Shown here: piece by piece, positions 1 to 64,000 of the stretch | Numbering within the stretch: position 1 is the stretch's first letter | How the letters are laid out: each line of letters begins with the position of its first letter | NCBI GenBank assembly: GCA_030272585.1 | Contig: BSYQ01000004.1 | Location: 2,046,001 to 2,110,000, forward strand | Length of the DNA: 64,000 bases | Direction of reading: 5' to 3' | Origin: Bryopsis sp. KO-2023 | Lineage: Eukaryota > Chlorophyta > Ulvophyceae > Bryopsidales > Bryopsidaceae | Translations under genes and position numbers: made by a program | Notes under the pieces: generated by a model | What the model was told of the DNA's origin: nothing | Database searches by the model: none | What the model saw: the letters and a program-made list of their open reading frames with translations, nothing else

Positions 1-1976
1 CGAGAAACTGGACAGAGACCTCTTTGCTGCAGCTGGCTTGGGGGAATCCATCAAAGTCAAGGTTGGGTCTGTTGACTGTTTCTGCGCCGAATTGAAGTCA
101 GACATGAAGCACTGTTTCGTGAAAACAACTGATTCGATATTGAAACAATTGGTTGCACTTTGGCGTTGCAGGAGCTGATTGCAAAGGGGGCCGATGTGCA
201 ATACCGTAGTTCGACAAGGCTTACTCCATTACATGGGGCTGCCATGCTTAATCATCGGGATGTCGTTGAAATTTTACTCGAAGCAGGTGACTGACGGATG
301 GTGGCTCTGCTCGATGCTCTCCCATTGGCTTTTTTTCAAGTTCTCTAGACATGGGGCGCAGATCATCCAATCCACAATGGTTCTTTCAACAATTGCTGTT
401 CCAGGGGCCAGAGTTGATGCACAGACTGTGGAAGGGTTTACTCCATTATATGTGGCTGTTCTCTTCGGCCACTTGGATGTTGTCAAGGTTTTGGTGAAAG
501 CAGGTGATGTGCAACACTGAAGCTGTTTGCATTTGCACCCAATCTATTGTAGAGTTTCTGGATGTGGGTGGTTCACTGCTGCAGCTTTGCTTGTAGAAAA
601 GTTAGATAGAAACAACGTTTGGGACCATGAAAACCACATTGTAACTCTCCAACGGGACTTTTTGCCAGCTCTTTTATTCCCTGCCTCTTTTATTCCCTGC
701 CTCTTTTATTCCCTGCCTATGCACAGGGGGAGGGGGGTTGGCATTGTTATATTAGCACATATCCATCAAACCCAAAATGCATGGAAACGTCAGCCTGCGT
801 CTGCTTTTTTGCTGAAAGACCACAACATAATCCAATAATAGTAAAATATTGAAGGAACACAACAATGTGTTTGATGGTACAGGATTCGTTTAAAACACTC
901 TGGTGTTTTTTGGCATCTGGCATTTCCCTATTCTTCACAGTCATTTTTTCCCCCTGTTATCCTGAGGTTTTCAGTGCACACGCATGAGAAAAGTTGAAAA
1001 ATACTTCAGTCATTTGTATTTAAGTACATCCCCTTCATATATACATACGATATATTGTTTCTTGTACTGTTGCCCTTTCACGGAAATCTATTTTCACTGT
1101 ACTTGCAGAAGATTTGATCGAAACATTGGCGTTTAGTATTTTATGGTGCCGCATCGCCGACAATTTCTATTTCTACGGGGCTTTCTTGAATGGTCCGGAG
1201 TGAAAGCTATTCTGTGATACTTATTTTACTTCTTCTTTCAGGTGCAACTGTGGATTTGAAAGCAAAAAATGAAACCACCCCTTTGTTGATAGCGGTGGCG
1301 GAGCTTCAGTTAGAGGCGGTCGAGTTTCTTCTTGAATCAGGTGCTGTTGGCGTATTTGTATCAAAAAGAATTAGGTCACAAAGAAGGAATCTTAGGAATC
1401 TGTTTACAGTTAAATAGGTCACAAAAGGTTTGGCAAGATCAAGTAACACCAAACGGCTTCAAAAAACAAAACTCTCAGTTTTGCATATCATAACCTTTTC
1501 ACTATCAAAACAGGAACACCCAAAACAAGAAAGGGTACCTTTAGAAACGTACTTAATTTCACTGTCAACACCCTGCTATGCAATAGCACAGCCATTAAAT
1601 GAGTTGTTGTTGGGGGCCGTCAGCAGGTGCGGATGTGAATGCCAAGGACAGTGACGGGTCTGGCCCATTGGTTGCGGCTGCTATTGTTGGAGGACAAAAG
1701 CTGGTGCAGCTGTTTTTGGACAATGGAGCCGAAATGAATGCCCAAGATGACTATGGATTCACTGCTATATTCTTTGCAGCCATTTATGGGAATGACGAAG
1801 CCATTGAAGTTCTGATCGAGGCTGGTGCTAATCCAGACATCAAGAACTCAGCTGGACGAAAGGCTGTAGATGTGATTTGTGGCTGCCTCAGTGCTAAGCC
1901 AGAGGCTCTACAATGTGGAAAGGGGAAATGTGACAAAGGGGGGAAAGAACGTCTGAAGGCACTTCTGGAAGGTTGA
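1..1976 (+). CDS. Ankyrin-repeat protein, 3' part (paralog of the trypsin-ankyrin fusion at 45 kb)
   Basis: The gene is cut by the window start. Exons read 1-61 (partial), 172-286, 405-503, 1242-1340 and 1627-1976 (stop), joined by phase 0 then phase 1 GT-AG introns. The product carries about five ankyrin repeats (motifs such as TPLHGAA, TPLYVAV, TAIFFAA), followed by a conserved tail with VICGCL and a Cys/Lys/Gly-rich end. Exon borders, phases and tail match the gene at 44.9-47.8 kb one for one, but this gene has one more 99-nt ankyrin exon. The paralog has a trypsin-type protease domain upstream of the repeats, so the missing 5' part here probably encodes one too; that is inference. Ankyrin repeats normally bind proteins. 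Intron 3 (504-1241) is long and contains a 16-bp triplicate. The coding call is firm; function is unknown. Confidence 0.85.
671..718. repeat. 16-bp tandem repeat, three exact copies
   Basis: The unit cttttattccctgcct occurs three times without change inside an intron of the ankyrin gene. It is a simple minisatellite and probably length-polymorphic. Confidence 0.95.
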
Positions 1977-2754
1977 CATGTTCACAGATTTCATCAGCCC
2001 ACCAAGCATTGTCCACCAAACGTCGAATGCCCTTGTCGGCTGAGGCTCTACGTATGGTCCTTCAACCCCAGTGATCTGCACCAATTAATTTGCAAAACAA
2101 CTGGATGACATTTTTTGACAACATTTTGTTTAAGAGGTACAGATAGATATTGGAGTTTTTGGGGAGATGTCTGGATCGCTTGCATCAGATGCTGGTGGTA
2201 CCGGACAGGATTAGATCTTTTTGTTTCTTGACCATTTTTTTGCCAGGAAGATTTCATGTGGGTGGAAACATGAGGTTATTTTTAGATTTTTGCGTGTGGC
2301 AGTTTGGTGATGCAATGCATCGCAAGTTATTGCTGAGTTATTATTTTATTGAGCCACCACATGCTCGGCAATCCAACCTTCCTGATTGTTGATTCCTGAT
2401 GCTTCAATCTTGACGAAACGAACAAGGTGCAAATGCAAAAACAGAAAAAAAAAAGCTGAAAAACAAATTTGAAGAAGCTTCAACACATGCACATGCATGC
2501 ATCTATTGTTTGTTCTCTTAAGAAAAAAGGAAAAACAAACCAGCAGCAAGGCCAAGAAGTACATTGAAGTGTTCACAGATGGACAGAGAAAGGGGGTGTC
2601 AAATTACCTTAATCATACCTTAATCGTTTCAGGAGGAGGCTGGGGGTTTGGAAAAGGATCCACTGTTGTTGCCACCACCAAACCAAAGCTTGCTTGGTTT
2701 GAACATTTCTATAAAACCCAATTCTTTGAGCTCAAATAGTGTGCTGAACCCCCC
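1977..2754. other. 3' flank of the ankyrin gene, no gene seen
   Basis: No reading frame here looks coding. The first ~300 bp resemble the DNA just downstream of the paralogous stop codon at 47793-48080: both start with gttgac and both carry a 'ggat...cgcttg' stretch followed by 'tttttgtttcttg'. This supports duplication of a segment that included the 3' UTR. Confidence 0.6.
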
Positions 2755-3290
2755 CCACTTCCCTTTTGCTTTCCTTTGGTGCTCAATTTCCAGATGTTGT
2801 GAAAGACAGGCTGCCCTCAAGAAGAAGATGGAAAAAGTTAAAGAAACCAAAGTTGCCTTATTTTCTGAGCTCCTAGTTTTTGACATCAGGCTCAAAAAAC
2901 AACTCACATTGTTTCTGATTCAAGATTTTTTGACTGGATACATAATTTCCAGTCCTGTATAGAAGGAAAAGAAAATGGAGAAGATCAATTTTTCTGTGGC
3001 TTTTTGTTCCCTACTGCCATTCTGTACAAATCGTAATTGGTAATTATATTTTTTCAGTTGTAAAAGCTAAGCAAAGGAACATCACCTCACAGAAAAAAGG
3101 AAAACCGCTCTCTGCTCTCTGCTCTCTGGAGTCTTCTCCAAAGGACAACTCTTCCACTCTGGCTTTGCACTGATTTTTAGGAAAAGGTGTTCAAGGATCC
3201 CAACACCCTGTTAAGCACCCCTGTCAAAGGATGCCTCTGAAACTTATTTCGAGGCCCCTCTGTTACCTGAATTAACATTAGCGACCCTCT
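2755..3290 (+). repeat. Diverged dispersed repeat, left copy
   Basis: This stretch is homologous in the same orientation to 60525-61036. Shared landmarks in the same order are: tttggtgctca, agaaaccaaagt, ctcctagtttttgacat, aggctcaaaaaacaact, the run ending attcaaga, ctgctctctggag, ttttccaaagga, ccaacaccc, aaaggatgcctctgaaact and cgttacct. Many substitutions and indels separate the copies, so the duplication is old. No coding capacity or terminal repeat was recognised. A (gctctct)n microsatellite lies near 3107-3128. Confidence 0.75.
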
Positions 3291-3942
3291 TCCCTTTTCT
3301 CCGCTTCAGATTTTGAACCGAGCAAACGAGGCTCAAAGAACTCGACAGTTTTTCAAAGTAAAAAAAAACATAAAAGGCGAAAAAGATGCACGTAAAAAAA
3401 ACAATTCGTTCCAAAAACCAAGGAAATATTACACGCAAAAGGAAAGTTTTTCACGAAAAGAAACAAAAGAAGAAAGGAAACGAAAAAAAACGAAAACAAG
3501 TTCGTAAATTATCCCGGGGTGGGTTCGAACCACCACACCACAAGGGTGCCCCTCCGAAGGGCCGAAACGTTTGGAAGGACCCCGCTTTTCCTATCCCCAA
3601 TCGTTGATCATTCACCCGGAAATTTTTTCGGGATTTACGGCCTCTCGCCTTTTTCCAAAGGGGTCACTATGGCCGCCGGAGCGGGAGTGCAAGGTACTCG
3701 AGGGGTCGGTCCTTGTAACTTGCCGGGTTCGAACTCCCGTCGACTCTTTACACCCAGAAAGAGGAGCGAACAACGTAGCGCAAGGACCTCGCGAGATCGA
3801 TTCAAGCGCTCGTATCGGAAAGTTGATTGACCATGATTAGTGAGAACGGGTGGCTTGATTGGTAAGATATTAGGGATGTTCAGCAATTCGACGATAGCAC
3901 TATTTCGACGTTATTACTAAGCGAAATAGCGTGTTTTGCTAT

Positions 3943-4197
3943 TGTACAGTTGCACTCATGTTTTCCCAATCCTTGCGTGAAACGAGCTGTGGATCGTTTG
4001 AGTCTTTTACACTGTTAGTTTGTTCCGAGTTCCCTTCCGATAAATACCTTCCCCAGTTTCTGTCAAGCGTCGTTTCACATCCATTCCAGTAACCTAACTT
4101 CCTCACATCGATCTAACCCTTCCCTCCTCTCGATCGTCTAACTTCCTCACAACAATCTAATTCCGATAATCAGACTGTAATCAGACTGTGTGGAACA
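3943..4197 (-). repeat. LTR (downstream copy)
   Basis: 255-bp long terminal repeat, identical by eye to 8601-8855. Since the element reads on the minus strand, this is its 3' LTR. It is preceded by the target duplication CTAT at 3939-3942. Confidence 0.95.
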
Positions 4198-4360
4198 TGG
4201 GCCCAACCTCGCCTGATTTCCACTGTGAGAGACTCCGAAAGAAAAAAGGGATGACGAGTCATCACTAAAAAAGAAAAGGCTTTTGAAAATTCGGTTGCGT
4301 GCAACCCTTGGAGGGGACTGTCTGAGAACCCGAAAAAATAAAAAAAATGAGATAGTAGGC

Positions 4361-7300
4361 CTACGTGTTGGGGGGCCAGTCGAAATCGTCAGCCGCATGC
4401 CAAGGTTGACGTCCATGGTAGCGCTGGAGGTGATCTTGGTGGTAGATGCCGCGAGGGCGGCGGCCGGGTCCCGTTCTGGGCGTGAGCTCGGCTGTGCTCC
4501 ACAGGGACCCCGTGAGTTGTTGTACCAATCGAAGGGGGCCCCGCCAGTGGGGCTGGAGCTTGTCTTCTCTCTTCGCTGCTTGGACTGCGTCATAGTGCCA
4601 CACCAGGTCACCTGGGTGGAGTTCTTGGGGGACGACCTTGCGTAGGCTGTTCCTGTAGGCGCGTTGTTTGTTTGCTCGTTCCCGTGCAGTCCATTGTGTG
4701 GCCGCAGAGCTGGTCCAAAGCTGCTGGGGGGAGGCGCCGGTGGTGCTGTTCGGCGTAGTATTGATGGCCCGCACGGCAGCCTCGAGGTGATGGGGCCATT
4801 CGTGGGTGCTGTTGTGCAGAAGTTTTTTGATGCGGTCCTCGAGGGTGCGATGGAAACGCTCCACCAAACCATTGGAATTGTGTTTGTGTGGGGGGGTGTA
4901 AATCAGTTCGACGCCTTTGTCTTTGCTCCAGGTGCGCATGGCGTTCGAACTGTTGTAGCCGGCCCCATCGAGGATGAGGAGCACAGGGTAGCCGTGGTTG
5001 CTGGCCCAGCGATCCAAAGCGGCCATGATGGTGTCCGACGTCACGGTTTTGGAGGCCATGGCCTGGCTGCGTCGAGTGCAACTGTCCACGACGCAGGTGA
5101 TGAATTTCTCGCCAGTGGTAGCTGGCGTGAGGGGCCCTATAACATCCAGATGAAGCACAGTGCCGGGGGAATCACCGTAAGGCAGTTGGCCCCAGGGACG
5201 GCGTTGGGTGAGGGGGCGAAAAATGGCGCAGGTGGGGCAGGTGGCGACGACCTCAGAAATGACGTTTTTGGGGATAGTGTGACCGGCCTGTTGGGCGTGG
5301 AGGTGTGTCTTCTGAACACCCCAGTGCTCCTTGCGGTGGAGGTTCCAGGCCTGTTGGTGGGGTGTGAGGGTGATGGTGGTGTTGACGGTTGGTGGGTCCA
5401 TGGAGGTGGGGCGACTGAGGAGGTCAGCAGCAACGTTAGTGGACCCTGGGAGAAATTCGAACGTTGTGTGGGTTTCGTTACCCAGTATCCAGGCCCAGAG
5501 GCGGCCCACCCTTTTGTCGTTTTTCCCGAGTCCTCCTGTTCGCATCTGCTCGGCGAGGGCCTGATTGTCAGTTCGTAGAGTGGTGGGGGTGTTACCGCGA
5601 TACGCCGCCGTTTTCTGGAGGGCCCATTTGACGGCTTTCAGCTCGCCTAGGAACGACGATGTGGGTTCCGTGAGACGAGTGCTTCCAAAATCGATGAGGT
5701 GGGTTTTGTCTTGAGTGTCGTGGGCGAATAGAATGTAGCCCGCGTGGTCACCGGACCAATCGGTCTCGAGTGTGAAAGTTCGTGCTGTGAGGCCTGGGAG
5801 GGCGAGATCCGTTTGGTGGTCGACGGCGTAGGCGATGAAGGTTTGGAGTTCCTTCTGGACGTCGTTTTTCCATTGTGTGATATCAGGGGCATCGGTGTAT
5901 GCTGCCAGGAGCTTTCTGAGGGTGTCGAGGTGATGTTCCAGCTTGGGGATGGTTTTCCTGCAATATGAGAAAATACCAATGATCCTGGCGAGGTCAGTGG
6001 TGTCGTTGATAGGGCCGAGTTCGGTTAGTTTTTCCTTGAGAAATGGTTTGTGGGACCATTGGCCGTCGTGGAGGTGGTAGCCGAGGAACTCGACTTCCTG
6101 TGCGAGCCAGGTCACTTTTTGGTAGTTTACTTTTAGGCCGTATTCGTGGAGGACCGAAAACACTTCGTGGAGCTTCTTGTGGAGTTCCCCCGCAGTAGGG
6201 GCGCCGAGTAAGATGTCGTCTGCGTATATCACGCAATCCAAGTGTCCGAGTATGCTTGTGATCCTGTCTGAGAAGAGAGTTGGGCTCCAGCACCAGCCTT
6301 GGGGGAGGCGATTCCACTTGTATCGCCGCCCCTGCCACGTAAAGGAGAAGAGGGGCGACAGTTCAGGTGATATCGCGAGCCCAAAGAAAGCGTCCTTGAG
6401 GTCTATTTTTGCATAAACCTTCCACTCGGCCTTGACTTTCCAGATGGTGCGCCATGGGTCGGAGAAAACCATGCCCAACTTTTTGAAATATCCGTTGAGG
6501 CGTCGAAAGTCGTTAGTGAAACGATAAGTGCCGTCTTCCTTGGCGATGGGAAGTAATGGGTTGAAGAACGCTGATTCTGATGAAGGTGAGAGGGAAAGGT
6601 ACCCACGGTCGACATAGAGCTCCAGTTGCTTGGTGACTGCGTTTCTGTCGACGACCTTGTCGACAGAGTATTCCGTTCGTAGTCCTGCATCGCCTGGTTT
6701 CGTCCAATCCATTTCGTCCGGTCGTATTTGGAGCGCCCTCATTTTATCGTTGATAGGGTGCGTGCTGAGGTCGCCGACGTCTGGGAAACGTTCCATGATA
6801 TCAGTAGCAATGGCGTCGCCTGTAAGGTTGGGTGTGTCTGGCAGGGTGACCGCGTGGACTTTGGGGCGGTCGAGGCGGTGGACGACATGGTGCTGGGCGC
6901 CGTGGATGTTGATGAGAGGTGTGGTGGCCGTGAGCTGGTGGACGCGATCCGTCGAGTTCCAGACGTCGACGCGGAAGTGGCCAGCTTTAGTCGTCAATGC
7001 GCCTGTGACGAGTCCAGGTCGGTGTAGTGCAGGCGTGACGGTGGCCTGGCCGGCGACGTCCATTCGATAGGGTAAGTAAAGCCTCGTCCATTTTTTGGGT
7101 TCCAGAATATAGGGTTTGCCTGCTTGAAGCTGAATGCAGGTTTTTTTAGTGGAGAGTCCAGTTCCCTGGTGTACAGGCCAGAGTTGGGTAAGATGGACAG
7201 TGCCTTGTTGAGGTGCAATGGTGGGGTTAGTAGAAGTCACCACATGACATTTGATTGTCGCTCCTGTGGTGGTTTGGCAAATTTCGCCAAGGTTGGCGTT

Positions 7301-8617
7301 CACCGAGAGATTGAGCGCCTTTATCCCATCGATGCCCAGAATTGGAGTGGTCGTCGCATTGGTGACGAGCCATGTGACGAGGCTCGTGGCGTTCGACACT
7401 CCGACAGCGGTAGGCAGAAAAGCTTCCCCACTGACGACACTAGAGGAGCCGTTGAAGCCTTCGATGCGCTGTGGCGTTTGGAGGGTGGAACTGTAGGGGA
7501 TCCCATACCTCTTGGCGATGGAGAGAGGAAGGAGGGACGCCTGAGATCCGGTATCGATCAGGCAGGATTTTAGTTGACAATTGTGGATGGTGATGGGTGT
7601 GTGGAGTAGGGATGGTGGTGGGGAAACTGCTGCGTACTGCGAAGTGCTCTTTACAGTGTTAGTAATTTTGGGTGTTTGCTTTTTCTTCCTACAGTTTTTT
7701 TCCGAGTGGCCCTTCCACCCACAGTAGCCACATTGTTGATCCCTGTCCGCTTGGAGCGCAGCCACCGTGTCCTGAAGCCCTTTAAGCTGTGCCTGGAGTT
7801 CCGTCGTCGGGGTCGTTGAAACGACACTGCTCCACATCCATCGCAAAATCCATTCGCCAGTGGTGGTCGCGAGTGTGACGACCGGCAGCTTCCCCAAAGT
7901 GCGAAGAGACCCCTTGATCGTCTTGATGACACTCGAAAGCTTGAGGTAAGCGAAAGCGAGGACGTTTACCAGAAAGAACGCCAGGAACGCTCCAAAAAGC
8001 TGCGACAGCACATCCAGGCGTGACGAGAACCAATGGCGGGTCCGTTTGGGCATGGCGCCAAAAACGTCGAATGGGTCGTTGAAGAAAGTCCGCACTGCAG
8101 TGGACAGTGAAGAAGTGGCCTGGAAAAAAGCGCTGGTGAAAAGAGTGAGACAGGTATCCCATTTGGCGCATGTTTCTTTCTGTTTTCCTTGTCCTGTAGG
8201 TAGTCGGAAAAAAGAAAACCACCCCGCCGTTTTGATGAGGGGGTCCTTTGCGCGGGGGTTGTCCCATTGGTGTTCCAGCTTGGGTGGAGGTGTAGGGTCG
8301 TCAGGTGGGGGTTGGTCACCGCGTTCGCGGATGTACCAGTGATTAGGGTGTTCGCGTAGTCGTCTCTCATCGCGGAGTTGCTCCGAGAGGGACATAACTT
8401 TTGCTCTGAGCTTCACTTTCTCTTTTTCCAACGCTGCCAATTCCTTGTCTTGAGCTGTCGCAAAAATGCCTCCGTCCACTGTGTGTATGCAGGTGGTCGA
8501 AACGAAAATGGTGAGCCAAGCGAGCAAGAGAGGTGAGAAGTATACTCTTTTTGTCGTTCTGGTAGCGTAGCGCCCAGAAACGTCTTCGGCTCCGAAACCA
8601 TGTACAGTTGCACTCAT
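4361..8617 (-). CDS. Gag-Pol-type polyprotein of the LTR retrotransposon
   Basis: A single open frame of about 1,420 residues. Visible parts in order are: an N-terminal Gag-like region with a hydrophobic segment, a CCHC zinc knuckle (CGYCGWKGHSEKNC), an aspartic protease (IDTGSQASLL), a reverse transcriptase with YADDILLG, an RNase H (LETDWSG) and an integrase whose core has HLDVIG, ILDGAGYN and a Glu in GLVERFHR. The first in-frame ATG (8617) lies in the last bases of the upstream LTR, so the frame crosses the LTR border and primer-binding site. Gag and Pol share one frame, so no frameshift signal is needed. The many plus-strand frames across this interval are antisense shadows. Confidence 0.92.
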   Translation of the reverse strand: MSATVHGFGAEDVSGRYATRTTKRVYFSPLLLAWLTIFVSTTCIHTVDGGIFATAQDKELAALEKEKVKLRAKVMSLSEQLRDERRLREHPNHWYIRERGDQPPPDDPTPPPKLEHQWDNPRAKDPLIKTAGWFSFFRLPTGQGKQKETCAKWDTCLTLFTSAFFQATSSLSTAVRTFFNDPFDVFGAMPKRTRHWFSSRLDVLSQLFGAFLAFFLVNVLAFAYLKLSSVIKTIKGSLRTLGKLPVVTLATTTGEWILRWMWSSVVSTTPTTELQAQLKGLQDTVAALQADRDQQCGYCGWKGHSEKNCRKKKQTPKITNTVKSTSQYAAVSPPPSLLHTPITIHNCQLKSCLIDTGSQASLLPLSIAKRYGIPYSSTLQTPQRIEGFNGSSSVVSGEAFLPTAVGVSNATSLVTWLVTNATTTPILGIDGIKALNLSVNANLGEICQTTTGATIKCHVVTSTNPTIAPQQGTVHLTQLWPVHQGTGLSTKKTCIQLQAGKPYILEPKKWTRLYLPYRMDVAGQATVTPALHRPGLVTGALTTKAGHFRVDVWNSTDRVHQLTATTPLINIHGAQHHVVHRLDRPKVHAVTLPDTPNLTGDAIATDIMERFPDVGDLSTHPINDKMRALQIRPDEMDWTKPGDAGLRTEYSVDKVVDRNAVTKQLELYVDRGYLSLSPSSESAFFNPLLPIAKEDGTYRFTNDFRRLNGYFKKLGMVFSDPWRTIWKVKAEWKVYAKIDLKDAFFGLAISPELSPLFSFTWQGRRYKWNRLPQGWCWSPTLFSDRITSILGHLDCVIYADDILLGAPTAGELHKKLHEVFSVLHEYGLKVNYQKVTWLAQEVEFLGYHLHDGQWSHKPFLKEKLTELGPINDTTDLARIIGIFSYCRKTIPKLEHHLDTLRKLLAAYTDAPDITQWKNDVQKELQTFIAYAVDHQTDLALPGLTARTFTLETDWSGDHAGYILFAHDTQDKTHLIDFGSTRLTEPTSSFLGELKAVKWALQKTAAYRGNTPTTLRTDNQALAEQMRTGGLGKNDKRVGRLWAWILGNETHTTFEFLPGSTNVAADLLSRPTSMDPPTVNTTITLTPHQQAWNLHRKEHWGVQKTHLHAQQAGHTIPKNVISEVVATCPTCAIFRPLTQRRPWGQLPYGDSPGTVLHLDVIGPLTPATTGEKFITCVVDSCTRRSQAMASKTVTSDTIMAALDRWASNHGYPVLLILDGAGYNSSNAMRTWSKDKGVELIYTPPHKHNSNGLVERFHRTLEDRIKKLLHNSTHEWPHHLEAAVRAINTTPNSTTGASPQQLWTSSAATQWTARERANKQRAYRNSLRKVVPQELHPGDLVWHYDAVQAAKREDKLQPHWRGPLRLVQQLTGSLWSTAELTPRTGPGRRPRGIYHQDHLQRYHGRQPWHAADDFDWPPNT

Positions 8618-8855
8618 GTTTTCCCAATCCTTGCGTGAAACGAGCTGTGGATCGTTTGAGTCTTTTACACTGTTAGTTTGTTCCGAGTTCCCTTCCGATA
8701 AATACCTTCCCCAGTTTCTGTCAAGCGTCGTTTCACATCCATTCCAGTAACCTAACTTCCTCACATCGATCTAACCCTTCCCTCCTCTCGATCGTCTAAC
8801 TTCCTCACAACAATCTAATTCCGATAATCAGACTGTAATCAGACTGTGTGGAACA
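8601..8855 (-). repeat. LTR (upstream copy)
   Basis: 255-bp long terminal repeat, identical by eye to 3943-4197. It is the 5' LTR of the minus-strand element and is followed on the plus strand by the target duplication CTAT at 8856-8859. Confidence 0.95.
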
Positions 8856-8999
8856 CTATCGTTTTCGCCCACGACTCGCCCCAACGACGCTATTTCGATT
8901 AGTAATAACGTCGAAATAGTGCTATCGTTGAATTGCTGAACATCCCTATTACTTTTTTCCTCCCGACGTTTTTGGTTTCGTGCGGGATGATGCGATTTC

Positions 9000-9600
9000 T
9001 TTGCGAATGTGGATCATCCGATCATCCGATTTGATCTTGATCCCCAAAATCCAGAATTGAATTTTAGCCCTTATCGACAGCGAATCGCTGCGCGGCGACG
9101 AGAGTCTGTCTTACATTCGTTGCTAATTCGAATAATATTACTAATCACCACAGTTCCACTTTCCAAAAGAGCACAAAGAGAAGAGCTTCAAATACAACCC
9201 ATGAAAAATCTGGCCCTGCCAAAAAACACCACCTCTCTTCTGCAAACAGACTTACAGTCTCATTTCCTAAAATCAGAAAACACCCAATGGCAACTCTCCT
9301 CTCGCTCTTTCTAAAAGTTCAGTCCCTATGTTCCATAAAACCTTTTCACTCCTCTTATCCCTCAAGTCACCCTCACACTGAACAGCTGCCATTCAGTCCA
9401 TTCCTCTTTTTAGGTCCAAAAAGGCTTTGGTGTTTAAGCAACATATGGTTCTGCCTTTTCAAATTTCCAGCAAAAACTGTGTCACCGCACGGCAGATAAG
9501 ATCCCACGTTTTACCAGAATTCTTATATTCCTGAGCATAAAGTCACATAAAACCTGCCTGCCTAACCATCCATCCGACATCGCTTCCTATCAAATTCTAT
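9000..9600. other. 3' flank of the methyltransferase gene, no gene seen
   Basis: This is unique-looking sequence between the end of the dispersed repeat and the stop codon of the minus-strand methyltransferase gene. No coding frame or repeat was recognised; it probably holds the 3' UTR. Confidence 0.5.
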
Positions 9601-12600
9601 TCAGTTCCGTTCCCAAGCCAACTTATCGGAGTCTAACATGATGCTCCCCGAGCTTTCTTTCTTTTCGCCCTTTTCTCGATTTTTTGATTCACTGCCATCG
9701 AACTCAGGATTGTCGTCTCGTTGCTGGTACACATCATATTTCAACAGTCGGCAATCGACGCCCCCCACAGTCAGTGGATATTTTCGACTGGCCCTCATTC
9801 CGACGTGCCTGGTCAATTCAGGATCCCCGCTCAAAGCAAACACTTCCCTGCCTGCAGACAAAAAAACCCTGACAGTTTGAACCCATTTCGATTGAAGCTC
9901 AGCTTTTGCATCACTAAGAAACACCCAGGCAATGAACATTTAAACATGGGGCTGAGTCGGATTTTTTTTTTCCCTCCAAACAGTTTCCTCAATGACTACC
10001 ACCATGAGTGTGGGGTGACCTTCCGAAATTTTTCAATTTATCTTTAGCTCATATTCATCCATAATTATTAAATAAATATAAATACAAATGTTTATATTTA
10101 TTGTTCTTTGGCCTGAAGGTACATGCAGCAAAACAGGGAGAGGGCAAAAAAAATCCACCCCATAAAGACCATCGACCTCGTTCAACTCATATGAGCAAAG
10201 AATCGAACATCAATTTGGATACATCGTTTCGAATTCAATCCACCTGGACATGCTGTTCTGAAGAAAGTGCCAAGGTCTCGCCACGATTGCTCCAACCCAG
10301 CCAATATCCTGCACCAGCATGAACTCCCATTGAGGCAAACGTTTTCCAATAATCCAGCATCGACACGATTCTTGGAATTCATTCAAAATCGCAACAATGC
10401 TTGTACAAGAAAAACATTTGGATTTAAGAAGGAAAAAAAAAAGACTTCGAAAAGTAGTGATGTGAAGGTTCACCTGTCGTCAGTCAGACGGATTCCCCAT
10501 GGTGGATTTGTAACGACCAAGTCGGGGGCAGGCCTCGGCACCCAATTTGCGCAGTTGATGTTTTCCATCGTGCACATTTCTCGGACTTTTGCATTGTGAG
10601 TGACGATTCTGGCCATCTGCCAGGCTCTCTAAAGATTACCGTGCAACCACACAACAGTTAAGTTTTCCGCAAAATAATTAAAAAAAAAAAAAAACCGGCC
10701 CGGATTACCGAAAGGAAGAAATCCCCCCCCTCTCCTGAAGAATAATAAAACTAAACACCACAGGAAAAACCCTAACTTCCAACATTGTTTCAAGAATTGA
10801 TATCAAAATCAATTCTATATACAATCAGAAAATCAGAGGATCAACGTAGGGAGCGTGGCCGAAAGATATTTAGTCAGTTTTTTTTTGTTTTATTTAGTCT
10901 TATTTAAGCACGTGCATATGTGTTGTTTCTTCCAAAAATGTTTGGCGAACCTTTGCCAATGAACGGTGTGCGTACCGGATGGATTTCGCATCCCAGCAGT
11001 TTGCCTTGCCATTTCCTATTCACAACTTCGTCCGCATGATACATAAGCTTTTCCCACTGTTTGGGGTTGTAGTCAGGCCATTGTTGAAAAGGCCATTTGG
11101 TGCGGAAGCTTCCAGGGGCAATATTTCTCGCCATCAACCCAGCCTCACACAACAAAGTTCCGCTCCCACACATCGGATCCGCAAACACCGCATCTATATT
11201 TGTCAAACAAACACACACACAAACAGATTACCTCATATTGAGAGGGGGGATGAACATCGCTACCATAAAATGTAAAGGGCTGCTTTCCGATTGCCACCGA
11301 GAATCAAGAGGGAGGAGTCCAAAAGCCAGAAACCCTCAATGCACACAACAGTTTTTCATCCAAACTATGAAATTGTGTCTATGTCTTTGCTGAGCTAGTA
11401 TTGCTTATATGGGGAATTGCATTGCAAATGCACGATCGGCATGTACGACTGGGGCTTCTTTTGCCATAGTCAGTCGATGCATGGAAATTTCTGGGCAGTC
11501 TTGCAGGTCTTTGATCCAGCGTATGCCATGTTAAGGGGCATTACCGTTTCGCTCTTCAACAAGTTGATCCCAGCCGGCAACGTACAGCATCCCTGCAGCT
11601 GTCGCTTCGTTTAACACTGCCCTGTGCATCATGAATCTATACCCCCGCCTGCTCAAACGAACAAAACAACAAATGTATCGATTTCCCCATGTTCACTGAA
11701 CCAAAGTAAATAATATTGTGATGATCGAAAAGCCAGGAATAAAAAACGAACATTTTTCCCCACAAAAGAATTTTAATATCCCTGCTCCGTTCAAGAAATG
11801 GCATGATAGAGAAAGAAACAAAGCCCAGTTTGAGTTCTTGCACGATTTCTTAACCAAAGCAGTGTATTTATATCATGATATCCTTGGGGACAAAATTGGT
11901 CTGTTGGCTCACCTGCCTGTGCAGGGACTCTCCAGACAGGTCTCTGTACAGGGAAATTCTGTCTCGAAAAATGCTTGCATACAGTGGGAGGTCAGCAACC
12001 AGCTGCTGTGATGGACGCCTTTCAGAGGTGCCTGGTGGAGGGGGCCGAGGGTACCTGAAAATTAAAAAAATAAACAAACATCCAAACTCAAATAAACAAC
12101 CCCCCAAAGAAAATCTTTGATCAGGGAAAGATTCTGACTCGAATTCAAGCATTGACATGCAAAATATCTTTAATGCTGAGGAAATTATTACCCAGCGTCT
12201 CGCATGGCATCACAGACTGCGTCCCTGATTCTTTTGGTTGCGAGTTGAGAGTTTGAAATGTTTGTGCAGCTCCAGACATGACATCGAACGCTGATGCTTT
12301 GGTCTTTTTTCAAAAGATCCGGCCAGTGGGCACACTCCCTTGTGAAATCGTATATCTGCAATGAAGACCCAAGCTGATAAAACTCAGAAGAAAAGAGGTC
12401 GGGAAAAAAACTGACCGACAGAACCTCTGTTCTCCTGGCAGCTTTCTTGAACTGAAATCTGAGCCCACATCCGGCTCAATCAGACATTTACTTTCTCAAA
12501 ATACATTGCATCTGACGAAAACACTCAGGAATCCCCCAAACGCTACTGTAAGATACGTATTTTTTTTTTTTTTTCGATTCAATTATAGAACCGATGCAGC

Positions 12601-14130
12601 ACATCCCAACATCTTTTCCTCATGTGATTTTCAATTGCAAATAATAATAATAATACATAATAACAATATGAATGATAAACAATAATGTACAAACTAGACA
12701 ATAATGTTTTTTTTTTTAAACAAAGTTTATTCAGATTTTCGTTTCCACACTTCCACAAGGGATTTTTACTAGGTTTGCTCTATTTTTAGATGCAACTGTG
12801 GAGGGGTTTCTAGAGCCAACTTTATTTGAGCTGCACTTTTACTAAGGACAGGGCTAAATCACCTCGTTGTGGACGGCTTTCGTTGGGAAACTTTGCATAA
12901 TGTAAATTAAACATCCATTCATTCAATAGATAATAATGTGCATTTTCACTTCTTGCATATTATCGACTGTTCTTATTCTACTGACCGTGTCTCCGGCCTC
13001 TCGATTCACTGGCAGCTGAGCCTCTGCCAAAAGCACCTCCACCCTGATGCCTGTTCTTAACCACAGACAAGCTGCATACCCAGTGGCCAGAGTCCTTCCT
13101 CTGATTTCAAACACAGCACACACACACACTCTTCACTCTACTCATCTATTTTCGAACCCCTACAAAAAAGGATTCGCATTATTTCTTAACACTGGTCACC
13201 TCAGCCAAGAAATACAAGGTGGTGGATATTTCAGATATATCAACAATAAAAAAAAGGGTTCAAACAATGGTTTTTCTTCTGGAAGGATTAAAATCTCGAA
13301 CATCTGACGCGGGGAAAGCGTGCGTCTGCAAGAGGTAAAAAGAGTTTCATCATCATTATGCTTTCTGCTTTATGTAAGTATCATGCCGTCTGATAAATCC
13401 TCACTTGAAGTGCACGCCAGATTTCCCTGGGACGATGTCGTAGGCTGCAATTGTGTCGGCTGAAAGCTCAGAGGCCGTAATCTATAACAATGAATTCAAA
13501 AAAAAAGCATGAAAATCCACACATTTGAGGCAGAAATGTACGGAAGTGAGAGATTTTCATGCATTTGCTGCTGACCCTGCGTCTAATTTTTCCTTGTTCA
13601 ATTAGTCACTGGGAAGTTGAAGTTTTTTCCACAGCCAAGACTCCTCCTTGCATTGTTTTACACGTGATGTTTCATAATTTTATCATAGATACTCGAGCAA
13701 CACACAGTCACCAGAACAACAGTGGGGAATGAACGTTGAAGCACACTGGAGCGTGCAGGTCACAGTTCTACAATTCACAGTTCCATGGAAATTATAGACA
13801 GCGTATCGATGTTGTCTTCGTGTGCAGTACTGGTTTCCGGTTTCTGGCGAGGGGGCGGCGAGAGGGGTTTAGTTTCTGGCGGACCTCTTGCAGGAAGGGA
13901 TGACACGCCACGAAAAAACGATAGCCGTCATCTTCGCGCTGGGCCTCGCGTACACTCCTGTTACTTGCTACGTCGGTGTAGGATCGGTCGGCGGAACTCC
14001 AGCGGCCCTGTTGATCATCTCGCCGTCCTCCAGATCTTTTTCGACCAGGTCCCCTCCTCTTCGCAGCCGCTGCAACATTTCTCAGCAGTGCTTTGTTCGC
14101 GGAAGGAGAAAACAAACCGAATCGCAGCAT
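9601..14130 (-). CDS. THUMP-domain RNA (guanine-N2) methyltransferase, RlmL/UPF0020 type
   Basis: A ten-exon gene with a 442-aa product. Exons: 13885-14130, 13405-13481, 12986-13100, 12192-12355, 11917-12054, 11545-11648, 10976-11193, 10474-10616, 10244-10308 and 9601-9851. All phases close. The order follows bacterial RlmL: RFFVACHPFLQE start, THUMP region with VHFKGRTLATGYAA, then DLSGESLHRRGYR, the SAM-binding DPMCGSGTLLCEA, GCEIHP, the catalytic NPPWG, and a C-terminal half of the fold ending with FALSGDPELTRH. The family methylates guanine of large-subunit rRNA. The first ATG gives an Arg/Ala/Ser-rich leader, so plastid or mitochondrial import is likely (inference). Intron 5 (11649-11916) appears to be GC-AG: only that donor keeps the frame and the family motif LHRRGYR. 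The gene is divergent to DXS. Confidence 0.88.
12851..12924 (+). repeat. ~70-bp interspersed element, copy 1 (intronic)
   Basis: The core reads ggctaaatcacctcgttg, then gtggacggctttcgttggg, and ends ataatgtaaattaaacat. It matches 31842-31910 and the complement of 43127-43196. It lies in intron 3 of the minus-strand methyltransferase gene, so it is antisense to its host. Confidence 0.85.
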
Positions 14131-14862
14131 CCCCCGAAAGCACCAGGAAAACCGTCCACCCCAGCTCAAAACTTGTTCGAAGGGGCTGCAAAGTGACACG
14201 TAGATGGTGGCAACCCCCTCCAAAACTAAAAAAAAAACCTGTTGAAGTGTGGAAAGTATGACTGGGCGTTATGTCAGCATTGCCTCTGGCCAGCCCGTAA
14301 TTTGATCAGTGGAGTGGGTTTGATGTCCCTGAGATTCGTTGCTTTTGCGTTGGTTCGGCACAAAGTGCTCGGCAGTGGAGTAGTTCCGAAAGGAGCGGCT
14401 GTTTTCATCGGACGAAGGCTATCGCAAAACTAGCTGAAAGGCACCCCGTATCGGAATCCTTTCGATCGACCTGGCTCCGATGGCTGCTCCTTTGAGCGGG
14501 GTTATGGCTTCGCCTCTTCGAGCAGAAAAGGTGTGGGCGCGAACGACATTTTCGCGGACGTATGCTACTCCTCTCGGTTTCGGATAGATTCGTTACTGTT
14601 TCGGGGATTTTCAAGGCGTAGGTTGAGTGGAACGCGGTTTTCGACCCCATCTCCTCTTTGGGGAAAGTGGTGGTTCGCCTCTTCGGTCAAAGATTGATTG
14701 TTTCGCCAAAGAAATGCTCCACGACGCTTCTAGGAGCCTTCGTGACTCGCTCTGTGTCGTACTGGAGCTCGAAGCAATACGGAAAGTGCAAGTTATTGTC
14801 CCTAGTCTCCTGGACGTCGTGGAGTTTCGACTTCGTCGCGTCCGCAGTGGTTTCGGTCGCGC
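14131..14862. promoter_or_regulatory. Shared upstream region of the methyltransferase and DXS genes
   Basis: About 730 bp separate the proposed start codons of the divergent genes. The segment is richer in CpG than its surroundings. No TATA box was recognised. Parts of it may be 5' UTR. Confidence 0.45.
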
Positions 14863-17800
14863 ATGGCCGAGCGAGCTCAGCCTAGAGCTGCAGCAAGGGC
14901 GACTCCATGTCTTAGCCAGAATCCGTGGGGATTCGACGTCACTTGCGGTGTTAATTAAATTCGAGACGACCGACCCACGGATCTTAGCGAGATCTTTTTG
15001 TCGTCGCAGGTCGTCCGCAGTTTCCCAGGAAGCGCCAGTGGACGTCCTTTTGCTGCGAGAAGTGAGTCGGTAGCGTATATTTCAACAATACGAGAAAGGA
15101 TTTTTTTTTTTACTGTCGAGGGCAAAAACTTTGGGTTTGTGGAAACTCTAAGTCTGACTGCACTTGAGGCTCCCTTATCCTTTACTTTTTTCCCTTCATC
15201 CTTTATCCTCCTCTGCAATCCTACAATATGGCTTTTCTACTCAAGTCTACCAAAAGCCAAAAGCTTGATTGAAGTAGGATTTGTTTTTTTAAATTAAGGA
15301 ACCTGCCCAGAAGAGCCCAACCCACCAATCCCAATCCAAACAACAGGTTTCCATTGCTGATTTTTTTTGTTTTTTTGTTTTCCCTTATTTGCTAGCTCCT
15401 CTTCGCCATGGAAGGATCAGGCCTGTGACGGTCCGATCCAATTCATTCAACAATGAAGACAAGATGGTGAACTACTCCGATGGAGAGTGGGACAAGCTTT
15501 CCATCGACGAAATCGACGACTGGACCGAGCACGGCCCAGCCACGCCTCTGCTGGACACCGTAAATTTCCCCATTCACATCAAGAACTTCAACTCGGCCCA
15601 ACTCAGGCAGCTCTGCAAGGAGATTCGCTCGGACATCGTGCACACTGTTTCCAAAACGGGCGGGCATTTGGGAGCCAGTCTGGGGGTCGTGGAATTGACC
15701 GTCGCTTGTCATTATGTTTTCAACTGCCCCGATGATAAGATCATTTTCGATGTGGGGCATCAATGCTATGGGCACAAGATCCTGACCGGCAGAAGGAACA
15801 GGATGAGCACCATCAGGCAGACTGCGGGGCTGTCAGGTCGGTCCCGAATTCAAAGCGTGTATACGTATACAATTGTTGAGGGAAGGGGGAGGGGGGGAAA
15901 TAAGTTTGTGGAAAAGCACTAATTTTTTCCCAACCTCCAGCGTGCCAGAAAAGTGTTAGGAGGGTTGTTTTGGCCAAATCCGTTCCAAGGTCTCCAGAAG
16001 ATATGCCCTGTTAGTTTGTTTTAATTTTAATTGTTAATTGATGACCTAATTATATTTGTTTGTTGGTGGGGGTTTGCAATTCAGAAATTGTTTGCATTGA
16101 ACCTTTGCTTTGTCTTATTCTTTTTTTTTAATTGTTGGGGTGCTTCAGGATTTACCAAGAGAGATGAGAGCAAATACGATCCATTCGGAGCGGGTCACAG
16201 TTCCACCTCAATTTCTGCCGGTTTGGGAATGGCAGTGGGTCGTGACTTGAAATCGCGCAAAAACCATGTGATCTCTGTCATTGGGGATGGAGCCATCACC
16301 GGTGGTATGGCTTACGAAGCCATGAATCATGCTGGCTTCCTCGATACCAACATGATTGTGGTGCTTAACGACAATCAGCAGGTGTGCGGGGCATCGATTT
16401 GATGGATCGCAATCGCCATTTTTGTCCTCTGGGGCAGTGGGACCGCTTTATGCCCCGATTGGTCGAAAAATATTTACAAGTTATTTATATGTGCCTATCA
16501 TGTTTTGCTTTCCAAATTTTTGTTTCAAAAATATTCAAATGTTGATTTTTTTTCTATTCCTTTTTCCTTTTCTCTATTTTTTTTTCTTTTTTTTTTTGGG
16601 GGGGGGTTAAAGTACGGTGTTGCAACCCCCTTACTGCATTTATTTTTCAATTGTTTTGTATTTGTAAGTCGTCCCTAGAGAGGTTTCCTCAATATAACTT
16701 ATTGTCGATGTAGGTCTCCCTGCCCACCCAATACAACGGAAAAAACCAGGATCCAGTGGGTGCCTTGTCGAGCGCACTCGCTCGCCTCCAGGCCAACAAG
16801 CCACTTCGTGAATTGAGAGAAATCGCCAAGGGCGTCACGAAGCAGCTGCCGGAACCCATTCAAGAGGCAACTGTGAAAATTGACGAGTATGCCCGTGGTA
16901 TGATTTCCGGATCGGGGTCCACTCTCTTTGAGGAGCTGGGCCTGTACTACATTGGACCTGTCGATGGCCATAACTTGGACGATATGATCGCAGTTCTTCA
17001 AGGTAGGAAGCACAGCTACCTGTGTATTGGTCAAAAGCCCATGAAACCCATCCACCACCAGGGGTGATTATTTTCAAGAAAATGAGGAAATAAATTGAAT
17101 ATCTTACGTGGGAGATTTTTTTTTTCTATGAGGTTTTTGCTGACGATAGGATGGTGTTTTCTTTTTTCCCCTCCAGAAATCAAGTCTACCGAAACTGTGG
17201 GTCCTGTGTTGCTGCACATTGTGACCGAGAAAGGAAGGGGATATATCCCTGCAGAAACGGCGGCCGATAGAATGCATGGTGTCGTGAAATACGATCCTCG
17301 AACTGGGCAACAATTCAAAAAGGCAACGAAGGTGGGGATACAATAATACATAGGGAGCATCTTTGAGTATTTGAACCCATTCAAAAAAGACAGATAGATA
17401 TTCAATGTTGAAAGTACATGAACGACTAGCATACTCCCTGTCCTGGATTTTTATTCGTAGCCACACTGTTTTTCCAGTGTTGATTTCGATTTCTGCTTAA
17501 AACCATCTGCAAATCAAAAAGAAAAAACCCTCGGATTCGAGATGGAGGATCGATAATCTGATTCAAGGCTTGTTTTTTTTTCCCAAAATCTATCAGACGA
17601 TGTCCTACACCAACTATTTCGCGGATGCTCTGTCTGCGGAAGCCGAAAGAGACTCTCGAATCGTGGCGGTACATGCTGCAATGGCCGGCGGTACCGGACT
17701 GTACCGCTTTGACAACAAATACCCAGATCGAGTTTTCGATGTCGGTATTGCTGAACAGCATGCCGTGACGTTCGCAGCTGGGTTGGCGACGGAAGGCTTG

Positions 17801-18995
17801 ATCCCCTTCTGCACAATTTACTCGACGTTTTTGCAGAGAGGTTACGATCAAATCGTCCATGATGTGTGCCTCCAAAATCTGCCAGGTAGGCCCTTTATAT
17901 ATATATATATTACATATAGATGGTGTATCTCTTTTTTTCCGTCCCCTGAACAGCCAGCATGTTTCTGAAATGGGGTCAGAATACCAACCATGTGCAGGTG
18001 CTCTGCTTACTTCACGTCCAAAGAAACTGTGAGGTTAAAATTATGAAAAAAATGAGGAAAAACGGTTGGATTTCTTGCTGGTTTTTGCAGTGAGGTTTGC
18101 TATGGATCGAGCTGGGCTGGTGGGTGCCGATGGCTCCACTCATTGTGGTGCTTTCGACATTCCCTACATGGCATGCTTGCCAAACATGGTGGTGATGGCC
18201 CCCTCCAACGAAGCCGAGCTCATCAACATGGTGGCCACCTCCGTGCAAATCAATGACAGGCCCTCCTGTTTCCGCTACCCAAGAGGAAATGGAGTGGGCA
18301 TCGAATTGTCGGCGGAAGGAATCAGCCAAGATCTCAAGGGTACCCCCTTGGAGGTCGGAAAGGGGATTGTGAGAGTGAGCGGTTCGGATGTGTGTTTGGT
18401 GGGCTATGGATCTGCTGTTAATGAGTGCTTGAAGGCTGGCCAGCTGCTTTCGGATGCTGGGGTGTCCGCCACTGTGGTGGATGCTCGATTTTGCAAGCCT
18501 TTGGACGGAGCTCTGCTGAAGCAGGTGACCACCTTGAATTTGCAAGACAGCAAATCCCTGTTTTGGGAGTGGAAGTTTACCCATGTTTTTTTCTCTTTAT
18601 TCAAAGCTCAATGGAGACCCAGTTTTGGGGTACCTATTCCCTCAACAAATTGTGTAAAATTTTGTCAACCTTTATGAAACTTGTGAAAATCGAGAGAGAA
18701 CGTATATGTGTGATTTTTGCTGTAGTTGGTTGCGGAGCACCCGGTGATGTTGACCGTGGAGGAGGGTTCAATGGGGGGCTTCGGATCGCACGTGCTGTCA
18801 TTCATGGCGCTCGAAGGGCTGTTGGACGGCAAAATCAAGGTCAGACCTATGACCTTGCCTGATAGATTCCAGGACCAAGGTGCTTACGATGACCAACTGT
18901 CGGAGGCTGGGCTGACCGCCAGTCACATCGCTGTGACCGCTCTGCGAGTTCTGGGGAAATCGAGCGATGCCATGATGATGCAAAGTCAAAAGTGA
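14863..18995 (+). CDS. DXS: 1-deoxy-D-xylulose-5-phosphate synthase, plastid
   Basis: Condenses pyruvate and glyceraldehyde-3-phosphate, the first step of the plastid MEP isoprenoid pathway. Firm exons: 15396-15836, 16149-16381, 16714-17002, 17177-17331, 17597-17885, 18091-18524 and 18726-18995. They carry the DXS core: [15 protein letters not shown], the thiamine-diphosphate motif from GDGAITGG to [32 protein letters not shown] and [13 protein letters not shown]. The 5' end is less sure: 14988-15061 ends in a good donor (gtgagt) and gives a Ser/Arg-rich leader in frame, and 14863-14924 supplies an ATG if a short 63-bp intron is accepted. That model gives 748 aa, a little above the usual plant length. 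The leader looks like a plastid transit peptide. The enzyme call is certain; only the start is open. Confidence 0.95.
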
Positions 18996-20229
18996 AGTTT
19001 CTTTCTGTTTTCTGATTTGAATTGAAAATGCGAGCGAGTGGGTGTGTGAGAGGAAGGAATGGAGGATAATAGACATGCTATATTTATATTTGTTCTAGTC
19101 AAATCGGCACACAAGAGAGATCAGCATCTGTTTGTTTTGCTCGTTCTTGCCATCCAGTTGGATTTTGATCAGCGCACCCCGAAAGTGGATTCACGATGTT
19201 GTCGGGAAAGCGGGGTGGGGTGGGGTGGGGTGGGGAAATAGACGAGAAAGAGTCCTAGGAAGGATTTTATGAACAAAAAAATGAAAGATTTCATAATGCA
19301 TGAATCCTGCCAAGGAAAGAAAAGTGCGTGGCGTTTCGTTATTGCATGGGTATGCGTTTTCCCTCGATATTTCCGTATGGATTTGATATGTGGTTGGGTC
19401 GTCGGCTTGGCAAGAAAGATTCTTGTATACAAGTAGAGGTTAGTCATCGGGTGCCCAAGAGTGCGGCTCTGAATGGGGTTGGGTGGGTAGTTTTGAATGT
19501 GAGGAGAAGAATTTTGCACTGGGGATTATGGTGTGCGATGTAGAGGGAGGGGGGTGTTGGTCCGGAGGAAAAAGAGAGGGGGAGGGGGGGGTTCGAAGTT
19601 TACACAATTCGAGAAATTGAATGGGTCTATTAGACACTCGGTTTTTATGTTTTTGATTTGGAATCGATGAGTGTCCCCATCTCAGATTTTACATATTTAA
19701 AAATCCGTTTTTTTTTCCATTTTGTCCAAATTTTGACCTGTGGCAAATCGGCAGCTGCAAAAATTTTGAAAAAAGAGAAGCGCAGAAAAAAATGAAAGGA
19801 CTTGGAACATTTTTGGATGTTTGCCAGTTGCTGTGTAAAAAGTCATGGAGAGATCCTGAAAGAAAATGTTTTCTTTTTTTTTTGGGGGGGGGGGACTGTA
19901 GTGCATTCTTGCTGCGGGGTGAATTCATAATATGGGCTTGCTCAAAACCAGTGTTCATTTGAGAGGGGAATTCTGCCACATTTTTTCTTGTGATTTGGAA
20001 ATTTCGTGTGTTAATGAAACTCCCCTCTTTTTGACAAAAATTTTGGCAAGCAATACTCAACCAACTACCCAGCCCATCAATACAATTCCTCCTCTCGGAA
20101 TGGCTACAGAAAGCGCCCTTGATTGCGGACGACTTTCACGACCAGCCCCTCCACCGTCTGGATGGGGCTCGTTGACGTCCGCTATTTCCACACCACAGCG
20201 AGTCCGGCTGGCTCTTTTCCCAGTCAATA
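18996..20229. other. DXS 3' flank and STPG1 upstream region, with a G-quadruplex-prone run
   Basis: No gene was seen. At 19212-19235 the plus strand has five G4 tracts separated by single T's, a strong G-quadruplex candidate about 220 bp past the DXS stop. A G11 run lies near 19880. No TATA box was recognised before 20230. Confidence 0.6.
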
Positions 20230-22505
20230 ATGGACGACCCGGTGGGGGCTTGCGTCGAGCCCGGGAAAGACAGCCACCGTCAGGCTGGCCGGGCGACATG
20301 GGGCAAACTCTCGAAGCAACGTCAAGTGATGCGGACGTCATCTGCCCGCAAAGCCGTCAGCTCCATTCCATCCAAATTCAACACAATTTTGAACAAAAAC
20401 ATCAGGCAAGAAAAATCCCTCACATCAAACACATGCACCTGATTTTGGTGAGGGCGGCCAGATGAAATGGCATGCCAATGTCTGGATGCAGGGAGTTTGA
20501 TGGGTTTGGCACCCGGACTGCAAGATTTTCTGGGCAAGAGAAGGATATCAAGGAGGCACCTGGTCCGGGGACTTACCACGGAGAGAAATCGTTCGTCTGG
20601 GACCATGAGAGCTTGTCGTCCAAAGGCTACGGTGCATTCTTATCAAAAGACAAGAGGCTGAAATCGAAACCGATGGCCACCAGTCCAGGGCCAGGTGCAA
20701 TTAACTGGAAAATTCACATCAAATGCATGCAACTGATACTTGAAATTAGTTTGATTAGTGTAAGGGATCATGATAGTATTAGTCAGGTCATTCTAAAAAG
20801 GAAACATCTGGGCGTTCAGCCCTGGTCGTTTATTATTACTATTAATGGAATGGGTCATGGTCTGTTGATGTTTTCCATCGGTGTAGAAAGCCTTGTCCAA
20901 TATATAGAGGTATCCACTCCAAAAACAAAATTTGTCTTGGGCAGGCCAGTACTCAGCTACACACGACCACTTGGCGACAAAAAACTTCAATCGGGCATCC
21001 GTAACATCAGCTTTCCATGACAAGGTACTCGACTAAAGCTCACATCTGTGGTTGAACACCACCTTGTGTTGGAGTCCAATGGTTAATTGAGGCCTGATGT
21101 GGTCTTAGATCAACCCAAGTCCCGTCCAAGAGCCGGTCGATGTGACACCAGGACCTGGAAGTTATGACTCAATAAAGTGGGGGATTGAAAGAATGTGTGC
21201 ATGGGTTTGGAAACTTGATGGTAGAGTTGAAATCGAATTGAAATCATGCATAATTTATTTTGGCAGGATGCGAAGCGGAGCAGATGTGGTGTGGCGAAAG
21301 GGGGGATGCCGGGCTCCATTCGTTGCCATTGCACGAAGGCAAGATAAGCCCATGACCGGCTCTGGACCTTCTCCGGGGACTTACAATTTGGTGAGAATTG
21401 AAATATCGAAAAGGAGGAAATGCCCACCATTGGGCTTTTTTTTTCTTCTTCCGAAGACCATGGCAAAGAACGTGGTTTTCATGGTGTAAAAAAACGAGGT
21501 TAGTTCTGATATGACTGGAGTGCAAAGTTCTTTTCGGTTTGTCTTGCAGACCAAATCATGGGAGGTTGCCGAGAAGCAATCGACTCTCTTCAAGAAAAGC
21601 ACCGGCCGAGGGGGATTCGACTGCAATGAAGGAAAGGTATTGTAAGGATGCGGGGTGGCTTTTTCCCGTTTTCACAGGGATGCTCCTTTTGTACATGTTC
21701 AAAACCCCAGATCACCACCCAAGGAAATGCACAACGTTCACACGCAATACCAATTTTTGCTTGTCCTTGAATGCATTGATGTACTAATTTATTGCACTGT
21801 TGAAAAGTGTTTTTTTCTGTGTCAAGGGAACTCCAACCATTGTGTTGGGTGGGAGTCATGGGTCACAGGAAGTTGATTTGACACCGGGGCCAGCAGCTTA
21901 TGATATGAACTACGCAAAAAGCATCGAAAGAGGCATGGACTTGACCTGCAACCGAAAATCCAGTATGTTCATCACACCAGAGCAAGCAGAACGAAGGTAT
22001 GTGCTTGTTGCATTTTGTTCTTTTCTTTTTTGTGACCTCAGGGGAAATTCAGCAATGGAGTTGGGATCTTGTGGTAAAAATGCTTCAACAAGAAAAAATC
22101 CAATTCACCACTGGGTGATTCGGAGTTAGTCGAGGTTGCCATGCGAGTGTCAGTGAGAAATTCTTTCTTTTTTTTGATTTTTTTTGCAGAGGAAACACCT
22201 GCTTCTTACCAAAAAAGAAAACAAAACAAAACAATTTTTTTTTCTTGTGTGAATGCAACAGGGGCATGATTTTCAAAAGAAGGAACAAGAAACCGATCCC
22301 TGGACCGGGGACGTACGACACTGCACGCTTAGAATCCCCCCGAAAAAACATCTCATCGCCTTTTATGAGCAAGGTTGAAAAAATAGCTGCAAGAAACAAC
22401 GGAGTGTCTAGGGCATCCCCCGGACCAGCATTCTACACACCCCCGGTGCAACAGAAAAAATCGTTCCATCTGAATGCCAGACATCGATTCCTACCATCTA
22501 CATGA
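20230..22505 (+). CDS. STPG1: Sperm-tail PG-rich repeat (SHIPPO) protein, STPG1-like
   Basis: An eight-exon gene with a 383-aa product. Exons: 20230-20405, 20492-20694, 20945-21024, 21109-21176, 21267-21390, 21550-21636, 21827-21996 and 22262-22505. It has about seven STPG repeats: APGPGTYH, SPGPGQYS, TPGPGSYD, SPGTYN, TPGPAAYD, IPGPGTYD and SPGPAFY. The N-terminal SSIPSKFNTI and the C-terminal KKSFHLNARHRF resemble animal STPG1 (also called MAPO2). Proteins of this type sit along ciliary microtubules, so the alga is expected to be flagellate. Intron 1 (20406-20491) seems to be GC-AG (atcag then gcaaga), because the other frames hit stops. Further 5' exons cannot be excluded; the ATG used is the first in frame after the region turns coding. 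Confidence 0.87.
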
Positions 22506-22937
22506 TCTTTTTCTTACAGGGGTGGGGGAGGGATATCCTAGCCTGATGGGTTTGCTGATGAAAGAAATCAAATGCTGAGATTCAGTTATGCACTGATGGG
22601 TTTTTTCCCTTTAATTTGATGTCGTGATGGCATGCATTCGTCTGTCAACAGTCATTTACACGTTCTTGAAATTTTCTATCAGCAATTCTAACTTCTAGCT
22701 TTGTGTTTTGTTTTGCCCTTCCTTTGTCTTGGTCAACTCAACATCGTCTTTACCGATTCCCCCCCCCCTTTCCCGCCTTTAAAAGATTAAAAAAAAAAAA
22801 GAACAAAAAAACAAAAAGAAAAAAAAGAAGAAAGAATAAAAATACCAAAAAATTGTTAAATTGGAGTCTACATTGGGGACCAAAAAAAAATCAAAACAAA
22901 AAAAATGAACTTTCTCCCTCCGACTGACAGCTTCTTC
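22506..22937. other. Gap between convergent 3' ends
   Basis: Tail-to-tail spacer between the STPG1-like and Dispatched-like genes. It contains a C9 run (near 22760) and a long A-rich stretch (22790-22910). No coding signal was seen. Confidence 0.6.
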
Positions 22938-25900
22938 TCATGGCTCCATTCTTGCGATGGAATGCGTTCTGATTTCTTCTAAAGTGTCCAAATTTTTCTC
23001 ATCTGTTGCCTTTGGGTGAGGAGCTCCAATGCTGTCATCGATGTTTTTCGAACTCGTTTCTTCAATTCCCAAAATAGGTGTTGTTGGGGTCTAAGAACAA
23101 AACCAAAAATAAATACTAACAACTGAAGGGATACTGATAACAAAAAAATAGGGATCCCACGAAGTCTTAAAATTGACAATTTACAAAAAATGATTCAACT
23201 CAATGGTGGCATTCCAAACATTCGAAAGGATGAGGGTGATTTTTCACCTCCAGAATAACACACAAAAACAATGCCGAATTAGAATCAAGGGCTCCACAGA
23301 AAATGCAATTATGGGTGGAGAGCACCCTCAATAACAAAAAAAAAAGACAATTTCAGTCCTATAGATCAGAACGAAGAACAAAGCCTGCGAAAACGGGAAT
23401 GTGCGCTCATATAGGCCAGGGGCTCTATTTTTGTTTGCTTCACTACTACCAGGTGCACAAGAGTCACCTCCGGGGCGGCTGTATTGAATACCATGTTTTC
23501 TGAATAAGAATGCATAAATTCTCCACCCCTCATGCTGTAGTTGCTCTCAATTTGGGCATCCTTGTCTGCAGGGCCAGCATCCTTCCTGCTTCTGGAAACG
23601 AAACATAAAAAAAACACCTTTCAACTGACCAACTGGGGACAAATATCACTAATCAATTGACCACAGCCCCCCTCCCCTCCTTCCTAAAACAAGTGGAAAA
23701 ACAAAAAAAACAGTACTTTTGTAAACAGTACCTTCTGTTTCTCATCATTTCTGTTGTACTGAGTGGAGATTTTTCTGTTATGGGTTTGACCGAATCGGCC
23801 CCCCTTCGCCCGCATGCCTTGACGATCTCCATAATCAATGTCAGGACCAACACAAACCCGGTAATGTACGCAAGCCACCGTTGCTCCAGCACAATTTTCC
23901 GACCCGAAGGAAATATCGCCTGCATTTTGACAAACACCACAAGATAATGCCGAAATGCCCTTGCAAAAGGTAACATGTACTCCCCACCAAGACACCCCCA
24001 TCACAAGTAAAAATTGAAAAAAAACCCTGATTTTGTCTGTAACCCAACATCAAATAGGCTTTGTTTTCATGACAGCCCACCAGAGATCCCAGCGCCAGGG
24101 ACGACAGCACAGAAGCCCTTCTCAGAACTGTTCCAAAAACCACATCCACGATTTTCCTAGGTTTGGTGGGGAGTATGCCAGAGCAGCCCTGTCTGTCCGG
24201 GCCAACAAGCATCAACAGCGGACACAGAAAGCCCAACCCATATAGTATCGACAAAGCTATGCTGCTCGCCACCACAATCCCGAAAAACTTCAGGATCAGA
24301 ATGGTGGCCATCATCAAGGGGAGGCAAGCCAAAATGGTGGTGATCGCTGCTCCGAAAATGGGGGCCCCCAATCTTTGGATGGCTTCCGTGGCTCTGAGGC
24401 GCCGGGCGTCCGCGGACGATTTCAAGTATGCTTCGGAAATGTGCAGGGCGAAATCCACCGAGAGGCCGACCAGGATGGTGACTGAAATCGCTTCGATGGC
24501 CCCCATTTCCCAGCCGATCAAGTAGAAAAAGCCCAGCATGACAGAAATCACACAGACCAGGTTGATGAGCGCCAGCAGAGCCATGCAAAGATTACCTAGC
24601 ATTCACACTCCAACCGTCATGAACATTCGGCTCAAACATCCCAAAACAAATGGGCATTTCATCAGTTTCCGTGAACTGCAAGTAAAACAAAATATCCCAA
24701 ATGTTGCAACGAGCCAAGGGCGGCGAAACAACCCATCCCACCCAGTACCAGAAGCACCATTCGTCACCCCCCACCCCCCAAAAAAGGAATATCTCTGCAC
24801 CTGTGAAAACAACGATCGCCAGCAGGGCGCAGACGCCAGCTATTGCTATGGCCCACTTCGTGCTTTGCACCACCTCCCTCTCCGTCCAGATCCTCACCCA
24901 GAGTGTGCTGGTCTGTCTTGCAGGACCCAGCTCCGCCGGGGCCCCGACATTCAGTTCTTTCACGGCCTCATCCCACCTCAGCCATTCACGATAGCCCTCA
25001 GCACCCGATGCTCGATTCACCACTTTAGCTTTCGCAGTGATTCTTACCCACTTGGGTTCGGGGTAAGCGGAGCTTTCTGATGTTGAATTAGAATTCAACA
25101 CGTAGCCCACATCCTGTGCAGAGTAAAGGAGAGGCCAAGATGATTAGTACACCAGTTTCCGTGTTGCATGTTGTGCCGTCCGGCAGACGACTTTATTAAT
25201 TTAGAAAAAAAAGTGAATGTTCGACAATTTTTTTTCGCAAACTTGGGTGATTTTTAGCATATTCGCTGGGTTGATCAATCAAGTTTTTGAGCAAGGGAGG
25301 TTTGCATTCGGTTGGCCCTAAGATGCCACTCTCTCCAAAAAAAATTAAAAAAAAACAAAGCAAATTAAGAAGAAAAGAAAGAAGAAAGAAAACTATCGGT
25401 TCCCCTGACCTCCTTGTACGTGCTTTTGTATTTTTCCACGAATAGCCACAGTTGCTTGGGCATCTCGTCCCTGGATACAGGGAAGCTGGGTGTTGTATCA
25501 GGTTTCTTTTCTCGCTTCTTATCCAGCCATTCTTTGAAACCTTTCATAAAGCATCGCTCCGGCTCCTCAATCAGATCGGTCCTATTTTCCAGTGCCTGAG
25601 GTAAAAAAAAAATCCATAAGAAGCAGCCAGGTATCGAACAAAGGCATATCCCACCTAAAAAAATTTCAACCCACTGATACAGATAATTGTTGTTGTCTTT
25701 TCTCCCACGATCATGAGCTATCAAATGAAAAATACAACACGGAGCTATAAATGAAAAATACAGCATCGCTGCTAAAGGATGCCCAAACATGGAGCTATGA
25801 AATGAAAAATCAAACATTGCTGAAAAAAGGATGCCCACCGTTTTTTTTCAACAACTTCATATATTCTGCGTTTTTTCACCTCACAGATATGCAGAATCCA

Positions 25901-28900
25901 TTCTTGGGACTGCTCCGCCATCACGTCGAAATTTTTGTCAAAAATGGGGTCCCCCGTGTTCATGGAGAAGGGGTCCACATCCCCAGCCACTTGATCCACG
26001 CTCTCGATGCCCCACAGCAGACTAACCCTGACCGTGTTTGCACGGATGGGGGGCGTTTGGACCTTCTCCTCAAGTTGCTTGAGGGAAAAGAGTAAACTCA
26101 AGAAAGAGAAAGCATTGACGCCAGCATCCAGCAGCTGAATATTATTCTGGGGTTCGAAAGGGGCCAAAAAAAACAATTTTAGATTTTGGATTTTGTTGAC
26201 TATACAATCTTAGCATTAGAGAAACCCAGTTGCATCAGAGAAAAAGTTCTCCAACCCCCCCCCCCCACCCCACCCCTTTCGAAGAAAACAACACAAAAAT
26301 GTTCACACCGATTCAGGATTAGTCATACTTGCCCCACGGTTACTGATTCACCTCTTTTTCCCTGAAAAAATTGCATGTTCCCTTAGCTCCCAGCATTTCG
26401 TTCAATTCTAGAGCGGCCAGCTCATCGCACGAGGCCCCATTTTTTTCAAACCACTGCTCCACGCCAGAGCTGTAGATGTAGACATCAAGATCACCAGCGA
26501 TGGGCACATCCTCAAACCGTTTCAAGGCATTGACCAGTGCCACCCCACGAAACATGGCTGGATCAGCCAACCCCACAAAAAAAGCATCCCTCGCCCCATT
26601 TCCGATTCCCAGGATTGCACGATATTCTCTACCCTCGCTCCACCCCTCTCCTTCTACCGCCAGCACCAGTTCGTTTTTCACCCAAGACGAAAACTTTTGC
26701 AGATGATCTTGAGGCGATCGCTCCACCATGACAGTCACCATCGGATTCTGCTGGAAAGCGTTTTTTTCAACGAAGCCAGCAAACATTTGCCCGGCGTTTT
26801 CCTCCATCTACCCATCCACAGCCACATAAACAAATATGAGGAAGAACCAAAATACACCCCCGTGCAAAAAAAAAAGAAAGAAAGAAGTTTTCGATTACCT
26901 GTATGGAAGAGATGCTCTTTCCGACGCCACTCAGCAGATTCTCCACAAATTCTGAATTGCCTTGTGTCGATTCGGGTTCCGGGAAAACTTGATCGGAATT
27001 CAAGGATGTCGATATGATGTATATGAAAGACATCGACTCGTTCCTACCAAGCAGCTGCCCTGTTCCCAAGACCTCTGTTCTAATTCACAAAACCCCTTTT
27101 TTTGATATCCCACCCAATAAAAACATGTTTACCAAGTTAAAAAGAAAAGGTCCATCACTTCTCCGGGGAGAATTATTTTTCAAAAATTCCTTTCAAGAAA
27201 TTTTATTGTGAAATCAGTGGCATTTTCTACGGAACCCCCCCGTCGCCTCCTATTGAAGTTTCATGTCAAAACCTTCCCTGCATGACCGAAAAAACACAGT
27301 TTTTCCCATTTTAATGCTAGAATTTGGCATTCTTTGATTTTCTCACCCCTCAGAATTCATGATGGAAAGGGTGACGTTCCTCCGAAGAGCTACGCTCGGC
27401 AATTGAATTCCCCTTTCCCCCTTTGGTGGCAAATGCGAAGTCTGCGTTTCTACTGAAATGCTGGACGGTGGCCCAGCTCCCATCGTGTTGTAAGCTGCCA
27501 CAGAAATCCCGTACGATGTCGAACTCTCCAGAGGGCCCAAAATCGCTGAAAATTCTGTGCTGTTGAAGGTGTATGTCACAGAGGATGCTTGGTCAGACTC
27601 CGGGGAAATGCGAATTTCAAACCCTGTGGAAATCATACGATCTCAACAAAAGCATCGGCTTTTTGAAAAAGTTGGGGCCCTGGCCCCCTAAATAACACAA
27701 ACACACACACAAAACCCCCCCAAAATTTGCTTCACAAGAAACTGCTTTTTCGGAAAAGTAAAATTTCAGTCCAGAAGCTTGAAGAACAAGCAACTGCATT
27801 GCAGCGGGAAAAAAAAAAAGAAGGAAAAAACAGAGAAAAACATGAGATCAGGGCATTAAATGCAAAAAATATCCCACCATTTACTGCCACAGTTTGCTGG
27901 GTTTTTGCCTTCCACTCTATTGTAACGGTCTTGGGGGTCACAGCAGAAGCTGCCACAAACAGAGGTGCCGAAGGAGCTCCGATTTCGAAAGTGGTGGCGC
28001 TTATGGGTTCCTCCATGACTGTCACAGCTCCACTGATTCCACTCAACCTATCAATAAACAAATAAAAAACCAGACAATTTTGCACAAAGAGAAAAAATCA
28101 CTAGCTTCCACATTCTCTATTGGGGAGGAAATCCCCTGCCGCGGATCAAGCTCTGCCTGGCGTTCCAATTAATGCAACTGAGCAAGCATTGCCTTTCTTG
28201 TTTTTTTAAACTGCCCCCTCTTTTGTTTTTCTTTTTGCTGAATATATTTGGAAGAAAAAATGCCTGTTGTTTGATCTACCTGAATTCGTAGGTGGTGCCA
28301 GGATCCAATCCAAGAAACTCAAACTGCCCATCGCGCCCCCGGTAGACCTCGATCCAATTTGAATCGGCGGCCTTCTTATACTCCAGCACAAAGGCAGAGA
28401 TCGTCAATGGGGTCAAAGTTGTCCAGCTCAATGACATAGACCCAGCTGGTAAAGCAAAATAACACAAAGTGAATGATGTACAACCAGAAGTCCTTCCGAT
28501 TAAGATTTCAGTTCAACCCCATTGCTAGGATTGTGTCAAAGTTTCCTTTTTTGTGAGGTGTAGTAGAGCTTATCTAGAAAATGAGTGACAGCGACTCAGG
28601 GGCAGCCGATCTGATGGCAGTTCTTGTATTGAATTTAGAGAGGATTGGGGCATCATGGTTCCTTCTAAAAAGCAACGCTCACATGTGATGATGTCCACCG
28701 TCAATGCATCTTTCAGCAAAACAGAAAGCTCTGTTCGGATGTCCAATGAAGCTGCTTGTGGCGGCGGGGGGGCTGGCAAATCGACAGTCAAACTCAGAGG
28801 TGGAGGCGGCGATGGAGCCGGCGTTTCTCTGGTGGTCGATTCTGATGGGGTTCTCTGAGAAGAGGTAGAGTCTGCTGGTGAGGTTTGTGGGGTCCCCGAG

Positions 28901-31900
28901 TCGGAGCCACGTTGTGAAGGGGTGGCTGGGTCAGTCTGGGAGGAGGTGCTGAATTGAGTGTTGGATGGTATGACCGAGAAGCTGGCAAGGATCTCTGGCG
29001 AAACGTCCCCGCTGATTGGATTGCTGAAGTCTCTCCAGCACTTGTCGCAGGAGCCGCTCGACAAGAACTGAGATTCCCAGAGGTCCAGGAATTTCTGCAA
29101 AACCATGTCAGACATGCGTAAGGCACCCTTTCTTTTTGTTTTTGCTGTTTTTCGCATTGTTTGTCTGGATTCTCACCTGTACATTATGATGATGGGGGAA
29201 TATGGCCGGAACGGAGTTGCTGCCTTTGAGGAGAGTGGCTCCGTACAACCCGGCGGCAGAAAGGGCCAGAAAAAGTATCAACAGAATCCACCTGAGCTTG
29301 AGGATGACCCACGCCAGCATTTTCCAGAATTTGGCAGTTTTTGCTCTGATGTGTGGGTGTCGGCGCTTCGAGCTGGGGGTCGGACCACACAGGACCTTGC
29401 AGCAAATGCTGTCGAATCTGAACCTCTGGAGCAAGAAACCACACCCATCACCGTCCTCCCATACCGGAATTAACAGCGACATCCCATCAAAAGAAGGGCA
29501 TGGAGCAATTTCTTCCTGGAAAGCTACCTAGTCCTCTAACGTTGTGCATTGTTGATGACCGATGCCAAATCGGACGCGAAATTGGTGCAGAAAACATGCA
29601 TGTACATGACATCCCACCATACATACATACATGCATGCATGCATGTATGCATTTTGTACCTTGATGCGTTGTTGTACGATGTATCTCTCCCAAAACGCAA
29701 CACAAGCAGGAAACCACGTCATCACCAGAGCATAATTGACGGCCACCATCACAGCCAAAAACGTTCCGAATGACCGAATCGCAGGAATGGCTGAAATCAT
29801 GTTGGCTGCGAAGGCTATGGCTGAAGTGAATGATGTGACTGCCATGGCTGCTCCAGCCCTTTTGTATGCATGGGAAAGCCTTATGGAGGCATGGACCTCC
29901 CAATAGAGGGGTAGCGTCTCCGAGTATGTGTCAAAGAAGACAAACACTGCACAGCCATCACCCAAGTTTGTTGATTGCACAAACATACGGTCAAAGAATT
30001 ATGACAGGGATTCTCACATGCTGCTTCCTAGCAGATATCCCCAGGCAACATGTGAAAGATTAGAAAATGGTGATTGCAAAATGCCACCGACTGTAGATGG
30101 GGAAGGATAATACGGGTGTAATTTTCTGAAACTGTGGAGGGAAATTTGACTAACGATATTGAAGGTGATGGTGACTGATCAGCCTTACCGTCGTCGATTC
30201 CGATGCCCAAAATAATGAACAGCCCCAGAAATTGTATGACGTTCAGCGTAGGGATGCCGAAAACCACTCGGTGAAAAAAGTAGGCAACTGAGTTTTTCCA
30301 CGCACAAAACACAACTCATCCCCGGAATCAAAACGTGCAAGAAAAATGCTGCCAATGAATAACAGCAGTCCTCAACCAGTCGATCAATCTGTATCAGGAA
30401 TGGGTAAAGCCAGTGGGTGAATGCACGTGTTTCTTTTATCGGGTTGGTGGTGGCTACTCACTTGGCAGGGAAGCAATGATTTCAACCAACCCAACGAATG
30501 CAATGAACAGCGATTGGGTGTGCCACCATGCAAACAGCATGATGGCCACTAACCCCCACAGGATTTTCTTGGTGTCCTTGAACAGCTCCTGCTTGATCTC
30601 ATGGTCTGTCAGGTATGCCCCCCCATAGTTGACCACCATGAAATCATCGCTGGCATGCTTGAGTATAGCGTACATTTCCACAACAAACTGTCTGTAGACA
30701 GCTTCCTGAGCTTCGATTTGGTCTGACTGGGACTCATACCCATCCACCTACATTTTTCACAATAAAAGAAATCAATACCAGTATGCAATCAATGGTATGC
30801 ACGAACATTGCATTACATTAAGTTTTTCCTGGAGCCCTGCCTACCACCACACCAAATAAACAGGCAAAAAAAAGGGTTACACTGTGAGGGGTGCATTTTT
30901 GGGTTCCAGTGCAGACCAATGACAAATTGATTTATGGGTTTCAGCTCCGCTCGATCAACATCCTACCGGGACTCCAAACAAGAAGTCTGTCCTCAGGGAG
31001 TTTGCGATCCCGCCGGTCAAATCGGCACCCCCATCCACATACCACAGATGCCCTCGCAAGGCAAGCTGGGACCCCAGATTAAACAGGGAGCCCATCGTTT
31101 CCCCCCTCCCATCGTATATTACATCAACGCCTTCATCAGTGTGAGTCACGGATGGAAAGATGTAGTTGATCACTGAGTTGGGTGGCCGACACTCCCTGGC
31201 CCCCTGTATCCACACCCAACCTATTCATTAACCCAGAGAAGAACCCGATATAAAAGCTCCAACGATAATTCAACAAGCCATCAAGTGGACATCTCATCAA
31301 ACATGCATGAATGACATCTCATTGAACATGCATGTCTCATCAAATGACTGTCGATTCGCTTGATTTTCGTCCACGCACCTCAAATTTCCAGAGGTGCACG
31401 CAGAGTTTATGGTAATCCGGATGAGATGTTATGCGCTTCTCAAACTCCTTGATCCAAACCATAGCATCGGGCGTCCACACGGTGCTCCCATCCCTCATCG
31501 AATACACGACATGGATCCTCCACTTGCTTTGCCGCCGCCGAGGCTTCTCATCTTCCAACAATGATCGACGCTTGACCGCCGCCCCACAGCTCCGGCCGGT
31601 CTCTTGACCATCACACGGCTTTGTGGGGAATTCATTTGAGGTATCGATGGAGTGGAGGTCAGAGAGAATCCGTCGGCGGTTGGTTGCTACTTCACTTTCC
31701 TCACTGTCCCAGAAGTCCTTTGTCATGCTGATCCCTCCAAGAAGAGAGTCCTGGTACAATCCGGGGAAAAAAGGGTGCATTGTGAAATTCCGTTTACCCT
31801 CCTGCTTGAGGGATATGCTGATTGTATATATATGCTTCTCTGGGCTAAGTCACCCCGTTGTGGATGGCCTTCGTTGAGCAAGTTTGTTTAATGTAAATTA

Positions 31901-32348
31901 AACATTCATATGCTCATATATGCTGAGCAAATGCCCCAGTTACCAACACCAAATTCTGCAGGATTTTTTTTCTCCGAAATAGGATTGCAACCCCAAGACT
32001 TACTTCGTTTTCAGCCACAGGGTGATCTCGTATTCTGAAAGACTCGATGGACGAATCGATGCGAACTGACTTGGTGATTGCGATGGCAATGAGCGCCGTG
32101 GGGGCCAAAGCAGCCAGGATCATGGCAATGACCGGGCATGCAAGCATCCATCGGACAAAAACGAGGACTTTGGTTTCTCTAAGACAGAGAAAGATGAATC
32201 ACCCCAACAATCTGCGAATTCTTTACTTTTCATGTATTGGAAGTCTTGCCAGGATGAGGATGAGGGGTCAAAAATCGTCTGTTGGGTACGATCGATGTCC
32301 TTTGTTTGTTGCATGGTAACCAAAACGGCTTTCGTTCGCATCAGTCAT
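22938..32348 (-). CDS. Dispatched-like RND membrane protein with two fibronectin type III domains
   Basis: About 1,720 aa. Exons after the first: 32004-32178, 31379-31750, 30967-31203, 30462-30747, 30189-30287, 29660-29946, 29177-29425, 28683-29094, 28280-28445, 27878-28047, 27347-27623, 26899-27079, 26352-26807, 25880-26134, 25410-25595, 24801-25113, 24081-24595, 23732-23919, 23468-23591 and 22938-23090; all phases close. There is one membrane span near the N-terminus, then a large loop. The first sterol-sensing-like bundle has LGIGIDDVFVFFDTYSE and IRSFGTFLAV. A Pro/Ser/Thr-rich spacer and two FN3 domains (LSWTTL to DPGTTYEF, and VTIEWKA to AYNTMGAG) follow in loop 2. The second bundle has LVGLSVDFALHISEAY; the tail is acidic. 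Family members export lipid-linked or other ligands. The FN3 insertion is unusual. First exon uncertain: 32290-32348 or 32466-32587 both join in frame. Confidence 0.85.
31842..31910 (+). repeat. ~70-bp interspersed element, copy 2 (intronic)
   Basis: Same core as 12851-12924, here starting gggctaagtcaccccgttg and ending taatgtaaattaaacattc. It lies in an intron of the minus-strand Dispatched-like gene, again antisense to its host. Confidence 0.85.
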
Positions 32349-32587
32349 CGCAAATTGATCTTGAAAACCACCAAAATCCGTCCGTCACACTTCTCGGCGA
32401 CGTCCAGGACAACCGCTTGGGAGCCCCCTTCCTCCCGACCACGGACCACCTTGACTGGCTGGTACCTGAGCTCTTGGAGCAACTCGTCTTCTGTGAAACT
32501 CCCACGTTTCGTGGATTGACCTCCCACGCAAACAGCCTTCGCTTGTTCTGGTGCAGAATCGGGGGGGGAGGGCCCGAGTCCTTCCAT
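32345..32587 (-). other. 80-codon ORF at the 5' end of the Dispat­ched-like gene
   Basis: An ATG-to-TGA frame of 80 codons with coding-like composition (for example SFTEDELLQELRYQPVK). Its TGA overlaps the ATG proposed for the Dispatched-like gene (atga at 32345-32348). It could be an upstream ORF, a small independent gene, or partly the true first exon: a donor after 32466 would join it in phase 2 to the exon at 32178. I do not recognise the protein. Confidence 0.35.
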
Positions 32588-33376
32588 TGTCGACTAGACC
32601 CCTGCGATTCACAGGCATCCACCAGGTGGGTGGTCAATGGACATGCGGGGTGCCTTTGTTTTGTGAGGAGGCAGTGCTCATGTCGATTTTTTTTTGTCAG
32701 ACTGTGGGCTTGGTCCGTGATGATCACTCCAGACGGTGGTGATGATTTGGTGGTGTGAAGACGACCGAGATGTTGGGGATGTTCAGCGGCCTCTTGGCAT
32801 GGCTCGCCGCAAGCATAGAAAAGTACAATCGCGGAGACAAAAAAAGTACAGGGAGGTACGAAACAGGCGTCCGAGCTGGGCAGCGGCGGCATCCGAGCGA
32901 CGATTTGCATCGCGGGATTTGCATTGGGCTCCCGCCGTTCTGGGTTTCACATTCTCGACAATATCGCCCCACTGATCTGCGAAAATCGGAGCAGGTAGGC
33001 CTTTTCGCGATCGATCGAGTGATTTTCGTAAGCTACAGTCTCATGGCGTCACCGTACTGCGGCGCGTTCTAGGGATGACGTCCGCGAGACGCCCACGTCT
33101 CGCCGACCTCCCAAAGTGGGTATGGTACGGAGGCTGCGCTTCCAGTCGGACATAGAATCAGTGCAAGGTGTATGGGACCTGAAGTTAGGCGCGAACTGAG
33201 GGTGCAACACGTACAACAAAACCAAGGTGGGATGTGAGATTCCTGGCATTCTAAACGCTATCGGGGGAAAGCCAGAGCTCGGCGAGTGCGCGAAACAGGC
33301 CGGTTGCCCTCATCCCTAGGAATTAAGGACCGCAGAGTTTCGGCAATTGACAGTGATCGACGGGAGAAAAGCAACG
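32588..33376. promoter_or_regulatory. Intergenic region between divergent Dispatched-like and Thr/Pro-rich genes
   Basis: No recognised coding exon. From about 32880 the sequence is rich in CpG, typical here of upstream regions. No clear TATA box was seen. Any 5' UTR introns would fall here. Confidence 0.4.
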
Positions 33377-34259
33377 ATGGGAATGGTCAACTTCGCTGTT
33401 CTGCTTCTGTGCGCTGCAGTGGTGAGCGCAACTGGAGTCGTTCCTGGTAGGCAGCTTCCCACAGTCGGTGAGAACGTGTTTTGCTATGCGCCAAGAGGCT
33501 TTGCCCTTCCCCCTGTTCAAACCGCTGAACTCCATTTTGCTTGCACCAGACGTGGTCAGACTGGGAAAGCTTCTCCTGCCAGTTGATGGCAACTCCCTGG
33601 GGACGTCAACTGGTGGAGCACCCCAAGTGAACCCCACTCCTCCCGTGAAAGCGAATGATCCTCCGCTTCTTGTGGGCCTATCGGCGAAAGTGAAACAAGG
33701 ACAGCTCACCGCTACCCTGTCCGCGGAGCAAACAACTCCACTTCCATCTCCCCCGTCTCCGTCTCCCACCCCTGCACCGTTGCCAACCCCCACCCCTGCG
33801 CCAACGACCTCCCCCACCCCCGTTCCAACGACCTCCCCCACCCCCGTTCCAACGACCTCCCCCACCCCCGCTCCAACGACCTCCCCCACCCCCGCTCCAA
33901 CGACCTCCCCCACCCCCGCTCCAACGACCTCCCCCACCCCTGCGCCAACGACCTCCCCCACCCCCGCTCCAACGACCTCCCCTACTCCCGCTCCAACGAC
34001 CTCCCCTACCCCTGCGCCAACGACCCCCACTGCTCCTGCGCCAACGACCATTTCTGGCACCAACATTCCTGATCCCTTGTCTGGTAGTCAAGGTTCAGAC
34101 CCGTTTGCTTTGCCTGACGTTGGAATTTTCAAGCCAAAGGTTCTGCCTGTGATTCCTCCTCCCATTCCTACCCCTGCTCCAGTGGACTTGAACCTGGCCC
34201 TGAGTGCCAAGGTGAAGGAGGGAGACCTCGGTGCCACCGTAGAAGTAGCTGCAGGATAG
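33377..34259 (+). CDS. Secreted Thr/Pro-rich repeat protein
   Basis: Two exons, 33377-33446 and 33550-34259; 259 aa. The ATG chosen starts a clean signal peptide ([20 protein letters not shown]). The middle of the protein is about ten copies of a PTPAPTTS-type octapeptide, encoded by near-identical 24-bp units at about 33780-34050. Such Pro/Thr-rich tracts in algae and plants are usually O-glycosylated wall or matrix segments, so a surface role is likely (inference). A short motif flanks the tract on both sides: [13 protein letters not shown] before it and [13 protein letters not shown] at the end. No membrane anchor was seen. I do not recognise the flanking domains. The Gly/Trp/Arg-rich minus-strand frames here are shadows of the repeat. 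Confidence 0.85.
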
Positions 34260-35663
34260 GGCGGTCCTTATTAGCTAGGGAGGGAGCTTCCATGGCTTGC
34301 AAAATAGGTGAGCATATTTGGAAGAAAATACCCAGCACAAACAACCCCTTTCTTCTTGTGCAGTTTTTTTTTTCTGTATTGTCTTGAGGGTGAAATGGCT
34401 AAATATTTGACATAAGGGCTCAAGATATTTGTCAAAGGCAACCCCTGTATCAGAAATATTGTTAGATCCAAAAATTATGCTATGTACTTGTCAGTCAGTC
34501 AGACAGTCAATGATGACCATTGTGGTTTGGCTGATTCCAGGTAGTGCCGAGAGGAGCTCTGAAGAATAATTGCATCTAGGAATAAAGAGCAGGCTGCCTT
34601 CCCTGTGGAATAAAGTTTTCAGGGGGGCCAACCGCAAAAGACTTAAACAACGAATTCAGAAGGAAAAAAGTTTGGGACTCATCTCTCAACGGTAGTAGTT
34701 TTGGAACAGCAGTGTTTTTTTGAAATAATTTTCCCCCTGGGGGTTGAAGTCGTGCCTCCATCGACTGTTGGGAACATGCTGCTTGGGTTTTCACACGGAG
34801 TGATTAAAAAATTTTCAGGGTGTCTACACGAAAGACGCTTTTTTTTTTTGGTTTTTAATAAAGTCCCGGACAGGGAATTGATCGTCATGCAGGAGAGAGA
34901 AAAGCATTTGTGTTATCTGCAGTCTTTGCAAGTCGAAAAAAAAAAAAAGAAAGAGAGAAAGAAAGAAAGAAAGAAAGTTGCATTGGAAGTGTCAAAGCGG
35001 AGTTGGTGGCGATCTGTCTTGTGATTAATATTGAAGAGTTATAGCCATGTTCAGATATCCTCATTGGACTGTTGTCCCAGTTTCGATGGGTGGTGGGTTG
35101 GGTGGGCATCCCCTTCCTGTACCTGTTTCCCCAGACACCGACAGACCTATTATTCACAAACACTGGTCCACTTGACTTCAGTGAAGTCTTTTTTGTTTCT
35201 TTGAGGAGAAAAAATCCATGGATGAAACCTGCCCTCAAGCCAGATTACGAAACGGGGTGGGGGGGAGGGAATGCGATGCGGTTTTATCGAATCTTATACC
35301 CTCTGCGACCTCCCAGTCGTTCGCTTTTTCCAGCGACACCCAGCGGGATGTTCTGTTGATTGTGGTGATGGGAGGGGTGGGGAATACACTTTCTGTTGGG
35401 AAGGGAATATTCATGCACATTCGGCCGCTTTTTTCGCTCCCAGCAGTCCTTTTTCGAGCCTGTCGTCGAAAAGCGTATTTCCGTACCCTGACACGTGACG
35501 AGTTTCCGCATCTCCTTCCTCATCTTGACGCAGTTCGACCGACTCGCCGTTCGTCCCACTTTGACGCCGATTTCCTTTTTTTTCCCAATTGATTTTTCGG
35601 CGGTGGTCGGTTTCTGTTTCGCGCAAAAAAAAATTGTTTTTTTCGCCTCACTCGGAAAAAACG
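34260..35663. other. 3' flank and upstream region of the AGPase gene
   Basis: No gene was seen. It holds a GAAA microsatellite (34945-34977), and the last ~200 bp before the AGPase ATG are CpG-richer, as elsewhere at 5' ends in this window. Confidence 0.5.
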
Positions 35664-38600
35664 ATGCAAACCGGAACCAAGACGCACACGTCCCTCGCAG
35701 GGGTTCACTCCCGCGTGAGGTCGGCCTCAGGTATAGAAGATCGAATCTTTTTTTTTTCCCGACCGCTTTTTGGTGTGAACGGCGAGTATCGCCGTGTTGA
35801 CTCGCCGGTGTTCATCTTCACAAGTTTTTCCCGTTTCACCGGAATCGAGTTTCCAGCATATGTCCCACCAGAAACAAAGATCCGTGATTGCAAACCGCGC
35901 CTTGCGTATTTTTGATTCGACGCTTCCGTGCCGAACGCAGGACTGGGCTCCGTGAAGCGCGTTTCGCTGCGACAATCTTCGTCTTCAGCTCGAAGGCCAC
36001 TGCGTGAGAGGGTGAGATTTCCTTTCCCCGTTCCTGCTCGCTCCGTCGAGTGGGCTGATAGTTGATTGTCGTATTGATACGAAAACACACGACCTGAGGG
36101 AAACTGCCTCGAAAATTTGCGCAGAGTGTCGTCCAAGCAGCTGCTGCCGATGTCATCGACAAGGCCGCTGTCGTCGCCACAAACACGCAAGGTGTTTTCG
36201 CCACGGACGTCTCTGAGGTGAGAGTGCGCGCGACTTCTTCGGGTGGTTTTTTAAATATTTCCTCCCAAGATTTTCCCCAACTCCGTTTTTTTTTTTGAGT
36301 CGAGGTGACGATAGAGCGATTTGCGCAGTCACTTCGGACTCTGAAATTATGTAATGCAATCAGATTCTCAAAACATGCACCCTTCCTTAATTTGAAGTCC
36401 TGGTTCGATTTCAGTTTCAACCCAGTTATCCTAACAAACACCATTTGAAAACCACATTTGATTATGGATGTCAGACTGAACAACCTCTGTAGATTGATCA
36501 ATCGATCAATCCCCCACCCAGTGGCCAAAAGAACCGGAGCCATTGGAATTCTTGTTTAGGAAATTCTGTGGGAATTCTTGTTTAGAAAATTCTGCGTCAA
36601 ATCCTTATTCATCCATGGGTGGCACTGGTTTGTTGCAGAAAGTGTTGGGCATCGTCTTGGGAGGAGGCGCCGGAACCCGACTGTATCCTTTGACCAAGGC
36701 TAGGGCGAAGCCAGCGGTGCCATTGGGTGGCAACTACAGGCTGATCGATATCCCCATCAGTAATTGCCTGAACAGCCACATTAACAAAATCTACGTGTTG
36801 ACTCAGTTCAACTCCGCCTCTCTCAACAGGCACATCTTGTCTGCATATGTGAGTTGATTATTGGCATTTGATGATACATCTGGTTGACGGTGGGCTGGCG
36901 ACTGCCTTTTCCACAGCTAAAAGGTTTTTGCTGATTCTCAAATGCAGGTTTGCTCAGGGAAGGAATAAAACTTGTGTGATTTCCCTACATGAGTTTTTTT
37001 TTGGTGTTCTTTTTGAGCAACTGTAGTCGGAAAAGGGCGTCGAAATTCCTGGTGGGGAAAGGATGTGTGGAGAGTGCCGGAATGACATGTGATTTTTGTT
37101 TCACTGTGCAGAACAGCAGTGGGCAATTCCCATCAGACAAGGGCTTCGTGGAGGTGCTGGCAGCCACTCAGAATCCAACCAATTTCGATTGGTTTCAAGG
37201 AACTGCTGATGCCGTCCGACAGTACGACTACTTGTTCCAAGAATATGTGGAGGAGGGAGTGGAGCACTTCATTATTTTGTCAGGTAATGCAATCTTCCAC
37301 CCCAATTTTCCCCTCTAAAAAATAAAAAGCTGAGAAAACGATTGAATTTCCTTCATTTCTTTTACATGCATTGTGGGCAGGGTTTGAAAAGTTTCTTCGT
37401 ATGCGAGTGGAACAAAATTAAACGAAGAATGGAAAATTGAACCCAGCCGATTCTTTTTTTTTTGAGTCGGTCAGGTTTATGAAAATAGGAATGAAAGGGA
37501 ATCCCCTCGTGACGAAATTATAGCACCACGGCATTCCTTGTCTTGTAATTTCCAATGCTGAGAGTGGTGGTGGCGGCTCAATATTGGTGTGTCAATCCTC
37601 AGGCGACCAGCTTTACAGAATGGACTACAGACACTTTGTGAAGAAACACATCGAATCCAATGCCGACATCACTGTGGCTGCCCTCCCTTGCGACGAAGCC
37701 AGGGCCTCCGCATTCGGCCTCATGAAAATCGATGACGACGGAAGGATTTTGGAGTTTGCCGAGAAACCGTCGGGCGATGCTTTGAAAGCCATGCAGGTGG
37801 ACACCACTGTTCTTGGATTGGAGGCAGAGAGGTAGACGAACTGAGAATCTGAGCAGAAATCGATAAATTTTTTTCATTCTGGCTCTTCCAAATCTGTGGA
37901 ATTGACAGCCTGTGGATGGAGAAACTCCGATGCTTGCTGGTCTGACGCAACTATTTCTTCTCCCCATCAATCCGATGCGACATTCTTTTTTATAAAAGAA
38001 TCTTTCTTTTTTCTTAATTATTGTGTGCAGGGCGAAGATGTTGCCTTACATTGCTAGTATGGGAATTTACGTCATCAAGGCAGATGTGGTGAAGAAGCTT
38101 CTGGATGAGGATTTCCCCGAGGCCAACGATTTCGGGGGAGAAGTGATTCCTGGGGCGACCGCCAACGGAATGAGAGTGCAAGCTTTCCTGTTTGATGGAT
38201 ACTGGGAAGACATTGGAACCGTCGGCGCCTTTTACCAGGCAAATCTTCAGACAACCGAGCTGAACCCACCTTTCAGGTACGCACATTTTTTTGAAACATT
38301 CCGAAACTTGCAAGATTTTGAAAAAAAAATTACTTTAAAAAAATTCGCCTTTGTAGAATTTCCAAAAAAAACAAACAAACAAACAAAATTGGCCTTTGTA
38401 CGATTTCGAAAAAAAGTTAACAAAAAAAATGGCTCCACAGATGACCTGGTTTGATCTCTGTGATTGAGGGGGTCTTTGCTTGAAGCATCGAGTAGAAAAC
38501 ATATTTTTTCTTTAAGTATATTTTTTTTTCCTTTCAGCTTCAATGATGAAGTCATGCCAATGTACTCCAACCTTCGATACCTTCCCCCCTCCAAAATCGT

Positions 38601-39359
38601 CGATGCCGAAATCGTCAAGTCGGTGGTCGGCGATGGTTGCTTCATCCGAGGGGGCAGCAAGATCCAGAACTCCGTCATTGGGCTGAGGACGCTGGTCGGG
38701 GAGAACTGCCTGATCGAGGATTCGCTCATCATGGGGGCGGACTACTACGAGACTCTCGAAGAGTGTGCCATCGTTCCTGGGTGTTTGCCCATGGGCATTG
38801 GCATTGGGAGTGTGATTCGCAAGGCCATCGTCGACAAGAATGCAAGGATCGGAGCCAATGTTAAGCTGATCAACAAGGAGGGAATTCAAGAGGCGACGAA
38901 GTGAGAAACGGCCTGACATCATCACGTTTTTTGAACCCGTCATTTCCCACTCCAGAAAGTGCCTGTCATTTCCCACTCCAGAAAGTGCCTGTTAGGTGGT
39001 TTGAGGTCGTTTTTATATGGTGCCGGATCGTGAAGAAAAGGGGGGGTTAAATCCTTTTTATCCTTTTTATCCAGCAGATTTTTGTTTGTTTTTTTGTGAA
39101 AGTGGGGCTAGGTCCTTTGTGGTGTTTTAGAATCGATGTGCTGGCTTTGGCAGAGTTTGATGTGACACATGTGCATGTGCATGTACATGTGCATGTGTAT
39201 GTATGTTGCTTCAGATTGGTGCAATATTGAAGATTCTAACCATTTTCTTTATGTTTTTTTTCCCCAATTTGCAGCACTGAGGAGCTTGGTTACGTGATCA
39301 AAGATGGCATCATCGTGGTCATCAAGAACTCACAAATCGAGGATGGAACCGTCATTTAA
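35664..39359 (+). CDS. Glucose-1-phosphate adenylyltransferase (ADP-glucose pyrophosphorylase), plastid
   Basis: Makes ADP-glucose from glucose-1-phosphate and ATP, the committed step of starch synthesis. Nine exons: 35664-35730, 35941-36011, 36125-36217, 36639-36848, 37112-37283, 37603-37831, 38031-38276, 38538-38900 and 39275-39359; phases close to 511 aa. The first three exons give a Ser/Arg/Ala-rich plastid transit peptide. The catalytic part has [67 protein letters not shown] and [12 protein letters not shown], then the left-handed beta-helix end with [19 protein letters not shown]. The tail matches some small-subunit features ([14 protein letters not shown]) but other residues are closer to large subunits, so the subunit type is open. 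Small tandem repeats lie in introns 3 and 8. Confidence 0.95.
38939..38990. repeat. 26-bp exact tandem duplication in the last AGPase intron
   Basis: Two adjacent identical 26-bp units starting gtcatttcccactccag, just after the exon at 38538-38900. A similar 26-bp imperfect duplication starting ggaattcttgttta lies at 36545-36596 in intron 3 of the same gene. Confidence 0.9.
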
Positions 39360-41055
39360 ACGCTCTAGTTTTATTTCTTTCCGGAACAATGGGAATCTTT
39401 AGATTTGAAAAAAAAAAGAAAAGAAAAGAAGGAAAAAAAAACATACTCAAAACACAAGATTTGCTTTATCTATCAATTCTTGGGGGCTCGACAAAAATTT
39501 TATTGTTCTTGGGAGGGTTTTTTTTCGGTCGGGAGGGAAAGCACCGATGTCGACAATTGGTCCGTCGAACAAAGGAGGATTTTTAACCAAAAAAGAAAAG
39601 AAAAGGTGGATGGCACGAAGGACAATAGATTTGGAAAGCCTAAGAGAAAGGAGAAGAAAAAAAAAAACGAAATCGTTGTTCCTTTCCTCTTTTTCTTTAA
39701 TGAACCTTGTGGGGGTGGAGGGACCTCCTCTTTTGAGGGATTCATTCCGATTTTGTTTTATATATATGTGCATAAATCCGGGGGAGGTTTTTTTTGCCCT
39801 CTCTGGATGATAATTCTTCTTGGAAATTGGGATATGAATATATATGCAACAAAAAAAAGGCAAAGAAAATCAAAAGGGAAGAAAATCATTCAAAAGGCAT
39901 TTTTGGGGGAACTGGTGGTGGTGGTGGTGGAGTTGATTTCTTTTTTCTCTTTTTTTTTTTTACTGTCCGTAGATCTTTTTTAATTTTTCTACGGAGATCG
40001 ACTTATGGGGGATTGCATATATCATTACCTAATGAACCAGATTTAAAAAAATGAAAAAATGATGCTGGGTTTCAAGAAAGGGGATTGCTTTCCTCTCCAA
40101 TCTTTTGAGGGAAAAAAAAGCAACAAGGAAGAATTGGAGGAGGTGTTCTTTTTTTTTATCGAACCTTCTGCATGATATTTCGTTTCAACGTATTCTCAAA
40201 ATCCTGATTGTTTTGGAATGGTTGGGGGGATGATTACTCAGTCTTTTCCGTTAAAAAAACGTTGTGAGTGCGTAGTAGTGGTGGTGGTGGCCTCAATCCT
40301 GACCCCGTGTAAAAGGGCTCTTGATCTTTTGCAGATATATTTGCTGTGTTTTATGGAATGGGGAAATACGGCTCATGATGGGAAAACATAGGCATAACCT
40401 CATGCACGTTTGTTGTGAAAGAGTTGCTTGGAGGATTCCTGCACACCATTGTGGTGTTTGCTTGCCATTTCCTTCAAACTGGGGGGACTGACCAGAACAG
40501 AGGTCCCTAAGAACAGCATAACTTCCTGTGAGCTCGTGGAAATGAAGGAAAAGCAAAATCTAGTTGGGGAGAATTCGTGCTTTCATGTGGGCAAATCTCT
40601 TGCTCCCTCGGATCCCAGCAAGTCAGTTTGCTCGAGGGAAATAAGTTTTCTTTCCAATGACATGATTTCTTTCTTTTCTTCAACGAGCAACCACCTTGCG
40701 AGCTGTTTTTTAATCTTATTTGTATTGTTTTGTGGCGCTCAATCCACTGGTAGGCTTCCTGAACCCAAGAAAACAACTTTTGCTTTTTGTGGTTGATTCT
40801 GGTTGCTCTGCCACGCCAACAAAATCGAACTCGGGCAGAAGGGTAGGAAATCCAAGGGGTTGGTGTCTCTTTCGATGCGCGGTTGGCGCTCGAATCTCCA
40901 TCTGAAGAGATGACTAATCGGGGCCACACCTCTGAAAAAACTGGCGTTTTGCACTCCGATTTCGCATTTTCACGTTTCCGCTTACTGGTTCGCTTTTTAC
41001 GTCTCAACTCTACGTTATCGCTCGCGTCGAGGTTCGACCCACCCCCACCGCCAGA
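39360..41055. other. Spacer between AGPase and malate dehydrogenase genes
   Basis: 1.7 kb without a recognised gene. The first half is rich in A and G homopolymers and short (ggt)n runs (39914-39934, 40276-40290). The last ~200 bp are CpG-richer and probably carry the malate dehydrogenase promoter and 5' UTR. Confidence 0.5.
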
Positions 41056-43939
41056 ATGCAGTCGCAAGCCGTTTTCCAGAGTCGTGCCCAGTGCGGTGCC
41101 ATCAATGCCCAGCGCCGACAGTTCTTCGGTGGTCGACGCGCACTTTGCGTTTCCAGCCCCTCCGCCGCAAACCGCCGTTCGAGATCTGTGCAGAAAGTAG
41201 AATGCCACAAGGTCGCTCTTTTGGGTGCCAGCGGTGGCATTGGGCAGCCTCTCGCGCTCTTGCTCAAGATGAACAAGATGGTCACAGACTTGGCTCTGTA
41301 CGATATCGCCAACACGGCTGGTGTCGCAGCTGATCTCGGCCACTGCAACACTCAAGTGAAGGTGAGCTGCGCGCGCTCCTGCATTGGATCCGGCGACCTT
41401 TCGTAAAGCATAGAAAGTGGCCCGTCGACGTGCGATCTGCTGGAAAAGAAACCAAGCATCGAAGCTCCCATCATTTGACAGAGTCGACCTTTCTTTTGTG
41501 CAAGTAATTCTCGGTGGAAAACTGATGCCAGCTACTCTGGGGCTTTTACCCAGTAGGAAGTGTGAGGCAGCTGTTCTTTTTGACATAAACTTGCTCACAC
41601 TCTTGATTCCTATTTAAAGAATAAGAAAATGGAAATATATATTAGGTATTCTTGTGATGGAAATTTCCACTGCCTGAGCAGGTTTCTGGATACACTGGTG
41701 CCGATGAACTGGCAGATGCCTTGAAAGGAGCCGAATTGGTGGTGATTCCTGCTGGAGTCCCCAGAAAGCCTGGAATGACCCGTGATGATCTCTTCAGCAT
41801 CAATGCTGGAATTGTCAAGGATTTGGTGGCTGCTTGCGCCCAGCATTGCCCTGGGGTAAGCCGATTGTCTGTGAGGTGCATTCTAATCTAAGCCAAAGCC
41901 CCTAATGTCAGCTGAGAATTCTGTACAGCCACATTTGGAGAATACCCATTGGCTGAAATTCCAATCACCGGAGTTGTGCGCCAGGGGCGAGTTTTGTTGA
42001 AAGACTCTGGATTTTTTTTTTCTGAGTTGGGGCCCATCTCTTACAAAATTTTGTCGGAAAATATGCAAATACGACAGGAATCGCTGGCTGTTTTTGACTG
42101 GCATTGGGAATGATTAGAACATTTTACTACTGTCTGAGCACTCGTTTGCTTTGATGTGAAGTAAAAAAACCTCGTTGAAGATATGACCCAATGTCCAGAG
42201 AAATTATCGACTCATACTGGGACCTCAAGGAAAACAAAAAAAAACCCTGCCAACTAATTATCATTTTCAGCAAGAACCAGGTCACCTTCCCACAAAAGCA
42301 TACACCGCAACTCATTTGAAAAAGCGCCTGTGTTTTTTTCCCCTTTCCCCTTTGATTCAGGCCATCCTCAACATCATTTCCAACCCAGTGAATGCCACCG
42401 TCCCTATTGCTGCTGAGACTTTGAGGAAAGCTGGCGTCTACAACCCAAAGAAGGTCATTGGAGTGACCACCTTGGATGTTGTGCGGGCAAACACTTTTGT
42501 GGCCGAATCCAAAGGCTTGGATGTTAAAGATGTTGATGTCCCAGTCATTGGAGGCCATGCTGGAACCACAATTTTGCCAATCCTTTCTCGAGTACGGTGC
42601 GCAAATTATGCAAAGTCATGGGGCTTTTCGTTTGAATTTTTTTTTCCCCTGTTTTTTTTGGGGGGTGGGGGGGGGGGGCTTGAATGCACTCAGAATTGGG
42701 TCTGTTGTGCATACCAAAGAAAATTGATTGATGCGAATGTACGGTTGTGTTTTATATTTCTATGTGGTATGTTTCAAGTTTTGAGGACGTTTTTTTCAGC
42801 GCTCTATTTCCACATATCCTTTGCATGCTGGTGCAAAACTGAGTCTTCCAAATAGTGGATGCAATCGATGCATCGTTTATTGCTGCAGTGCACACTTTGG
42901 ACAAAAGGAGCCATGGAAATGGTTTTTTAGATTTTTGTTTCAAGCCTGACGATCCATTTGTTGTGTCTTTCTCACAACAGACCACCCCAAAGGTCGAATT
43001 TACCGACGACGAGCTGAAAGCGTTGACCACCCGTATTCAAAATGCTGGAACTGAGGTCGTCGAAGCCAAGGCTGGTGCCGGCTCTGCGACTCTCTCCATG
43101 GTAAGTGACATGGATATTTTGTGTGTGAATGAATGTTTAATTTACATTAGGCAAACCTGCCCAACGAAGGCCGTCCACAACGAGGTGATTTAGCGCATAT
43201 TTTGTGTGTGTGGTGGAACAAATTCCGTCACTGGCATATCAGGCCGTGATTCAGACCACCACGCCTCGTTAACACTAAAACAAGTACACAGGGTGTTTTC
43301 TGCTGTTTTTGGGTTGGTTCTGGGATGCTGATGCTGGTGTGTGTGTTTTTTCCAGGCATATGCCGCTGCCCGTATGGCGGAATCTTGCTTGCTGGGTCTC
43401 GAGGGGGAGGCCGACGTCTACGAGTGTGCCTACGTGGAGTCCAAGGTAGGGAACTGTAGGATGTGACGGAACAGATGTAATAGAATTACGGAGCCACTGT
43501 GTGCTTGGGCATCGATGGCTTCGTAGTCGGCAAAATATCTGTGCGAATGGGGTGTTTGTGACCGGTTCAATTTCAAAGAAACGAAATGGAAAAAACGGTC
43601 GCTGTGTTGAAATCAATTGTGGTGGAGGGTATATTCTCAGCCAACTAGCTCAGGGCTGCCCAGTATGGTGGAAACTGGGTGCAACTGAGGATTTGTCTGT
43701 CCGTCTGAAATGTTCAGCCCAAATATACTTGTCGGGAATACTCATGTTATTTTTTTTTGGCACTGTAGCCTGCGGAGGGTGTGGATTTCTTTGCGTCCAA
43801 GATCCAGTTGGGAACTCAGGGAGTCGAAAAGGTTCCAGAACTCGGCGAGCTCTCTGCCTTCGAGATTGAAGGGCTCAAGGTTGCCATTCCCCAGCTTCAG
43901 GCCAGCATCAAAAAGGGAATCGCCTTCGCCAAGGAATAG
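41056..43939 (+). CDS. MDH: NAD-dependent malate dehydrogenase, organellar
   Basis: Interconverts malate and oxaloacetate with NAD. Six exons: 41056-41361, 41682-41855, 42361-42591, 42981-43100, 43356-43445 and 43769-43939; total 363 aa, all phases close. The N-terminal ~50 residues are rich in Arg, Ser and Ala with few acids, fitting a plastid or mitochondrial targeting peptide. Then come the NAD-binding [15 protein letters not shown], the substrate loop [25 protein letters not shown] and the catalytic-His segment [11 protein letters not shown]. The C-terminal helix ends in a Lys-rich tail. Intron 4 carries a ~70-bp interspersed element with target duplications. Targeting to plastid versus mitochondrion cannot be told from sequence alone. 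Confidence 0.95.
43127..43196 (-). repeat. 70-bp interspersed element, copy 3, with 13-bp target duplication (intronic)
   Basis: Complementary to the element at 12851-12924 and 31842-31910. It is exactly bracketed by the 13-bp direct repeat atattttgtgtgt at 43114-43126 and 43197-43209. It lies in intron 4 of the plus-strand malate dehydrogenase gene, so it too is antisense to its host. Confidence 0.9.
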
Positions 43940-44920
43940 ATGCAATGCCAGCAACGATTTGGACCGATTTTAACAATATATGCATATGGAACGAGATAAC
44001 TCAATGTCGACAGGGGACGGGGGGGATTTTTACGTTATTAATGGTAGGGGGGAATTTGTCACAGGGAGGGGCAATGATGGTTTCGAAAAGCACTCTGCCG
44101 GAATACCAGTTTGGTTGAATTTTGTGTGAAATGTTGTCTGGAGGCTTTATTTCGATTACATTCATGGAAGGAGTTTGGTGGGTTTATGAGAGGGGGTGGA
44201 GCAGGGAGGGGTCGCACAACATACCGGAGGAAGAGAAGGAATTTCATTTGAACGAAAGGCGGTGGACTGATGGCATCTGGAAAAGATATTTTGGCCAACG
44301 ATTTTGTCCGGAACGAGTTTTGTTTGATCTTAGTACAGATGATGCGGTTGGACCCTCTTTTAAATCTACGAATTGGGAAGTTCGCTCAGTGGCATTTTGA
44401 TATCTTTTGTTGAAAATGCTTGCAAGAATACCCTTCTCGTTCCCTCTGTCTGCACGCCGCACAAATAAAGGGTTAAGGGGTCTGTCCTCATGTAATGCAC
44501 GCTGCACGAATGAAGGGTGAAGGACGTTTGCCGCCAAACACACAATGTCTGAGGGGGTCTCGCTGGCAGGGGCAATTGGTACAATGATACGCATGATACT
44601 GTACAGTACCGCTATGATTCCCCCTGTTGCGCAGCCGGTCCAACGCGAGATACCCTAACTCTCAAAACTTTGTCCTCACAAACCAAATACAACGGCGAGC
44701 CTTTACTTCCTGAATGCTCTTTTTCTTGATAACATGGGTGCTCTGCTTCACTTCTGCACAAACACTTGCTCTTCCGAAAGGTGGGTGGGTCGAAATAATT
44801 GTGCGTGCTACCCCACCAACACCACGCTGATGAAACTCACTTCTCTGTTGGATCTTTGATCCAGGGTCCTGGCCTGGCGGCGATCGACAGGTGTGTCTCT
44901 GCGCGCTTTGATACACGTAC
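43940..44920. other. Spacer upstream of the trypsin-ankyrin gene
   Basis: No gene was recognised. Two loosely similar ~35-bp stretches (tgcacgccgcacaaataaag at 44452 and tgcacgctgcacgaatgaag at 44496) lie near the middle. An extra 5' exon of the downstream gene may hide here. Confidence 0.4.
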
Positions 44921-47792
44921 ATGCTTGTTGCGTTTCCGCCATTCCTCACTTGCAATTCACCTGTCTTCGTCTGCAATCAGGGTGATGGGAGGTCGCTTGC
45001 TCCTGCGCTTCGGAAAATGCTACAAAATGCCCAACCGTTCATTGCTGTGCGTAGAACTGAAGCTCAACATCCGTAGAATGTGATTTGGGTCATTACATCA
45101 CGCATCACGCATCACGCTGTGCTCACTCAAGGCATGGCACCTTTTTGCTGCATTGGTCATCACAATCACATGGGTGTGTGCAGGGGGGAAAAGACGCTCC
45201 TGAAGGGAGGTTTCCATATGCTTGCTCTTTGAGAACAATAGGCCCTCGGATTCATCTTTGTGGAGGCACCTTGATTGCCCCCCAGTGGGTGCTAACCGCA
45301 GCACATTGTTTGATCGGGGAAGACTCCCTTGGGCCAACACCACTTGTGTATGTGGGTGCCCACAGAATGGATGATGAATCTTCTGCAGAGGTATGTCGTA
45401 TTTTTTTTCATGCATGTTCCCAAGGTGGAGGTGAAGGCGCCAACTCCACAATTGTGGTTGATTGCAACCAACCTTTACACTGACATAACATTCATGTTAT
45501 GTATGCGATTTTAGGTTATATTGGCAGTGGAGGTCATCGTTCATGAGAGCTATACTGGAAATGTTGAGGATGGATTCGATATCGCCCTGGTGCGGCTCCA
45601 GGAACCCTCCACCAAACGACCAGTAGTGCTAGCCCAAAGCGAGCAATCCATTGGAGTGGGTCAGCTTCTAGCCACCGCAGGGTGGGGAAAGACAAGCAAG
45701 CGTGGCCCATTGCCAGATGTGCTTCAGTTTGCGGATGAAGTGGAGTATGTCAGCAATATAAACTGCCAACAGAGATGGTCCAAAATCAAAGACAGTATGC
45801 TCTGTGCATTTTCCACCTCACAAGGGGCATGCAAAGGTGAATGGAGTCAAAGCTGTAAACTGTACAGTGTTAACATCACCCATTCTGGACACTGTCGTAT
45901 TTTTGAAGGAGGGGTTCGTTTTAGCTTCCGAGTAGGGCTGGGCAAAACAAACTCAAAAAGGAAAACTATAGATCAAAGGAGATCAAAAAAGTGAGGGAAA
46001 AAAAAAAGGAAAAAAAATGTCCTTTTTTTGTGAAGAAAAGAATTGTGGAATTCTGTTTTGAATGGCTGGTGAGATTCATCGTCTGTTTTGGATTCATCCA
46101 GGTGACTCTGGAGGTCCATTGCTGATTCCTGACAGCAAAGGGGGGCTCAGCATTGTTGCTGGGGATCCAAAATTTGATCTACAGGTGGGCATTGTATCTT
46201 ATGGCCCTGAAGGCTGTGATTCGACAAAAGCTGATGTCTACACCAGAGTCAGCAGTTTCAGGAAGTGGATAGACTCAAAGATGAACACAGAACAAAAGGT
46301 GCGGTTTCCATCATAATCATGGAGGGTTTGTTGCAAGAAAGCACACAAATGTGAAGTTTTCATTTTTAGTTGCAGCCAAATGGCCACAAGAAACTCTTGC
46401 CAGAACTGCTGCTTTGTTTGCTACACCGAACTGGATCCATGGAGCCCTCTGTGGGTTTGTGAATTTTTGGCTGCTTGCCACATTGGTTTGTGTTCGGTGG
46501 GGTAGAAAACAGTGCGGTGAAATCTGAAATACTGTCGGCTGTGGGACTGACATGGGGGAAAATTCAAAAAAATGCTTTTTTTGGATGTCTGAGCTGCAAA
46601 CCCTGGGTCTGGCTGACTGATTTTTGTTTGACAGTGTTGTGTTCTTTTTTTTCATTTGTTAGAGAAAATGCACCGAGAATTGCGAGGAACTTGACAAAGA
46701 TCTCTTCGATGCTGCTGGTTCTGGGAAACCCAACAAAGTCAAGGTAGCTTTTTTTTCGATTATTGGTTTCATTTTCTGTCTAGAAAAGCGGCAAGCTTAC
46801 TCTAGGGGAAAAAAAAAACAACAGAAAAGAAATAACATCGCAAGCCAACCAGGTGTGCTTAGTGATTTGTAGGAGCTACTGGCAAAGGGGGCCGATGTGA
46901 CATCAACACATCAACAGAAGTTCACTCCACTACATTTTGCTGCTGCAAAGGGGCATGTGGATATTGTTGAAATCTTGATTGAAGCAGGTGATTGGCTCCA
47001 CTGTTCTATGCCTCCCCACTGAAAGTCATGTTCTTTCAATTGTTTTCTTTCTAAACAAAATTTCACCCCTCCCCCTTCAATTTTTTTTTAATCCTCAAGC
47101 GACCACGCATTGAAGTGTTCATAAAAGGGTAAGTTGTATGATACCTGTTTCAGAGGTTACAATTGTTTGACCCAGGGGCGCCCGTGGATATGAAAACGGT
47201 TGATGGATCCACCGCATTGGTGCTGGCAGCATACCATGGAAAAATGGAGGTGGTGGATGCTCTTCTAAAATCAGGTGCCTTCGGGGAAAAATTCCCCACC
47301 TGTTAATGTGAAGTTTTCTGGGTGCGGTACAACTGACAGCAATTCTCAAAACAAAACACGTCTGCTTTGAAACGCATGTACTTGTATCGTCAAGTTTTTA
47401 GCATTGGAGTGGTCAAAATACTGACAAGGGTTGTGGGTGGAGGTGCGAATGTGAATTCCCGAACAAACGCAGGGTTAACCCCATTGATGCTTTCTACCTA
47501 CATCGGACGGGCGAAAGTGGTTCAGCTGATTTTGGACTACAAGGCCGAAAAAGATGCCCAAGACAACAAGGGAAGCACTGCCTTGAAACTTGCAGCTTTT
47601 TATGGGAGCGGTGGGGCCATGGAAGTTCTGATTGGGGCTGGTGCTGATCCTGACATTGAGGGCAATGATCAGGAGAAGGCTGTGGATGTGATCTGTAAGT
47701 GCTTACAGGCAAAGTCGACAGATTTGCAATGTGGGGAGGGGAAATGTGGCAAAGGAGAGGCACAATATCTGAAAGCGCTCCTGAAGGGTTGA
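44921..47792 (+). CDS. Trypsin-type serine protease fused to ankyrin repeats
   Basis: Exons: 44921-45046 (tentative first), 45184-45390, 45515-45836, 46102-46298, 46663-46743, 46873-46987, 47176-47274 and 47443-47792; about 498 aa with phases closing. The protease domain starts at GGKDAPEGRFPY and has all three catalytic residues: His in LTAAHC, Asp in DGFDIALVRL and Ser in GDSGGPLL. The residue at the bottom of the S1 pocket (six before Ser) is Gly, not the Asp of trypsin. The frame continues through a short Cys-containing linker into four ankyrin repeats (TPLHFAAAKGHVDIVEILI is the clearest) and a Cys/Lys/Gly-rich tail. Ankyrin exons end at the same Gly codon in phase 1. The first exon lacks a convincing signal peptide, so location is open. 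The fusion rests on continuous phases, not on a transcript. Confidence 0.85.
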
Positions 47793-48628
47793 CAGGTCAA
47801 GACAGTTCATCAGGCATGGCCATCATCCACCAAGCCTTAGATACCATTGTAATCCAGGGATCAAAAAAGCATGTTCTTTTTCAAAATAATCATAAGCTAC
47901 GTTACAATTTTGGCAAGACTGATGATTGGCATTTCTTTATTGTTTTTTTGTTGAGCGGGGGTAAATATTGGGGGGTTTAGAGACAGGATTGGATCGCTTG
48001 TGCCCGATACTTGTGGTGCTGAACATGACTAGGCTTTTTTTGTTTCTTGGTCAACATGGCAAATTTGTTGGGGTCGAACCTGTCCATCAGCCAACAAAGC
48101 ATGTACATGCACACATGTATGTGCATGTCTTTTCTGGGAGGTGGAACAGAAGCATCAATGTAGTTCGATTTTGCCCAGTGACTTTCCCTGAGAGTTCCTT
48201 GGCCAAGTATTTAATTAGTCACCGGAAACCAACACAGCCAAAAGAACGGAAGCGCGAGAGGCTTCCCCTGGATTACCCGTTTTTCATTTTTTTGTAAGAG
48301 GACGGATCAGGACTGGGACTTCCTTTCCAGCAAAAGAACAACAACAACAAAAAAAATACATATTGCCAAAATAAAAGCTTCAAACTTTGGCGGTGGCCCT
48401 TTGTTGCCCCACACATGTGCACAAAGAATGAAGATCAAAGGTGTTTTTCGATTCGAATACTCATTTGGTTTTGATCGGCTGTGAGATCCACAATGATGGA
48501 ACCAGATCGGTTTCTGGTCGCAATTTTGACGGACCTCAAAAAAGAAAAGACAAGCTGTCCCATTACACGCAAGCTCAAAACGGGCGAGCGAACGTGTTCT
48601 TTGCGCCCCCAGGGGAAAGCACAGCAGG
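47793..48628. other. 3' flank of the trypsin-ankyrin gene and upstream region of the next gene
   Basis: The first ~300 bp resemble 1977-2290 downstream of the paralog. The last ~200 bp are CpG-richer and likely carry the promoter of the gene at 48629. Overlapping plus-strand frames at 48441-48885 look like shadows. Confidence 0.5.
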
Positions 48629-50236
48629 ATGGGTTCCAACACGCGAACGAACACCATTCTGTTGAACACCACAATAAAAAAGGATGCCCCGACCCCCAAG
48701 AGGTTCGAATGCAACGGTGGCGGCTCCCAGCAGAACCTGAACACCCCATTGGCGAGCCCGCTGAAGGAATGGCTTTTCACCATACCATGCTTGCTGGTTT
48801 CTGGGATTCTGACGGCGGCGGTGTATGTGGGGAGCTGCCTGTGGCTGCTACAGCTCTTGGGGGTGCCCGTGTTGAAAAGAGCTAATCGTTTTTGCGTTAT
48901 GTTGCTTGTGGGCCATATCCTCGCGGCAAAAACGCTGTTCGTTAAGTACTTTCGACGTCCGAAGGTGGTGTTCGTTTGCTACCCCCCCCTGCGCATGTGG
49001 GAGCATGTCGAGCCTATGTTAAGAAGCGTGCGATGGTTTTGGACGGAGCGCCAGTTCGTGATATCGGATCTGGCCTGGGACGGCAAGAACGTGGGGTGTG
49101 TTTGTCTCATTCCGCCCATTTCGACCATGGCCGACGCCCCCGAGAAGATCCAATATCATTTGAATTATTGTCTCAACGCATTCAAGGGAGCAAAGCTGGC
49201 GTTGGCCGGTCAGCTGCCTTCTGTGGCGCGCACCTTGGGGGTTCCAGCGATCTTGCATGGGGACATCGTGAACGGGAGGGTGGGGACCGCGGCTCTGGCC
49301 AGGCGAGGAGTCCAGAAGGGAATCGAAGTGCTCAGAATGCGCCGCCCAGCGAAACGACCTGACGGGGATCTTAAGCTGTGTATTTTAGGGGGGGGAGGGT
49401 ACACTGGGGTTGAGATTTCTGGGGCGTGCTCTGGTCTTTTCTCGGAAATCTATCTTGTCGACAAGAAATATGATGGGGGAAGTCCTCACATCATGCGCAG
49501 GGAGGATGGAACTGTGATCATGGGGACATTCGATCCTTGTCGCGTGCGAACGGCTGACATAGTTTTGGTGTTTCTGCCCAACGGGGAGATGGTCGAACCT
49601 TACGTGGAATATGCCCACAAGTGAGCATTATTTTTGCCATTTTTTGCAGATGTTGAGCCACATCTCGCCATTCTTCCCAAATGAAATAATCAACATTGAG
49701 AAGTCGAAATCTGACTTCCCACTGTCAAAAACTGGAACTCAATTTCATTTGGCTTTGAAGGGTTCTTGCTGGTTAAGCCAGCGAACAAATGAACACTCTA
49801 ATTGAACCTTTGTGATGATTTCAGGGATCAGGTCTGGATCGATGATACTCACCCCCCCATCCCAAGAGCATTACGCGATGAGCTCCTGAAATCGTCGCAC
49901 TTGACCCGTCTGACTGCTGTGTCGAACAAAATGAACATGTGGCCTCCGCTCCCTTCTTGGAAACCCCAAGATTTGCCAGGGTGTTTGCTGACGGCGGTGA
50001 CAGTAGCCCTGAGCAGCAAAAAAACACAAGAAATAAAAGCGGGAGCGTCCCTGTCTGAGGCCAAACTCGGGAAGGCCGGGGTTCTCGAATTTATCGACTT
50101 GGCCGAAGATATGGGGGTGGAAATGTCGATATTCCCTGTAGAAAATGATGACTCATTCACCACCATGGGGGTGCAAATGGACAGAATGCTTGTGGGCAAT
50201 GACGATCTTGACGGGAAAAAAAACAAGGGGCTGTGA
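48629..50236 (+). CDS. Membrane-anchored Rossmann-like protein of unknown function
   Basis: Two exons, 48629-49620 and 49825-50236; 467 aa. After a ~40-residue polar N-terminus comes a hydrophobic segment (about residues 50-80; IPCLLVSGILTAAVYVG) that could span or dock to a membrane. The central region has a helical lobe (LALAGQLPSVARTLG, DIVNGRVGTAALARRG) and then a nucleotide-binding-like strand-loop, LCILGGGGYTGVEISG, followed by an acidic strand end (IYLVDKK) and IVLVFLPNGEMVEPY. This layout recalls acyl-ACP reductase or glutamyl-tRNA reductase-like NAD(P) enzymes, but I cannot name a family with confidence. The C-terminal exon is less conserved-looking. Treat as an orphan with a probable dinucleotide fold. 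Confidence 0.75.
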
Positions 50237-51717
50237 ATTTCTGGAAATAAATTTTTGGGGGGTTTTGTTATCCCGACTCTCTCTGGGAAAACAAAGAGAA
50301 AAAAAATGCTGAAAAAACTACAACAATATTTACTACCCATCTGCAAAACCTTCATATTTTATTTTGCTCTTAGCAAATGAGGGCAGCATCGTTTCTCATG
50401 TATGGCACCCATTTTTTGTTTGGTTTTTGATTTCCCGGTTTTGGGGTTTTTATGGTATTTATTTTTATTGCCTCTTTTTGGAGAATGCACCAGAACTGAG
50501 TGAGATCAGCTTGTTTTCCATCTTTCCGTACAAAGAGGATTGTGGAAAACGATAAAAGCTGGAGGTGATTGGGGGGGGGGGAGAAAAAGGGTATCTGGAG
50601 GACGATGCTTTTCATGTTTCCGTATCTGTTTTCATGTATCTGCTTTTTTTTTCCCTTTCTTTTTTTGGCATTATGTGCGGGTGGTCACATATCTGAGTGT
50701 GGACTGAGAAAGAATGCATAACCATGCATCCTTTCTCAGGGGATTTGCCAGTGTTTCGATCTTGTTTTCTGTATTGATGTGATGATTTCACAATATGTAT
50801 ATATGTATATGTTGCTACAGGGTTTTTGTGGAATCTGAGAAATTGTGGGATAAAACTGGAAGCAAGATTTGTTGTTGAGAGTAGAGTGGAGTCCTGGCTG
50901 TAACGTGATATCTATTGAAGAAATTGTGCATACGCCTGTGTCTTTTTGGATGGGTTGTGAAGTGTCTTTGTTTTTAGCAGTGAAGCGTCTTTGTTTTTAG
51001 CAAAGATAATTTGGAATCTATTGTTTCAAAGAAAGATGTGATGTTGGAAAGAAAATCTGTGTGCCAAATTGCAATAAAAATGAAATCTCACTTCATGTTG
51101 CTTTCATATTTATCGACTGTGTGGGAGAGTTTGTGCTGTTGAGCAAAAGGGGGAGAAATTAATTTCCCTGCAAATTTTTGAACTGAAGAGGACCCCCCCC
51201 AGTGTATTTTTTCAAATTTTCCGGCCCAAAAGTGATCCCTTCTGCGGCCCTGACTTCAATAGTGTAAAATCATATTTATTTATAGTTGTTCGTTTGGCTT
51301 TTTTTTGGATGTGGCCCTTTTGTGGCTCAAAACTTTGCCATTCGAATTTTTTGGGGGGGCACTTGGCCAAAAACAAATACACTGCCCCCCAGGCGATTGA
51401 TGTCCTCTTGATCATAGATGAGCAGTGTTCATTTTCCCTCTGTAGCAAACAGCTGCAGCATGAGTCGATCTCCAGGGAAGAAAAAAAATCACGAAAAAAT
51501 GGAATGAAATCATGATGAATCAGAACACCAAACAAAACCAAATCCTGCCAACAACGATAATCGGTAGAATGTGGTCAAGTGCCGTTGCAATCTCATTAAA
51601 GACTGACCGTCCATCTCAGGAAAAAAAGAAAAAAGAAAAACAAATGCCACCAAAACTGCCTGTGCAATATCACAGCCAAAAAATCAACATGCGAAGCAAA
51701 AAACATGAAAGAATTTC
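50237..51717. other. Gap between convergent 3' ends
   Basis: 1.5 kb tail-to-tail spacer between the Rossmann-like gene and the PSB33-like gene. It holds G runs (near 50571 and 51354) and a ~24-bp imperfect tandem at 50955-51004 (gtctttgtttttagca). No gene was seen. Confidence 0.55.
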
Positions 51718-53780
51718 TCAAGCATTTTTCAGTCGGATGTAGACACCGCCATCAGCAGAGGCGATGGCTTCGTGCACGCCTAAGTCTTGAGGCTCCACCT
51801 TGGACTATAAACAACAAAAAAATAGAGAATTAATTAAAAAAAACGCCACAAATTCATGTGCATTTGTGCTGAAAGACAGTTCTGCATTTCGTCTTCAAAA
51901 AAAAAAAAACACCACCGATAGACTGGAGGAGTTTTTAGCTGTGCAGACCTCTGCGCTGCTGTTAAATGTTTTCTTGAGCAAAAAGAAAAGCGGTTTCTGG
52001 GGACTGGAAATGGAAGGGCAGGATTTCGATAATTAACAAACTTGCCTTGACCATCCCCAAGAAGGATCGGAGCGGGTTGTTCCTTGGGCACCACTCAATC
52101 ACCTGAAATACACAAAAACAGCAACAAAAGAGATCAGGGCTGGCAACTGCCTTATGAAAGCCGTTAAAAGTCGCCAGGGACGGTTCCTATGTGTGAAATG
52201 AGGAGGGTCGGTTTAGGGTTTAGAGTTGCACGAGCGACCGGCATAGGGCACATTCGTCGGACATGGGACCACGGTCCTTGGCGACTTTTAACGAGATGTC
52301 TGCCTTATCAACAGCAACATGATCACTAACATTCCTGACTAAACTCCAGCCATCATTAAAAGGATTGATCAGAGCAATTTTAGAAAGTGTGCAAAACCAT
52401 GTGTAATGAAACTGAGAAGAAGTCAAAAAATGTTGCAGAGTAAAAAATAGACCCTTTTTTTTTCAAACCTATTGCAAGTAAATCGAGAAAGAGAAACTGA
52501 ACGAAAAAGTTGTCCTTTATCACTTACAGCGCCGGTGGCCAAATCATAAGTCGTTCCATCAAACGGACATTCGATGGCTGGGCCCGATGGCCCTGGTCGA
52601 AAAACAAACATAAAAATCAGCTCCAAATGAAAACTATTTTAGATCTTTGATTTTAACCATGCCACCACCCGCCGGAAGCAGCCCCACCAGAACAGGACAT
52701 TTTCAAGTTTTCCTCCCTTTTCGCAGATTGATATAAAAATAAAAAAGAAAGAACATACGACAGAGGAAACATCCTGACTACCGATCATAAGAATGATAAT
52801 CAGCATGAGCAACCGTTCAAAAAACATGGTCAGACACATACCCTCGATTACGTTAGCATCCACCAAAGGAAACTCATATGCGGTGCCATTAACATCTGAA
52901 CAGAAGACCTCATCCCCAGCTTTGTATACGACAACCGTCTTGCCGGTGGTCAATGAAACAGTCTTTGTGGGCTTGTCCTGCATCCTCCATCGAAACCAAC
53001 AAAAACCACCACTCAGCCCCTCCACATAATCATTGCTTACTAATTCGAGACGCACTGGGGCCAAGCAAAGCATGAAGTCTCACCGCGAACTCGCCGAGGT
53101 TCCCGGCATATGTCCAGCCGTCATCAAGATTTGGTTTCTTTGTCGTTTTCATGAAACCGCCAGCCTGCTTCCAGAGTCAGACAGAAACAAAAAAAGATGC
53201 ATATTTCGAAAAACATCAGCATTACAAGTCATTGGCTAGGATCCTCTGGTGGGTACAACCTTTTCATTTCGATGGTGTCTAATTTGCAGCCCCCTTGCTC
53301 AAATGATCAAGAAATCATCACCCGGAAAGTTTCAATGTGGGTTTGGTGATTTTATCATTTTTGCATGAGTTGGTGCATGTTCTACCATCAATGTCAATTG
53401 CTTGCATGCATTCTTCATCCAGGATTTACTTCTTGCATGCTCGATTTGTGGTTCACCTGTTTCTTTTGACCAGACTTCTTCTTGGCCTGAACCTTCACGG
53501 GTCGACGAGCCGCGGGAACGCCACCCGCACGTCGAGCGCCAGTGAGGCGCACTGGGGCAAAAACGCTGCGCCATACGCCTTTGCTACTACCGGCGGCTGG
53601 ACAGCGAACCAACCGTCACACACACACTTGTATTCCTTACACCCCACACGGTGCATCATTGGATTTTAGCCTGTGATCGTGAAGGATTCCTTTGGAAGAA
53701 TTCGCACCGAAACCTGACAAAAAAAGCATTCTCACGATTCTTTTCCACCCACTTGATTGGCATACGGCAGAGAGCTGCAT
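51718..53780 (-). CDS. PSB33: PSB33/TEF5-like Rieske-fold thylakoid protein
   Basis: Seven exons: 53753-53780, 53457-53596, 53084-53164, 52842-52977, 52528-52592, 52046-52102 and 51718-51798; 195 aa with phases closing. Exons 1-2 give an Arg/Ala-rich transit peptide ending near RRPVKVQA. The Rieske-like fold follows: GWTYAGNLGEFA, TVVVYKAGDEVFCSD, IECPFDGTTYDLATG, VIEWCPRNNPLRSFLG. Both metal-site Cys of a Rieske centre are present but both His positions are Asp (CSD and CPFD), so a classical 2Fe-2S cluster is unlikely. Wording and order fit the green-lineage PSB33 family, which supports photosystem II and light-harvesting organisation. It is shorter than the land-plant protein as I recall it. 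Intron 6 is GC-AG (aag then gcaagt). Divergent to ALB3. Confidence 0.75.
52156..52299. mobile_element. 144-bp MITE with 9-bp target duplication (Mutator-like)
   Basis: It sits in intron 5 of the PSB33-like gene. Inverted ends share cgttaaaagtcgcca (left, from about 52161) with its complement tggcgacttttaacg (right, to about 52293). The unit is flanked by the exact 9-bp direct repeat CTGCCTTAT at 52147-52155 and 52300-52308. Nine-base duplications are typical of Mutator-like elements. The outermost 5-7 bp of the two ends do not match well, so the exact termini are approximate. Confidence 0.8.
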
Positions 53781-54055
53781 GGTTTTTCCTTCACCACCCA
53801 ACCACACCGCCTTCAACTAATCACCCCTAGAATCGTACCCGCCATGTGCATCTTTTTACAAGCCGGGTTCGTACATTCTGAAGAGAGAGGGTGTTTGTCC
53901 AAGGTTTGTCAAATTAATCTTGGTCGGCTGTACGAATCTGATTCTGGTAGATTGGCGCAGCGACCCCCTTTTCGTCGTTCAGATGCACTCGTTCCTTGAT
54001 GTTTCACTTCTCCGTGCTCTGGTCGCGCGCGGTTGCTGAACCAGAGATTTAGAAA
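53781..54055. promoter_or_regulatory. 275-bp bidirectional promoter region between PSB33-like and ALB3 genes
   Basis: Start codons of the two divergent genes are only 275 bp apart, so both promoters and both 5' UTRs must share this stretch. No TATA box was seen. A pyrimidine-rich tract lies near 53980-54010. Confidence 0.7.
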
Positions 54056-56670
54056 ATGGACGCCCAACTTCGAGCAGCCATGGGATGTACAGCCCCAACT
54101 TCGTGCACTGGGAGGGCAGTCGCTCGACCTGGCTGCCTGAGCGGTCCCTGTCTAGCGACGCCGCGATTTGTCAGAGGCAGATTTCGGTGGGGGAGATAGA
54201 TTAGCATTGCTTGTTTCAATTGCCTGCGAAAAAGTTAGGAAGTGTGCATGGCAATGTGACTTGGACAATCCAGATTTTTTGAGTGGATCAGGAATGAATC
54301 CCCTGTTCCCCAAATTACAAAATGTGGTGCAGGACTAATCTCAAACACTGTCATTGGTGGAATTCATTGTGGAACTGCAGATTGGGTTGCTTCAAAAATT
54401 TCTGGTTGCAACTGTGAAAAAAATCGATTTCTCCATATCGAAACGCAGCACTAGGCCATCCAGCATCCTTGGTTGCACAGCACAAAATGCTCTGGCAACC
54501 GGATGGTTGAATATGATGGTCCTTGTTTTCAAAATGCCCCAGTGGGGATCACAACCTCATGTAGCCAGTCCACTGAGCAAAAACAGGTGACATGGGTCTG
54601 ACATTGACATTTCGATTCTCTCCCTCCAGCGAAAACCGACATGCCCGAACTCATCCCTTCGTCGTTAGAGCATCCATGCCAGACCCTCCTTCTTCCACCG
54701 ATTCCACAGATTTTTCCTCGCTATGGCTTGGAGCCACTGGTTTGCTTTTCTCTTTAGCGGATGCAGCAGCCACTGCTGACCTGGATCCAACAGTTGCAGA
54801 TGCTGCAGCAGATTCCCAGCGGTACTCTGGATTTCTGTCACCCATTTCGGATTCCCTGGAGTCTGTCTTGAAGTTCTTGCAGGGAGGTCTGGCTGCAGTG
54901 CACATTCCTTACTCGTATGGATTTGCGATCATCCTCTTGACGGTTCTGGTGAAAGTTGGAACGTATCCTTTCACTAAGAAACAGGTGGGTCCATTCAACC
55001 AGTGCCTTTTTATTTATTTCTTCATGGGAGGGGGATTTGCAGCGTTGTTATTGGAAGCTCCCTGCAGAGGAGCGATATGGGTTGTATTGATCAGTAGCAA
55101 CTGTCTTTCACGACTGCCACTGTTTGATTAGAACTGTGGTGCTTAGAGAGGAAAGGATGCAGACTGTGGGGGTCTTTTTTTGTTCGTCGAACCAGCTCAA
55201 AATGGAGCCTGCCATAAATCTTTTGAGTTTTTGTGAACTCTTTCTGGTGGCCAGGTAGAGTCCAGTATTGCAATGCAGAACCTCAAACCGAGAATCGACA
55301 ACATCAAACTCCGGTATGGAGAGGATAAGGACAAGATCCAGAGAGAAACTTCCATTCTGTACGACGAGGCTGGAGTGGATCCAACAGCTGGTGAGCGAAA
55401 CTCTGTGACATTCAGCTGTTTGATAATTACTCCTTCCTTTGGTTCTCTCTGATGCGACCATCGATGCCAGGAATCTCGGTCGAGGTTCCAATTTCTGATG
55501 GTAGCCTATATAGTGAGATTTCCCCCCCCCTATCTTTCGAAAAAACAAGAAACAATGATCGTGTCTCACCCATTTTCGTCGAAAACTGTGTAGGGTGTTT
55601 TCCCACCCTGGCCACGATCCCCATCCTTTGGGGTTTGTACAGAACCCTGAGCAACGTCGCCACAGAGGGCCTCCTGGACACTGAAGGGTTCCTCTGGATC
55701 CCTACTTTGGGTGGCCCCACCACGATCCTGGCCCGACAAGAAGGATCAGGGATTGCTTGGTTGTATCCCTTCGAGGATGGAGCCCCTCCAATCGGCTGGG
55801 AACAAGCTGCACCTTATTTGGTGCTCCCTGTTTTGCTGGTGGTTTGTCAATACATCAGCTCTTCGATCATTCAGCCCCCCGTGGACCCCAGCTCCGAAGA
55901 TGACAGCGGGAAATGGATCAATTACGTCGTGAAACTGCTGCCTTTGCTCGTGGGGTATTTCTCCTTGACGCTGCCCTCGGGATTGAGTCTGTATTACTTT
56001 AGTAACATCGTTTTGACGAGTGGGCAACAGATCTACCTTCGAAAATATGGCGGCGCTGATGTGAGTATCTACATTGCAGATGCTCATTCCTGAAACTAGA
56101 AAACTGAGAATTGAATAGAAAACAGTATCCTGGTACCAGCTGTTATCAGTTCTCCCCAGTGTACAGAATTTTGAGTCCAGGGGGTGGTTTTCTTCATGTT
56201 TTGGATAAGAGGCTCTCCAGCTGGCCCCCGCCAAAGAGAGTACCGTAATTCTGCAGCACCTCTTACCGCTCCTGTGTCTGACATAGGTCGAGTTGAATGA
56301 CCTTGGCCCGGTGACAAAGCTGGGAATGGGACGAAAAACTGGGGAGGATGTGTTGGAACTCCCTCCTTTGCCTCCGGCTCTGGCAGCCAAGGCTGAACTG
56401 GCAGAAAAAGCTGAGTCCCAACCAACCGAAGGGGCCGAGAAGGAGGCTACCCCTGGAGACAATGGTAATGGGTCGATGCCAGAGCAAACGCAAGCAGGGG
56501 TGGCTGCCAGTGCACTGATGGCCAGAAATCGGTGCAAGAGAAAAAGATTGAAGGCAAGAGTTGTGGAGACAGGCCTCGTTGCCAGAGCTGAAGCGACAGT
56601 AGAGAAAAAACCAGAGGTCTCGGAAGAAAAGGATTCAAAGGAGGGGACGCCTGCAATGGAAGGAGCCTGA
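54056..56670 (+). CDS. ALB3: Thylakoid membrane insertase ALB3 (YidC/Oxa1 family)
   Basis: Inserts light-harvesting and other proteins into thylakoids together with the chloroplast SRP pathway. Five exons: 54056-54186, 54630-54984, 55255-55390, 55594-56060 and 56287-56670; 490 aa with phases closing. A long Arg/Ser-rich transit peptide ends near FVVRASMP. The insertase core has YSYGFAIILLTVLVKVGTYPF, VESSIAMQNLKPRID, the family signature CFPTLATIPILWGLYRTLSN, GGPTTILARQ and LPSGLSLYYFSNIVLTSGQQ, giving the expected membrane spans. The last exon is a long stroma-facing tail rich in Glu and Ala, with a basic stretch (NRCKRKRLKAR) that recalls the cpSRP43-binding motif IV of plant ALB3. The exon encoding the start was found by phase and leader composition. 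Confidence 0.93.
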
Positions 56671-57304
56671 TACGTCGTATATAGTCGTTGAGACGTGTCT
56701 GGAGTGGATTTTCTTTTTTTCCCTGTTTTGTTTTTTTTTGAATTTGGGGGAGGTCTTCCGATTTTGGGTGCAACAAAGCAAATTTTTGAAATACTGGTTT
56801 TTCCGCGGAGATAGGGATAAGGGAGAGAGCATCGAATTTTGGAGGGAACTTGTTTTAATTTCGGTTGTCCAGTTCTGGTGCCTTCGTTTATTGTGCCTTG
56901 AGATTGATTCACTTGCGGATCTGCTTTTGAACAAAGCCACAGCTACACCTCCACTGAAAATCCACCCGTGTCCAAATATGATTTTTTCTCGAAAGGGCTT
57001 GATTTTGGAGCGATTTTTTCCTGGAGGGGGGCCGCTCGATATTTTGCTCTCGAGAAACGACAATCATTAACCAGAACAGGTAGCGTAATCCGCGCCGTGT
57101 AATTTGTTTGGGCACTACTAAGCACTACTAGTAATCGAGATCATCGAGTGCGATGTCGCACTGGATTGTGCTGCACGCCCCTTCGTTCTCACGTGCTGCA
57201 TCGCGCAACATCGATTGCGATGGTGGTGGACGTCTGGCAGAACTCCACCGAACTTCGGGCAATGAAGAAAAGAAAGCGGCGAAGAGGGTGGCCGTCCCAT
57301 ACGA
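56671..57304. other. ALB3 3' flank and upstream region of the secreted-protein gene
   Basis: No gene was seen. The right half, from about 57070, is CpG-richer and leads into a TATA box. Confidence 0.5.
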
Positions 57305-57311
57305 TATAAAA
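57305..57311 (+). promoter_or_regulatory. TATA box of the secreted-protein gene
   Basis: TATAAAA in the context gatataaaacgcgcc, about 200 bp upstream of the start codon at 57512. It is the only convincing TATA box before a gene in this window, which suggests strong or regulated expression. Confidence 0.6.
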
Positions 57312-57511
57312 CGCGCCTCTTCCGCAACAAATCCATCAAATTAACTGCTGCTTATTCGTTGCTTTACCAACTGCTATTTTTCCAGAGCTGCTGCATTACA
57401 AACGAAAGGCTGGTTGTTGGACGCTTGGCTGTTCGACGCGCCGACCTTTCTCTATCAGTCATCTGAATTTTTTGGGAGCAGCGTGTCTGCGCGAACGGGA
57501 AATATTTTAAG

Positions 57512-60070
57512 ATGAAGGCTGGCTTTTGGGCTGTTGCCCTTCTGGTGGTGCTGCACCAGGGCTTCTTCGCGAATGCTGCGACCGAGTGTCCTGGGGCAGC
57601 GGATTCGAGCTGCTCGGCTTTCAGCACGCTCGAAATATTGGTCACTGCCGGGAAGTGCGTCGGAACGGCCAGCGCAGATTGCAGGGTGAGCCAAGATATC
57701 ACTCTCAAAATAGTGCATTCTGCTCCTGATATTCGATCACTGAGTTCTTGACAAACCGAGATATTATTCCCGTGTCTACAGGCTGTCTCTGAGTCCACCA
57801 GCGTATTCAAGGAGGCCTTCGAGGAGTGGTGGGGCGAGGAGGGAGTCTGCGATTCCGGCAAAGCCGAGGCCGCTGTGACGTCCATCGCGACCGCTGTGGC
57901 GAAGGTGTGGTCCAACGCTGCAGTGAAGGTCGACTGCGATGGGTTGGGCTTCGCTTGTGGTTGGTCCATCTCCAACGGAAACGCCTTCGCACTGGCTTTC
58001 GCCGAAGCGATCGCTCAAGCTGCTGCCGAGGCAGGGGCCAGCACCGACGCCAACGGTTTCTGCTTCGCTGACGTCCGAGCCGTCGCTGGTGTGTTTGCGG
58101 AAGCCGCGGCCCGCGCCCAGGCCGACACCTGCACCACCGGTGGAGCCTCCGAAGACTTCGAGAACTCCTACGTGGAAGCCGTCCAGAAGGGAATCGCCAC
58201 TGCTTTCGCCAGGGCCACTGCCAGCGCTTGCGATGGTGAGTCGTGTTGCGAGATGCATCGAAAATGGAAATCCAGTGTTTTCCATGCCAGTTCACACGAA
58301 TACATATCATCTCACATATGCCGTTTGTGTTGACAGTCGATGGCGAGGTTGCTGCATCCAGCGAATGCTTTGGCGAGGCCGACTCGTCCACGGAAGGCGC
58401 TGTGGCCAAGAGCGGTGACGTGTGCGGAGGGATTCAGCAGCTCCAGGCCTGCACTGGGATCGTGAAGGACAAGTGTTGCCACTCGGATTTCAGGAGGTCT
58501 CTGTGCACTTGCCGAGGCTGCAACGGGCCTTGGTTCAAGAAAACCGGTGCCGGCGATGCTAAAAAATCCTTTGCCAACAGGGCCGGTGATTTGTGCTTCT
58601 GCCTGGACACTGCTGGTGAGTGGAGATCGATTGGTCTGACGGCGGCCTCCCCTGGAAATTCAGACGATTCTGTACTCAACACATCTTGTTTCCGTTTGTA
58701 GATGACGGAGTCGATGAGGAATCCACCACAGAGGAGGAAACAGAACCAGAGGCCCCCATCGAACCAGAAGTCATCCCTGCCCCTGTTGAAGTAACTGAAA
58801 CCCCAGCTGAGCCTGAGATCATCGAATCACAGCCAGCCGAGAGCCAGATTGAGGAAACACCAGCTGAACCGGAGACCCCAGAAACTGTCCCAGAAACCAC
58901 CCCCGAGAGCACTGACTCCGATCTTGAGGAGGAAGCAACATCTCTGAAGGAGGGTCAAGTTCTGGGGGATAGGGCCACCATCACTTGCCCTGGAGCTGTT
59001 GACACCACCTGCTCAGCATTCGCAGCCCTCGAGATTCTTGTCACCGCTGGCTCCTGCAGCGGAACTGCAAGTGCTGACTGCAGGGTACAGTTTCTCGGCA
59101 CTTTCGATGTCCAGATTTCTTTCATTTCTGTGCTTTCTGGATGTTTCCCAATCACAATCCATTCCATGGAGAAGACAAATTTTGAACCTTGGTTGTTGCG
59201 TCCCATCAGGCTGTGACCGAGTCCTCCAGTGAGTTCACGGAGGCCTTTGATGAGTGGTGGAGCGAAGATGGCACCTGTGACAGTGGAAAGGCAGAGGCTG
59301 CTGCCACAGCTGTTGCCAAAGCGATTGCCAAGGTGTGGGCCAATGCCTCCGTCAAGGTCACCTGTGAGGGAATGGGTTTTGCTTGCGGATGGTCCATTGC
59401 CGATGGTCAAGCTTGGGCTATTGCCTTTGCCGAGGCGGTGGCTCAGGCCTCTGCTGAAGCCGGCTCTGGTGGTGCTGAGGGATTCTGCTTTGCTGACATC
59501 CGAGCTCTGTCCAGTGTGATTGCTGAGGCTGCTGCCAAGGCCCAGGCCGATGCCTGTACCACTGGTGGCACTGTGGAGGACTTTGAGACTTCCTATGCCT
59601 CCGCCATCCAGATTGGAATTGCCAGAGCCTTTGCTCAAGCAACTGCCGAGGCCTGCTCTGCTGGTGAGTTCTGCTTGCTTTGACTCCAGATATTGATTAT
59701 CACTAAACAGAAAAACTCACTACACCTCCAACTTTGTTGAGGCTAGTCTGATGTTTGGCCTTCCTGCACCACAGATGGAGAATTGATTGCATCCAGCCAG
59801 TGCAGTGGTGAGGCCGAGTCTACCACAGAGGGCGACAGCTTCGCCTATGGCGATGCCTGTGCAGGGATCGCTCAGATCAAGGCTTGCACTGGACCTGGCA
59901 TGGAAATGTGCTGCGACAGGGGATTCAAGAGAACCCTGTGCAATTGCAACAGGAAAGGGTGCTCTGCTGGACCCTGGATCAAGAAGTCGGATTTCAACGC
60001 CGGGGAAAACACCATGAGGTCGTTCGAAGACAGGCAGAGGAATGTCTGCTTCTGCATGGGGAACTACTAG
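57512..60070 (+). CDS. Secreted protein with two copies of a Cys-rich, Ala-rich helical module
   Basis: Six exons: 57512-57685, 57782-58235, 58337-58615, 58702-59084, 59210-59663 and 59775-60070; 679 aa. A signal peptide (MKAGFWAVALLVVLHQGFFANA) starts it. Module 1 (exons 1-3) and module 2 (end of exon 4 to 6) align throughout: CPGA..CSAF..LEILVTAG, EEWW or DEWW, a long Ala-rich helical stretch with regularly spaced Phe and Trp (such as AIAFAEAVAQASAEAG), GFCFADIRA, CTTGG, then a Cys-rich end with CC and CNC/CTCRGC patterns. The repeated introns share phases (0, then 1), and exons 2 and 5 are both 454 nt. An acidic Pro/Glu/Thr-rich linker of about 80 residues joins the modules. I do not recognise the family; a surface, scale or matrix role is a guess. 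Confidence 0.9.
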
Positions 60071-60524
60071 AATGTATTTTATCTTGAGAAGGGCATCACT
60101 TAGATGCCAGAAAAGATAAGGAATGAATGCCAGAAGAATTGGTTGTGTGGAGAGGGTGTGCAAAACCTTTTGGGAGGTCGCAAATATGCGGGGAGAGGAA
60201 TTGTTTAATTTGTTTGGAATTGGTAGAGAAGGTTGCTTGTAGGCTCTCAAGTGCAAACCAGACGCGTTGTTGTAGGGACGAAAAACGATCAGAATTTGTA
60301 ATTGATTTGTTTTTCACCTCCTGCAAAGAGCAGGCAGGTGAAACGAAAATTTCTTTTCAAATATGATGCAAGGTTGGTTTGTTCACATACAGTTGCTCAT
60401 TGTTTTTTGAGTACTCTTTAGAAACTGGATGTTGTCGTCCCCTTTTGACAGGTGGTTTCTAGTTTTTCAGCTCGAACAAAATTTGCCCCAGTGGGGAATA
60501 ATCTCTTGATCCAACCCCACTTTC
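60071..60524. other. 3' flank of the secreted-protein gene
   Basis: No gene or clear repeat was recognised between the stop codon and the start of the diverged repeat. Confidence 0.5.
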
Positions 60525-61036
60525 GCTTTTTCTTTCTTTTTGGTGCTCAGGCTTCCCAGAAAAATGGGAAAAGTCAGAGAAACCAAAGTGTACACTGTTC
60601 ACTTGTTTTTTGCGCTCCTACTTTTTGACATGAGGCTCAAAAACAACTTACAATTTTTTTAATTCAAGAAATTTTTGGATGGCTACAAACTTTCCAGTGC
60701 TGCAAAATGGGAAAATAAAATAGTGGAGATTTTTTTTTTTCTGTCACAAATTGTAGTTGGTACTTTTTGTCAGTTGCATGCTGTCCTGTGAAAGCCAAAT
60801 AAAAGAATTGTAGTCGGTATTTCTTTTTGTCAGTTGCATTCTGCCCTATGAAAGCCAAATAAAAGAACCTCAGGGAAAAGTGGTCTGCTCTCTGGAGTAT
60901 TTTCCAAAGGAAAACTCTTTCACTTTGGCTGTTTTTAGAGGAGAAAGTGGTCAAGGAGCCCAACACCCCGAAAGGATGCCTCTGAAACTTGTCTCGAGCT
61001 TTCTGTACCCCTCCGTTACCTAATAAACATTTGCAG
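60525..61036 (+). repeat. Diverged dispersed repeat, right copy
   Basis: Same orientation and order of landmarks as 2755-3290. Inside it a ~58-bp segment ending gaaagccaaataaaagaa is tandemly doubled (about 60752-60868) with several differences; the left copy has a single version. Confidence 0.75.
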
Positions 61037-62210
61037 ACTATCTGTGAGAACGCTCGCTTCATTGGGAAGATGTTGTCTTTTTCCTCCTTGCGTGTTCGGT
61101 CTCCTGGTGTGTTACTAGGGGGGGGGGGGGGGGGGGGGGGAGGGGTCAGCATATTATTTTATTATCTGTCTGCCCACTGCAGCAAACTCTATTCAAGTTG
61201 AAAATAAAATTCTCCCGTCAAAAGGGGAAGACAAGATCCAGATTTTAAAGAGTACCCAAAAGTCTTTCATTCGATTCTTCAGGTCTTTTGAATTGTCTGT
61301 GGAGGATCAAATGGGAATATTGTTTCAACTGAAAGAGGAATTTTAATAGGGATGGTTCATTTCCGATGGTTTATTTCATTGGGTAGCAAAGTCAAAAACT
61401 CAACCTACACATTGCACGGCAGCTGCCTTGTCTAATTAAATTGTAAGCAAGGCCTCAACCTGCCAATTTAGAAAATCACTCTCCAGGGCTCACGATAACA
61501 AGTCACAAAGTTTCCTTACTGCTCTGATGCACGAGATTTTTGTTTTAAAATTGTGACATACGTCTTGCAATGAACTGCCAAACACAAGACTCCTGGCTTT
61601 ACTGGCAGATTTTGCTTGATGGGCAATGCATCATTATTATTAGGTTCTCTTTGGTGCCTGTTGGAGCTGTCTGTGGTTCTGGTGGTGCAACGACTGCGAA
61701 AGTTATTTATCTGAAGGCGGATGCTTTTCAATGTTTGTTCATTGTATGCTAAGCAGTGTAAACAAATATCCAGAATCCATAGAAAACACACATGCAGCAG
61801 CTAAATGCACTTCCCCACACGTCTCTAATGACATCGTTGAGTGCCTAGCTAGGCACCGTGCAGCGTGTCAGAAACGAGCTTAAAAACTGCGATCAGTAGC
61901 TTTCATCCCATCGAGCTAAAAATGGTGGATAGGTGGCCTCCATGGAGGCGGGCTCACATATTGAAATCCTGGTGCCAACGTTCACTTTGTTCACTTGAAA
62001 AAAGGGCCATCAAGAATGGAAATGGTGGAGAGAGACTGCTGGTGTGAAGACATATAAGGTCCACAAGGGAGCCAAAATGGGAAACCAGTTGGTTTGGGGG
62101 TATGTGAACGAGGCAACGCTGTGCTTTTGATTAAGGGAAGTATTAATAATACAAATATGGTTTTGGGGCCTGAACTTCTTCCTTGTATCTTTCAGAAAAA
62201 CTGGACTAAA
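61037..62210. other. Intergenic region with a 23-G homopolymer
   Basis: No gene was seen. At 61118-61140 the plus strand has 23 consecutive G's, followed by agggg. A 16-bp perfect palindrome gtgcctagctaggcac lies near 61841. The few open frames look random. Confidence 0.55.
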
Positions 62211-62409
62211 AGGTGATCTTGACAGAGGCATGGCAATCGCTTTGGCAACAGCAGTGGCAGTGGAAAGGAAAAGTGGAAAGGCACTGTCGCAGGTGCCATT
62301 TTCGCTCCACCACTCATCAAAGTCCTTTTTGAAGTCACTGGAGGACTCAGTCACAGCCTGATGGAACCCAAGGTTCAAAATTTCTCTTTTCCATGAAGTG
62401 GATTGTGGT
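62211..62409 (-). pseudogene. Inverted fragment of the secreted-protein gene (intron plus exon 5)
   Basis: Read on the minus strand, this matches about 59150-59360 of the gene at 57.5-60.1 kb: first the end of its intron 4 (ccatgg-like, aattttgaaccttgg, catcaggctgtgac), then the start of exon 5 (VTESSSDF, DEWWSENGTCDS, ATAVAKAIA). The exon part has small internal differences and deletions, and there is no promoter, signal peptide or downstream module. Because intron sequence is included, it arose by DNA duplication with inversion rather than retroposition. Confidence 0.85.
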
Positions 62410-63548
62410 TGGATCTCCAGATGAAACATGCAGAAAGCACATACAATATGGAGGAAAGATATCTAGCTGTGGGTATCATCCCATGCATTTGGTGGGCGAT
62501 TCGAACCTGAGAGTTGAAATGCTTTTGCTTGACGCATGGCCATTCCACTTGTATTTCCTCCCATTACCAATTGGTTGCAAACAAACAAACAACATTTACA
62601 TTGTGTAGGAGATGCCGCTCTCCTATTACAACGAATATCTAATGATCCAATCTATTCCCATAGAATCAATTGTCTAATCTGAATTGCCTTTCGTAAATAA
62701 AAAGCCACCCAATTGGTTGCAACCATCCTCGATCCCAAGATGTTAGGGGCGGCTTTGGAAGGGACAGTGCCTGCAACGTGGCGATTGTGATGTGGCGCTC
62801 AGGGTCTTCATTGATGGAACATCTGCAACCTCCAGTGCAGCACCCACCATAACCCTCTTCTCCGCGCTGGTTAAAAAAAAAAAAAAAAAAAAAAAGAAAG
62901 ACTGTTTTTCGTCTGCTCTTTGAAATTCTCTGGATCCTTCTTTCTGCCGCACCTCGGTCGCTGATATGTCGCCGAAAGAGTGGGCTAGTAGGCTCCTGAA
63001 GTCGTGATCGACAAGGTGGCGGCGTTTCCGATCGCCCAGCAGGCAATGTCCACAAATCGATTCGATTCGATCGCTGCTGCTGGTAATGACCTCCTCCAAA
63101 CCTGCTCCACTCCCTACCTGTGGGCATCCCAAAGAAGCGGCCTTGTCTCTGGTGGTTAACCAGTGGTGTTCTCAATGAAACCCTTCGAATGCTCAGGGCA
63201 CCTTGGTCTACCTCGTCGAGCATGGATGCTCAACTTTGCAGTTTGGGCATTATGGTGAAGAAGAGGGCTGATTTTGTTTTGAAAAATTTGACCATGGTGG
63301 AGGTGATTGCATTTTTTATCTGAAAAAGGGAAAGTGATGAAGAAAAAAATAGAACAGTTGGACAGTGGGACTTCACAAAGGAGTGAAGGTGATTGGAAAA
63401 AAAATAATTATCTTGGGGGATGAAAGGAGTGAAAAGGGGAGGTTTTCTTTTGCTGTGGGTTGTAATTATGATTATGATTATGAAAAGGGGAGGTTTTATG
63501 GGGATGGAAACTGAACTTTTAGAAAGAGTGAGAGGAGAGTTGCTAATG
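62410..63548. other. Intergenic region with a possible unresolved exon
   Basis: At 62992-63082 the plus strand has a coding-like stretch (VVIDKVAAFPIAQQAM) between a plausible acceptor (gtag) and donor (gtaatg), but I could not link it to neighbours. The minus strand is open across the same bases. A run of 23 A's lies at 62873-62895. No gene is claimed. Confidence 0.3.
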
Positions 63549-64000
63549 GGAAATCGCATCATCCCGCACAGTTCCGCAAAAACCGAAAACGTCAGGAGGA
63601 AAAAGATAACATCTCACAAATCAAGCGACCCGTTCTCACTAATCATGGTCAATCAACTTTCCGATACGAGCGCTTGAATCGATCTCGCCAGGTCCTTGCG
63701 TTACGTAGCTCGCTCCTCTTTCCGATACGAGCGCTTGAATCGATCTCGCCAGGTCCTTGCGTTACGTAGCTCGCTCCTCTTTCTGGGTGTAAAGAGTCGA
63801 CGGGAGTTCGAACCCGGCAAGTTAAAAGGACCGACCCCCCGAGTACCTTGCACTCTCGCTTCGGCGGCTATAGTGAGCCCATTGGAAAAAGGGGAAAAAG
63901 GCGAGAGGTTATAATCACCGTGAAACCGGTTAGCCGTCAAAAAGTTTCCGGGCGAATGATCGATAATTGGGGATAGGAAATGCGGGGTCCATCCAAACGT
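63549..64000 (-). repeat. Dispersed repeat with B-box-like motif, inverted copy, runs off the window
   Basis: Complementary to the outer parts of 3560-8999. It lacks the TIR element and the LTR element, so it preserves the empty insertion site (TAACA on the plus strand at 63607-63611). One end is near 63549 (gaaatcgcatcatcccgc); the other is beyond the window. Confidence 0.85.
63657..63778. repeat. 61-bp exact tandem duplication inside the dispersed repeat
   Basis: Two adjacent identical 61-bp units starting ctttccgatacgagcgc. The copy at 3.5 kb has a single unit, so this duplication is specific to this copy and recent. Confidence 0.95.

What the first reader, a model, noticed from the sequence alone, without database searches (positions are those of the whole stretch)
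44921..47792. A trypsin-type protease fused in frame to ankyrin repeats
Seen: exons encoding a complete His-Asp-Ser protease domain run, with every splice phase matching, into a linker and four ankyrin repeats. Known: chymotrypsin-fold (S1) proteases are usually secreted, while ankyrin repeats are usually cytosolic or nuclear binding modules. Inference: the repeats may tether the protease to a target or inhibit it, in a compartment that is unclear. I do not know this architecture from plants or algae.
Basis: partly seen in the sequence, partly recalled or inferred. Interest (0 to 1): 0.75.

Follow-up and report, generated by a model that had tools for sequence, protein, structure and literature searches.

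The report
Secreted protease carrying ankyrin repeats
A plastid-bearing eukaryote, probably an alga, appears to have one gene that joins a secreted digestive-type protease to ankyrin repeats, which are usually found inside cells; a second copy of the ankyrin part lies nearby, and only RNA and protein experiments can show what the pair does.

Summary
Ten exons at 44714-47792 (+), 9 of 9 introns GT-AG and all phases matching, give one 509-residue open frame. It has a hydrophobic leader and propeptide, a complete chymotrypsin-fold (S1A) domain (Pfam Trypsin, E 5.4e-47) and ankyrin repeats (Ank_2, E 4.5e-30). (1) The start is probably 44714, not 44921; both give a hydrophobic N-terminus, so the secretory pathway is the likely compartment. 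(2) The specificity pocket is Gly189/Asp226, as in crab collagenase and unlike trypsin. (3) The window's left edge (2-1976) holds a paralogue of the ankyrin repeats and cysteine tail with matching exon phases and one extra 99-nt repeat exon; dN/dS is about 0.4. Whether that copy has a protease lies outside the window. The ankyrin exons have no in-frame Met before the second full repeat and a stop directly upstream, which argues against a separate ankyrin gene. No transcript, eukaryotic protein collection or usable structure was available. Best reading: a secreted zymogen whose ankyrin domain binds a target or tether, a new combination of known parts.

The parts
44714..44780 (+). exon 1: hydrophobic leader, best-supported start
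   Evidence: 12-residue hydropathy 2.61, the protein's maximum
44865..44890 (+). exon 2: propeptide
   Evidence: GT-AG on both sides, phase 1 in, phase 0 out
   Evidence: ORF 44912-45076; leader hydropathy 1.35
44981..45046 (+). exon 3: propeptide, ends in the Ile-Ala of the mature IAGG end
   Evidence: donor GCT|gtgcgt, the only one of nine in this gene without AG before the GT
45184..45390 (+). exon 4: GG of the IAGG mature end, catalytic His94
45515..45836 (+). exon 5: catalytic Asp144; residue 226 is Gly (chymotrypsin position 189)
46102..46298 (+). exon 6: catalytic Ser232 (GDSGGP); residue 274 is Asp (chymotrypsin position 226); end of protease domain
46299..46662 (+). intron 6, the junction between protease and ankyrin parts; retention would end the protein five codons later
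46663..46743 (+). exon 7: linker with Cys298 and Cys302 and first ankyrin half-repeat; in-frame TAG (the acceptor) directly upstream
46873..46987 (+). exon 8: ankyrin repeat
47176..47274 (+). exon 9: 99-nt exon with phase 1 at both ends, the length of one ankyrin repeat
47443..47792 (+). exon 10: two ankyrin repeats, C-terminal tail with Cys478, 480, 490, 495, stop
2..1976 (+). paralogue cut by the window's left edge: exons 2-61, 172-286, 405-503, 1242-1340, 1627-1976; five full ankyrin repeats and the same four-Cys tail
   Evidence: 114 of 207 aligned residues identical

Best explanation
One gene encodes a secretory-pathway S1A protease made as a zymogen, with a C-terminal ankyrin domain in the same chain. 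The leader takes it into the endomembrane system. The propeptide is cut before Ile52 (IAGG), after a Phe, which frees the N-terminal amine to form the active site. The pocket (Gly189/Asp226) predicts broad, brachyurin-like cleavage rather than strict Arg/Lys cleavage. The ankyrin repeats, closed by a conserved four-cysteine tail, act as a binding arm that holds the protease on a surface partner or substrate. Shown by sequence: open spliced frame, domains, catalytic residues, pocket residues, a paralogue with matching exon phases and signs of constraint. Inferred: splicing in vivo, secretion, activation, disulphides in the tail, and the binding role of the repeats.
For: Ten-exon model with 9 of 9 GT-AG introns and matching phases. 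Trypsin and ankyrin Pfam hits. The best PDB sequence match is crab collagenase 1azz, E 8e-30, starting exactly at Ile52; it is 38% identical and shares Gly189 and Asp226. Passages of PMC7183752 describe a 189-to-226 switch of the Asp for these crab enzymes. The leader is the most hydrophobic stretch. The ankyrin exons have no in-frame Met before residue 366 and a stop directly upstream. GC3 is 0.471 in the protease part and 0.479 in the ankyrin part. Paralogue: exons 7, 8 and 10 are 78.3, 71.3 and 69.7% identical in DNA, above the best of 200 shuffles (60.0, 59.1, 55.7); dN 0.37, dS 0.98 over 207 codons; all four tail cysteines kept. Secreted ankyrin proteins have a precedent in Phytophthora sojae (passages of PMC11139960).
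Against: No RNA or protein evidence. Intron 6 is the longest of the nine (364 nt), and its retention gives a complete stand-alone protease of about 300 residues, so two products are possible. The paralogue's protease part, if any, and its Cys-bearing linker start are outside the window. Ankyrin domains are mostly intracellular (recalled). The mature chain has 13 cysteines, an odd number, and Cys67 has no obvious partner. Exon 9 is hardly more like either paralogue repeat exon than shuffles are (53.5 and 59.6% against maxima of 56.6 and 59.6), and the 300 nt after the stop are as similar (62.0%, shuffle maximum 54.7) as some coding parts, so DNA conservation is not confined to exons. Hepsin and many other animal S1 enzymes match almost as well as crab collagenase. 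The structure model of the last exon was too poor to use (mean pLDDT 39.5). The intron 3 donor is weak.
Confidence: 0.5

Rival explanations
1. Two products from one locus: the main product is a stand-alone secreted protease made by retention of, or polyadenylation in, intron 6, and the ankyrin form is a minor isoform.
For: Reading through the intron 6 donor gives five codons and a stop just past the end of the S1 domain; intron 6 is the longest of the nine.
Against: No AATAAA, ATTAAA or TGTAA between 46300 and 47693, although the signal used by this organism is not known. The ankyrin part shows purifying selection against its paralogue, so it is used in some product.
Confidence: 0.2
2. Two adjacent genes wrongly joined: a protease gene and a separate ankyrin gene with its own first exon in intron 6.
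For: The domains have different usual compartments. Five ATG-to-GT stretches in intron 6 could in principle be phase-0 first exons; one of them (46439-46450) is followed by GTGGGT, the same six bases as the donor of exon 1.
Against: A second gene would need a promoter and first exon inside 364 nt. Of the five candidates none ends in AG, whereas eight of the nine donors of the model do. The ankyrin part has no in-frame Met before its second full repeat and a stop directly upstream of exon 7, although that stop is only the TAG of the acceptor. First exons elsewhere, for example inside earlier introns, were not searched.
Confidence: 0.13
3. The ankyrin domain is an internal inhibitor or chaperone that keeps the protease quiet until removed by cleavage in the linker, rather than a targeting arm.
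For: A linker with two cysteines separates the domains; ankyrin-type binders can block protease active sites (recalled, no call).
Against: The protease already has a propeptide as its lock. No model of the whole protein was made, so contacts are unknown.
Confidence: 0.15

Closest known systems
Brachyurin-C / crab collagenase (PDB 1azz), family S1A
   Same: Mature IxGG end, triad, pocket Gly189/Asp226, six aligned cysteines, 38% identity
   Different: Single-domain crustacean enzyme without ankyrin repeats; the window protein has inserts of 4 and 11 residues between Ser195 and the Cys220 loop
Secreted ankyrin-repeat effectors of oomycetes (Phytophthora sojae, PMC11139960, passages read)
   Same: Ankyrin repeats on a secreted chain
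   Different: No protease domain is mentioned in the three passages seen; different organism group
Latrotoxins of widow spiders (listing and abstract starts; passages of PMC3842942)
   Same: Ankyrin repeats on venom proteins that act outside the producing cell
   Different: Pore-forming neurotoxins (abstract start); in the passages seen the venom's ankyrin superfamily and trypsin family are treated as separate groups
Bacterial and viral S1 proteases (L001-L102)
   Same: S1 fold; full triad in 94 of 95 aligned
   Different: Asp189 in 75 of 95; Gly189 with Asp226 in 2 of 95, with 4 more Gly189 rows gapped at 226; no ankyrin match in 2881 ORFs of the 102 loci

Membership tests
Peptidase family S1A (PF00089) | Profile match over the whole domain | tested here: met
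   Positions 1-220 of 220, E 5.4e-47
Peptidase family S1A (PF00089) | His-Asp-Ser triad, GDSGGP, mature IxGG end | tested here: met
   His94, Asp144, Ser232, IAGG at 52
Peptidase family S1A (PF00089) | Cysteines for the 42-58, 168-182 and 191-220 disulphides | tested here: met
   Cys79/95, 206/219, 228/268; all six align with cysteines of 1azz. Pair numbers are recalled; the bonds themselves were not tested
Trypsin (specificity sense) | Asp189 at the pocket base | tested here: not met
   Gly at this position
Brachyurin-C (crab collagenase) | Gly189, Gly216, Asp226 pocket | tested here: met
   Gly189 and Asp226 of 1azz; description in PMC7183752 passages
Brachyurin-C (crab collagenase) | Collagen cleavage and crustacean digestive origin | not testable with these tools
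   Activity cannot be tested; the window comes from a plastid-bearing organism, so likeness of the pocket only and not filed as a member
Ankyrin repeat proteins (PF12796, PF00023) | Several repeats above the curated score | tested here: met
   Ank_2 104.5 bits against cut-off 27.3, plus Ank, Ank_3, Ank_4 and Ank_5 above theirs
Secreted proteins | Cleavable signal peptide | tested here: inconclusive
   Hydropathy only; no signal-peptide predictor was available

The most novel reading that the evidence does not exclude
A family of secreted, ankyrin-guided proteases in an algal lineage. Each ankyrin repeat can be one 99-nt exon with phase 1 at both ends, so repeats can be added or lost without breaking the frame (four full repeats here, five in the paralogue). 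The repeats would work as an exchangeable recognition arm outside the cell, aiming a broad-specificity protease at prey, microbes, cell wall or viruses.
Probability: 0.2. Interest if true: 0.75.

Novelty: new variant of a known kind. Interest (0 to 1): 0.45.

Why it matters
Ankyrin repeats are the natural scaffold behind designed binding proteins (recalled). A natural secreted protease aimed by such repeats would be a ready-made targeted protease and would extend ankyrin recognition outside the cell in a photosynthetic lineage. It is testable with RNA reads and one protein expression.

Tried and rejected
Own genome: none held, so the left flank of the paralogue could not be read. A first exon table was off by one at exon 4 and gave stops; corrected. 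One search printed the paralogue's last base as 1975; the stop is 1974-1976.

Relatives: the mature protein (458 residues) in viral contigs matched no pattern. The alignment of the two last exons (A1) in viral contigs gave 111 pattern matches, none confirmed. The protease domain in genome contigs gave 53 pattern matches, none confirmed. None of the 2881 ORFs of 80 or more residues in these 102 loci matched the ankyrin part by phmmer at E 1e-3; no positive control was run, and the loci are prokaryotic and viral only. For one search, 95 of 114 S1 ORFs were aligned; 19 were dropped because the matched span lay outside 180-400 residues.

Structure of the last exon with its paralogue: mean pLDDT 39.5, not used and not fold-searched. 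Rfam at gathering score: 0 matches. Other genes: 30 of the 539 stop-to-stop frames of 60 or more residues were scanned against Pfam; 6 had a match.

Print: six of the ten paper searches bear on the fusion: 3 listed of 4 papers; 20 of 46; 15 of 106; 15 of 90; six exact phrases, 0 papers; 12 of 26. One search asked for secreted ankyrins (2 papers), for S1 proteases of green algae (0 papers), for the pocket and for latrotoxins. No listed title or abstract start reports an S1-ankyrin fusion. I saw passages, not whole texts, of six papers (PMC12664985, PMC11139960, PMC7183752, PMC2705460, PMC3499355, PMC3842942); none describes this fusion in the passages seen. The library holds open-licence papers only.

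Considered and dropped: a poly(A) argument from TGTAA at 47848, because the signal of this organism is not established; the lack of N-glycosylation motifs, which is neutral; a plain statement that exons are conserved and introns are not, because the shuffles show exon 9 at the shuffle level and the 3' flank above it.

Full report
Check of the observation. I rebuilt the gene from the raw sequence. Ten exons from 44714 to 47792 on the plus strand give an uninterrupted frame of 509 residues, with GT-AG at 9 of 9 introns and matching phases at every junction. The protease exons and the ankyrin exons meet at intron 6 (46299-46662), phase 0. In that frame the ankyrin exons have no internal stop, while the two other frames have 13 and 9. 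Pfam places Trypsin at 52-286 (E 5.4e-47) and five ankyrin models above their cut-offs in the C-terminal part (Ank_2, E 4.5e-30). This is far beyond chance.

Start of the gene. I prefer ATG 44714, whose leader has the highest 12-residue hydropathy of the whole protein (2.61), joined by two short GT-AG introns (84 and 90 nt) to exon 3. No signal-peptide predictor was available, so secretion is an inference.

The protease. The mature end IAGG is formed across intron 3, and the best PDB sequence match, crab collagenase 1azz (E 8e-30), begins at exactly this Ile; hepsin and other animal enzymes follow closely (1.3e-29 and on; 538 sequences in all). The triad is His94, Asp144, Ser232. The pocket has Gly at chymotrypsin position 189, Gly at 216 and Asp at 226. 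Passages of PMC7183752 describe an Asp at 226, like a switch from 189, for the crab collagenolytic enzymes, and a brachyurin specificity that combines trypsin, chymotrypsin and elastase types. So 'trypsin-type' is right for the fold, but trypsin specificity is not expected. Among 95 aligned bacterial and viral S1 domains, 75 have Asp189 and 2 have the Gly189/Asp226 pair. The residue before the expected activation cut is Phe, so trypsin would not be the activator; the enzyme itself might be (inference).

The ankyrin part. Exon 7 carries a linker with two cysteines and a first half-repeat; four full repeats and a C-terminal tail follow. No cysteine occurs between residues 303 and 477; the tail then has four. 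The mature chain has 13 cysteines, so at least one is free or bonds to another chain. The first in-frame Met after the junction is residue 366, at the start of the second full repeat, and a TAG, which is the splice acceptor itself, lies directly before exon 7. A separate ankyrin gene would need its own first exon within 364 nt. Five formal candidates exist; none ends in AG, though one is followed by the same six bases as the exon 1 donor.

tblastn of the protein against the window finds a second copy at 2-1976. Its exons 2-61, 172-286, 405-503, 1242-1340 and 1627-1976 have the same phases. It aligns at 114 of 207 identical residues, has one additional 99-nt repeat exon, and keeps all four tail cysteines. 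In DNA, exons 7 (its last 60 nt), 8 and 10 are 78.3, 71.3 and 69.7% identical, above the best of 200 shuffles; exon 9 against the two candidate repeat exons gives 53.5 and 59.6%, no better than the best shuffle; introns 7 and 8 give 50.4 and 42.6%, within the shuffle range; the first 300 nt after the stop give 62.0%, above it. dN is 0.37 and dS 0.98 by a simple Nei-Gojobori count over 207 codons, which indicates purifying selection with synonymous sites near saturation. The window begins inside what matches exon 7, after the cysteine linker, so I cannot say whether this copy has a protease.

Organism. No genome is held. The window has parts of a 1-deoxyxylulose-5-phosphate synthase gene, best matched by a chloroplastic enzyme; a malate dehydrogenase best matched by a glyoxysomal enzyme; and a 60 kDa inner-membrane-protein family member. 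A plastid-bearing eukaryote, perhaps green, fits. I cannot name it.

Relatives and print. Scans of prokaryotic and viral collections found ordinary S1 domains but no ankyrin match in 2881 ORFs of the 102 loci fetched. No eukaryotic protein collection was available, which is the main limit on any claim of novelty. Six paper searches bearing on the fusion listed no paper on it. Ankyrin repeats on secreted proteins have precedents: Phytophthora sojae effectors (abstract and passages) and spider latrotoxins (listing, passages).

Mechanism. Most likely the chain enters the secretory pathway, is activated by loss of the propeptide, cleaves broadly, and is held near its target by the ankyrin arm. I put the fusion transcript at about 0.85, the secretory route at about 0.8 and the binding-arm role at about 0.6; these are judgements that are not independent, and I put the whole at about 0.5. 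The chief alternative is a dual product through intron 6 retention, which would give a complete stand-alone protease.

Novelty. Both modules are old; their union on one apparently secreted chain, beside a constrained paralogue of the ankyrin half, is a new combination as far as my searches reach. I rate it a new variant of a known kind.

Noticed in passing
   Followed up: yes
window 1977-2276 against 47793-48092: The 300 nt after the stop codons of the two copies are 62.0% identical, above 200 shuffles (maximum 54.7): a conserved 3' region or a fairly recent duplication.
   Followed up: partly
window 4364-8770 (-): A 1469-residue open frame with reverse transcriptase, RNase H, DDE/integrase-type and weak aspartic-protease matches: probably a long uninterrupted LTR-type retrotransposon polyprotein.
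   Followed up: no
window 3510-3601 (-): ARAGORN calls a tRNA-Arg (tcg) over 92 bases; Rfam at gathering score reports nothing in the window.
   Followed up: no
window 15293-15919 and 18039-18674 (+): Parts of a 1-deoxyxylulose-5-phosphate synthase gene, the second best matched by a chloroplastic enzyme; marks a plastid-bearing organism.
   Followed up: partly
window 42187-42852 and 43769-43939 (+): Malate dehydrogenase exons directly upstream of the finding; the first stretch is closest to glyoxysomal enzymes in the PDB, the second was assigned by eye.
   Followed up: partly
window 55395-56090 (+): 60KD_IMP (Oxa1/Alb3-type insertase) domain.
   Followed up: no
window 23844-24602 (-): Weak MMPL-family membrane protein match (E 5.6e-05).
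   Followed up: no
window 48530-49621 (+): A 364-residue open frame just downstream with a glycine-rich motif like that of dinucleotide-binding folds (by eye) but no Pfam match.
   Followed up: no
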